Below are positions 1 through 33,569 of a DNA stretch of 33,569 nt, piece by piece. The stretch spans positions 1 to 33,569 of IMG/VR virus record IMGVR_UViG_3300044678_002246, one strand, 5' to 3'. A model generated the notes under the pieces. That model ran no database searches. It was not told where the DNA came from and worked only from the letters and a program-made list of their open reading frames with translations. The DNA is from a virus. Numbering within the stretch: the first letter of the stretch is position 1; every line of letters starts with the position of its first letter. The position numbers were made by a program, and so were the translations under genes.

Positions 1-126
1 TCCGCAGGTGAGCTCCAGCCTCCCGGATGCTGATTGCGACCGGTCCGCAGGTGAGCTCCAGCCTCCCGGATGCTGATTGCGACCGGTCCGCAGGTGAGCT
101 CCAGCCTCCCGGATGCTGATTGCGAC
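1..126. repeat. Three tandem copies of a 43-bp direct repeat at the window edge
   Basis: Copies lie at 1-43, 44-86 and 87-126. The last lacks the final three bases of the unit. I see no mismatch between copies. Each unit starts TCCGCAGGTGAGCTCC and ends GATTGCGACCGG. The unit junctions create the 8-bp palindrome GACCGGTC. No open frame of note uses the repeat. It could be an iterated protein-binding site, part of a longer array that continues upstream, or an assembly-edge artefact, since the window begins exactly at a unit boundary. Confidence 0.9.
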
Positions 127-275
127 CCCATCGAATTCGAACTATCGACGAAATCGTAGAGGCGGGGAGCGGCGCATTAGGCATCTCGCTGTACCCCGAA
201 AAAATTGGAAAAAACAAACTCCCCGCTTCCCTTTCCCTACAATTCTATTACACTTCATTATTTACAAGGAAACCA
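127..275. other. Gene-free leader before the first small gene
   Basis: Longer open frames cross this stretch, but their upstream parts lack a ribosome binding site and do not read like a protein. I see no convincing -35/-10 pair. TACAAT at 238-243 resembles a -10 box but has no matching -35 element at normal spacing. The region probably only carries the leader and the AAGGA ribosome binding site (266-270) of the gene at 276. Confidence 0.4.
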
Positions 276-479
276 ATGACCCAAACAAACCCCGGCTCTC
301 CCGCAGCAATCGCGGCAGGTTGTCTCTGCCCGATCTCGATGAACAACCAGGGCAACGGCGTTTCGACGAACACGCCGAATCTGCGTCGGTTCATTCATGC
401 GAACGCATGTCCGTTGCATGGCGTTTACATTCCGCAAAACACAACCATCACAATCGACAGTTCAGGAGTCCAGCGATGA
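276..479 (+). CDS. Small conserved phage protein with CxCP and CPLH motifs (67 aa)
   Basis: The ATG at 276 follows an AAGGA ribosome binding site at 266-270. A longer in-frame start at 120 has no such site. The protein begins MTQTNPGSPAAI, then has GCLCP, a NNQGNG turn and ACPLHG near the end. Small phage proteins with this GSP...CxCP...N-G-G...CPLH layout are widespread in tailed phages. Two Cys plus Cys-His suggests a small zinc site, which is inferred from residue pattern only. Its role is unknown. Its stop overlaps the ATG of the next gene (ATGA at 476-479), so the two are probably translationally coupled. Confidence 0.75.
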   Translation: MTQTNPGSPAAIAAGCLCPISMNNQGNGVSTNTPNLRRFIHANACPLHGVYIPQNTTITIDSSGVQR

Positions 480-760
480 TCCGCGTATCAATCGTTATCA
501 TTCTGCTCACCATCGCCACAAGCCGAATCACAGATGCTGGCGACCCCAGTTTTGCTGACAGGTATTTCAAGGCGATGGAGTCGAGACCAGCGACTCCGCC
601 GGCCCCACCGAAAATAAAAAAAGAACCTGTGGTCCGCAAAAAGACGACTGAGAAAACCGCAGCACCATCCGTCACATTTGACGGGGTTTACCTGCGGAAT
701 TCAGCGGGCGATGTAATTGGGATGCGAACGCGGTGTAAGGCGTGTAGAATCGGGCGATAG
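476..760 (+). CDS. Small secreted or membrane-anchored protein of unknown function (94 aa)
   Basis: The start is the ATG inside the ATGA overlap with the previous gene. Residues 1-20 (MIRVSIVIILLTIATSRITD) look like a signal peptide or membrane anchor. A Pro/Lys-rich linker (PPAPPKIKK, VRKKTTEK) follows at about residues 38-62. The C-terminus is short, with GVYLRNSAGDVIG and a final CKACRIGR. The CxxC near the end may bind metal or form a disulfide. I do not recognise a family. An alternative frame start at 113 is far upstream without a ribosome binding site and is not used here. Confidence 0.55.
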   Translation: MIRVSIVIILLTIATSRITDAGDPSFADRYFKAMESRPATPPAPPKIKKEPVVRKKTTEKTAAPSVTFDGVYLRNSAGDVIGMRTRCKACRIGR

Positions 761-785
761 TTGACAGTTTTCACTCATTCAAGCC

Positions 786-805
786 GTTTCACAGCGTCGT
801 GAAAC
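786..805. repeat. 7-bp inverted repeat upstream of the gene at 834
   Basis: GTTTCAC (786-792) and GTGAAAC (799-805) are perfect inverted copies with a 6-nt loop, 28 bp before the next start codon. A TTGACA box lies at 761-766, but there is no credible -10 box at the right distance. It may be a small operator or an mRNA hairpin. Confidence 0.4.
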
Positions 806-833
806 ACAACAACCACAAGCCGAAGGATCACAA

Positions 834-1112
834 ATGTCGAAGCAGTTTCGTTTCAGGATTAACGTCGAGTGTGACGTTCAGAACGCGGATTCCGAGTCGA
901 TTGCACGGACAGCAGCGTTTGCTCTGCTGACTCAGATGCAGTCGGAGAAGAAGCGGGGTCGTCCGTCCTCGGACGTGAAGGCGACGATTACGGGCGTGTC
1001 GATCAGTCCGACTGAAGACGCGAAGGTGCTGTACCGGCACTCGATGCCGCTTCCGATGAAGCCTCGTTCGTTGGACGAGTCAGAGACGACAATTGACGAA
1101 GTCACCGAGTAA
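834..1112 (+). CDS. Hypothetical phage protein with a single AT-hook-like KRGRP motif (92 aa)
   Basis: The ATG at 834 is preceded by AAGGA at 822-826. The protein is mixed alpha/beta in character and ends acidic (SETTIDEVTE). Residues around 39-45 read KKRGRPS, which contains the RGRP core of an AT-hook. One hook alone is weak evidence for DNA binding. The first third (RFRINVECDVQNAD) resembles a beta strand followed by a helix rich in Ala (SIARTAAFALLTQ). I do not recognise the family. A strong terminator follows 10 bp after the stop, so this gene probably ends an early-type transcript separate from the packaging operon. Confidence 0.65.
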   Translation: MSKQFRFRINVECDVQNADSESIARTAAFALLTQMQSEKKRGRPSSDVKATITGVSISPTEDAKVLYRHSMPLPMKPRSLDESETTIDEVTE

Positions 1113-1122
1113 TTCTCCCCGA

Positions 1123-1167
1123 AAGCAGTCAGCGATTCCCCCGAGTCGCTGGCTGCTTGTTTTGTTT
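1123..1167 (+). terminator. Intrinsic terminator between the small-gene block and the packaging module
   Basis: AAGCAGTCAGCGA (1123-1135) pairs with TCGCTGGCTGCTT (1146-1158): 13 base pairs with one T-G wobble around a 10-nt loop. The tail TTGTTTTGTTT is T-rich and overlaps the end of the stem. This is a classic Rho-independent terminator shape on the + strand. Confidence 0.75.
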
Positions 1168-1178
1168 GAAGGCCGAAA

Positions 1179-1439
1179 ATGAGATCATCCCGAGCCTCCC
1201 ACACTCACGTTCGCCACAAGATCGAGCAGATCACGAACGACACCGAGCAGATCAATCAGATTCTGGTGAATAATGCTCCGGATATCATCGACCTGCTGAC
1301 CGAGACTCTCTCCCTCCGTCAGGTTGCTCGTAAAGTGAAGAGATCGCCGACATATTTGAGTCAGGTGAAGAACCGGAAGCAGCGGATCTCGTGGGAGACG
1401 TATTGCCTGCTGGCGATGATGCTTGAAGAGAGCGAGTAA
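1179..1439 (+). CDS. Small helix-turn-helix protein next to TerL; possible small terminase subunit (86 aa)
   Basis: The C-terminal half (about residues 44-80) reads as an HTH: LSLRQVARKVKRSPTYLSQV has the spacing of a Cro/C1-type or homeodomain-like motif. The N-terminal half is helical (HKIEQITNDTEQINQI). Its stop codon abuts the ATG of the large terminase (TAAATG), the usual place of a small terminase subunit that recognises the packaging site. At 86 aa it is short for TerS, and no oligomerisation domain is obvious. A transcription regulator is the alternative reading. The ribosome binding site before ATG 1179 is weak (GAAGG at 1168-1172). Confidence 0.6.
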   Translation: MRSSRASHTHVRHKIEQITNDTEQINQILVNNAPDIIDLLTETLSLRQVARKVKRSPTYLSQVKNRKQRISWETYCLLAMMLEESE

Positions 1440-2855
1440 ATGGAAGTCAGTGAACCACAGTACAAAATGCTTAGTTCTTCTAGTGAATTCCTACTATTTG
1501 GTGGGGCCGCATCTGGCGGAAAATCTTGGGCTTTATGCCTCGATCCGCTGCGTCACGTTCAGGGAAAGCATGCGACTCCTGATGCAAGGTGCGCGCTGTT
1601 TCGCAAGACTCACCCGCAGTTGATGCAAGCCGGTGGATTGTTTGACACGACGACAAAGATCTATACGCCGCTAGGAGCTAAATTCAATCACACGCGATCA
1701 GAGTGGACGTTCCCGTCAGGCGCGAAGATTGGCCTGAATACGCTGCAGCATGAGAAGGATATTGAGCAGTATCTCGGGGCTCAGTGGGACTGGGTCGGAA
1801 TTGACGAGTCGGCGGCGTTTTCCCTGCAAAATGTGATGTTTTTCTGGTCCAGATGCCGCTCGAAGTCGGGAATAAAACCAAATCTCAGGCTAACGGCGAA
1901 TCCGGACAATAGCAGTTTTCTGTATCCGCTGATTCACTGGTGGCTTGATAGCGAGACTGGATACCCGAATTACGACAAGGCAGGAGTTATCCGGCACTTC
2001 GTCACGCAGGATGACACGTTCATCTGGTCTGATGATCCGGTCTTCGACGACAAGGGAGTGAAGATTTCAACGTCGATGACATTCATTCCTGCGAAGATCA
2101 CCGACAACTCTCACCTGATGAAAAGCGACCCGTCGTACTATCGCCGATTGATGTCGTTGCCGACGCAGGAGAGGGAGAGATTCCTTGAGGGATCGTGGCT
2201 TGCCTCGTCGAATACTGGAACCGAGTGGCCGAGAGAATGTTTCACAGACCTGTTCATCCCTATTGAAAGGTTTCCGACACCGAAGCATGCCAACGACATC
2301 GTCAGGATGTTTGCTGTTGACGCATCGAAAGGAAAGTCTGAGAAGAAGGGTGATTACAGTGCCTTGGTTTGTCTGGCACAAACGTCAGAATTGGCTTACG
2401 TCGATGCTGACTTGAAAAGACGACCGCCAGGGCAGATCGTCGAAGACCTGTTTCTGTTCTGCGAGCAGGACCATCACAGGATTCGTTCGGGAGATTTGAT
2501 CGGTGTTGAATCGACGCAGTTCCAGAGTATCTTTCGGGACTTGATCGTCACATACGCCGAGTCTCACAAGGAATACGCACTGTCGAAGTACATTGCTGCT
2601 GGTGGGCTGATTATTCCGATCGAAGATCATATGAATAAGCAAATGAGAATCCGGAGGCTCGACCAGAGAATCAGGCAACGCGAGATGCGGTATCTTGAAA
2701 ATCCCGGAACAACACTGCTGCTGAATCAATTGAAGCAGTTTGACGGCATCCCGGGCGTCGGGAAGCACGACGACGGGCCGGATGCATTAGCGATGTGTAC
2801 TCAGTTGCCGCGATATGAGCAGGAATACTGGGAAAATCTGAGGAAGGAGAAGTGA
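1440..2855 (+). CDS. terL: Terminase large subunit: packaging ATPase and nuclease (471 aa)
   Basis: This is the motor that pumps DNA into the prohead and cuts the concatemer. All hallmarks are visible. Walker A is GGAASGGKS (residues 21-29). Walker B is VGIDE (119-123), with the catalytic Glu directly after the Asp. The coupling motif is LTANP (151-155). The C-terminal RNase H-like nuclease has FAVDAS with Asp294, GVES with Glu357 and HDDGPDAL with Asp448. Length is normal for the family. The start immediately follows the stop of the HTH gene. The GTG of the next small gene lies one base past the stop, so the genes are co-translated. Confidence 0.97.
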   Translation: MEVSEPQYKMLSSSSEFLLFGGAASGGKSWALCLDPLRHVQGKHATPDARCALFRKTHPQLMQAGGLFDTTTKIYTPLGAKFNHTRSEWTFPSGAKIGLNTLQHEKDIEQYLGAQWDWVGIDESAAFSLQNVMFFWSRCRSKSGIKPNLRLTANPDNSSFLYPLIHWWLDSETGYPNYDKAGVIRHFVTQDDTFIWSDDPVFDDKGVKISTSMTFIPAKITDNSHLMKSDPSYYRRLMSLPTQERERFLEGSWLASSNTGTEWPRECFTDLFIPIERFPTPKHANDIVRMFAVDASKGKSEKKGDYSALVCLAQTSELAYVDADLKRRPPGQIVEDLFLFCEQDHHRIRSGDLIGVESTQFQSIFRDLIVTYAESHKEYALSKYIAAGGLIIPIEDHMNKQMRIRRLDQRIRQREMRYLENPGTTLLLNQLKQFDGIPGVGKHDDGPDALAMCTQLPRYEQEYWENLRKEK

Positions 2856-2856
2856 C

Positions 2857-3024
2857 GTGAGTAAACGAGGATGCAATTCATGCCGAGAGAAATCAGATCC
2901 CGTCGGTTCTGCGATTCAGACGATCTCGATGATCGTCGACCAATCGTTTCAGCAGAATGCGAACATCGGGATTTACCGTCGCGCGGTGAGATCGACGTTT
3001 TGGTGGTGGAAACTGCTTCGCTGA
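2857..3024 (+). CDS. Small basic Cys-containing protein between terminase and portal (55 aa)
   Basis: The GTG at 2857 sits one base after the TerL stop and is preceded by AAGGAGA (2844-2850) at ideal spacing. The product begins VSKRGCNSCREKSDP and ends IYRRAVRSTFWWWKLLR, a basic, Trp-rich tail that could touch membrane or nucleic acid. CNSC is a CxxC pair. A competing 83-aa frame (2871-3122) covers the same DNA but has no ribosome binding site and overlaps the portal start. I prefer this frame. Function unknown. Confidence 0.55.
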   Translation: MSKRGCNSCREKSDPVGSAIQTISMIVDQSFQQNANIGIYRRAVRSTFWWWKLLR

Positions 3025-3081
3025 TGGATCGTGTTGCTTCTGGTGATTTTTCGGCGTATTCTGTGCTGAAGGAGACATCAG

Positions 3082-4686
3082 ATGGCATATGCGAACGGTT
3101 TACCGACGAGTTGGGTGATTGAGAACGAGAAACTGGCGATCGAGGCGACGAAGGCTGCGGCGCGGATCTTCGAGGAACTCGGAGTCAGTTGCGGCGGGGT
3201 GAACGCGAACGGCGATCAGCTTCCGTTTGGCGGCGACGAGCCGCTTGAGACAATTCAGGATGTCCGGGAGGCAATTGTTCTCGGAGATCAGCTTGGCAGG
3301 TTGCCCTGGGGGACAAATGCGAAGGACAATCGCAGTTATTACATCGCTGATACAGGGCACGCGATCACGGTAAAGCCGAGGGACGAGAATCAGCCGAACT
3401 CTGATGCGGTGAAGCGGATTGAGGCGTTTATTGAGCTGTGGACGGCTGAGAATCAGTGGCAAATGCGGCAGTCCGAAGTCAGTCAACGGTGCGATCGGCA
3501 CGGTGAGGTGTTCGACCTGCTGAGTTATGACGATGACGGGATGGTCCGGGTTTATTTTGGCGAGCCACAGGATCTCGACGATGACCCGAAGAGCAATTTT
3601 GTCGATCCGGACGACGCGACGAAGGAATACTTTGATTCGCTGGGCGTCCGGAAGACAAATGATCTCCGCGCTCAGCCGGTCGCGTACTTCCTGAAAGATG
3701 TTTGGTATCCGGACCTGCGATTTGTCACGAAAATGACAAAGGACGGTAGTCTTGCGAATTACCGGGGCGACACGATTCCGCAGATGGAAGAATCTCAGGA
3801 TCGGATTCTGGTTCAGCATCGCAAGAGAAACGTGTTGTCGGCGGATCCCCGGGGGCTCACTCTTTACTGGCCGGTACGCGAAGAACTGATCTTCGCCAAG
3901 AAGTTGCTGGCGAATCTGATGCGAACGAGTTCGTTTCAGGCCGCATTCGGCGCGATCCGGACGATCATGGGCAATCCGTCGAGCGATTCGGTCAAGAGTT
4001 ACCTGAATACGCAGCAAAATGGCGGCGCGAGCAGCGGGCAGTCAGAAACATACGACTTTCCCTCGGCAGCGGTGGTCACGGTTCCGTCGCAGATCAAGTA
4101 CGAGTTTCCGGAGACAGGCGCCGGTAACAGTAACCACATAGAAACTCTGGTATCGCTGCTTCGGTCGTGCGCTGCGGGAATGAAACTGCCGGAGTTCATG
4201 CTGACAGCGAACGTCAGTGAGGGGAATTTCGCGTCAACGCTGGTTTCGGAGGGACCGTTCCACAAGTCGATGCGGTTCGAGCAGTCTCTTATGGTGCAGG
4301 AAGACCTGCGGATTCTGAAGCAGGCTCTGTGGTACGCTGCGGAGTCAGGACAGCACGACATCACAACGGCTGACGTGTTGCAGGTTGTGCTGGAGATCAA
4401 GCCGCCGCGAGTTCAGACGAGAAACCGCCAGGAAGATCACGAGGTGATGAAAGACTGGTGGGATCGTGGAGCCGTCGCCACGAAGACTGCTTTGGCTCCA
4501 GAAGGACTCGAAGCAGTGGCCGAAAACGCTCAGAGAAAACTCGAACTAGCCAACGAGCTTCCGTTGCCGGCGGGATCGCCGCAATCGCCGCAGAACATGG
4601 GCACTCCGGGTCCGGTAGCAGGCAATAAAGCCGATCCGATGAAAGAAAAGGGTGTTTCGAAGAAAGATCCGACTCGAAACGCTTAA
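3082..4686 (+). CDS. Portal protein (534 aa)
   Basis: Its position directly after TerL and before the protease, its length and its composition identify the dodecameric portal, the ring at the capsid vertex through which DNA passes and on which the neck assembles. Sequence signs are an N-terminal wing with many Asp/Glu, a central region rich in aromatic residues (SYYIADTGHA, VAYFLKDVWYPDLRF) and a long helical stretch near residues 265-300. The C-terminus is extended and Pro/Gly/Lys-rich (QSPQNMGTPGPVAG) and probably disordered in the prohead interior. AAGGAG at 3069-3074 fixes the start at ATG 3082. The identification rests mainly on synteny and general family features, not on one diagnostic motif. 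Confidence 0.85.
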   Translation: MAYANGLPTSWVIENEKLAIEATKAAARIFEELGVSCGGVNANGDQLPFGGDEPLETIQDVREAIVLGDQLGRLPWGTNAKDNRSYYIADTGHAITVKPRDENQPNSDAVKRIEAFIELWTAENQWQMRQSEVSQRCDRHGEVFDLLSYDDDGMVRVYFGEPQDLDDDPKSNFVDPDDATKEYFDSLGVRKTNDLRAQPVAYFLKDVWYPDLRFVTKMTKDGSLANYRGDTIPQMEESQDRILVQHRKRNVLSADPRGLTLYWPVREELIFAKKLLANLMRTSSFQAAFGAIRTIMGNPSSDSVKSYLNTQQNGGASSGQSETYDFPSAAVVTVPSQIKYEFPETGAGNSNHIETLVSLLRSCAAGMKLPEFMLTANVSEGNFASTLVSEGPFHKSMRFEQSLMVQEDLRILKQALWYAAESGQHDITTADVLQVVLEIKPPRVQTRNRQEDHEVMKDWWDRGAVATKTALAPEGLEAVAENAQRKLELANELPLPAGSPQSPQNMGTPGPVAGNKADPMKEKGVSKKDPTRNA

Positions 4687-4703
4687 ATTCGGTTGCACGG
4701 GAC

Positions 4704-4752
4704 TTGTCAAGTTCGTACAAAATGACTTATTGTCAATTTGGCGATTTGACAA
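4704..4752 (+). promoter_or_regulatory. TTGTCAA repeats and hairpin ahead of the 19-aa gene; possible promoter or operator
   Basis: TTGTCAA occurs at 4704-4710 and 4730-4736. Its inverse TTGACAA occurs at 4746-4752, so the last two form a 7-bp inverted repeat with a 9-nt spacer, directly in front of the AAAGGAG ribosome binding site. TTGTCA (4704-4709) with TATTGT (4728-4733) at 18-bp spacing also resembles a weak sigma-70 promoter. Either a promoter/operator or an mRNA hairpin controlling initiation is possible. Confidence 0.35.
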
Positions 4753-4764
4753 AAGGAGTTTGCC

Positions 4765-4824
4765 ATGGGATGTGGCTGCGGAAGTAAGAAGAAACCGAAG
4801 GGCGGCAAGGGCGGAACAAAATGA
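4765..4824 (+). CDS. Cys-Gly-Lys microprotein (19 aa) between portal and protease
   Basis: The complete product is MGCGCGSKKKPKGGKGGTK. It has a very good ribosome binding site (AAAGGAG at 4752-4758) six bases before ATG 4765. Its stop overlaps the ATG of the protease gene (ATGA at 4821-4824). Such spacing and coupling argue that it is translated, although it could also act only as a leader that sets translation of the protease. The GCGCG start could bind metal or be acylated; the tail is strongly basic. No family is recognised, and its size hides it from ordinary gene callers. Confidence 0.6.
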   Translation: MGCGCGSKKKPKGGKGGTK

Positions 4825-5801
4825 GTGACATCCTCGTAACAGAAGATGCGTTCGAAGCCATTGCCGAAGATCGAATTGATCGAGAGCGGGGAATCATCCG
4901 GGGAGTCAAGTTGCTGGGGTTGAGAAGTCTCAACAAACGCAACTACGACACACCCGGAGTCCAGAAGTCAGCGATGAAGTTACTGCCGGGGACATCGATT
5001 TACATCGACCACCCAGCGACAGCAACGACCAATCGCTCCTATCGGGACAAATTCGCTGTTGTCGGCCAGAAGGTTGAGTACCGTCCAGGCGAAGGTTACT
5101 TCGGGGACGTGCATTTTAACCCGAAACATGCTGTTGCAGAACAGTTCTTGTGGGATGTTGTGAACGCTCCGAAGTCGTTGGGGATGTCGATCAATTCCTC
5201 AATCAAGTCCGGAAAAGTCGGTTCCGACGGGGACGTGATTGTTGAGTCCATCGAAGTTCTCCGGTCTGTCGACATTGTCACGAAGCCGGCAACAACTGCT
5301 GGCATTTTCGAATCAGAGGAAGAAGAGATCATGGACCTGAAGACACTCCGCGACAAGCATCCAGAACTCGTGAAGTCAATTCTCGAAGAATCACAGGCGA
5401 CCGACGCGACAGAAGCTGCGCTCGCTCAGGCGAAGAAAGAGAAGGACGAGTTGAAAGCTCGTCTGGACGCACTGGAAGCCGAACGGGCGACTGAGAAGTT
5501 GCGAGGCGAAGTGTCTGCCGAGTTTACCAAGGTCTTCGAAGGTGTGACCATTGAAGCTGACCTGATGAAAGAAATCGTCGAGTGCGCCTGCGAAATGCAG
5601 GAAGTTGCTCGCAAGAAATTCAGTTCGGTTCTGTCCAGGATCAGCCCGATGCTGATCGACGACAATCCGGACGACACAGAAGAAACTCCTGTGAAGGAAG
5701 AGGAAGAGCAGCCGAAGAAGCCTGCCTACCGTCCGACTCCGGGGAACAAGGCTGGTTACAAGAAGGGTTCTTTGCTTGAAGAACTCGGCCTGAAGAAGTA
5801 A
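4821..5801 (+). CDS. Prohead maturation protease fused to scaffold (326 aa)
   Basis: Residues 1-165 look like a herpesvirus/HK97-type serine protease that cleaves scaffold and capsid during maturation. Likely active-site elements are His64 in YIDHPA and Ser124 in GMSINSS, with the strand VDIVTKPAT at 150-158 typical of the family. Residues 171-326 are a scaffold: a long Glu/Lys/Ala coiled coil (KKEKDELKARLDALEAE), an acidic linker (DDNPDDTEETPVKEEEEQ) and a basic end (AGYKKGS...LGLKK) suited to contacting the capsid protein. The start codon overlaps the microprotein stop (ATGA). A separate scaffold product probably starts inside this gene at 5331. Confidence 0.85.
   Translation: MSDILVTEDAFEAIAEDRIDRERGIIRGVKLLGLRSLNKRNYDTPGVQKSAMKLLPGTSIYIDHPATATTNRSYRDKFAVVGQKVEYRPGEGYFGDVHFNPKHAVAEQFLWDVVNAPKSLGMSINSSIKSGKVGSDGDVIVESIEVLRSVDIVTKPATTAGIFESEEEEIMDLKTLRDKHPELVKSILEESQATDATEAALAQAKKEKDELKARLDALEAERATEKLRGEVSAEFTKVFEGVTIEADLMKEIVECACEMQEVARKKFSSVLSRISPMLIDDNPDDTEETPVKEEEEQPKKPAYRPTPGNKAGYKKGSLLEELGLKK
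5331..5801 (+). CDS. Internal in-frame scaffold protein start (156 aa)
   Basis: ATG 5331 (Met171 of the protease-scaffold) begins MDLKTLRDKHPELVKSI, exactly where the protease domain ends. It is preceded by the purine-rich AGAGGAAGAAGAGAT (5315-5329), which can serve as a ribosome binding site. An internal start that yields free scaffold is known for lambda C/Nu3 and several siphoviruses. Free scaffold would be needed in large excess over the protease. The product is nearly all helix, with an acidic centre and a basic C-terminus. Confidence 0.6.
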   Translation: MDLKTLRDKHPELVKSILEESQATDATEAALAQAKKEKDELKARLDALEAERATEKLRGEVSAEFTKVFEGVTIEADLMKEIVECACEMQEVARKKFSSVLSRISPMLIDDNPDDTEETPVKEEEEQPKKPAYRPTPGNKAGYKKGSLLEELGLKK

Positions 5802-5842
5802 TCACTGACCGTTTCGGTTCGTTTGTTTGAAAAGGGCGAGAC

Positions 5843-6376
5843 ATGCCACGCTGTTTGAATGTAATGCACCAGTACGGTCAGGTTCCTGCGGTCACTGACA
5901 TCCGTCATATGACTCCGCCGGACACTTTGGTCGATATGTGCCCTGGCGACTTTCTTGGAAGCGATAGCTCCACGGGAGTTCTCAAGGCCGCACTGATCCA
6001 GACGGATCAGGCATGGGACACGAACCTTTCGACGACCCAGAAGGCCGCGAAAGTCAAGTTTCAGGGCGTGAACCTGCAGGAGATCGACGATGCGGACGGT
6101 GTCTGCAACGATGCTCCGGACTGCATCCCGTTCGCTCTGTACCGTCAGGGATCGACATTTCAGCGTGCATACAAGATCGTTGATGTCAACGGTGCGGCTG
6201 CTCCGACGACATGGACTCGCGGTCAGGGATTCACGTTCGGCAAGGTCTCTGGGTCGAATCTGTTGAGCAACGACACGATTCAGAAATCCAGCGATGCTGA
6301 CGAAATCGTGTTCATCGCAGTGAATGACAGCGGAGCCGAAAGTCAGGCTTACGCTCTCGTTGAATTCAAATCGTAA
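5843..6376 (+). CDS. Probable capsid decoration/cement protein (177 aa)
   Basis: The gene lies between scaffold and major capsid protein, the normal site of a head decoration gene. The product is mostly beta, rich in Asp/Gly/Thr, and has paired cysteines (MCPGD, VCNDAPDC). Sequence such as GDFLGSDSSTGVLK and RAYKIVDVNGAAAP reads like a small beta barrel or tulip fold. AAAAGGGCGAG upstream of ATG 5843 gives a ribosome binding site. The call is made from synteny and size. No motif proves it, and a second capsid-surface component is equally possible. Confidence 0.6.
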   Translation: MPRCLNVMHQYGQVPAVTDIRHMTPPDTLVDMCPGDFLGSDSSTGVLKAALIQTDQAWDTNLSTTQKAAKVKFQGVNLQEIDDADGVCNDAPDCIPFALYRQGSTFQRAYKIVDVNGAAAPTTWTRGQGFTFGKVSGSNLLSNDTIQKSSDADEIVFIAVNDSGAESQAYALVEFKS

Positions 6377-6415
6377 TTTGTGTGGTGATTCCGAGGTTCA
6401 GACAAGGACAGTAAA

Positions 6416-7636
6416 ATGGCGAATCGCCAACTCACGAAAAAGGTTGTTGACGCTTACAAAAAGCACGGCGAGCAGGTCTTCGAAGAATTCGATGAAGCTC
6501 TCGAGTCCAAGCAGATCAAGCCTTTTGATATCGACTTGAATTTCTGCGTTGAGCAGGACTTCGGGCCGAACTTCAAAGAAAAGATCCTGAACATGGACGC
6601 GGATGCGATGGAAGCCATCGTGACCAGCGGCACGTTCAACAAGATGGTTCAGCGAACCATCCGCTACTCGTTGCAGGAAAACCCTCGTGAAGAGTACAAG
6701 CTCTCCGCGATCACTCCTGTCGAGACTCGTGGTGAGTGCGAAGAGTCCTTCAAGGACTGGGGTGTCTTCAGCGACATGAAGGCCCACGAGTTGTGCGAAC
6801 TTGAAGCCAGCCCGTTGTACGGTGTTGCCAGTGATTATCTGGAACATCCGAACGGCAAGACTGTTGGCCTTGGCTTGGCGTTCACTCGCGAAGCACTCTG
6901 CAAAGATCCGAACGGATTTGCGTTGCAGCAGGTTCCAAAGATCGCTGACGCTCATAACCTGTACCGCGAAGAAAAGTTGGTCGACGCTCTGATCGGCTAC
7001 AACGTGACTTACGACCGCAGCGGAACTCTGTACGACATCTTTTACGAAGATGGCGCGACAGGCACTCCGTTCGACGACGGTTCCGGTGGACCTTGGATCA
7101 ATGCAGCTTCACTGACTTTGACCTGCGGCGAAGACCTGCAGACTGTCAAGAATCTGTTCTACGACATGACGGACTTGGTTCACGGTCGTCCGATGTCGGT
7201 CGACGTGACGAATCTGAACGTGTTCACGAGTCAGCGAACTCGGGACCGGATTCTGCCACTGCTGAACGCAACCAGCGTTGAGCGAGAATCGACCTGTCCG
7301 GGATCAGGCGACCTGACACACTTCTTCATGACTCCGGAAGTCGCCAACGGGATGACTTTCGCTCCTGTCGAATATCAGCGACTGACTTCGGCTATTGCGG
7401 CCCGATACAGTTTGACGCTGACTCAGGCTCGCGAGTGGATCTTCTTCGGCAAGATTCCTGAGTTCATGGCGTGGGTCTTCCAGATCCGTCCGACGGTCAC
7501 GCGACTGAACCTGAGCGAAGAGTCTCAGCGTCGTCGAATCGTGGCTCAGTACGACAGCATCAGCAAGGGATACGCCTACATCAAGGAGCCACAGAAGGCT
7601 GTTTGGTTGACCGGCGATTCCAGCGAATCAACATAG
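6416..7636 (+). CDS. Major capsid protein, HK97-like fold expected (406 aa)
   Basis: Its position after protease, scaffold and decoration genes, its 406-aa length and the strong terminator right after it fit the major coat protein. The N-terminal ~90 residues are helical and acidic, like a delta domain that is cleaved or rearranged (VVDAYKKHGEQVFEEFDEAL). The rest alternates strands and loops. It ends with VAQYDSISKGYAYIKEPQ and AVWLTGDSSEST, the kind of beta segment that closes HK97-type coats. AAGGACAG before ATG 6416 is the ribosome binding site. Six cysteines are present, more than usual for a coat protein. Confidence 0.85.
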   Translation: MANRQLTKKVVDAYKKHGEQVFEEFDEALESKQIKPFDIDLNFCVEQDFGPNFKEKILNMDADAMEAIVTSGTFNKMVQRTIRYSLQENPREEYKLSAITPVETRGECEESFKDWGVFSDMKAHELCELEASPLYGVASDYLEHPNGKTVGLGLAFTREALCKDPNGFALQQVPKIADAHNLYREEKLVDALIGYNVTYDRSGTLYDIFYEDGATGTPFDDGSGGPWINAASLTLTCGEDLQTVKNLFYDMTDLVHGRPMSVDVTNLNVFTSQRTRDRILPLLNATSVERESTCPGSGDLTHFFMTPEVANGMTFAPVEYQRLTSAIAARYSLTLTQAREWIFFGKIPEFMAWVFQIRPTVTRLNLSEESQRRRIVAQYDSISKGYAYIKEPQKAVWLTGDSSEST

Positions 7637-7663
7637 TCTGCGGTGAGCAGATGACGCATCAGA

Positions 7664-7700
7664 AGAGCGACGGCGAGTGATCGTCGCCGCTCTTTTTGTT
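7664..7700 (+). terminator. Strong intrinsic terminator after the major capsid gene
   Basis: AGAGCGACGGCGA (7664-7676) pairs with TCGTCGCCGCTCT (7681-7693): a 13-bp stem with one mismatch and one G-T wobble, a GTGA tetraloop and the tail TTTTTGTTT. The position, 27 bases after the capsid stop codon, is where many phages limit read-through so that coat protein mRNA is most abundant. Confidence 0.85.
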
Positions 7701-7725
7701 TCCAGTTCCTGAAGGAAGGTGTAGA

Positions 7726-7989
7726 ATGGCAAGTAGCACGATGTGGGCTGTTCGTTGTCCTGGCGGGCCAACGAAGGTCGTGAAGTCCAAGAAGCCGATT
7801 AGCGAGAACACTGTCAAGGAAGCATACCTTGAATCGTTTTCGAAGATCCGGACGGAAGTCGACAAGGACAAAGAGTTGAAGTGGCCGATTCTGAAACCGA
7901 TTGACGAGACGGAATTCCAGAAGGAATTCGCACAGATTTGTGCGCCGTCTCCGAGCAGTGGTCGAGAATGGCGAGTGGTTGAAGTCTAA
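7726..7989 (+). CDS. Small head-tail region protein (87 aa)
   Basis: ATG 7726 has GAAGGAAGG (7711-7719) at good spacing. The in-frame upstream start at 7696 is ignored because it lies in the terminator tail. The N-terminus (ASSTMWAVRCPGG) is followed by Lys-rich helices and DETEFQKEFAQ, with VVEV at the end. No family is recognised. Being the first gene after the capsid terminator, it could be a small connector or a capsid accessory protein. Confidence 0.6.
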   Translation: MASSTMWAVRCPGGPTKVVKSKKPISENTVKEAYLESFSKIRTEVDKDKELKWPILKPIDETEFQKEFAQICAPSPSSGREWRVVEV

Positions 7990-8000
7990 GGAGATCTGCG

Positions 8001-8309
8001 GTGGCAAGCTGTCTGTCGTGTGAAGAGCTGGAGCAGAAGATCTGTAATCTTTCGGAAGAGATTACGGAGGCTTCGTGTACGGCATCGATCACGAAAGAGG
8101 GCGACACCTTCGAGGACAGAACTCCCGGTTTGAACGCGAAGATTGACCTGATGAAGACGTACACGGATTTGTACACAGCGAAGAAGTGTGGCTCGTCCAC
8201 AGACTTGTTCGAGTTTGTGCATGTTCCGTGCGTGACTCCGGTGAGTTGTATTGGGGATGTCTGCATTTCGACTCCGTTGATTCGGAGGAATCGCAGGTAT
8301 CGCCGATGA
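8001..8309 (+). CDS. Cys-rich small protein in the connector block (102 aa)
   Basis: GTG 8001 follows TAAGGAGATCTGC, with AAGGAG at 7988-7993. The first half is helical (CEELEQKICNLSEEI and DLMKTYTDLYTAKKC). The second half is Cys-rich with CVTP, SCIG and VCIS spaced evenly, then a basic end RRNRRYRR. The size and helical N-half resemble small adaptor proteins of the neck, but no diagnostic motif is present. Its stop overlaps the next ATG (ATGA at 8306-8309). Confidence 0.6.
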   Translation: MASCLSCEELEQKICNLSEEITEASCTASITKEGDTFEDRTPGLNAKIDLMKTYTDLYTAKKCGSSTDLFEFVHVPCVTPVSCIGDVCISTPLIRRNRRYRR

Positions 8310-8989
8310 GCGAGTCAGCTTCGGAATCGTGTTGTCTGGAGATCCCGTGCGGATGCACGAGTTGGTTGACGGCATTCTGTGACTACGTTCCGCTGACTTA
8401 CGAGTATTGCGGCGAGACCACAGAGTTTTTGTCAGCCAGATACAAGGCTGTGAAGTTCGAGTCGCAGAACAATCTCACGAACGTGCATATGAGTGATCGG
8501 ATCTTCCGAGTTTCGACTCAGGAAAATGCGATCGAGGTCGGCGCGGGAGCGGTGATTACGGATGCTGACGGTGGTGAGTGGGTCGTTTACGCGACTGAGT
8601 ATCTGGCGTCGTTCTGTGTCTGGAAGTTATGGGCTCGGTCGGTTGCGGCGTGTTTCCTGCTGACGGAGACGATCGATGTACTCGAAGAGGACTGTGAGGA
8701 CTGCGACTGCAGTCAGGAAACGGTTTACCGGCGAGTTGCGAGAGTCAAGGGAAGCATCTACGCAGAGACAGGGCAGATTCAGTCGCGGAACGACGGGCGA
8801 GATCTGGTGTACCAATATTCCGGAGATCTGGTCAAATGGCCTCTCAGTGACAAACCCTCGGCCAGACATCGACTGAAGACGAAGACAGGTTCTTACAAGA
8901 TCACGAGGGTGTCGGATCAGGGGAAATTTGTTCCGTTCAAAGTTGGATTGGAGAAGGAAAGTGCTGACTGCTCGGTTCGAGGATCATAG
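8306..8989 (+). CDS. Putative head-closure/connector protein with a Ser-Glu tag and many cysteines (227 aa)
   Basis: The ATG at 8306 lies in the overlap with the previous stop. The protein starts MSESASESCCLEIPCGC, a Ser/Glu tag followed by a Cys cluster, and has another cluster at about residues 129-136 (EDCEDCDC). The middle and the end both look like small beta barrels: VITDADGGEWVVYATEY and the last ~80 residues (VARVKGSIYAETGQIQ through VPFKVGLEK). That is the pattern of head-closure (gp10/stopper) folds that plug the portal after packaging. The assignment comes from gene order and fold impression only. The end overlaps the next gene by 29 bases. Confidence 0.5.
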   Translation: MSESASESCCLEIPCGCTSWLTAFCDYVPLTYEYCGETTEFLSARYKAVKFESQNNLTNVHMSDRIFRVSTQENAIEVGAGAVITDADGGEWVVYATEYLASFCVWKLWARSVAACFLLTETIDVLEEDCEDCDCSQETVYRRVARVKGSIYAETGQIQSRNDGRDLVYQYSGDLVKWPLSDKPSARHRLKTKTGSYKITRVSDQGKFVPFKVGLEKESADCSVRGS

Positions 8990-9416
8990 CGACGAAGTCA
9001 GCAAGATGATTGCAAAGCGGCTTGCTGTTGCTATCCGTGCGACAGCCGAAAAGTTGGCAGAGAATTACAAAAAGCAGTTAATGAGACAGCGGGCTCCGCC
9101 TCATTCGAAATTAGGACGTATCCCGTATATGTTCTTTGGTCAAGAGGGTGGAATTCCAAATAATCGGCCTGAAACTGGGTTTTCATCAGAACAACAAGAT
9201 TTTCTGGCCACTTATATCGAGGGTGGGGCTGAATACGTTTTCGGAGATGTCGACGGTTATGTAGGATTCATGCCCAGCCACGTTACGAGCAGAGATCAGA
9301 ATTACTTGTTGGAACACGACCGAACGGGCCGGCCATGGGTAAAACCAGTCTTTGAATCGTCGCGAGGCGACATGATCCGAGTCTTCGAAACGAAACTGAT
9401 GGAACTAAATCGATGA
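8961..9416 (+). CDS. Putative neck/tail-completion protein, HK97 gp10-like position (151 aa)
   Basis: The long N-terminal helix (EVSKMIAKRLAVAIRATAEKLAE) followed by a compact region with LGRIPYMFFGQEGG and a helical C-terminus is typical of neck proteins in the slot between head closure and tail terminator. I chose GTG 8961, preceded by GAAGGAAA. A TTG at 8928 after AGGGGAAA is an alternative that would add eleven residues. The gene overlaps its upstream neighbour by 29 bases, and its stop overlaps the start of the 53-aa gene (ATGA at 9413-9416). Confidence 0.6.
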   Translation: MLTARFEDHSDEVSKMIAKRLAVAIRATAEKLAENYKKQLMRQRAPPHSKLGRIPYMFFGQEGGIPNNRPETGFSSEQQDFLATYIEGGAEYVFGDVDGYVGFMPSHVTSRDQNYLLEHDRTGRPWVKPVFESSRGDMIRVFETKLMELNR

Positions 9417-9574
9417 AGTACATTGTTTACGGCGCTGGATCTCCAATTGAGGTGGAAGCCTTGAGTCCGGAGATCGCTGAGGCCGTCGTGATCCGAGATC
9501 ATGGAGTGGCCCTTGAGAATTTGGTTGTCGTAAGGAAGTCAGATGTCATGTTGCATCGAAGACGCAGTTCTTGA
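9413..9574 (+). CDS. Short protein (53 aa) nested between neck and tail-terminator genes
   Basis: ATG 9413 is in an ATGA overlap with the preceding stop. The product begins MKYIVYGAGSPIEVEALSPE, continues with a helix (IAEAVVIRDHGVALENLVVV) and ends basic (MLHRRRSS). Its last 32 bases overlap the next gene. The first 45 residues read as a compact beta-alpha-beta unit, and the gene fills what would otherwise be a 126-bp gap in a tightly packed operon. Function unknown. Confidence 0.6.
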   Translation: MKYIVYGAGSPIEVEALSPEIAEAVVIRDHGVALENLVVVRKSDVMLHRRRSS

Positions 9575-9977
9575 AACCCTCCGGGGACTGAACTGCACGA
9601 CAATCAAGAGCGAGAATCACTTTTTGAATGAGAAGCGATGTTCGGATTGTGTTCCGTATGTCGTGGTGAAGATTGACACTCAGTCTGGGCTGCGGACATC
9701 GTCAGCAGTCCAGAAAAGCCACACGGTGGACCTGAAGGCTTACTTTTCTGATACGATGCAGAAGAAGGCTCAGGAATATCGGGATCTTGTTGAGACCTGG
9801 CTTTTTGCGGCGGGGTGTGTTGACCTTGGGACTTGTGGATGTTTTTGCCAGCGAGGCAATGCAACTTCGTCGATTCGCAGTGGCACTGGTGGCGTGATCG
9901 TTTATAGTCTTGTTTTTCGTGGGACGTACAAGCAGTCGGAGTCTTCAGATTCCGTATCCGCGTCTGAATCTGTTTGA
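9543..9977 (+). CDS. Putative tail terminator protein (144 aa)
   Basis: The gene sits immediately before the tail tube gene, the standard place of the tail terminator that caps the finished tail. The product has an N-terminal helix, a long amphipathic helix (MQKKAQEYRDLVETWLFAA) and strands ending in IVYSLVFRGTYK, which matches the alpha/beta fold of that family. AAGGAAGT precedes ATG 9543. Odd features are six cysteines in two clusters (MSCC; CVDLGTCGCFC) and a Ser/Glu-rich tail (SESSDSVSASESV) that recalls the Ser-rich tail proteins downstream. Confidence 0.6.
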   Translation: MSCCIEDAVLETLRGLNCTTIKSENHFLNEKRCSDCVPYVVVKIDTQSGLRTSSAVQKSHTVDLKAYFSDTMQKKAQEYRDLVETWLFAAGCVDLGTCGCFCQRGNATSSIRSGTGGVIVYSLVFRGTYKQSESSDSVSASESV

Positions 9978-9989
9978 TGGAGAGTTGAA

Positions 9990-10457
9990 ATGCCATTTTC
10001 TGCTGGTGAACTGTGCTGCCCATCGGAAGCCTGCGTGATGCTGGACCTGACTCCTTCGGAGAGTTCGGCGAGCTGGGATAAGATCCCTCACGTCACAAGA
10101 ATCGCATTTACAAAAACGAGTGCGGTCAAAAAACTGGTCACGTCGTCAACTGGCGGCAACGAGAAGACTGCTTGCGGAACAGTGACGAGCGCTGGGAACC
10201 TTGCGATCGCCTGCCACAATGGAGCCAGCCAACCGGCCCCATTCAAAATCAACGGCATCTACCACATCATGTGGTCGGTTGACTGCGACAACATTCTGGA
10301 GTCTCCAATCGACCCATACTACGAAGCGAACATTCGCATCGTGTCGGTTCCGGTCGACTTCGACATCGCCGGGAATTCTCCGGTGGTTTACAACTATGGG
10401 TTTGAAGTGGACGAATGGCTGTACGAGCCAGCGACACAGGCTGAAGAAGAACAATAA
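9990..10457 (+). CDS. Probable major tail tube protein (155 aa)
   Basis: Its location directly ahead of the G/G-T chaperone pair, with tape measure beyond, makes this the tube protein that stacks as hexamers around the tape measure. The product is largely beta strands (GNLAIACHNGASQP, IYHIMWSVDCDN, IRIVSVPVDFDIAG) with a helical, acidic end (EPATQAEEEQ). It is short but within the range for siphovirus tubes. It has a Cys cluster near the N-terminus (LCCPSEAC) and a Ser-rich TPSESSAS at 21-28. GAGAGTTGAAATG gives a weak GAG ribosome binding site. Confidence 0.7.
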   Translation: MPFSAGELCCPSEACVMLDLTPSESSASWDKIPHVTRIAFTKTSAVKKLVTSSTGGNEKTACGTVTSAGNLAIACHNGASQPAPFKINGIYHIMWSVDCDNILESPIDPYYEANIRIVSVPVDFDIAGNSPVVYNYGFEVDEWLYEPATQAEEEQ

Positions 10458-10471
10458 TTAAGGAGTGACGG

Positions 10472-10966
10472 ATGATCTCAGTCGTTCTTGGCGGAACAAC
10501 GATTGAGGTGAGGCCGAAGAGATTATTGAACTACGTTGAGAAGCTCGAGCACATCAAGTCTCGACGCGACAAGCCGTGGAATCTGATCTCTGGCTTCCCC
10601 AAGGATATGACCGAGGAGAATTACAAGATTCTCGTCGGGATAGCGATGAAGCAGGTTTACTGCAATTCTTCAGCGGTTTCGATCGAGGAAGAATTGCAGT
10701 ACGACCGATCGCTGGAAGGCTTTTTCTTCGACGTTTGGCGATGCAACAAGCGGAAGATTAAGACAGCGAAGGGATCTCGCGACGAGACCTGGGAGGAGGG
10801 GATCCAGAGGATCAAGGATCTCTGGGACCGTGCGACTCCAGAAGAGCAGGCTCAGTTAAAACTGGCGTTGTTTGCCACGGACGAGTCAAACACGCTGGGA
10901 AACTCAGATGGCCCGAGCGAACAAAGCCAGACGCTGGGGCCACAAAATCCGTCAGCATCACCGTAG
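10472..10966 (+). CDS. Tail assembly chaperone, short product (G-like, 164 aa)
   Basis: AAGGAGTGACGG precedes ATG 10472. The protein is helical, with MISVVLGGTTIEVRPKR at the start, acidic ends and a Ser/Gln/Pro-rich C-terminal tail (PSEQSQTLGPQNPSASP) that follows the frameshift site. Position between tube and tape measure, size and the overlapping second frame identify it as the chaperone that coats the tape measure before tube assembly. The short form is made when ribosomes do not shift at 10897-10903. Confidence 0.9.
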   Translation: MISVVLGGTTIEVRPKRLLNYVEKLEHIKSRRDKPWNLISGFPKDMTEENYKILVGIAMKQVYCNSSAVSIEEELQYDRSLEGFFFDVWRCNKRKIKTAKGSRDETWEEGIQRIKDLWDRATPEEQAQLKLALFATDESNTLGNSDGPSEQSQTLGPQNPSASP

Positions 10967-11118
10967 AGAAGAAAGCTCCGGTGGATGTCGTTGACGGAAA
11001 TCGCTATAAGATGCTGGCGCTCGCAGTGACAAAGAACTCCGGGATCGGACTTCGGGAGGCGATGAGTCTGTCATTGGTTGAGGCTTATCTCGCGTTAGGA
11101 GCGACGATCAGTGGCTGA
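10472..11118 (+). CDS. Tail assembly chaperone, -1 frameshift fusion (G-T-like, 215 aa)
   Basis: This is the same start as the short chaperone. At GGGAAAC (10897-10903) ribosomes can slip one base back, after which the -1 frame is open from 10903 to the stop at 11116-11118. It adds 71 residues that continue LRWPERTKPDAG and include VEKKAPVDVVDGNRYKMLA and LSLVEAYLALGATISG. This T part recruits tube protein in lambda-like systems. The added frame has no start of its own, fills the otherwise unexplained gap before the tape measure and overlaps the tape measure start (GTG 11111) by 8 bases. The architecture matches lambda G/GT. Confidence 0.9.
10897..10942 (+). promoter_or_regulatory. Programmed -1 frameshift signal: GGGAAAC slippery site and downstream stem-loop
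   Basis: The zero frame reads CTG GGA AAC, so the heptamer G GGA AAC lets both tRNAs re-pair on GGG AAA. Five bases later a stem-loop begins: TGGCCC (10909-10914) pairs with GGGCCA (10937-10942). After one G-G mismatch, AGCG (10916-10919) pairs with CGCT (10932-10935), leaving a 12-nt loop. A 5-nt spacer is the usual optimum for a stimulatory structure. Confidence 0.9.
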
Positions 11119-14026
11119 CGGCGACGAATCACTGCTGGACGTGTTTGTCAACATCAAGCCTGAACCTGGCTTCATGGCGATCATTGCGAAGTCTGCGCAA
11201 GACGCAATTGACGAGTACGCCCGAGTTTTCTCCACAGCGTCCATCCCATCTCCAAGACTCGGTCCTCCGAATGTTAGTGGCGGCGGATCGGGAGGCGGAG
11301 GTGGGGGGTCTTCTGGCGGCGGCGGTGGCGGCGGCGGCGGCGGAAACCCGGGGAACTATCTTCGAGATGAGCTTCGCCGAGCGATCCTCGAGTTCCAGCG
11401 AGACAAGGCATTCCTTGAAGTCGACGTTCGCATTGCGAACGATAAAGACCTGCAGGATCGGTTGCGGAACATAACATCAAATGTTGCTGGTCAGGCGAAT
11501 GCATTTCGTGCGACAGAAAACGAGGATGAGCAGTTAAATGCTCTAATCCGAATCGTTGAACTTCGTGAACGAGATCTTGCATTGCTCCGTGAGGCAACTG
11601 CTGAGCAGATTCGTGTCGCTGGCCTTGGGACTTCAGCGTTTGACCGCAGCCTTGGGTTCCGTGAGCAACGAGAGGCGGTAGAGTCGTCGTTGCTTGGGAT
11701 AAAAGGCGTAGGCAAGACTATCAACGCGGCTGATGATAGCGGAATGCGCAGACAGTTCGAAGTTCTCAATCAGATGCTTGACCAGGCACAACTCAAGCTA
11801 AAACAAGGCATTGGAGCCGAGAACCTGATTGACGTAACTGATGCCAGAGAACGCATTCAGCGAATCACAGACGACATTGACGCACTTCGGATTAAGGCCG
11901 AGGCGAAAATTGTTGTGGATCTTCAGGTCAAGGCTGATCAGGCGGCTATCAAGGAACAGTTCGATTACATCGCAGCAGGTGCAAAGGAGCAGATTTCAAG
12001 AGGGCAGATAGCCAATAAACTGGAGGAGTTTCTGATTCAGGGGCTTCCTTCTGGGGAGAAACGCCAAAACATTGCGAAGGCGAAGGCTGATCTCGACACG
12101 GCTATTCTTAATGTGAGGTTGCTTACACAGGCATATGACGGTACTCAACAAAGCGTAGATGAACTCATCGTTTCAGTTCAGAAACTAAGTACTGCACAAC
12201 TTGGATTGAGGATGCTATACGAAGACGCTCAGGAAGCGTCTGTGTCGATGAACACGCTAAGCAACAATGCTTATCAGCTTGGGCAAGCCTTTGAAGACTT
12301 CGCTGTTGGCTTCAGTCTCAACGGGATTGCTGGTGGTATTCGTGGTGCGGCGAACAACGTCGCGTTCCTTCTGAACAGTCTGTCTCAAAGCAAGGTGTTC
12401 ACGGATGCATTGACAAAGCAGTTCATTGCGATGAAGGGAAACGTCCCTGCTGCTGAAGCGGCGAAGATGGCCGAGAAGTTTTCGACGGCATTGCCATTGG
12501 TTGCTGGTATTGGCTCGGCATTGGCGATCATCGTTCTTCCGGCTCTAGTCGAGTGGCTTGAAACACTGAATGACATTGAGTCGAAATTTGAAGACATATC
12601 AGGTTTGGTGAGTGCCGAGTTTTCGAATGTGAAGTTCGACGTTGGCCTTCGTGGTGGAGAAAGGGATTTCGCTCGCTCGATCGAAAGAGCAAAAGAACTG
12701 AGAGACGTGCTTCAGCAGTTGGGAGATGTTGCGGAAAAATCCGGCGACAAAACTCAAGACCTTCAGAAATTGTTTTCTGGATTGGATGACACTGACGCTT
12801 TGTCAAACACTTTGAATCAGTTGCGTGAAGCGAACAGTTTACTGGATGGACGCAGGCAAATTCTCGAGAATCTTCGAGACAGAAGTCGCGCATCTGCAGA
12901 GAGCGGAATTGCTCTCACCCCGGAGGCAGCAGAGGCTCAGTTGTTAGCGAAAGCCAGATTCGAGCAATCGACGAATCAACTGAAGGTTTTGGCCCCTCAA
13001 CTAGAATCAGTTCGCAATTTGTACGACGAACTTCGGGTTGCCAGAGAAAACGGACTAACAGGCAAGTCAGACCCAGAACAGCTTAGTCGTACCGTAAAAT
13101 TATTCGAAGATGTAAAGAAGTCGATTGCAGCAACCTTCAAGGATCTGGATCTTGCTGATGAGGAAGCGGCAGGGAAGTTTACTGAAACGCTAAACTCAGT
13201 TCAGAGCGTAATTAACGAGTTGTCGCAGGCGTCTCAGGAGATCGAGTCATTCAGTAATCAATTGATCAATGGGCTTACTTCCGCTCAGGCGAAGATCGAC
13301 GAATTCACAGACACGCAGGAAGTGATCCGCCGGACAATCGCAGGAACTGCAAACGATCAGACGCTATTCACACTTGAGGTGCAGAGGTCTGCTCAACAGT
13401 TTCAGACGCTGATTGAGAAGATTCGCGAAGCCAAACTGGCTCTTGCTCCTACAGAAGATCTTCGAGGTCTTGTCAATAAAGAAGCAGATTCGGCCAGAGA
13501 GGCACTGCGAATTGAAACGGAGACAGAACTTCTTCTGCGGCAGAAAGATGTCCGCGATGAGATCGAGAAGATCTCTGAGAAGAAAGATAAGGCGAGCGGA
13601 AAGTCTGCACTGACGAACTTTGAGCAGTTTGCCCAGAACTTGCAAAAGAACGTGTTGTCGAATGATCCGTTGGACAGAAACACACAGGAACTTGAAAAGC
13701 TAAATCAGGAACTGGCAACACTGGATTCAGCGATCTCTGAGTTGAATGCGAACATGCGACTCGGTGGATCGCCGTCGCAGGCACTGCGTGCAACTCCGCT
13801 TGGTGGATTTGGTAATTTCAATTCTCTGGGCTTTGCGTTGGAATCAATGGCGCAGATTCGCCCAGAAAACTTCAAGGCTCCGGATACTGTCGCCAATGGA
13901 ATCGCCGACGCAGTCAACAAAGGGGTCCGTGAAGCAATGCAGGGATTTGTTGCCCCGGTTGTCGGCGAGCAAAGGCAGACGACTGATGCTGTTAGGAAAC
14001 TGAATGTGGGAGCGCGGGCACAATGA
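11111..14026 (+). CDS. Tape measure protein (971 aa)
   Basis: By far the longest helical protein in the tail module, it sets tail length and is ejected with the DNA. It starts at GTG 11111, inside the end of the frameshifted chaperone. After ~50 residues comes a poly-Gly stretch (about residues 56-79, coded by GGC-rich DNA at 11276-11343), probably a flexible hinge. Then follow long coiled coils rich in Gln, Glu, Arg and Ala, and a hydrophobic segment near residues 458-480 (ALPLVAGIGSALAIIVLPAL) likely to enter the host membrane. No lytic transglycosylase or peptidase motif is evident. At ~0.15 nm per residue the tail would be roughly 145 nm, an estimate from the family rule. Confidence 0.92.
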   Translation: MADGDESLLDVFVNIKPEPGFMAIIAKSAQDAIDEYARVFSTASIPSPRLGPPNVSGGGSGGGGGGSSGGGGGGGGGGNPGNYLRDELRRAILEFQRDKAFLEVDVRIANDKDLQDRLRNITSNVAGQANAFRATENEDEQLNALIRIVELRERDLALLREATAEQIRVAGLGTSAFDRSLGFREQREAVESSLLGIKGVGKTINAADDSGMRRQFEVLNQMLDQAQLKLKQGIGAENLIDVTDARERIQRITDDIDALRIKAEAKIVVDLQVKADQAAIKEQFDYIAAGAKEQISRGQIANKLEEFLIQGLPSGEKRQNIAKAKADLDTAILNVRLLTQAYDGTQQSVDELIVSVQKLSTAQLGLRMLYEDAQEASVSMNTLSNNAYQLGQAFEDFAVGFSLNGIAGGIRGAANNVAFLLNSLSQSKVFTDALTKQFIAMKGNVPAAEAAKMAEKFSTALPLVAGIGSALAIIVLPALVEWLETLNDIESKFEDISGLVSAEFSNVKFDVGLRGGERDFARSIERAKELRDVLQQLGDVAEKSGDKTQDLQKLFSGLDDTDALSNTLNQLREANSLLDGRRQILENLRDRSRASAESGIALTPEAAEAQLLAKARFEQSTNQLKVLAPQLESVRNLYDELRVARENGLTGKSDPEQLSRTVKLFEDVKKSIAATFKDLDLADEEAAGKFTETLNSVQSVINELSQASQEIESFSNQLINGLTSAQAKIDEFTDTQEVIRRTIAGTANDQTLFTLEVQRSAQQFQTLIEKIREAKLALAPTEDLRGLVNKEADSAREALRIETETELLLRQKDVRDEIEKISEKKDKASGKSALTNFEQFAQNLQKNVLSNDPLDRNTQELEKLNQELATLDSAISELNANMRLGGSPSQALRATPLGGFGNFNSLGFALESMAQIRPENFKAPDTVANGIADAVNKGVREAMQGFVAPVVGEQRQTTDAVRKLNVGARAQ

Positions 14027-15207
14027 GCATGTACAACGGTTACGATTTTGATGTCATTGCCATTGATCCGTCTGGTTTTCTGACATACCAGTCCGGCAAG
14101 GCTTCGTCATCGCTGAAGTTCAAGATGTCCTGCGAGCATGCCGAGGAGTTCGCACTTCGGCAGATGGGAAAATTCTGGACAGAAGCTGCGCCAAGTCCTG
14201 TGCTTCCGGTTCCATTCCCATTCGATAACTACACTGATCAGACGCGAGGCTATGGGCGAATGAATCTTGTCGCGACAGGGTTTTCCATTGAACCATTGTC
14301 TGCCGCGTGCTTCGGCAACAATCTTAGTGCCCAGAGGGCTCCTGTTGGAGATCCTGCAGACATCGACACGATGGCTTTGTACTTCGATGAAGGCGAAGAA
14401 GCAGACAATTCATGCTGCGAATGCGTAGTAACATTGACCTACGAAGAAAATCCTTGCGATTGCTGCGGGTACGATCAGAACGTATTGAGCGAAACATATC
14501 GCGAGTGGGTTGCTCATGATGATATTCTTCCGGGGACGTGTATTTCTGTGGAGCGAAATCCGGCCTACGAGATGTTGACGCTTCCGAACGGAAATTTAAT
14601 CTGGAAAGATCTTCCATCATCAACGGAAGATGAGCAGAGAGCAAGGCAGTTGAAGCCTGACTCGTATGCGTACAAGATTATTCCGAAGGCCGACATTATC
14701 GTAAGCTGGCACAACGTGCCGGTCAGAAACATCTGTGCAATTGAAAACCACTTAAGAAACTTCAGGGGAACAGTAAACGACTTAGCATGGGGCGACGTGC
14801 TTCAGTGCGATGCGGCTCCAGTTGCTCCGACGGCATGCGGATGCGGTCAGTACGAGCCAGAGACAATCATGTTTATCGACTATCAGGAAGACAGGTCGAA
14901 GAGAACCGATGCCTTCGGCGGAAACTTCTTGGTTGCTGGCGACCCAGCCCACAACATGAACACGACGACTCTCAAGCTGATCTTCAAGCAAAAGCGAATT
15001 GAGATACCCAATTCAGCGACATACTCTGACAGCAACGGCTGTCCTGACGATAATGACGAAGCCTATGGATGGAACCATTTGTTCTTTGACAGGAACACTG
15101 AAGACGATTCGCCAGGCGAGTGGATGCGTGTGGCAGTTGACAACGCAACAGAAGATCCGCTCTTTCCGCTGAAATCATTCTCTGACATATTCTACCCAGT
15201 CCTATGA
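14023..15207 (+). CDS. Tail protein downstream of tape measure, Cys-rich (394 aa)
   Basis: ATG 14023 overlaps the tape measure stop (ATGA). The slot after the tape measure usually holds distal tail or baseplate-hub proteins. The N-terminus (YDFDVIAIDPSGFLTYQSGK) is beta-rich, which would suit that role, but I cannot match it to Dit or Tal families. A dense Cys patch occurs at about residues 128-150 (SCCECVVTL, PCDCCGYD) and another is ACGCGQ near residue 270, so it may bind metal or be disulfide-stabilised. The stop overlaps the next ATG (15204-15207). Confidence 0.6.
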   Translation: MSMYNGYDFDVIAIDPSGFLTYQSGKASSSLKFKMSCEHAEEFALRQMGKFWTEAAPSPVLPVPFPFDNYTDQTRGYGRMNLVATGFSIEPLSAACFGNNLSAQRAPVGDPADIDTMALYFDEGEEADNSCCECVVTLTYEENPCDCCGYDQNVLSETYREWVAHDDILPGTCISVERNPAYEMLTLPNGNLIWKDLPSSTEDEQRARQLKPDSYAYKIIPKADIIVSWHNVPVRNICAIENHLRNFRGTVNDLAWGDVLQCDAAPVAPTACGCGQYEPETIMFIDYQEDRSKRTDAFGGNFLVAGDPAHNMNTTTLKLIFKQKRIEIPNSATYSDSNGCPDDNDEAYGWNHLFFDRNTEDDSPGEWMRVAVDNATEDPLFPLKSFSDIFYPVL

Positions 15208-17021
15208 CAACACCAAAGCGATGGACTCCCGGGGATCCGCTAACTGCTGAGCGACTCAACGAGACAATCAGAGAATCTGTTCGTCCGCGCCGAGACATTT
15301 CTCTCGGTAACGGATCGTCGCTGGTAAATGAGACTCTCGGAAACCAGTCGGCCACCGAGAGACACCAGCAGATAAAACTCGTTGTTGCTGTCACGGACTT
15401 CGCGATTTCCGGGACTCCGACAGACATCGCAGCATGGCCCGACGACATTCCGTCCGGACTGGTTAAAGAAGTCCGACTGAACCGCAGGTCAGGAACTCAT
15501 GGGCAAGATGACTCTAATAAATCCTTCCGCGCCTACGACGCTGTCGGCGGATTAAATGGAGGGATTTGCCAGACGGGGACAACCACAAACCCTGCCAGCG
15601 AGTCATCGACAACGGCAGCCAGCAAGTTGGCATGTGACGTTTTTTATGTCTTGTTTAATACAGCATCAAAGAGATGGGAAGTCATTGAGGCTGGCGGGCG
15701 CACCCATGAAATCTGGTTCACTATTGACGAGGTGCAGAGAGAACAGGAATGCGAAACAACCCTGATTGTCCGGCCAACTTACTACACAGGGGGATGCTCT
15801 ACAGGGATTCCCGGCGAGGATCAGGACGGCCTAGTTACTGTCACAGACCCATTCAGAACTCTGGAACAATACTCGGAAGAGTATCTACTTGCTGCGACAG
15901 GACGTGCAACGTGGATGTATCCACGCACTGGCAACGGTTCCAGTAGTTTATCCGCTGAATCAACGAGCAGTTCTTCGGGTGGTGAGTGCAATCCAGTCTG
16001 GATCGTGGACATTATCTACGAACCTGTAATCTGCGCTTCGTCTAGCTCATCATCGAGTAGTTCGTCATCCAGCAGCAGTTCGTCCTCAAGCAGTTCGTCC
16101 TCAAGTAGTTCTGCTTCCAGTTCTGCATCCAGTTCTGCTTCCAGTTCTGCTTCCAGTTCTGCTTCCAGTTCTGCTTCCAGTTCTGCTTCCAGTTCTGCTT
16201 CCAGTTCTGCTTCCAGTTCTGCATCCAGTTCTGCTTCCAGTTCTGCTTCCAGTTCTGCTTCCAGTTCTGCTTCCAGTTCTGCTTCCAGTTCTGCTTCCAG
16301 TTCTGCTTCCAGTTCTGCTTCCAGTTCTGCTTCCAGTTCTGCTTCCAGTTCTGCTTCCAGTTCTGCTTCAAGCTCGGCGTCTGCTTCTGCTTCTGTATCC
16401 GGAAGCAGTTCGTCCTCAAGCAGTTCAGCATCCAGCAGTTCAGCATCCAGCAGTTCAGCATCCAGCAGTTCAGCATCCAGCAGTTTAGCATCTGATTCGG
16501 TGTCTGATTCGGTGTCTGGTTCGGTGTCTGATTCGGTGTCTGGTTCGGTGTCTGGTTCGGTGTCTGGTTCGGCATCCAGCAGTAGTTCGTCATCCAGCAG
16601 TAGTTCAGTATCCAGTAGCAGTTCTGCATCCAGTAGCAGTTCTGCATCCAGTAGTAGTTCTGCATCCAGTTCCTCAGTGTCGGAATCGGGTTCGGTGTCT
16701 GGCTCTGTGTCTGGCTCTGTGTCTGGCTCTGTGTCTGGCTCCGTGTCTGGCTCTGTGTCTGGCTCTGAATCGGCGTCCAGTTCAGCGTCCAGTTCAGCGT
16801 CCAGCTCGGCGTCCAGTTCAGCGTCCACTTCGGCGTCCACTTCGGCGTCATCGGAATCTGCATCCACTTCGGCCTCTGATTCATCCGGATCATCCGGATC
16901 ATCCGGATCATCCGGCGCAAGCTGCAACATGGTTTTGATAGACGTGAGTTTTGATTCAGTTACCTGTATGCTTACAAAGACGTTCTGCAACCTAGTCACA
17001 GGCGAAATAACAACGGAGTGA
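15204..17021 (+). CDS. Giant Ser-rich repeat tail protein, probable glycosylated fibre or adhesin (605 aa)
   Basis: Residues 1-278 form an ordinary domain beginning MTTPKRWTPGDPLTAERLNE, the type of head that anchors phage appendages to the tail tip. From residue 279 to ~572 the chain is almost only Ser with Ala, Gly, Val, a few Asp/Glu and Thr. Blocks change in order: poly-Ser, SSSA units, SSSSA units, SVSG/SVSD units, SSSSSA units, SVSG again, SSAS, then SGS. A short end follows with four cysteines, CNMVLIDVSFDSVTC and an MLTKTFC segment, a small capping domain. Such Ser-rich tracts are stiffened by O-glycosylation in bacterial Ser-rich adhesins. The glycosyltransferase cassette begins 554 bases downstream. 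Confidence 0.8.
   Translation: MTTPKRWTPGDPLTAERLNETIRESVRPRRDISLGNGSSLVNETLGNQSATERHQQIKLVVAVTDFAISGTPTDIAAWPDDIPSGLVKEVRLNRRSGTHGQDDSNKSFRAYDAVGGLNGGICQTGTTTNPASESSTTAASKLACDVFYVLFNTASKRWEVIEAGGRTHEIWFTIDEVQREQECETTLIVRPTYYTGGCSTGIPGEDQDGLVTVTDPFRTLEQYSEEYLLAATGRATWMYPRTGNGSSSLSAESTSSSSGGECNPVWIVDIIYEPVICASSSSSSSSSSSSSSSSSSSSSSSSSASSSASSSASSSASSSASSSASSSASSSASSSASSSASSSASSSASSSASSSASSSASSSASSSASSSASSSASSSASSSASSSASSSASASASVSGSSSSSSSSASSSSASSSSASSSSASSSLASDSVSDSVSGSVSDSVSGSVSGSVSGSASSSSSSSSSSSVSSSSSASSSSSASSSSSASSSSVSESGSVSGSVSGSVSGSVSGSVSGSVSGSESASSSASSSASSSASSSASTSASTSASSESASTSASDSSGSSGSSGSSGASCNMVLIDVSFDSVTCMLTKTFCNLVTGEITTE
16038..16920 (+). repeat. In-frame Ser-Ala minisatellite array (12-, 15-, 18- and 9-bp units)
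   Basis: The first large block (about 16108-16370) has 22 tandem copies of a 12-bp unit related to TCTGCTTCCAGT, nearly all identical, with a few GCATCC variants. Further blocks use AGCAGTTCAGCATCC (15 bp), TCTGGTTCGGTG-type (12 bp), an 18-bp poly-Ser/Ala unit, TCTGGCTCTGTG (12 bp), TCCAGTTCAGCG (12 bp) and TCCGGATCA (9 bp). All units are multiples of three, so slippage changes length without breaking the frame. Confidence 0.95.
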
Positions 17022-17028
17022 CATAGAC

Positions 17029-17526
17029 ATGAGTTCATCAAGTGAATCAAGCTCATCGCTCTGTCGTTGTTGTGGCTGTCCATGTTGTCCAGGATGGCCA
17101 CAAGCGTCCTCAGCGGGAATTTATTGGACTTCAATCGAAGAAGCGGCTAGTGATTGCGGAGGCGTACCACCTTTTCCTTATGAATTCGGCTATACATTCG
17201 GATGTGATATCGGCGTGCAAACTGTCTACGATAACAGCAGACCTATTTACGTTCGTATGATTTGCAATAGAGAGACGCTCACATGGACAATAGAATACAA
17301 GTCGTTTGCTACAGGAACAGGCAGTTCAGATTCGGAGACGTGGAGTTGGGTTGAAGTAGCCAATAACTTCACTTGTCCTGATTGTGCTGACGCAATTGAC
17401 GGAGTCGCCTACGCCACATTTGATTTTGTTGCTGTCAATGGATGCGAAATCAGCAGGCCTCCCAGTGGAGAACTCGTCAACTTCAATGTTTTAATTCACG
17501 CTGAGGTGGAGCTGTCATGTCCATAA
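17029..17526 (+). CDS. Cys-rich tail-tip associated protein with a Ser tag (165 aa)
   Basis: ATG 17029 lies 7 bp after the Ser-rich protein. The N-terminus is MSSSSESSSSLCRCCGCPCC: a Ser/Glu tag and then six Cys within nine residues, dense enough for a metal cluster or interlocked disulfides. The rest is beta-rich (YEFGYTFGCDIGVQTVYD, LTWTIEYKSFAT, VAYATFDFVAVNG) like a small surface domain. I do not recognise the family. It shares the Ser tag and the Cys theme with its neighbours and probably belongs to the same tail-tip structure. Confidence 0.6.
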   Translation: MSSSSESSSSLCRCCGCPCCPGWPQASSAGIYWTSIEEAASDCGGVPPFPYEFGYTFGCDIGVQTVYDNSRPIYVRMICNRETLTWTIEYKSFATGTGSSDSETWSWVEVANNFTCPDCADAIDGVAYATFDFVAVNGCEISRPPSGELVNFNVLIHAEVELSCP

Positions 17527-17574
17527 AGGGTTAGCTACGGCTGATCAATAAATACGAAATGAAGAAAACTGAAA

Positions 17575-20160
17575 ATGAAAACTGTTGATTCTGCAGAGCT
17601 ACTTAAAAGGCACGCTGAGACTTCTCGTTTGAAAAGACGAGAAAATCGAGCAAGCAATGTTCAAGAGCCTCCGTTGCAGAAATCTAAAGGCGTCGGAACA
17701 GTCCTATCGTCAATCTTCAGCACCATCGGGATTGTGGCATCGGAGGGTTGTAGTTGCAGGCGGCACGCAGTGGAGATGGATCGACGTGGCACGAAGTGGT
17801 GTCTTGAAAACATAGACACAATCGTGGGATGGCTGCAAGAAGAAGCTGTCGCAAGAAAACTGGTGTTCTTTCGTGCTGGTGTAAAGATTGCCTTGTATTC
17901 ATTACTTAAAAGCTATTCGATATTTGAAAATGTTCGTCCGGACAGCGGCGATGACAGCAGGGTCTTCAGCAGGCGCGACGACGAATGGGCAGTCGCAGTC
18001 ACGGCAGCACCGCGAGCCGGAGAATACACTCTTGCCAAATGCCTGCATTCAATCATTGCGGCTGGCTGGAGCGACCCTGTTGTCTTCGCAGAGCCTGGTA
18101 TCGAGGTGCCTGAAGGAATAACCACATTCCACAACCAAGAACGACGAGGCTGCTTTCACAACTGGCTTCACAGTGCAAAATGGGCACTCGAAAACACCAC
18201 AGCGGAAATGATCCTGTGCGTTCAAGACGACTCTCTGTTCCACCCGGACAGCAGGCAGTTCACTGAGGATCACTGCTTGTGGCCCAGTGATGACACTGGG
18301 ATTGTCAGTCTCTACACTGCCTCGCACTACCAAAGCGAAAAAGGGGTGATGAAAGCAGTCGGGATTAACGAAGTCTACACGGGCGTATGGTGGGGCACCT
18401 GTGCTGTTGTTTGGAGGAGATCCGCACTTGAGGCAGTGGTCAACCATGAGATAACAAAAAACTGGCTGGGTATTTCACCACGGAAACAGGCTGATGAAAC
18501 CCACAACCCTAAACTGCGAGCAAAAAGGGTCGCTGATTATTTTGAAGGAAGGAAAAAGCAGCCGCACCTAATCAACAACAGTGACTACGTCGCTGGGCAT
18601 GTTCTCAACCTGCTTGGCTTCCGGAAGTTCTTCGTAGACCCATCGCCAGTATCGCACATTGCCAAAGTCTCAACAATAAATCACGGAGGGAATAGCGGCA
18701 AGAGGAATTGCGCACGATGTGCAGACCACAAAAAACCACTCATGTCTCAGGTTGGGACAGTTATCAACAGGATTGAAAAGGAAGAAGACATTATGGCATC
18801 AGGAAGAGGACCAAGGCCAGCAGGAGAGTCGCTAATCATAACTCCGGGACCATCAGTTGGCGCAGTGCCGAAACATACGTTTCTGATAAGGACTTCGTTT
18901 CGAGATCCAATAGTGTCGGCCTACAGATGGAACGTCACTCAGCATACGTTGCTCAAGTCGCTCGCATCTCAAAACAACAAAGACTTTGAGATTCAATTGA
19001 TTTGCGGAGATGATGACCCGCTGCGTGAGGTTAAGTTAGCGGCATTCAGTGAAGTTGCCCCGACAACAATTGCCCCGAAGGACTGGTACAACCAGCCACA
19101 CGACGGGGTATGGAGAAGAACAACCCGAGTCGATGACGACGACATGCTGTCGATCCGGTTCGTAGAGCTTCTGGCAGAGCAGCCGTTTGACGGAACCGAA
19201 TGCTTATTCAACTTCCCGATCGGATGCCTATGGTCAGAGGGGGTATCACATCGCTGGAATTACCCAGTGAACCAGTTCATTACCATTCAGACGAACACGC
19301 GACTGACTCCGTATCATTTTGCGCATCAGTACTATCAGCAACTCCTGCCTGTTGTTATCGTGACCGAGGAGATCCACTGGATGTGGATCAGGCACCACGG
19401 GGTACTCAGTGGGGCAACACCGGGAGCAATTCCGAAGCGGTTTACGCATGGCGTGATACAGACAAACGCAAGTCTGTTCCCGTATGACTTTGCGACCATC
19501 AAAACTGCTCTAGTCCATGATAATTCTGCAGTTGTAAAAGTATTGGAATTGCGCGCAAAGTACGGACGAGTTGACAAAGATGTACTCAACATCTGCGCAA
19601 ACGCGACTGATGAGTTAACAACACTTGCAGCGACTTACGGAACTGACAAAGGTGTCACTGGGACTCCAGACAAAAACCATCAGTACACGCTGGTCTACGA
19701 TCGCCTGTTTAAGGGGATGCGAGACCAGGTCGAACACGTCCTTGAATTCGGCGTGGGCACCGGCGCAAGTCTTCGAATGTGGGCAGACTATTTCCCTAAA
19801 GCGATGATTCACGGGCTGGACGTTAAGCGAAGAAGTGTGCCACATCCTCGGATCGTAACACACAGGTTTAACTCCATAACCCCGCTTGACACACACTTCA
19901 AGTTCTCATTGGTGATTGACGACGCGAGTCACATATCGAGTCACCAAAGAGTCATGTTCGAACTGCACAGCAAACATGTCAAGCCAGGAGGGTTCTATAT
20001 AATTGAAGACCTTCATGCCTGCAGACTGGGTGGCAAGTACTTAAACGAATCTCCATCCATGCTTGAAACGTGTCGTGAATGGGTGTCCAATCCGCCGTTC
20101 GGCTGGAGGTGCCAGCTTTACGGCGACCAGTTGTGCGTGCTTCAGAAAGATGAAGTGTGA
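17575..20160 (+). CDS. Trimodular glycosyltransferase - rhamnosyltransferase-like - methyltransferase fusion (861 aa)
   Basis: Residues 1-100 have a small Cys motif (GCSCRRHAVEMDRRGTKWC). Residues ~136-385 are a GT-A-like domain with a QDDS acidic motif at 217-220 and a conserved LWPSDDTGIVSLYTASHY. Residues ~430-650 resemble putative rhamnosyltransferases (FLIRTSFRDP, then RVDDDD at 518-523, then WIRHHG). Residues ~685-861 are a class I SAM methyltransferase with YGTDKG, LEFGVGTGAS (723-732), VIDDASH and GGFYIIEDLH. Each domain has a stand-alone relative downstream (26077, 26849, 22865). The enzyme probably builds and caps a sugar chain in several steps. It opens the sugar cassette 48 bp after the tail genes. 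Confidence 0.85.
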   Translation: MKTVDSAELLKRHAETSRLKRRENRASNVQEPPLQKSKGVGTVLSSIFSTIGIVASEGCSCRRHAVEMDRRGTKWCLENIDTIVGWLQEEAVARKLVFFRAGVKIALYSLLKSYSIFENVRPDSGDDSRVFSRRDDEWAVAVTAAPRAGEYTLAKCLHSIIAAGWSDPVVFAEPGIEVPEGITTFHNQERRGCFHNWLHSAKWALENTTAEMILCVQDDSLFHPDSRQFTEDHCLWPSDDTGIVSLYTASHYQSEKGVMKAVGINEVYTGVWWGTCAVVWRRSALEAVVNHEITKNWLGISPRKQADETHNPKLRAKRVADYFEGRKKQPHLINNSDYVAGHVLNLLGFRKFFVDPSPVSHIAKVSTINHGGNSGKRNCARCADHKKPLMSQVGTVINRIEKEEDIMASGRGPRPAGESLIITPGPSVGAVPKHTFLIRTSFRDPIVSAYRWNVTQHTLLKSLASQNNKDFEIQLICGDDDPLREVKLAAFSEVAPTTIAPKDWYNQPHDGVWRRTTRVDDDDMLSIRFVELLAEQPFDGTECLFNFPIGCLWSEGVSHRWNYPVNQFITIQTNTRLTPYHFAHQYYQQLLPVVIVTEEIHWMWIRHHGVLSGATPGAIPKRFTHGVIQTNASLFPYDFATIKTALVHDNSAVVKVLELRAKYGRVDKDVLNICANATDELTTLAATYGTDKGVTGTPDKNHQYTLVYDRLFKGMRDQVEHVLEFGVGTGASLRMWADYFPKAMIHGLDVKRRSVPHPRIVTHRFNSITPLDTHFKFSLVIDDASHISSHQRVMFELHSKHVKPGGFYIIEDLHACRLGGKYLNESPSMLETCREWVSNPPFGWRCQLYGDQLCVLQKDEV

Positions 20161-20891
20161 TGGAGGGGGTAAACGCAGTCGCTGCCATGAAGACGTACAG
20201 CAGCGACGATAACGCTTCTGATCGCGAAGATATTCGCAGGGCAGTCACCACGTACCAGAATACGTGTGGCTTGCCGTTGCATGTGTTCGACGATAACTCA
20301 TGCCCGACGTATGTCGAGTATTTGAAGGGATTCAAGGGTGTTTTTCTCCACACGCACGAGGAGAATGTTGGGCCAACTGAGAACAGCAATCGCTGCATGA
20401 GTCTGTTCAAACAGTATCACGAGATCGATGCGTTGATCCTGCTGGATGACGATATCGAGTTCCTGAAGCCTGGCTGGTCAGACCTATACCTCAATGCCCT
20501 CTCAGACGAAGTTCAGCTACTGTCATTCAATGACAAAGAAATCACGCAGTCACCCGGTGTCGCGCACGGCAACTACTCACTTTCGCAATGGAGTTGTGGG
20601 GTTTGCGTGACATTGACGCGGCACTGCTGGATGAAAGCTGGAACATATGGACCATTCCCGGAAAAGTATGGATGGTGCCATATTGAGTACAACTGGCGAT
20701 GTGCGTTACTTGGGCTCATCCCAATGGATGGGTTCTATGATGTACCTGCAATCCATGACTACATAAAGATTTCCTCTTACTCAGGAAGCGAAGAAAAGCT
20801 GCGTCAAATCGAAGTCAACGGTTTATCAGAAACAGTTGTGACAACAATGGAAAAGTACAAAGCCATGAGAATGAAAATGGGCATAGCATGA
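20160..20891 (+). CDS. GT-A type glycosyltransferase (243 aa)
   Basis: The acidic motif LLDDDIEFLKPGW (residues 94-106) is the nucleotide-sugar/metal site of GT-A enzymes. The N-terminal part (LPLHVFDDNSCPTYVEYL) supplies the UDP-binding type strand and DD pair. The C-terminal part has FPEKYGWCHIEYNWRC, like an acceptor-side motif. I chose ATG 20160 (TGATG overlap with the previous stop). A GTG at 20157 adds only one Met. Sugar donor and acceptor cannot be told from sequence. Confidence 0.8.
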   Translation: MEGVNAVAAMKTYSSDDNASDREDIRRAVTTYQNTCGLPLHVFDDNSCPTYVEYLKGFKGVFLHTHEENVGPTENSNRCMSLFKQYHEIDALILLDDDIEFLKPGWSDLYLNALSDEVQLLSFNDKEITQSPGVAHGNYSLSQWSCGVCVTLTRHCWMKAGTYGPFPEKYGWCHIEYNWRCALLGLIPMDGFYDVPAIHDYIKISSYSGSEEKLRQIEVNGLSETVVTTMEKYKAMRMKMGIA

Positions 20892-21301
20892 CCAAGGTCT
20901 ACACGGGCGGAACTTTCGATCTGTTTCATGCAGGGCATGTGCGATTCCTTCGTCGGTGTGCAGATATTGGGTCTGTGACGGTTTCGGTAAACACAGATAA
21001 CTTTGTATTGCGGTATAAAGGAAGAGCCCCTGCCATCAATCTGGAAGAACGCATTATCGTCCTTGAGGCGTGTCGCTGGGTATCACAGGTTGTGGTGAAT
21101 GAAGGCGATGAAGATTCAAAAGCCGCAATTGACAAGGTCAATCCTGACGTGATTGCGGTCGGTTCCGACTGGCAGTCAAAAGACTACTGCCGGCAGATGG
21201 GTTTCACATCAGAATGGTTGGAAGCCAGAAACATTGCACTGGTATACCTGCCCTATACGGATGGAATTTCATCAACCTTGATTAAAGAGAGAATGCAATG
21301 A
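20888..21301 (+). CDS. TagD-like cytidylyltransferase (137 aa)
   Basis: This is a nucleotidyltransferase of the HxGH superfamily: GGTFDLFHAGH at residues 7-17 (with the HAGH signature at 14-17) and the C-terminal ISST signature at 127-130 (DGISSTLIKER). The 137-aa length is that of glycerol-3-phosphate cytidylyltransferase, which makes CDP-glycerol for teichoic acid. The same scaffold also makes CDP-ribitol, CDP-ethanolamine or ADP-heptose, so the substrate is open. In a glycosyltransferase cassette it suggests that the glycan carries an activated alcohol-phosphate. Start and stop overlap both neighbours by 4 bases. Confidence 0.88.
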   Translation: MTKVYTGGTFDLFHAGHVRFLRRCADIGSVTVSVNTDNFVLRYKGRAPAINLEERIIVLEACRWVSQVVVNEGDEDSKAAIDKVNPDVIAVGSDWQSKDYCRQMGFTSEWLEARNIALVYLPYTDGISSTLIKERMQ

Positions 21302-21960
21302 TTCACATTCTGATGCCGACCCGAAACAAGCCTGAAGAAATCAACAGAGTGTGCAGCGAGTTAAGCGGATCGGAGTGTCGTCTGTGGCTTTATGTAGCAG
21401 ATGATGACCCGAAATTGGATGAATACAAATCATTGCGTTTGCCGACTGCTGCAACAGTCGTCTTCGGAACACCACTGGGGTTCAGTCGCGGAGTGAATCA
21501 TCTTGCGAGCATTGCAGCGAAACAGCCAAACGCGACCATGCTCATGCGTGCCGAGGATGACTTTTATTTCAAGCCGGGGTGGGATAAAAAATACAAAGAA
21601 GCCATGTGGAAAGACGGCGTCGGAATGGTATGGTGTAATTATGTGATGAAGGGGCCGGAAGCAGAGCCACACACGGCGGCGATAGGACTTGGGTGGTATC
21701 GTGCGCTTGGATGGTTTTCGTTGCCTGGCGTCCAGCACCACTACTGTGATAATGTGTTGCGAGAAATTGCTGAGGCCGCTGGTCGCAGCAGATACATCCC
21801 AGAGCCGATGATTGAGCATCGGCACAACCTCAAAGATCCAAGAAAGTGTGGGCATGGCCAGCAAATCTATGATGCAGACAAAAAAAGGTATGATCAGTGG
21901 CAGCATGGCGAAAAAGCAGACGACTGCAGACGAATTCTCGAAGCTCGACATGGAGTCTAG
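21298..21960 (+). CDS. GT-A type glycosyltransferase (220 aa)
   Basis: The N-terminus IHILMPTRNKPEEI is the canonical start strand of family-2-like enzymes. VADDDP (33-38) and RAEDDFYFKPGW (84-95) are the two acidic motifs expected for nucleotide-sugar and metal binding. AEDDFYFKPGW closely resembles LLDDDIEFLKPGW in the gene at 20160, so these two are probably related copies with different specificity. The C-terminus is basic and helical (DADKKRYDQWQHGEKADD). Its 3' end overlaps the next small gene by 56 bases. Confidence 0.8.
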   Translation: MIHILMPTRNKPEEINRVCSELSGSECRLWLYVADDDPKLDEYKSLRLPTAATVVFGTPLGFSRGVNHLASIAAKQPNATMLMRAEDDFYFKPGWDKKYKEAMWKDGVGMVWCNYVMKGPEAEPHTAAIGLGWYRALGWFSLPGVQHHYCDNVLREIAEAAGRSRYIPEPMIEHRHNLKDPRKCGHGQQIYDADKKRYDQWQHGEKADDCRRILEARHGV

Positions 21961-22108
21961 CCTGATTGCGGGCGAGATGATGATCAGGGTTCGCGTGACT
22001 GACGGCAAAGTGCTGACACGAGTCCAGACAAAAGAATTCCCCAACGCGGACATCGCAATCGCGGCAAAGTCCATTGAAGAACAATTGGCGACTCTGTACG
22101 CCACATAG
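21905..22108 (+). CDS. Small protein of unknown function inside the sugar cassette (67 aa)
   Basis: ATG 21905 begins MAKKQTTADEFSKLDMESS, but no strong ribosome binding site is visible, and the frame overlaps the end of the previous gene. The protein then reads IAGEMMIRVRVTDGKVLTRV and ends with a helix (DIAIAAKSIEEQLATLYAT). It looks like a compact beta-beta-alpha unit. An upstream in-frame ATG (21812) would bury the start inside the previous gene. No family is recognised; a chaperone or adaptor for the glycosyltransferases is only a guess. Confidence 0.5.
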   Translation: MAKKQTTADEFSKLDMESSLIAGEMMIRVRVTDGKVLTRVQTKEFPNADIAIAAKSIEEQLATLYAT

Positions 22109-22128
22109 TATTGATCGCGGCGAAATCA

Positions 22129-22863
22129 ATGACCCAGTTCGTCTACCTCAACGTCATCGGTCCCGACAACGGCGAAGAACTCCGGTTGTCGATGGCATCC
22201 GTGCGGAAGAACTTCACAGGATCGTCGACCTTCACGATCATCGGTGAAAAGCCGAAGTGGTACGACGGTCACCACATTCCCGCTTCGCGACTGACGAAGA
22301 TGCGGGAACTTCCCGGACGCATGACATTCCGCGACACGCAGGCAAAGATCATGCTGGCAGCGTCTCATCCGGAGATCGATGAAGAGTTCGTCTGGATGAT
22401 GGACGACCAGTTCTTCCTGAAGCCAACGTCACTCGAGGATCTCAGAGTCTTCCGGTATGACCCGTGGTATCGAGTGAATTCGAAGCGCGAGTGGCATCGG
22501 CTGATAAGACTCACGTTTGGCGCGCTGGCTGCAAATGGTCGAGGAAACTTTCAGGCCGGCACTCATCTTCCGCATGTGTTTGAGAAGACGAAGCTACAGG
22601 AGATGTTCGCTGAATACGGGTTCCCGAATAACTTGTACCTGTTCGAAATACTGTACGAAAATCATTGGCAATGTGGTCGCACGCCGATACCTTACGGCAG
22701 TACATGGCAGGGGGTTCAGTATCCGCAGTTTCTCAAGAGATTGCTGAGACCGCTGATGACTCGCCAGTTGAACGAGATTGATGCCAATGTGCTGAATTAC
22801 CAGAGCAGCGTATGGAGGCCGACCATGCGAGATTGGCTGAGAGGTCGGTTTACGGAGGAATGA
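22129..22863 (+). CDS. Stealth-like or GT-A-like sugar transferase (244 aa)
   Basis: The protein begins MTQFVYLNVIGPDNGEELRLS, then VRKNFTGSSTFTIIGEKPKW, then FRDTQAKIMLAA, and EEFVWMMDDQFFLKP with DD at residues 92-93. The order (first strand, a GE-KPxW turn, an FRDxxxK helix and an M-DD-FF strand) recalls the conserved regions of Stealth proteins, which transfer hexose-1-phosphate, though the match is by eye. If right, it would fit with the cytidylyltransferase in making phosphodiester-linked sugars. An upstream TTG (22111) is rejected in favour of ATG 22129. Confidence 0.65.
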   Translation: MTQFVYLNVIGPDNGEELRLSMASVRKNFTGSSTFTIIGEKPKWYDGHHIPASRLTKMRELPGRMTFRDTQAKIMLAASHPEIDEEFVWMMDDQFFLKPTSLEDLRVFRYDPWYRVNSKREWHRLIRLTFGALAANGRGNFQAGTHLPHVFEKTKLQEMFAEYGFPNNLYLFEILYENHWQCGRTPIPYGSTWQGVQYPQFLKRLLRPLMTRQLNEIDANVLNYQSSVWRPTMRDWLRGRFTEE

Positions 22864-22864
22864 G

Positions 22865-23365
22865 ATGGGACTGCCATCAGAAGAACTTAATAGGTTTGGG
22901 TCTGACAAGTGTTCTGTTCACAGTTACGGCGCGTTTTATGACCAGCTTTTTGCTTCAAGGCGGTTCGAATGTCTCGTTGAGATAGGGGTAGAATCCGGCG
23001 CAAGCATCAGGGCGTGGCACAACGTCGATCATGAGATGCATGTGATAGGCGTCGATAAGCAAAAGGTCGATGGGCTTAACGTAGTTCAGGCATTCACTCC
23101 CGATTATTTTCCTTTGATGAGGCATCTCGAAAAATTCGATAAGATTCCAGACCTGATTATAGACGACGGATCACACAGGGAGTGGGATCAGGTCTTGGGG
23201 TGGCATTATCTCTCGCCATTTTTGGCCGACGGTGGAGTTTATGTCATTGAAGACATTCCTGATGATAATGTTGTGAATCGATTCCGGTTTTACGGATGGA
23301 CAATAGAAGACTTCAGGCCGACAAGTGGCATCTGGGATGATGTCATTGCATGGAGAATAAAATGA
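22865..23365 (+). CDS. Class I SAM-dependent methyltransferase (166 aa)
   Basis: GGAGG (22854-22858) precedes ATG 22865. The protein has FGSDK..HSYG at the start, the SAM-binding loop VEIGVESGAS (38-47), an acidic strand end IGVDKQK, LIIDDGSH (97-104) and GGVYVIEDI. This is the same order as in the C-terminal domain of the 861-aa fusion (LEFGVGTGAS, VIDDASH, GGFYIIEDL), so the two are homologous. The family includes sugar O-methyltransferases of macrolide type. It probably methylates a hydroxyl on a cassette sugar. Confidence 0.85.
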   Translation: MGLPSEELNRFGSDKCSVHSYGAFYDQLFASRRFECLVEIGVESGASIRAWHNVDHEMHVIGVDKQKVDGLNVVQAFTPDYFPLMRHLEKFDKIPDLIIDDGSHREWDQVLGWHYLSPFLADGGVYVIEDIPDDNVVNRFRFYGWTIEDFRPTSGIWDDVIAWRIK

Positions 23366-24333
23366 GTGGTCTTCTTCCGCAGTTGACAGTCCCAAAATTC
23401 GGCTGGCTCCCGAAAATCAGATACGTGCAAGTCGCAACCCATAGTCGATGCAACGCTGATTGCGTGTTCTGCCCGTATTCTGAATCGGAACACTTTAAGC
23501 ATCCTGGCATGATGAAGGATGATACATGGCATCGCATCCTCGCAAACCTCAGACCATGGACAGACTCGCTGATAAAGTTCTGTCCATACCTGATGCAGGA
23601 GCCACTGATCGATAAATCGATCTTCGCGAAGATTGAGGACATCTACCGATGCTTTCCGAATATCGCCGTTGAGGTCTCGACGAACGGCGCGGCATTGACT
23701 GAGACGACTGCTGAAAAGTTGTTCGCAAACTTCAAGGGCAGGAAGCACGAGATCTGGGTCAGCCATCACGGAATCAACGAAGAGACGCTGCACCACATCA
23801 TGCAGATCGACTATCAGAAGTCGACAGAGAATCTGATTCGGCTGCTGAAGATGTCGGACGGAAGATTCAAGATCCGTATCCGTGGCGCTGGGCGATCAAA
23901 GGCTGTCGATAAGATCTATTTTACTAACCAGCAATACGTTGACTACTGGGAGGAAATGTTCAACAAGCACTCGATCAACAGAAAGAATGTGTCCGTTGAT
24001 TCGTTTGAGTTTCATGATCGCGCCGGAACTCTCTTTCGCGAAGACCGTGGAGCCTGTGACTTAAACAAAGGCAAGGTCCGCGACATTGGACCGGGGCACG
24101 AGAAGTTTCACTGTTCAAGAATCGACGAGTGGGTTCACTTTATGCATGATGGATCGATGCGGTTGTGCTGCATGGACTATCACAACGAAGTTAAGCTGCC
24201 AAACATAAACGACATAGGCCTGCTTGATTACTTCCACTCCTCTGAGTATCGCGAACTTGTCATGAAGGTTCGGGGAGACATCGAATCAGAAGAGAACTTT
24301 ATTTGCAAAAGATGCACGAGCCCAGGGGGTTAA
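23362..24333 (+). CDS. Radical SAM enzyme with SPASM-like C-terminal cysteines (323 aa)
   Basis: Cys30, Cys34 and Cys37 form CNADCVFC, the CX3CX2C site that holds the [4Fe-4S] cluster for SAM cleavage. The N-terminal strand (RYVQVATHSRC) and VEVSTNGA (104-111) are the standard barrel motifs. The C-terminal part has Cys232, Cys251, the pair Cys269-Cys270 and CKRC (315-318), with HDGSMRLCC between, matching a SPASM/twitch auxiliary cluster domain. Known members modify peptides or sugars (for example epimerise or dehydrogenate). In a glycosyltransferase cassette a sugar or glycopeptide substrate is likely, but not shown. Start overlaps the methyltransferase stop (ATGA). Confidence 0.9.
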   Translation: MSGLLPQLTVPKFGWLPKIRYVQVATHSRCNADCVFCPYSESEHFKHPGMMKDDTWHRILANLRPWTDSLIKFCPYLMQEPLIDKSIFAKIEDIYRCFPNIAVEVSTNGAALTETTAEKLFANFKGRKHEIWVSHHGINEETLHHIMQIDYQKSTENLIRLLKMSDGRFKIRIRGAGRSKAVDKIYFTNQQYVDYWEEMFNKHSINRKNVSVDSFEFHDRAGTLFREDRGACDLNKGKVRDIGPGHEKFHCSRIDEWVHFMHDGSMRLCCMDYHNEVKLPNINDIGLLDYFHSSEYRELVMKVRGDIESEENFICKRCTSPGG

Positions 24334-24335
24334 TC

Positions 24336-25340
24336 ATGGCAGTTAAGTTTCCCGGAAAAGATCACAACAAGAAGCTGAATGGCGGCGCTCCTGCTGGTTG
24401 GGTAATAAAGACTCCGAAGATTCTTCAGCATGAACTGACATCCTCCCCGGCTTCTTTAGTTGGGATTATCTCGACGTGGTTCGATAGCGACATCATCGAA
24501 GCGAACGTCAAGAATTGTTTTAAGCAGGGGTTCGACAGAGTCCTGATACTCGACAATGCTTCTCACGACAAATCAGTGTCTCGGGCAGTCGCTTGCGGCG
24601 CTCAAGTCGGAGAGGTTTACGAAACGGCATTTTACGACGATGATCTTCGCATCGCTAAAGAGAACGATATTGCCAAGACCGCTGTAGAGTCGTCTTCCGG
24701 CGATCTATGGGTTGTTTCGCTTGATGCTGATGAGTTTCTGCATGGATTTGAAGGTTTGACCGTCAAGGAGTCTCTCTGTTCTCTTCCGCAGCAAGTGCGA
24801 ATAATTGGATCCCATGCAGTTGACCTGTATCCGGAATCTCCGGATGCGTACAAAATTGGAGAACATCCGGGAATCTGCATGCCAAACGGATGTTTACGAA
24901 AGGGGGTATTTTGTCCGAATCTGCACTGGAAACATGTTGCGATTCGATACTCAAATGGATTGTTTGACATTGCCCAGACTCGAGGAAACCACATTCCCTC
25001 CGTTTCAAGAGTGAGCCATGCTCCATCTGAGTCGTGCTTTTCTCTTCCGATTATTCACGCACCATTCCGACGATACGAAGACTCAAAGGCGAGGCTCAAG
25101 CGTCTCTGTGGAAAAGACAAGTCGCTTGGCAATAAACCAAGATCGGCAGGCGACGACCAAGTCACAGGGAACATGGGCGCGATCAAAAGATGGAATTGCC
25201 TCGAAGACGTTTACGCTGGACGATGGGACAGGGTTGAGATCCCGCATTGCAGAATGCTGTACGGTCGCGAAGTGACGGGCATTTGCTTGTATCCGTGGAA
25301 GAACTTCTTCAAAGATCTGACGCTGGAATCAATCCTATGA
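24336..25340 (+). CDS. Glycosyltransferase, GT2/GT92-like (334 aa)
   Basis: AGGGGG at 24324-24329 precedes ATG 24336. VGIISTWFDSDIIEANVKNC followed by RVLILDNASHD is the pattern of family-2-like enzymes that scan for a shifted residue and then bind UDP. The acidic motif is SLDADEF (128-134). The C-terminal third is basic (FRRYEDSKARLKRL) with cysteines and probably binds the acceptor. It is the longest single-domain transferase of the cassette. Donor sugar unknown. Confidence 0.82.
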   Translation: MAVKFPGKDHNKKLNGGAPAGWVIKTPKILQHELTSSPASLVGIISTWFDSDIIEANVKNCFKQGFDRVLILDNASHDKSVSRAVACGAQVGEVYETAFYDDDLRIAKENDIAKTAVESSSGDLWVVSLDADEFLHGFEGLTVKESLCSLPQQVRIIGSHAVDLYPESPDAYKIGEHPGICMPNGCLRKGVFCPNLHWKHVAIRYSNGLFDIAQTRGNHIPSVSRVSHAPSESCFSLPIIHAPFRRYEDSKARLKRLCGKDKSLGNKPRSAGDDQVTGNMGAIKRWNCLEDVYAGRWDRVEIPHCRMLYGREVTGICLYPWKNFFKDLTLESIL

Positions 25341-26080
25341 CAGCAATCAAGCCCCGAGGCATCACCGTCTGCGTCGACTACGCCGACATCCTCGCTCTGA
25401 CGCTCCCGTACAACCGGGAGTTCTTCAGCGAGTTCATGGTGGTCACGACGGTCAAGGATCATCAGACAATCCACCTCGCGCAGGAGAACGACTGTCATGT
25501 GCATCTCAGCGATGCTTTTTACGCTCGGGGCGCTGCGTTCAATAAGTTTGCAGCGATGGAAGAAGGGCTTGACGTTTTCGGTCGGCACGACTGGATGTGC
25601 ATCATTGATGCTGACATCGTCATCCCGAAGAACAAACTCGCCTGGGTGCCGAAGATCGGAAAGATCTACACGCCGCATCGCAGGATTCTGCACCAGATCC
25701 CGACGGAGATCCCGGAACATCGCCTATGGAGACAGTCGAAGAGAGCGATGAACAACGAAGAATTCGCAGGCTACTTCCAGTTGTTCCATGCGAGCGATCC
25801 AGTCCTCCAGAAGACTCCGTGGCATGAGACGGATTGGACGTGGGCAGGCGGCGCTGACTCGTTCTTCCATCAGAAGTGGTCAGAGTCGAATAAGGTTCGC
25901 CCACCGTTCGAGGTTCTGCATCTCGGTCCTCCGTTTATCAACTGGTGCGGACGAGTCACTCCGTTTGCAGACGGAACGACACCTGAGAAGGCGATGCTTC
26001 GTAACGAACATCGGATGATGCTGCTGAAGAATCGCCGTGAGAACAAACAGGACCGATACAAAGCGGAGAAGTTGAAGTGA
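25337..26080 (+). CDS. GT-A type glycosyltransferase-like protein (247 aa)
   Basis: ATG 25337 is in an ATGA overlap. The core is ITVCVDYADILALTLPYN, FMVVTTVKDHQT and then CIIDADIVIPKN with DAD at residues 91-93. Conserved-looking residues follow: YFQLFHASDP and WAGGADSFFHQKWSES, then VLHLGPPFINWCGR. These fit the fold of small GT-A enzymes that use a DxD motif. The C-terminus is basic. No closer relative in this window is evident. Confidence 0.75.
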   Translation: MTAIKPRGITVCVDYADILALTLPYNREFFSEFMVVTTVKDHQTIHLAQENDCHVHLSDAFYARGAAFNKFAAMEEGLDVFGRHDWMCIIDADIVIPKNKLAWVPKIGKIYTPHRRILHQIPTEIPEHRLWRQSKRAMNNEEFAGYFQLFHASDPVLQKTPWHETDWTWAGGADSFFHQKWSESNKVRPPFEVLHLGPPFINWCGRVTPFADGTTPEKAMLRNEHRMMLLKNRRENKQDRYKAEKLK

Positions 26081-26886
26081 GAATCTCCGTCGGGATACTG
26101 TCCGCGCCAAGGCCGGAGCCCACGCTCAAAAAATGCTCGCACGCAATCGCTGAGTCTGGCTTTCCTCTCATCCATCACGCGACGGAATCAGACAGCAGGC
26201 ATTTTCTGTCGCCCTGTGAGTTCGAGCGATCACCGACGGGATCTCTGGGCAACTTCCAGAACTGGCTGCAGACTGCCAGGGATCTGCTGACGATGGATCA
26301 CGACGCGATCCTGATCGCCGAGGACGATGCGTTGTTCTGCCGGGACGTGCATGCACTTCTGCAGCGGGATCTCTGGCCTGCGGCTGACTGTGGCTGCGTG
26401 TCGCTGTATTGTCCTGCGATGTCGCATTACAGGCAGAGTTCTTCGGGACTGCACAGAACGCGGATTGCCCGTGCGGAGCCGATGACGAACAGAACGAATC
26501 TCGTCGGTGCGCTGGCTCTTGTGTTTCCTGCGTCGGTGCTGAGAGAACTGGTTTACCACGACTCGATTAGCCAGTGGGGAGGATCTCACATGCAGGCGAG
26601 TAATCCTAAGACAAAGCCATACGAGCGGAAGGCAGTCGACACATGGATTGGCAGAACTCTGATTTCAATGGGTCGATCGATCTGGCATTATTCCCCGAGC
26701 CTCGTGCAGCATTACGTTCCGAATCCGAAAATTGCAAATTCGTCGCTTGGGCATGGAATGGCGATTGGAAACCGCCAGTCGCGATCGTGGGCTGGAAATT
26801 CAAAACGGAGTGTGCTGGAGATGATTCCGGCCAACAAGGAAAAGTTTGATGTCGCAAGTTCCGGTGTACCTGAACATCAGGTCTGA
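26077..26886 (+). CDS. Glycosyltransferase related to the first GT domain of the 861-aa fusion (269 aa)
   Basis: GTG 26077 overlaps the previous stop (GTGA). The order SAPRPEPTLKKCSHAI, GNFQNWLQTARDLL, ILIAEDDALF (78-87), LWPAADCGCVSLY, then SHY and, near the end, HYVPNPKIANSSLGHG follows the fusion protein's AAPR..TLAKCLHSI, GCFHNWLHSAK, ILCVQDDSLF, LWPSDDTGIVSLY, SHY. This is clear homology within one cassette, implying an internal duplication or two uses of one family. The 3' end overlaps the next gene by 38 bases. Confidence 0.82.
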   Translation: MRISVGILSAPRPEPTLKKCSHAIAESGFPLIHHATESDSRHFLSPCEFERSPTGSLGNFQNWLQTARDLLTMDHDAILIAEDDALFCRDVHALLQRDLWPAADCGCVSLYCPAMSHYRQSSSGLHRTRIARAEPMTNRTNLVGALALVFPASVLRELVYHDSISQWGGSHMQASNPKTKPYERKAVDTWIGRTLISMGRSIWHYSPSLVQHYVPNPKIANSSLGHGMAIGNRQSRSWAGNSKRSVLEMIPANKEKFDVASSGVPEHQV

Positions 26887-27565
26887 ATATGCAGAAGCGG
26901 ATAGTTCGAGGTATCGGTTTTCGCTGACTGAGAACATTCTGATCCCAAGCCTGAAGAATCAGGTTGCCCGAGGCGCGATCATCTTCCTGCAGCAGTCTCC
27001 GATGGATCCGTATTTCAAGCGGCGGGAGAAAGCATTTCGATCCATCACGGATAAAGTGATCCCGATGCACGAGAAGGAAGGCATGGAACTGCCGGCTCGC
27101 GTCGAGGCGACGATTGGCGACGACGACTTTCTTGGGCCGGAGTTTGTCCAAAAGATGCGGATGGGCTTTGTGCCAGAGCGCGGAAACGTCCAGATGTTTA
27201 TGCCGCACGGTTACATTTTCTTCGAGGGAGCCCTGCATCCTTGGCGAAACAAGGACGATTTCATTGAGATCACGCAGTACGGCAACCCGAGTTCTTCGGT
27301 GGTTCGGCACGAGGGATTCAGGATTGCGGACACTCCGCAATGGATTTACTGCAGGCATCAGATGAATTTTAACCCGCTTTCGGCTTCAGAAGTTAATGCT
27401 CCTGAGATAAAACTGGCTGCGTGGAAGGGTTGGCAACAGAATATCGTGGTTCGATATTGCCAAACCCAAGTGCTGACGGCGACAGCAAATGGTTGTACTT
27501 TGGAGCCAACTCGATCCAAGGCGATGATGTACGCTAAAGGTTCTGCTCGTAGTCGAAGGAAATAA
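26849..27565 (+). CDS. Putative rhamnosyltransferase-like enzyme (238 aa)
   Basis: ATG 26849 follows AAGGA at 26836-26840. A TTG one codon earlier is less likely. The protein has YLNIRSEYAEADSSRYRFSL, then FLQQSP, an acidic ATIGDDDFLG (87-96), a GYIFFEGALHPW segment and IYCRHQM. It tracks the second domain of the 861-aa fusion (IRTSFRDP..YRWNV, RVDDDDML, WSEGVSHRW, WIRHHG). The family resembles putative rhamnosyltransferases, with the name from similarity only. It is the last enzyme of the cassette. Confidence 0.75.
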   Translation: MSQVPVYLNIRSEYAEADSSRYRFSLTENILIPSLKNQVARGAIIFLQQSPMDPYFKRREKAFRSITDKVIPMHEKEGMELPARVEATIGDDDFLGPEFVQKMRMGFVPERGNVQMFMPHGYIFFEGALHPWRNKDDFIEITQYGNPSSSVVRHEGFRIADTPQWIYCRHQMNFNPLSASEVNAPEIKLAAWKGWQQNIVVRYCQTQVLTATANGCTLEPTRSKAMMYAKGSARSRRK

Positions 27566-27567
27566 TC

Positions 27568-27840
27568 ATGGAATATCTGATTTGCTGGTTAGCGACGTTT
27601 GGGTTTTCATTTACCTTCGCGTTGACCCATGGTCCGCTGGGCCTGTTCAAGGCGATTCGCGAGAAGGCAAAGTCTCGCTTCGGCGAAAAACACTGGGTGA
27701 CAATCGGAGTTGGCTGTCCGGTCTGTGCTTCGTTCTGGATTGCAATTCCGTTCACTATAGCCTCAGATAATGGAGGCATCCTGATGTGGGCGTCAGCGTT
27801 GGGTTTCACCTGCGCTGTGACAAGCATCAGTCCCGATTAA
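27568..27840 (+). CDS. Small membrane protein, DUF1360-like (90 aa)
   Basis: Two hydrophobic segments (YLICWLATFGFSFTFAL and FWIAIPFTIAS) plus a third near the end (MWASALGFTCAVTSI) flank a central VGCPVCASFW with CxxC at residues 50-53. Small phage and bacterial membrane proteins with a C-P-x-C-xx-FW core of this kind are common (DUF1360 type). The call is from this pattern. It is placed two bases after the last transferase, so it belongs to the same transcript and may anchor the cassette enzymes or serve the lysis module. Confidence 0.65.
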   Translation: MEYLICWLATFGFSFTFALTHGPLGLFKAIREKAKSRFGEKHWVTIGVGCPVCASFWIAIPFTIASDNGGILMWASALGFTCAVTSISPD

Positions 27841-27842
27841 GT

Positions 27843-27903
27843 CCACTGCCCGAGCCATCGTGTGATTCCTTCGCACTTCGATGGAGACGCCCTCGGGCAG
27901 TGG
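27843..27903 (+). repeat. 61-nt structured hairpin with a perfect 12-bp outer stem
   Basis: CCACTGCCCGAG (27843-27854) is the exact inverse of CTCGGGCAGTGG (27892-27903). Directly inside, CCATCG (27855-27860) pairs with CGATGG (27879-27884), leaving AGACGCC (27885-27891) as a bulge. The apex GTGTG/CGCAC adds a few pairs. No T-tract follows on the + strand, so it is not a standard intrinsic terminator. It lies between the sugar and lysis modules, in the only sizeable gap there. Confidence 0.8.
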
Positions 27904-27925
27904 CAACTTTACCTTGGAGATAAAC

Positions 27926-28129
27926 ATGAAAAATGCAAGCTGGAAAACAACCGCCGCTGGTATCGTCGCGGCGCTGAGTATTTTGCTTCATCAGGCAAAT
28001 GCATATTTGGATACAGATCCGCAGACAGTGTTTGATCTGACTCAGGTCATTGCTGCTTTTGGGATGCTGTGGATGGGAATTTCTGCTCGGGACAACAACG
28101 TCACGAGCGAACAGGCAAAGGCCAAGTAG
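27926..28129 (+). CDS. Small holin-like membrane protein (67 aa)
   Basis: ATG 27926 has TTGGAGA at 27914-27920. The protein begins MKNASWKTTAAGIVAALSIL, with one hydrophobic helix, then LTQVIAAFGMLWMGISARDN, a second one, and ends NNVTSEQAKAK. The TTxAGI...ARDNNVTSE frame is typical of small phage membrane proteins placed beside lysis genes. Two membrane helices and small size suit a holin. It is called holin-like on topology only. Confidence 0.6.
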   Translation: MKNASWKTTAAGIVAALSILLHQANAYLDTDPQTVFDLTQVIAAFGMLWMGISARDNNVTSEQAKAK

Positions 28130-28153
28130 TTTTACAGTTCAGAAAGGCGTCTC

Positions 28154-28510
28154 ATGAACAATTTGAACAAGCAGGCTCGGCTTGCTGCGGATCGCGTCGA
28201 TCCGTCAGTCGGGTTCGATCCAATCACAATCCTTACGATTATCACTCAGGTTCTTCCTTTTCTGGCGTCGTGCTGGAATCGGAACGACTCTCCGGATCCG
28301 GCGGAATCGCGGAAGAAACTGCAGGCTTACGCGGACAAGAATCCGCAGGCACTACTGAAGCGAACTGCGCGTCGTGTGCGGTCTGAGTCCGACGAGAAAA
28401 TGACGAAACTGGAATCCTTCGATATCGCCAGGGCGATTATTGAGCAGGCATTGTCTGCAGACGACGAGACGGTCGCAGCCTGTTGCGCGGAAGCACCGGA
28501 GGGGCTATGA
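28154..28510 (+). CDS. Hypothetical protein with one possible membrane segment (118 aa)
   Basis: ATG 28154 follows GAAAGGCG. The hydrophobic stretch ITILTIITQVLPFLASCW spans residues 24-41. The rest is charged and helical (SRKKLQAYADKN, KRTARRVRSESDEK, FDIARAIIEQALS). The end AACCAEAPEGL includes the stop overlap with the next ATG (ATGA at 28507-28510). Such small proteins beside holins often have lysis-related or assembly roles, but none can be named here. Confidence 0.55.
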   Translation: MNNLNKQARLAADRVDPSVGFDPITILTIITQVLPFLASCWNRNDSPDPAESRKKLQAYADKNPQALLKRTARRVRSESDEKMTKLESFDIARAIIEQALSADDETVAACCAEAPEGL

Positions 28511-29382
28511 AAGAGTTGATTTTATTCCTGAGTGTCTGCCTTGGTGCGATATTGGCGGCGATTCAGGACGACCCGACGGTTCAGAAACCTGCTCCGGACA
28601 AAATTGATCTGGAGCCACAGATTATCTTCCCGACGATCCCGGTACTCGACGAGGGAAATGTTCCGGAAGAAGATCTCCCTGTTCCTCCTCCGCGCCCGAA
28701 ACGCGGACCGGAGTTCGTCTCGAAGCTGAACGAAGAGACGTGGCTTGTCATCGAGTCACCCGGGCCGCTAATGATCTTCGACTTCCCGGAGGGTTTGGTC
28801 GAGATCGATTCGGACGACGGCGCGAGACCGATGAAGGTCAAGGGAAAGTTCGCTGACGGGACTGGTAAAGTCGAGACTCGCACGTTCACGAGCAAACACC
28901 TTTACTTTGTAAATGCGGTGAAGGCCGGTCAGATGGAGATGCTGATCATCCCCGAGGGAGCGATCAGTAAGACTCAGTCCCAGCGACACAAGATTGTCGT
29001 CATGGGGCAGGGTCCGATTCCTCCTCCAGATCCGGAGCCCGAGCCTGACCCTGACCCGGATCCAATGCCAGTTCCGACCGGGAACGTAGTGATCTCGATT
29101 GTCGAGGATGTTCAGAACAGGAAGCCTGACACGGCGATTCTGTTGAATGCCATGGCGAGTTGGAACTCTCTGAAAGACGCTGGTAACGACTGGCGTCTTT
29201 ATGACGTTGCGACCAGCGAGCCAAAGGGAAAGCAGGCAGTCGAAGATGCGAAGTCTGCTGAACTTCCGGCGATGATCATTCGCGACAAGGAGACCGACAA
29301 GATCCTGCGAGTGATTCCGTTGCCGAAAGATTTCGACTCGCTGAAAAGAATTCTTTCTGAACTGGGGGTGAAAGGTGTCTGA
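28507..29382 (+). CDS. Secreted protein with Pro-rich linker and possible thioredoxin-fold end (291 aa)
   Basis: Residues 1-19 (MKELILFLSVCLGAILAAI) look like a signal peptide or anchor. A beta-rich domain follows (PEFVSKLNEETWLVIESPG) up to a Pro/Asp linker (PPPDPEPEPDPDPDPMPVP, about 173-191). The last ~100 residues (NVVISIVED, ALKx-like helix with WRLYDV, ELPAMIIRDKETDKILRVIP, DFDSLKRIL) recall a thioredoxin fold with its cis-Pro strand but without CxxC. It may be a structural or docking thioredoxin-like domain. ATG 28507 lies in an ATGA overlap. Confidence 0.6.
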   Translation: MKELILFLSVCLGAILAAIQDDPTVQKPAPDKIDLEPQIIFPTIPVLDEGNVPEEDLPVPPPRPKRGPEFVSKLNEETWLVIESPGPLMIFDFPEGLVEIDSDDGARPMKVKGKFADGTGKVETRTFTSKHLYFVNAVKAGQMEMLIIPEGAISKTQSQRHKIVVMGQGPIPPPDPEPEPDPDPDPMPVPTGNVVISIVEDVQNRKPDTAILLNAMASWNSLKDAGNDWRLYDVATSEPKGKQAVEDAKSAELPAMIIRDKETDKILRVIPLPKDFDSLKRILSELGVKGV

Positions 29383-30181
29383 GGAAATCGAACAGATCAT
29401 TGATGAGACTGGCGAGACTCGCCGACTCGGATCTCTGGCTCCTCCGGAGGGATTCGTTTCGGCGTTCAACACGTTTGAGCAGGAACATCCGGTCTGGGAT
29501 GACGCTGACATTAAACGGGTGATTCTGGATGCGAACAGAACTCCGCGCCGGACAGTGTTTACCAAGGAGTGGATTCAGAGCCAGGGCAACTTCGGCTCCT
29601 GCAACGGATACGCTGGCGCTGGTGCCTTGTCAAAGGCCAGATACCTGCGAGGCATTCAGGACAAGCTGAAACTTTCCGGAGCTTTCATCTACTCGCTCAT
29701 TAACGGTGGGCAGGATAACGGGTCTGCTTTGGAAAGCGGCCTGAAGGTCATTGGAACTCACGGGGCTCCTCCAGAGTCATTGGTTCCGTGGAACATGATT
29801 TACCCCAAGCAACAGCCTTCAAACGCCAAGGCGGAAGCCCTGAAGCATCGTGGGCTGAAGTGCTACGCTGTGCAGACGAAACAGGGATTTCGGACGGCTT
29901 TGGCCGCTGGGTTTCCTGTGATCGTTGCTGTTCACGCCGGACGCAATTTCCAGAAAGTGAATGCCCAGGGAATTGCCTCGGCGGATTCCGGCGGCGGCAA
30001 CCATGCGATCCACTGCGACGACATCAGGATCGTTGGCGGGCAGGAAGTTTACGACTCCTGCAATTCGTGGGGCGTGACTTACGGCGATCAGGGTCGGGCT
30101 TTGCTGACGTGGGATTCGTTTGCGCAGACTTTTGGAAGACATCGGTTTTATGCCGTCGCTAGCACCCTTGAGGGGGAGTAG
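29375..30181 (+). CDS. Papain-family (C1-type) cysteine peptidase (268 aa)
   Basis: The catalytic set is in order: Gln70 (oxyanion), Cys76 in NFGSCNGYAG, His210 in GGGNHAIHC and Asn230 in SCNSWG, which is the papain Q-C-H-N layout. The segment SCNGYA replaces the usual SCWAF. The N-terminus (EEIEQIIDETGETRRL) may be a short pro-region. No signal peptide is visible, so release would need a holin or a virion. GTG 29375 overlaps the previous stop by 8 bases. In a phage lysis-like block it could act as an endolysin-type enzyme against a protein-containing wall, or process virion or host proteins. Confidence 0.88.
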   Translation: MSEEIEQIIDETGETRRLGSLAPPEGFVSAFNTFEQEHPVWDDADIKRVILDANRTPRRTVFTKEWIQSQGNFGSCNGYAGAGALSKARYLRGIQDKLKLSGAFIYSLINGGQDNGSALESGLKVIGTHGAPPESLVPWNMIYPKQQPSNAKAEALKHRGLKCYAVQTKQGFRTALAAGFPVIVAVHAGRNFQKVNAQGIASADSGGGNHAIHCDDIRIVGGQEVYDSCNSWGVTYGDQGRALLTWDSFAQTFGRHRFYAVASTLEGE

Positions 30182-30183
30182 TC

Positions 30184-30780
30184 ATGCAAAACGTCGTCTT
30201 TCTGCTTCTGTGCTGTCTTTCCGGGCCTCCGGAGATCTTCTCGGCGACCGGCGTTTACGCTGAAAAACCGAAAGCGACTCAGGATCCGTATCTCATCATG
30301 TTCACAGCAGACTGGTGCGGGCCATGTCGGGCATGGAAGAATTCCGGGAAGAAGAAGCAGATCGAGGAAGCCGGCGTTTCTGTGACGCTCGTTGACATCG
30401 ACAGGAATCCAGAGTACCGGATCGCCGGAGGACCGCTTCCAGCAGTGGAGCTGTTCCCGACGTTCTGGTTAATGGTCCCGCCCAATCAGAAGCCAGTGAA
30501 GGTCTGGGTTGGCACAGTTTCGCACACAGATGTGCGGGCGAATTTGCGGATCAGGAGATCAAAAGATGACCTGGACAAATGGGTTCGCAGCAATTACACC
30601 GAGCGAACCACGTTAAAGATGGGCATGGAAAAGAATGCGGACGTGTATATTCATCTCACGGATGGGACCGGCGGGACGCACGTTTTCACAAAAGAGCAGG
30701 TTTCTGGGCTGGATTTATGGGTTGCTTTGGCACTTCATGACGCTTTGCATTCCGCAAAGATCAGTCCGTTTGTAGACTGA
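30184..30780 (+). CDS. Secreted thioredoxin-like protein (198 aa)
   Basis: The redox motif WCGPC (residues 44-48) follows the strand YLIMFTADWC, with VTLVDIDRNPEY, then PAVELFPTFWLM as the cis-Pro strand, and VWVGTVSHTD. The first ~20 residues (MQNVVFLLLCCLSG) are hydrophobic and likely a signal peptide, so it would act outside the cytoplasm. The last ~90 residues extend beyond the core fold. ATG 30184 is three bases after the peptidase stop. It could keep the active-site Cys of the peptidase reduced, or oxidise and reduce virion cysteines. Confidence 0.85.
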   Translation: MQNVVFLLLCCLSGPPEIFSATGVYAEKPKATQDPYLIMFTADWCGPCRAWKNSGKKKQIEEAGVSVTLVDIDRNPEYRIAGGPLPAVELFPTFWLMVPPNQKPVKVWVGTVSHTDVRANLRIRRSKDDLDKWVRSNYTERTTLKMGMEKNADVYIHLTDGTGGTHVFTKEQVSGLDLWVALALHDALHSAKISPFVD

Positions 30781-30827
30781 GTGTGCGGTTTTCCAAAAAG
30801 CCTGTTTTTGATGCCGGAACGTGAAAC

Positions 30828-31049
30828 GTGAACATATCAGCAGAAGTCATTTTGGGAGTGATCACAGCACTCGGTGCGGTCTTGAGCGGCGCGGTAGGAA
30901 AGATGTGGGTCTGGTTTACGGCTGAGTTAAGGGAGTGCAAGGACGACCGTCGAAACTTGCATGAACGAGTTGAAACAATGCACCAGAACATTGCTGAAAT
31001 CAGCACAACAGTTGGACGGCTTGAAGGCCGATTGAGTGATGACAAATGA
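30828..31049 (+). CDS. Small membrane protein with coiled-coil tail (73 aa)
   Basis: GTG 30828 is the best start in frame, though its ribosome binding site is weak. Residues 5-32 form one hydrophobic helix (VILGVITALGAVLSGAVGKM). A charged coiled coil follows (ELRECKDDRRNLHERVETM, then IAEISTTVGRLEGRL). The topology is like holin-associated or hemolysin XhlA-like proteins, although the order (membrane first) is the reverse of XhlA. The stop overlaps the start of the 31-aa gene (ATGA at 31046-31049). Confidence 0.6.
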   Translation: MNISAEVILGVITALGAVLSGAVGKMWVWFTAELRECKDDRRNLHERVETMHQNIAEISTTVGRLEGRLSDDK

Positions 31050-31141
31050 AAAAGACAGTCAACGTTTTGGCGGTGGTTCTGTCGTGGATTTGGGACGCAA
31101 CGGGCGGGCTGATTTATTCAGTTTGGAAGCAGTTGCAGTAA
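31046..31141 (+). CDS. 31-aa hydrophobic microprotein, possible lysis or membrane peptide
   Basis: ATG 31046 overlaps the previous stop. The product starts MKKTVNVLAVVLSWIWDATG and ends LIYSVWKQLQ. One helix is hydrophobic and Trp-rich, with basic ends, so it can insert in the membrane. Its coupling to the preceding gene and its placement after the membrane and lysis-type genes make it credible. It is too short for normal gene callers. Confidence 0.55.
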   Translation: MKKTVNVLAVVLSWIWDATGGLIYSVWKQLQ

Positions 31142-31143
31142 AC

Positions 31144-31172
31144 GCGGACTTGTTGATCCGCTGTTGATTTTT
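31144..31172 (+). terminator. Weak terminator-like hairpin after the lysis-like block
   Basis: GCGGA (31144-31148) and TCCGC (31157-31161) make a 5-bp stem with an 8-nt loop. A T-rich run (TGTTGATTTTT) follows. The stem is short, so termination would be leaky at best. It sits 18 bases before the tail fibre start. Confidence 0.3.
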
Positions 31173-31189
31173 GGGGAAGTGGGGAAAGC

Positions 31190-32725
31190 ATGTCTGTCGA
31201 AGCCTTAATCTCAACGCAAGTGATCGATACGACATCGGTCGGCAGGTCTGTTATGACTGCCGCTAATGCCGCTGCTGCACGCACTGCGATCGGGGCTGGA
31301 ACTGGCAGTGGTGACGTTGTTGCGGCGAATAATCTCAGCGACTTGGCTTCGGCAGCAACAGCACGGACTAACCTCGGCCTTGGTACACTCGCAACTCAAT
31401 CGGGTACATTTAGTGGTACGTCATCCGGAACAAACACCGGAGACCAGACTACTGTGAGTGGTAACGCCGGATCAGCTACTGTCCTGCAAACGGCGAGGAC
31501 GATCAACGGAGTCAGCTTCAACGGGTCAGCAAACATAACGGTAACTGCTGCAGGATCTACGTTATCGGATACCGTCACAGTCGCGAAGGGCGGCACTGGA
31601 CTAACCACACTTGGCACAGCATTGCAGGTGCTAAGAGTCAACGCTGGAGCAACGGCATTAGAGTATGCCTCAGCGAGCGGTGGTATCGGTGGAGCGACAG
31701 GGGCAACGGACAATTCGGTTTTGCGAGCGGACGGCACTGGTGGAGCAACGCTGCAAAATTCCGCGTTTGTGATTGCGGACAACGCGACGGCATCGCCGAA
31801 CAACACCGTTAACCATGCTAGTATTCAAGCAACTGGCGGCACGACGAATGTCAGCGTGAGCATCGTGCCTAAAGGGACTGGGGCGTTTTGCTTGCAAGTA
31901 CCGGATAGCGGGACAGGTGGCGGGAATGCACGGGGGGCGAATGCGATTGATCTGCAGACAGTACGAAGTGCGGCATCACAGGTAGCCTCGTCTGCGTTCG
32001 CTATCGCGATTGGTTCGTATTGCACTGCAAGTGGATCGATTAGAGGGAGTTATGCAATAGGGCATTCATCGTCAGCGACAGGCGTGGCATCGACGGCAGT
32101 TGGCGATAATGCGACCGCATCTGGTCAACAGTCGTTAGCCCTCGGATCATACCCGACGGCAAGTGGCATATATGCTACTGCATTACAGTACGCATTTGCG
32201 TCTGGAACCTACAGTTTTGCACATGGATATGACGCTTATGCAGGCGGGACATCTTCTGTCGCATTTGGCCATCAGGTCGATGCTGATCGAGGTTCAATGT
32301 TCGCGTTTGCTAACGGTCGATTTGCGGCGAATGGAGATGCCCAATCTGTGTTTTTTGTGCTTCGAAATAAGACAACCAACAACACGGCAACAACTCTATT
32401 CCTCAACGGTTCAGCGGCTCGCCTGACGATTCCAAGCGGAAAAGTGCTTTCAGCGGTGTGTCGGATTTGCGGCATCAAATCAGATGGTTCTGCGGTTGCA
32501 AATTATGTGCGTCGTGTTGTGATAAAAAACGTCGGCGGCACTACATCACTCGTGGGATCTGTAGAGACGATAGGAACCGATATCGAAGACAACGCGAGCA
32601 CAGACGTTGCGATTACAGCAGACAACACAAATGATGCACTGCAAATCAATGTGACCGGCATCACGGGCGAAACGTGGCGATGGGTGGCCGTCGTCGAGGG
32701 TCTTGAAATAGCTTATGGAGCCTAA
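31190..32725 (+). CDS. Tail fibre with YadA-head-like repeats (511 aa)
   Basis: ATG 31190 is preceded by GGGGAAGTGGGGAAAGC. The N-terminal half is a glycine/threonine-rich fibre (ISTQVIDTTSVGRS, NNLSDLASAATARTNLGLG, a typical phage tail fibre repeat). Residues 266-368 have repeats such as FAIAIGSYCTASG, YAIGHSSSATG, AVGDNATASG and LALGSYPTASG, the 14-residue Hep_Hag/YadA-head pattern that folds as a trimeric beta roll and binds surfaces. The last ~140 residues form a separate C-terminal domain (RNKTTNNTATTLF, ITGETWRWVAVVEGLEI), probably a receptor-binding or capping unit. Its last 11 bases overlap an alternative start (32715) of the next gene. Confidence 0.88.
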   Translation: MSVEALISTQVIDTTSVGRSVMTAANAAAARTAIGAGTGSGDVVAANNLSDLASAATARTNLGLGTLATQSGTFSGTSSGTNTGDQTTVSGNAGSATVLQTARTINGVSFNGSANITVTAAGSTLSDTVTVAKGGTGLTTLGTALQVLRVNAGATALEYASASGGIGGATGATDNSVLRADGTGGATLQNSAFVIADNATASPNNTVNHASIQATGGTTNVSVSIVPKGTGAFCLQVPDSGTGGGNARGANAIDLQTVRSAASQVASSAFAIAIGSYCTASGSIRGSYAIGHSSSATGVASTAVGDNATASGQQSLALGSYPTASGIYATALQYAFASGTYSFAHGYDAYAGGTSSVAFGHQVDADRGSMFAFANGRFAANGDAQSVFFVLRNKTTNNTATTLFLNGSAARLTIPSGKVLSAVCRICGIKSDGSAVANYVRRVVIKNVGGTTSLVGSVETIGTDIEDNASTDVAITADNTNDALQINVTGITGETWRWVAVVEGLEIAYGA

Positions 32726-32729
32726 TCAC

Positions 32730-33083
32730 ATGACTGACTCAATCTTTCCATCAATACCAGAAATAATGCCACCAGTCGCTGATCGAATCGCTGCCGACAT
32801 GCTGCGGCTTGTCGATGCTGAATGTCGTCGCAGAATCGGTAATCATATTGATTGGTGGTCCGCAATTTGGGAGTCACCGGAAGCGACTCCCGAAGAGATC
32901 ATTACAGCAATGGGTGGATCTGCGGCGTTGTTCTTCACGATTGCGTCAGTCAATAAGCATCAGATTGCGACAGTGGCTCATGTGCTCGGGAAGACAACCG
33001 CAGAACTCGGTGTACCAGACAAGTGCATGGGCACACCACAAACCGTGACTCTCAATCCTGACGGCACAGCGACGATCGGATAA
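32730..33083 (+). CDS. Hypothetical protein following the tail fibre (117 aa)
   Basis: ATG 32730 follows TGGAG (32716-32720) at good spacing and is preferred to ATG 32715, which lies within the fibre gene. The product is helical with Trp residues (NHIDWWSAIWESPEATPEE, SAALFFTIASVNKHQ) and ends in TVTLNPDGTATIG, a beta hairpin. No family is recognised. It may be a fibre chaperone or a small tail component; neither is shown by sequence. Confidence 0.6.
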   Translation: MTDSIFPSIPEIMPPVADRIAADMLRLVDAECRRRIGNHIDWWSAIWESPEATPEEIITAMGGSAALFFTIASVNKHQIATVAHVLGKTTAELGVPDKCMGTPQTVTLNPDGTATIG

Positions 33084-33085
33084 TC

Positions 33086-33569
33086 ATGGCAACGCAAACT
33101 ATTGAATTTCGCAGTCCACCGTCTCAGACAGTGACAGCAAAGCTGTTTGCGGTCGGTAGTGATACGCAGGTTGATTCGCAGTCAGCAACGGAAGCGACAA
33201 ATCGCAAAGGCACATACGCAGCGGCCTACACTGATGTGGCGGCGGGTGAGTATGAACTGATAGCGTTTGTGGGTGCGGTGCCAGTTGCTCGATGGTTCGT
33301 GACGCTGACACTAACGACCGCGACGTTTCAGGTGTACGACAAGTCGAAAACTGAACTGATCGCGGCAAACGCGGTGAACGCTGCATCATTGGCTACGGAT
33401 GCCGTGACGGAGATCCAGAGCGGCCTCGCAACGGCAACCAACGTCAGTGACGCACAAACCGCAATCATTGCTCAGGTCGATGCCAACGAAACCAAGATCG
33501 ACGCTGTTAAAGCCAAGACCGACAACCTACCGTCAGATCCAGCGGACCAATCAGCAGTCGAGGCGGCGA
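33086..33569 (+). CDS. Tail-associated protein, cut by the window end (at least 161 aa)
   Basis: ATG 33086 follows the previous stop by two bases, and the frame stays open to the last base, so the 3' end lies outside. The first ~85 residues read as a beta sandwich (MATQTIEFRSPPSQTVTAKL, GEYELIAFVGAVPVARWFV). The rest is an Ala/Asp/Lys coiled coil: AIIAQVDANETKIDAVKAK and TDNLPSDPADQSAVEAA. Sequences with a TDNLP linker and -ID-VKxKTD- heptads are typical of phage tail appendage proteins. The start has no strong ribosome binding site. Confidence 0.7.
   Translation, partial: MATQTIEFRSPPSQTVTAKLFAVGSDTQVDSQSATEATNRKGTYAAAYTDVAAGEYELIAFVGAVPVARWFVTLTLTTATFQVYDKSKTELIAANAVNAASLATDAVTEIQSGLATATNVSDAQTAIIAQVDANETKIDAVKAKTDNLPSDPADQSAVEAA

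Follow-up and report, generated by a model that had tools for sequence, protein, structure and literature searches.

A conserved family of radical SAM/Twitch enzymes linked to glycosyltransferases in phages

What does a radical SAM enzyme do among the glycosyltransferases (GTs) of a phage? The question is raised by a gene, here called rSAM, in a marine-type IMG/VR virus record of 33,569 bases; this whole stretch of DNA is referred to as the window, and among its PHROG hits are a portal protein (2e-11) and a terminase large subunit (3e-86). The initial annotation had described the product as a radical SAM/SPASM-like enzyme with two kinds of iron-sulfur cluster, encoded in a sugar cassette between a methyltransferase and GTs. 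The translated window showed an open frame coding for a protein of 323 residues (Table 1), and both the Pfam Radical_SAM profile (PF04055; residues 28-163, 32.7 bits, cut-off 29.5) and the SPASM profile (residues 251-319, 30.1 bits, cut-off 21.5) scored above their cut-offs, which confirms the enzyme class. An alternative in-frame ATG is found at 23350, but the start at 23362 is favoured because a GGAG lies directly ahead of it. The methyltransferase gene overlaps this start by 4 nt and the GT-like genes starting at 24303 and 25247 lie on the other side, so the placement in the cassette was described correctly. Among NCBIfam models, 19 were matched up to E 0.1, all far below their own cut-offs. 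The best of them, the tungsten-oxidoreductase maturase TIGR04317, reached 42.1 bits against a cut-off of 380 and covered the N-terminal half only; NF033640 (twitch domain-containing radical SAM protein) reached 31.0 bits against a curated cut-off of 170, and the EpeE/YydG equivalog TIGR04078 was absent among the 19. These assignments were rejected.

Table 1. Features of the rSAM gene and the surrounding cassette in the window
Feature	Position	Strand	Basis
Virion-type 605-aa protein, very long Ser-rich repeat	15204..17021	+	translation; Ser density
861-aa fusion, GT-like with C-terminal sugar O-methyltransferase-like part	17575..20160	+	PF11316 3e-6; 3ssm
Cytidylyltransferase	20888..21301	+	PF01467 1.4e-20; 1coz glycerol-3-phosphate cytidylyltransferase 3e-19
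Cassette protein, very weakly Stealth/GT-like	22111..22863	+	PF11380 E 0.049; PHROG 7999, unknown
Class I methyltransferase	22865..23365	+	PHROG methyltransferase 4e-13; Pfam Methyltransf_24 just below cut-off
Radical SAM/Twitch enzyme (rSAM)	23362..24333	+	Pfam Radical_SAM and SPASM above cut-off; BtrN profile match; AlphaFold2 model
CX3CX2C motif C30/C34/C37, radical SAM cluster	23449..23472	+	sequence; 21/21 members
Twitch cysteines C251, C269, C315, C318 and invariant C270	24112..24315	+	CX12GX4C...CXXC; 21/21; aligned to BtrN C-terminal domain
Conserved tail, last residues SPGG	24316..24330	+	family alignment; model confidence low there
Partner GT (Glyco_tranf_2_4), probable start ATG 24336	24303..25340	+	PF13704 27.6 bits, cut-off 27.5
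Second GT-like protein	25247..26080	+	PF13704 E 9.6e-5, below cut-off

To see which parts of the protein are kept we compared 21 full-length or nearly full-length family members (20 distinct sequences). Six cysteines had been listed in the C-terminal part, with their conservation in homologues proposed as a check, and all six are found at the given positions. C251, C269, C270, C315 and C318, like C30, C34 and C37 of the CX3CX2C motif, are each present in every member, whereas C232 is a cysteine in only three. Further invariants include E80-P81, H135-H136, H218, R220-A221, R253 and H259. The stretch C251-X12-G264-X4-C269 matches the start of the SPASM motif, CX9-15GX4C, and is followed by C315-XX-C318; C270 and C232 are not ligands of the SPASM/Twitch motif. 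The full SPASM motif has seven cysteines, CX9-15GX4C...CX2CX5CX3C...C (PMC6231123), of which only the first two and one CX2C are present here, and a full SPASM domain with two auxiliary clusters was therefore rejected. Since the motif stops after CXXC and the protein terminates 5 residues after C318, the C-terminal domain is, as judged from its motif, a Twitch domain with four predicted Cys ligands for one auxiliary cluster. The SPASM-like label is thus right for the Pfam profile and too wide for the domain itself, while motif, profile and fold all back the presence of two iron-sulfur sites, the radical SAM cluster and a single auxiliary cluster. The protein ends in a conserved tail (S320 and P321 in 19/21, G322 in 21/21, G323 in 20/21 members), beyond which the reading frame continues in contig L036. 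As the codons of this tail are G-rich, it could have been a mere ribosome-binding site of the next gene; this was rejected because the tail is kept also in the cellular copy L020, where the next gene lies on the other strand.

The closest enzyme of known structure was searched for by fold and by sequence profile. A first structure model, built from 11 sequences, had a pLDDT of 73.4, and a second one (AlphaFold2, 18 sequences) a pLDDT of 85.4 and a pTM of 0.86. With the second model BtrN ranked first both in Foldseek (E 1.9e-11) and, among the matches listed, in VIA (Z 20.2, rmsd 2.9, 232 residues aligned), where it was followed by ChlB (19.1, rmsd 3.4-3.6) and then, at about 18, by DesII, CteB and SuiB. 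In the search with the first model, BtrN (Z 16.2) was level with SuiB and others. The family profile A3 found BtrN at E 3.3e-25 in an alignment that includes the C-terminal domain, and the narrower queries gave 3.6e-7 (profile of close members) and 7.7e-5 (single sequence). On these profiles and predicted models BtrN is the nearest solved relative, and a shared fold shows no function. BtrN, a 2-deoxy-scyllo-inosamine dehydrogenase acting on a cyclitol (PDB 4m7t), likewise has a radical SAM barrel and a Twitch domain with four auxiliary-cluster cysteines. In contrast to BtrN, rSAM is about 75 residues longer, has CC where BtrN has CF after the second ligand motif, and belongs to a family set apart by the SPGG tail and by a phage GT partner. 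The peptide epimerase EpeE/YydG (PDB 8ai1) has the CX3CX2C and DG....CC motifs in common with rSAM, with its Cys223 at the position of C270. It differs in its peptide substrate and by weak overall similarity (C-terminal match 0.7 bits, fold Z 15.7). DesII deaminates or oxidises a TDP sugar. Both DesII (PDB 8hzv; Z 18.0) and BlsE (PDB 7vob; Z 15.7), named cytosylglucuronate decarboxylase in the PDB, are sugar-metabolism radical SAM enzymes that resemble rSAM in fold, without orthology at the sequence level.

Relatives of rSAM at 35-98% identity were found mainly in virus contigs. An initial viral_contigs scan yielded three contigs at 96-98%, and alignment-based scans added L011/L012 (67-68%), L013 (60%), L014 (58%), L031-L038 (45-48%), L052 (38%), L053/L054 (35-36%) and the fragment L056. 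These scans were bounded by the peptide patterns used, the later of which contain the CC motif, and the C270 counts for L031-L038 and L052-L054 may therefore be biased; the members found by patterns outside the CC site all have C270. A single scan of genome_contigs gave six matches from 121 candidate stretches: Minicystis rosea (60%), three SAR324 metagenome-assembled genomes (MAGs; 52-55%), a further SAR324 fragment and a distant Vibrio protein with S in place of C270. By profile search (E <= 1e-50) the family turned up in a single genome among 282 from the Minicystis phylum and in 3 of 52 from the SAR324 phylum, and is thus rare in cells. Matches in cultured phages (12 records, all below 25% identity) held no family member, and those examined in Yersinia and Erwinia phages were longer proteins in other neighbourhoods; a plasmid search gave a single distant match, in Vibrio. 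In a tree the four full-length cellular copies (L018-L021) grouped together against three outgroup rows, with 14 viral rows outside that test. We do not claim a direction of transfer, because the viral rows are uncounted, the tree joins long branches and its deep forks are not settled. The SAR324 MAG L022 carries a truncated copy (4878-5210, about query residues 16-70). In Minicystis rosea (L018) the family member directly follows a second, distant radical SAM/Twitch gene (5658-6992), and a gene for an APH-type kinase lies downstream.

The gene is under purifying selection. By simple Nei-Gojobori counts its dN/dS was the lowest among the genes compared, both between the window and L002 (0.033; 12 genes, the others 0.040-0.259) and between the window and L003 (0.021; 9 genes, the others 0.063-0.200). 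Taken with the 35-98% identity of the relatives, values of 0.02-0.03 indicate that rSAM is conserved by more than chance. Between the window and L011/L012, rSAM is kept at 67-68% identity, as compared to 45-49% for the partner GTs and about 29-34% for structural proteins. This implies that the reaction is under strong constraint, which makes the enzyme a good target for testing sugar-modifying radical enzymes in phages.

In viruses the recurrent partner of rSAM is a GT. We counted 20 virus contigs (the window, L002, L003, L004, L011-L014, L031-L038, L052-L054 and L056), and in 18 of them the immediate neighbour of rSAM is a GT-type protein. Homologues of the window's partner GT adjoin rSAM in L002, L003, L004, L011, L012 and L014, and in L013 such a homologue is fused to a sulfotransferase. 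The neighbour is a GT4-GT25 fusion in L031-L038 (L032 was scanned, and the other seven are 84-99% identical by tblastn) and a GT2-type protein in L053/L054. In the remaining two contigs, L052 and L056, the immediate neighbours are without Pfam match and no GT was recognised there; in L052 a GT2 is encoded at a greater distance upstream, and the downstream side carries NeuB, CTP_transf_3 and an aminotransferase. This L052 region (6217-12100) also has genes for an AdoMet decarboxylase and a sulfatase near the family member, a gene set that suggests viral synthesis of nonulosonic acid. As L002 and L004 are identical across the compared stretch and L031-L038 are one lineage, the independent cases of GT linkage number about six. 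Within about 17 kb, only rSAM and GT-type proteins match between L014 and the window, and the linkage thus spans virus lineages without structural genes in common. When the partner GT was used as the query in a reverse search, 6 contigs were confirmed from 97 candidate stretches and all six carry rSAM; this search missed L013. In cultured phages the partner GT had no match. The second GT-like protein is conserved in L002, L003, L011, L012 and L014. Genes or domains of methyltransferase type also flank rSAM, with Methyltransf_24 in the window and L002, Methyltransf_25 in L003, Methyltransf_11 in L014 and, in L011, the C-terminal part of a 450-aa protein. More distant viral Twitch relatives (L057, L060, L063, L064 and L072) adjoin methyltransferase or GT-type genes. 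Among the scanned neighbours of the four full-length cellular copies there was no GT Pfam match; an alpha-amylase-type protein is encoded two genes away in L019.

We also compared ORFs near and far from rSAM for GT content. The scan took in 73 of 125 near ORFs and 65 of 76 far ORFs, with families listed as the best 25 of 38 and of 50. Redundant loci (L031-L033, L035, L037, L038), L017, L059, L061, L062, L066, L068, L069 and some single ORFs were left out, and L063:8746-9546, which already looked like a GT, was put in by hand. Given these choices, the scan supports enrichment of GTs near rSAM and does not prove it.

Other genes of the window cassette also have sugar-related matches. Residues 667-816 of the 861-aa fusion match PDB 3ssm, a mycinamicin sugar methyltransferase, at E 1.4e-18, and are thereby macrolide-sugar O-methyltransferase-like. 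The methyltransferase next to rSAM matches 3ssm weakly (E 0.0012), as it does demethylmacrocin O-methyltransferase (E 0.002), an enzyme found among the PDB matches of the window's methyltransferase domains. The cytidylyltransferase may, judged by its homologues, supply an activated sugar or alditol precursor. Together with the GT adjacency, these matches bear out the role in a sugar cassette suggested earlier. No flippase or polymerase was recognised, only single hydrophobic segments. Immediately upstream of the cassette lies the gene for the 605-aa virion-type protein, a natural candidate for the O-glycan acceptor. Its Ser-rich (SSSA-like) repeat spans roughly 300 residues. The N-terminal part of this protein is common to L002, L003, L011 and L012 while the remainder differs, and the Ser-rich stretches are shorter in L002, L003 and L011 than in the window. 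The candidate acceptor was seen only in the window's own lineage and L002, L003 and L011/L012; the coding strand of the sequenced flanks showed no comparable repeat in L013, L014, L031-L038 or L052-L054.

Taken together, our results suggest, at a probability of about 0.45, that the phage rSAM/Twitch enzyme tailors a glycan built by the cassette GTs, most likely on a virion protein of the same late operon; the host surface is a possible site as well. This reading is favoured by the GT adjacency, by what L014 shares with the window and by the reverse search, and also by the sulfotransferase-GT fusion in L013, NeuB and CTP_transf_3 near the L052 copy, and the methyltransferase domains of differing Pfam assignment beside rSAM in the window, L003, L011 and L014. 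Counted against it, or against epimerisation as its chemistry, are the cellular copies without GT neighbour, L052 and L056, the lineage-limited acceptor, the fact that BtrN is a dehydrogenase with F at the C270 position, the frequency of C270 in Twitch-like proteins (see below), and the presence of the peptide-modifying ChlB, CteB and SuiB among the fold neighbours that are tied or at most about 2 Z units apart.

How could such a glycan be changed? In the proposed mechanism the [4Fe-4S] cluster at CX3CX2C would cleave SAM, and the 5'-deoxyadenosyl radical would take a hydrogen from a sugar carbon. The carbon radical could then follow one of two routes. In the first, the thiol of the invariant C270, beside ligand C269, would re-quench it from the opposite face to give an epimerised sugar. 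In EpeE, Cys223 is reported to be the H-atom donor, with the auxiliary cluster assisting in its regeneration (PMC5682303, PMC8326336). A PDB chain carrying C223A places Cys223 as the second C of the CC pair, and C270 aligns with it in a weak local alignment anchored by DG....CC. The sugar epimerase NeoN also uses a cysteine donor, Cys249 (PMC10991966), whose position relative to C270 is outside this comparison. As a control we analyzed SPASM-family loci of 50 SAR324-group genomes (30 loci, 28 with the motif and 2 without), and a cysteine at the C270 position was present in 12/14 short-tailed (Twitch-like) proteins and in 0/14 long-tailed ones. This weakens C270 as an epimerase marker: because many Twitch-type proteins have the CC pair it is not diagnostic, and as the thiol is a feature of a large Twitch group with mostly unknown reactions, epimerisation with C270 as H donor would, by analogy with EpeE, be only slightly preferred over a BtrN-like dehydrogenation. 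That these enzymes are a previously undescribed family inverting a sugar stereocentre on the already transferred virion glycan, with C270 as H donor, is accordingly a tentative and rather doubtful proposal. Among L080-L109, the cysteine after the second auxiliary ligand splits the proteins by tail length, possibly a functional divide.

In the second route the carbon radical would be oxidised by way of the auxiliary cluster, the course proposed for BtrN, to give a keto sugar. The enzyme would then be a dehydrogenase that turns a sugar or cyclitol hydroxyl into a ketone by a two-electron oxidation, passes the electrons to the auxiliary cluster and feeds a later transfer or reduction. BtrN is the best match in both sequence and fold, and its auxiliary cluster, fully cysteine-ligated and probably the site that accepts electrons when the substrate loses two of them (PMC9012708, PMC6231123), has the four-cysteine arrangement predicted here. 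However, the C270 thiol beside the cluster ligand would be expected to quench the radical, and the Pfam scan of the window cassette noted no dedicated partner aminotransferase or reductase. We therefore regard a dehydrogenase as doubtful too.

Modification of a peptide, in which residues of a virion protein (the Ser-rich one, for example) would be epimerised or crosslinked before or after its glycosylation, is in our view unlikely. EpeE, a leader-independent enzyme with two [4Fe-4S] clusters (PMC8326336), has the same CC arrangement, peptide-modifying enzymes are close in fold and the huge Ser-rich protein is encoded just upstream of the cassette. Still, in the predicted model the first barrel strand (21-24) begins after only about 18 residues, which leaves no room for the N-terminal RRE of the RiPP maturase type (SkfB, CteB, SuiB); no small peptide-precursor gene travelling with rSAM was recognised among the loci read, and the Ser-rich protein was not seen in the flanks of the lineages named above. 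The feature that stays constant is the GT linkage. Finally, a general metabolic or host-takeover enzyme that merely hitch-hikes with GTs, as might be read from cellular relatives in unrelated settings (e.g. NifU/cysteine desulfurase-like genes, dUTPase, ABC transporter), is very unlikely given a GT adjacency that recurs over several phage lineages with differing partner families (GT2-type, GT4-GT25 fusion, sulfotransferase-GT fusion).

If the family does invert a sugar stereocentre on the virion glycan, unrelated phages would have recruited the same radical enzyme together with different GTs, methyltransferases and sulfotransferases, and the resulting virion glycans would be ones that host GTs cannot build. 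If virion glycans are edited by this enzyme, radical chemistry would be a further means for phages to alter their surface. Such modules could then be searched for by the signature CX3CX2C, MQEP/MNEP, SHH, H[DN]RAG, CCM[DL]Y and CXXC, with GG as the last residues of the tail. In the open literature, with subscription journals mostly outside the search, we found no paper on this rSAM/Twitch family or on a radical SAM enzyme acting on virion glycans. Host-recognition regions of pelagimyophages contain radical SAM gene cassettes in a region that also carries glycosyltransferases (PMC7029224). The likeness to rSAM is one of description; the accessible text of that report presents them just as cassettes and describes neither their cysteines nor a pairing with GTs. 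In the accessible part of another study, radical SAM and glycosyltransferases were both enriched in marine viral contigs (PMC7150976).

Downstream of the cassette, the window encodes a peptidase-like protein (29375-30181) followed by a thioredoxin-like one (30184-30780).

Follow-up and report, generated by a model that had tools for sequence, protein, structure and literature searches.

For tailed phages whose hosts have a wall, an endolysin that digests this wall is generally considered necessary. In the late region described here, the place where such an enzyme is expected is taken by a papain-type cysteine peptidase, which raises the question of how this phage and its relatives leave their hosts. 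A recognisable lytic protein was found in 97.4% of dsDNA phages in one survey (PMC12596118), which makes genomes lacking one unusual. In an earlier note on this DNA, it was proposed that the peptidase is itself the lytic enzyme and is kept active by its own thioredoxin, which would suit a host with a protein-rich envelope. If this is true, the lysis chemistry would be of another kind, acting in hosts whose envelope strength lies in protein. In addition, the gene cassette involved is of small size, is met again in unrelated phages and lends itself to tests by expression.

The window and its relatives

The window, which is the whole stretch of DNA that was analysed, corresponds to a complete IMG/VR virus record of 33,569 bases, which is linear and probably a fragment of a phage genome. 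Its gene content suggests a tailed phage, of which it would be the late half. A terminase (1440-2855) and a portal (3082-4686) are followed by a protease/scaffold-like protein with weak PHROG matches (4821-5801), and tail genes lie between this protein and a glycan-gene cassette (17575-27565). The module of interest comes next, and tail-fibre-like genes start after it at position 31190. The tail-fibre-like product of the gene at 31190-32725 carries YadA head repeats according to Pfam (E 5e-9). The glycan-gene cassette occupies ten kilobases within the late region, contains glycosyltransferase, methyltransferase, radical SAM and nucleotidyltransferase genes and varies strongly in gene content among relatives. 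This glycosyltransferase-rich cassette is adjoined by a gene (15204-17021) whose product contains Ser/Ala repeats over about 300 residues, which result from 12-base tandem repeats (21.9 copies in positions 16107-16369 alone); the product is possibly a glycosylated virion protein. At the contig start, positions 1-127 hold a 43-base unit three times in perfect copies. Three further records (G002, G005 and G012) also break in tandem repeats, which differ from those of the window.

Six contigs with peptidases that are about 90% identical have an unchanged gene order. More distant phages, including G012, G015, G019 and G021, were found by a terminase scan. PF00112 misses remote members of the peptidase family (there is no match in G015, even with the joined gene), and a custom peptidase HMM was therefore used, which revealed C1 homologues in these four phages and in G007. 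C1 homologues are present in seven lineages: the window group, G012, G019, G021, G007, G015 and LR756511. The last of these is a 595-kb huge phage, which has a C1 copy with an upstream thioredoxin-fold partner and also a second, stand-alone C1 peptidase (L118:3348-4133) that resembles the one of Burkholderia phage FLC9. The peptidase of G015 matches a bacterial C1 cysteine protease (PDB 3ois). Scans of genome contigs with the peptidase and the terminase yielded no cellular or prophage relatives, and plasmids and phages gave either no pointers to the host or generic ones. A planctomycete was considered as a candidate host, in view of similar proteins. A 37-kb contig (L029) was rejected as a relative, as its similarity covered 19 residues of a tail fibre and was due to chance. 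The 56-kb phage genome G002 (L011 and L013) carries about seven HNH/AP2-type homing endonuclease-like genes.

The papain-like peptidase and its small membrane neighbors

The peptidase gene (29375-30181) and the other genes of the module described below are located on the plus strand. It has a GTG start and overlaps the preceding gene by 8 bases. The product is a C1 (papain) cysteine peptidase by its family and its catalytic residues Q70-C76-H210-N230, has no signal peptide and is predicted to be proteolytically active. Its PF00112 match scores 30.4 bits, compared with a Pfam cut-off of 20.7, it matches PHROG 16701 'peptidase', and its PDB matches include cathepsin K and Der f 1. In the alignment, Q70, C76, N209-H210, N230 and W232 are invariant across homologues down to 27% identity, so that the Q-C-H-N peptidase recognized in the earlier note is well founded. 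All four catalytic residues are also readable in the peptidases of G015 and G021, for both of which the alignment is rough, and PF00112 is above its cut-off in the peptidases of G002, G003, G005, G007 and G012. Comparison of close relatives gave dN/dS values of 0.04-0.11, indicating that the gene is under strong purifying selection and is not a chance reading frame. The structure model of the peptidase is poor (pLDDT 49.6), and the assignment to the C1 family therefore rests on sequence; nonetheless, the best Foldseek matches of the model are all papain-like (Der f 1 and cathepsins, best E 5e-7). A Pfam scan of the protein detected no wall-binding domain and no peptidoglycan-cleaving domain, PF00112 being the sole match and seven muralytic families being negative. 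A wall-binding domain is not present in every endolysin.

Multiple small proteins surround the peptidase. The module starts with a small membrane protein with several hydrophobic segments (27568-27840), which matches phrog_781 (function unknown), has a homologue of 38% identity in G012 and contains a GCPVCASFW motif. This is followed by a small protein with two hydrophobic segments (27881-28129), which is holin-like by size only, and by a 118-aa protein with one N-terminal hydrophobic segment according to its hydropathy (28154-28510). Genes resembling the latter were recognized by eye in G012 (23238-23582) and G021 (17679-17945). At the other end of the module, the 73-aa product of 30828-31049 has a TM segment at its N-terminus, probably contains a coiled coil and is XhlA- or i-spanin-like by shape only. 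A similar protein is encoded in G012 (20168-20533), and G003 has at this place a membrane protein (L015:14200-14820) with a PAS-like sensor domain, as judged by eye. Small membrane or coiled-coil proteins are also found near the peptidase in the smaller phages. Small, hydrophobic proteins thus do flank the peptidase/thioredoxin pair, as had been claimed, but Pfam and PHROG named no holin family among the small proteins of the module, so that the term 'holin-like' describes their size and hydropathy only.

Two thioredoxin-fold partners

The gene directly upstream of the peptidase (28507-29382) starts with ATG at 28507, has a GGAGG-type ribosome site before this start and encodes an exported thioredoxin-fold protein. 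It has a signal-like N-terminus, a beta-sandwich-like region and a Pro-rich linker, and its C-terminal part is a thioredoxin fold that lacks CxxC. The C-terminal domain was modelled with a pLDDT of about 80 and a thioredoxin-like order of strands and helices, and Foldseek matched it to PDB thioredoxins (TMt about 0.6, E 0.01-0.05). No CxxC is present in this protein or in its aligned homologues. A thioredoxin-fold homologue is encoded immediately 5' of the peptidase in six lineages (the window group, G012, G019, G021, G007 and LR756511), in which the ends of the two genes overlap by a few bases or more, and a Pro-rich linker is usual among these exported proteins. In G015, an unrelated lipoprotein occupies the position before the peptidase. 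The most constant partner of the peptidase is this upstream CxxC-less protein, which was not named in the earlier note. Structure prediction in search of a hidden endolysin, which that note had suggested, was run on this protein; it revealed a beta-sandwich and a thioredoxin fold rather than a hydrolase fold, and the protein was rejected as a hidden endolysin.

The downstream gene (30184-30780) starts 2 bases past the peptidase stop and encodes a WCGPC thioredoxin. PF00085 is matched with 33.8 bits against a cut-off of 23.5, and the WCGPC motif and the cis-Pro motif are invariant within the thioredoxins of the window group. Hydropathy places a hydrophobic segment at residues 4-19, without a positive n-region, and the protein is probably exported, as far as can be read from its sequence. 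The thioredoxin recognized in the earlier note is in agreement with these results, and its secretion is probable. The window-type CxxC thioredoxin is confined to the window group, and CxxC counterparts are present in G012 and G015. The counterpart in G012 is an exported WCRNC protein, whose N-terminus is weakly similar to the window thioredoxin (hhalign E 0.0025). This protein (L084:719-1651), whose gene directly follows that of the G012 peptidase, is also fused to a SAM methyltransferase-like domain. In G015, the counterpart is a lipoprotein with CPPC that resembles thioredoxin by this motif only. A Pfam scan recognized neither of these two counterparts as a thioredoxin, and no CxxC protein of this kind was seen in G019, G021 and G007. 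A strict pairing of the peptidase with a CxxC thioredoxin was therefore rejected. The proposal that the peptidase is kept active by its own thioredoxin is not supported in this form, since no CxxC partner was seen in these three lineages and the upstream CxxC-less protein is the constant one.

Search for muralytic enzymes

The window is a 33.6-kb fragment, and near relatives stand in for the rest of the genome. No muralytic family was detected by Pfam and PHROG in the module, in line with the earlier reading that 27568-31141 holds no lysozyme, amidase or transglycosylase motif. Pfam scans also detected no peptidoglycan-degrading domain in 81 proteins of G002, in 70 proteins of G012, in 60 proteins of G015 (among the best 25 of 35 families) and in a second set of 63 proteins of G015, G019 and G021. 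Direct six-frame searches with SLT, Amidase_2, Phage_lysozyme, CHAP, M23, M15_4 and NLPC_P60 each gave matches in none of eight records, while control genomes responded. For G003, the proteins with no counterpart among those scanned were inspected by eye, and none of them resembled a muralytic enzyme.

The completeness of these genomes bears on this result. The 55.6-kb G003 has a 126-base direct terminal repeat, and the ends of the 46.5-kb G015 overlap by 11 bases, with the peptidase frame crossing the junction and all four catalytic residues present. The two records thus seem to represent complete circular genomes, despite their linear IMG/VR class. In addition, G002 and G012 have tandem repeats at both ends. 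The earlier note had left room for a muralytic enzyme elsewhere in the genome; none was detected in the relatives, including two circular and two near-complete genomes.

Proposed role in host lysis and alternative explanations

As no known wall-digesting enzyme is found in two circular relatives, these phages may exit their hosts by cutting protein. There is a reasonable chance, a little short of even, that the region of about 27568-31049 is a late egress (lysis) cassette, in which the envelope-weakening enzyme is the papain-like peptidase and not a peptidoglycan hydrolase. The idea of a protease as the lytic enzyme is in keeping with the purifying selection, the late module rich in membrane proteins, the lack of a detected muralytic enzyme and the occurrence of a C1 domain in an annotated phage endolysin. 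From these we infer a role in lysis that is plausible without being quite probable.

In the proposed mechanism, the peptidase, lacking a signal peptide, would be synthesized in the cytoplasm and released from it by the small membrane proteins. Outside the cytoplasm, it would cut envelope proteins. The exported CxxC-less partner (28507-29382) may bind the enzyme, or may bind or present the substrate, and the CxxC thioredoxin (30184-30780), where present, could reduce the catalytic cysteine or open disulphides of envelope proteins. A peptidase without a signal peptide next to an upstream partner that has one is a pattern as in holin-dependent lysis. A further-reaching and rather unlikely reading is that such lysis cassettes form a family that does without any peptidoglycan hydrolase. 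The papain-like peptidase, presented by its exported, redox-inactive thioredoxin-fold partner and aided in some phages by a reducing thioredoxin, would then take the place of that enzyme, and lysis would come about by proteolysis (and disulphide reduction) in a protein-based layer of the envelope. Against the lysis reading, FLC9 and LR756511 have stand-alone C1 peptidases outside such a cassette. Peptidoglycan is present in most bacteria, including Planctomycetes, which were formerly credited with a protein wall (PMC4432640), and a lone protease may be insufficient to lyse a peptidoglycan-walled cell.

The main rival explanation, itself rather unlikely, is that an unrecognized muralytic enzyme digests the wall and that the C1 peptidase only helps, for example in the removal of envelope proteins or an S-layer or in the processing of lysis proteins of the phage. 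The majority of the proteins encoded by these genomes match no family, and a muralytic fold could go unnoticed among them, which also weighs against the lysis reading, and the C1 domain in the endolysin of Alicyclobacillus phage MMB025 accompanies glycosidase-like and PG-binding domains and replaces neither. However, the seven families and Pfam gave no match in the two circular and two near-complete genomes, and the modelled folds of the exported partner at 28507-29382 are not those of a hydrolase.

It is improbable that the C1 peptidase is a papain-type peptidoglycan endopeptidase that cuts stem or cross-bridge peptides and is itself the endolysin. Within the wider papain-like group, such peptides are cleaved by CHAP and NlpC/P60 enzymes, phage lysins occur in other papain-like families (PMC10318531), and both the position within the module and the fusion of C1 to wall-directed domains in MMB025 would fit. 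However, C1 is distinct from CHAP and NlpC/P60, for which both searches were negative, the PDB matches are true proteases such as cathepsins, and the peptidase lacks a wall-binding domain.

A virion or virion-maturation protease, i.e., a tail-associated entry enzyme or an assembly protease, is more improbable still. Maturation proteases are common in phages, and the peptidase adjoins tail-fibre genes in the window, G015 and G019, but a capsid-type protease/scaffold candidate, with its weak PHROG matches, is already present at 4821-5801, and the tight coupling to exported thioredoxin-fold proteins is unlike a cytoplasmic assembly protease. Finally, a cytoplasmic host-takeover or anti-host protease unconnected with egress would agree with the missing signal peptide and with the stand-alone C1 genes of jumbo phages outside lysis-like regions, but is hardly credible given that the pairing with an exported protein and nearby small membrane proteins is conserved across unrelated phages.

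Comparison with known systems

The window enzyme resembles other members of peptidase family C1 (papain; PF00112), such as xylellain and the cathepsins, in its Q-C-H-N residues, its NSWG motif, its Pfam score over the cut-off and its cathepsin fold matches. Unlike these peptidases, it is phage-encoded, has no recognized pro-region or signal peptide and is accompanied by an exported thioredoxin-fold partner. The stand-alone C1 peptidases of jumbo phages, gp163 of Burkholderia phage FLC9 and the second copy of LR756511, are similar in enzyme family and size but have no thioredoxin-fold partner or membrane genes directly alongside.

Canonical holin-endolysin-spanin cassettes of dsDNA phages are likewise late clusters in which genes for small membrane proteins stand with an enzyme that has no signal peptide and with exported partners that contain Pro-rich linkers. 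They differ in that the window module contains no muralytic enzyme and no recognized holin or spanin family, and instead combines a protein peptidase with thioredoxin-fold partners. Methanogen viruses lyse their hosts, whose envelope is unusual, with cysteine peptidases, the pseudomurein endoisopeptidases PeiW and PeiP. These belong to another peptidase family than C1 and cut pseudomurein.

The closest annotated counterpart in terms of lysis is the 'endolysin' of phage MMB025 (XXN61434.1), which has an N-terminal C1 domain of the same kind with 26% identity. In this protein, an Rv2525c-like glycoside hydrolase-like domain and PG_binding_1 follow the C1 domain in one polypeptide, whereas the window peptidase stands alone and has no wall-directed domains. 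This fusion ties the C1 enzyme type to the host wall, but in MMB025 the C1 domain is found in addition to the wall-directed domains and not in their place.
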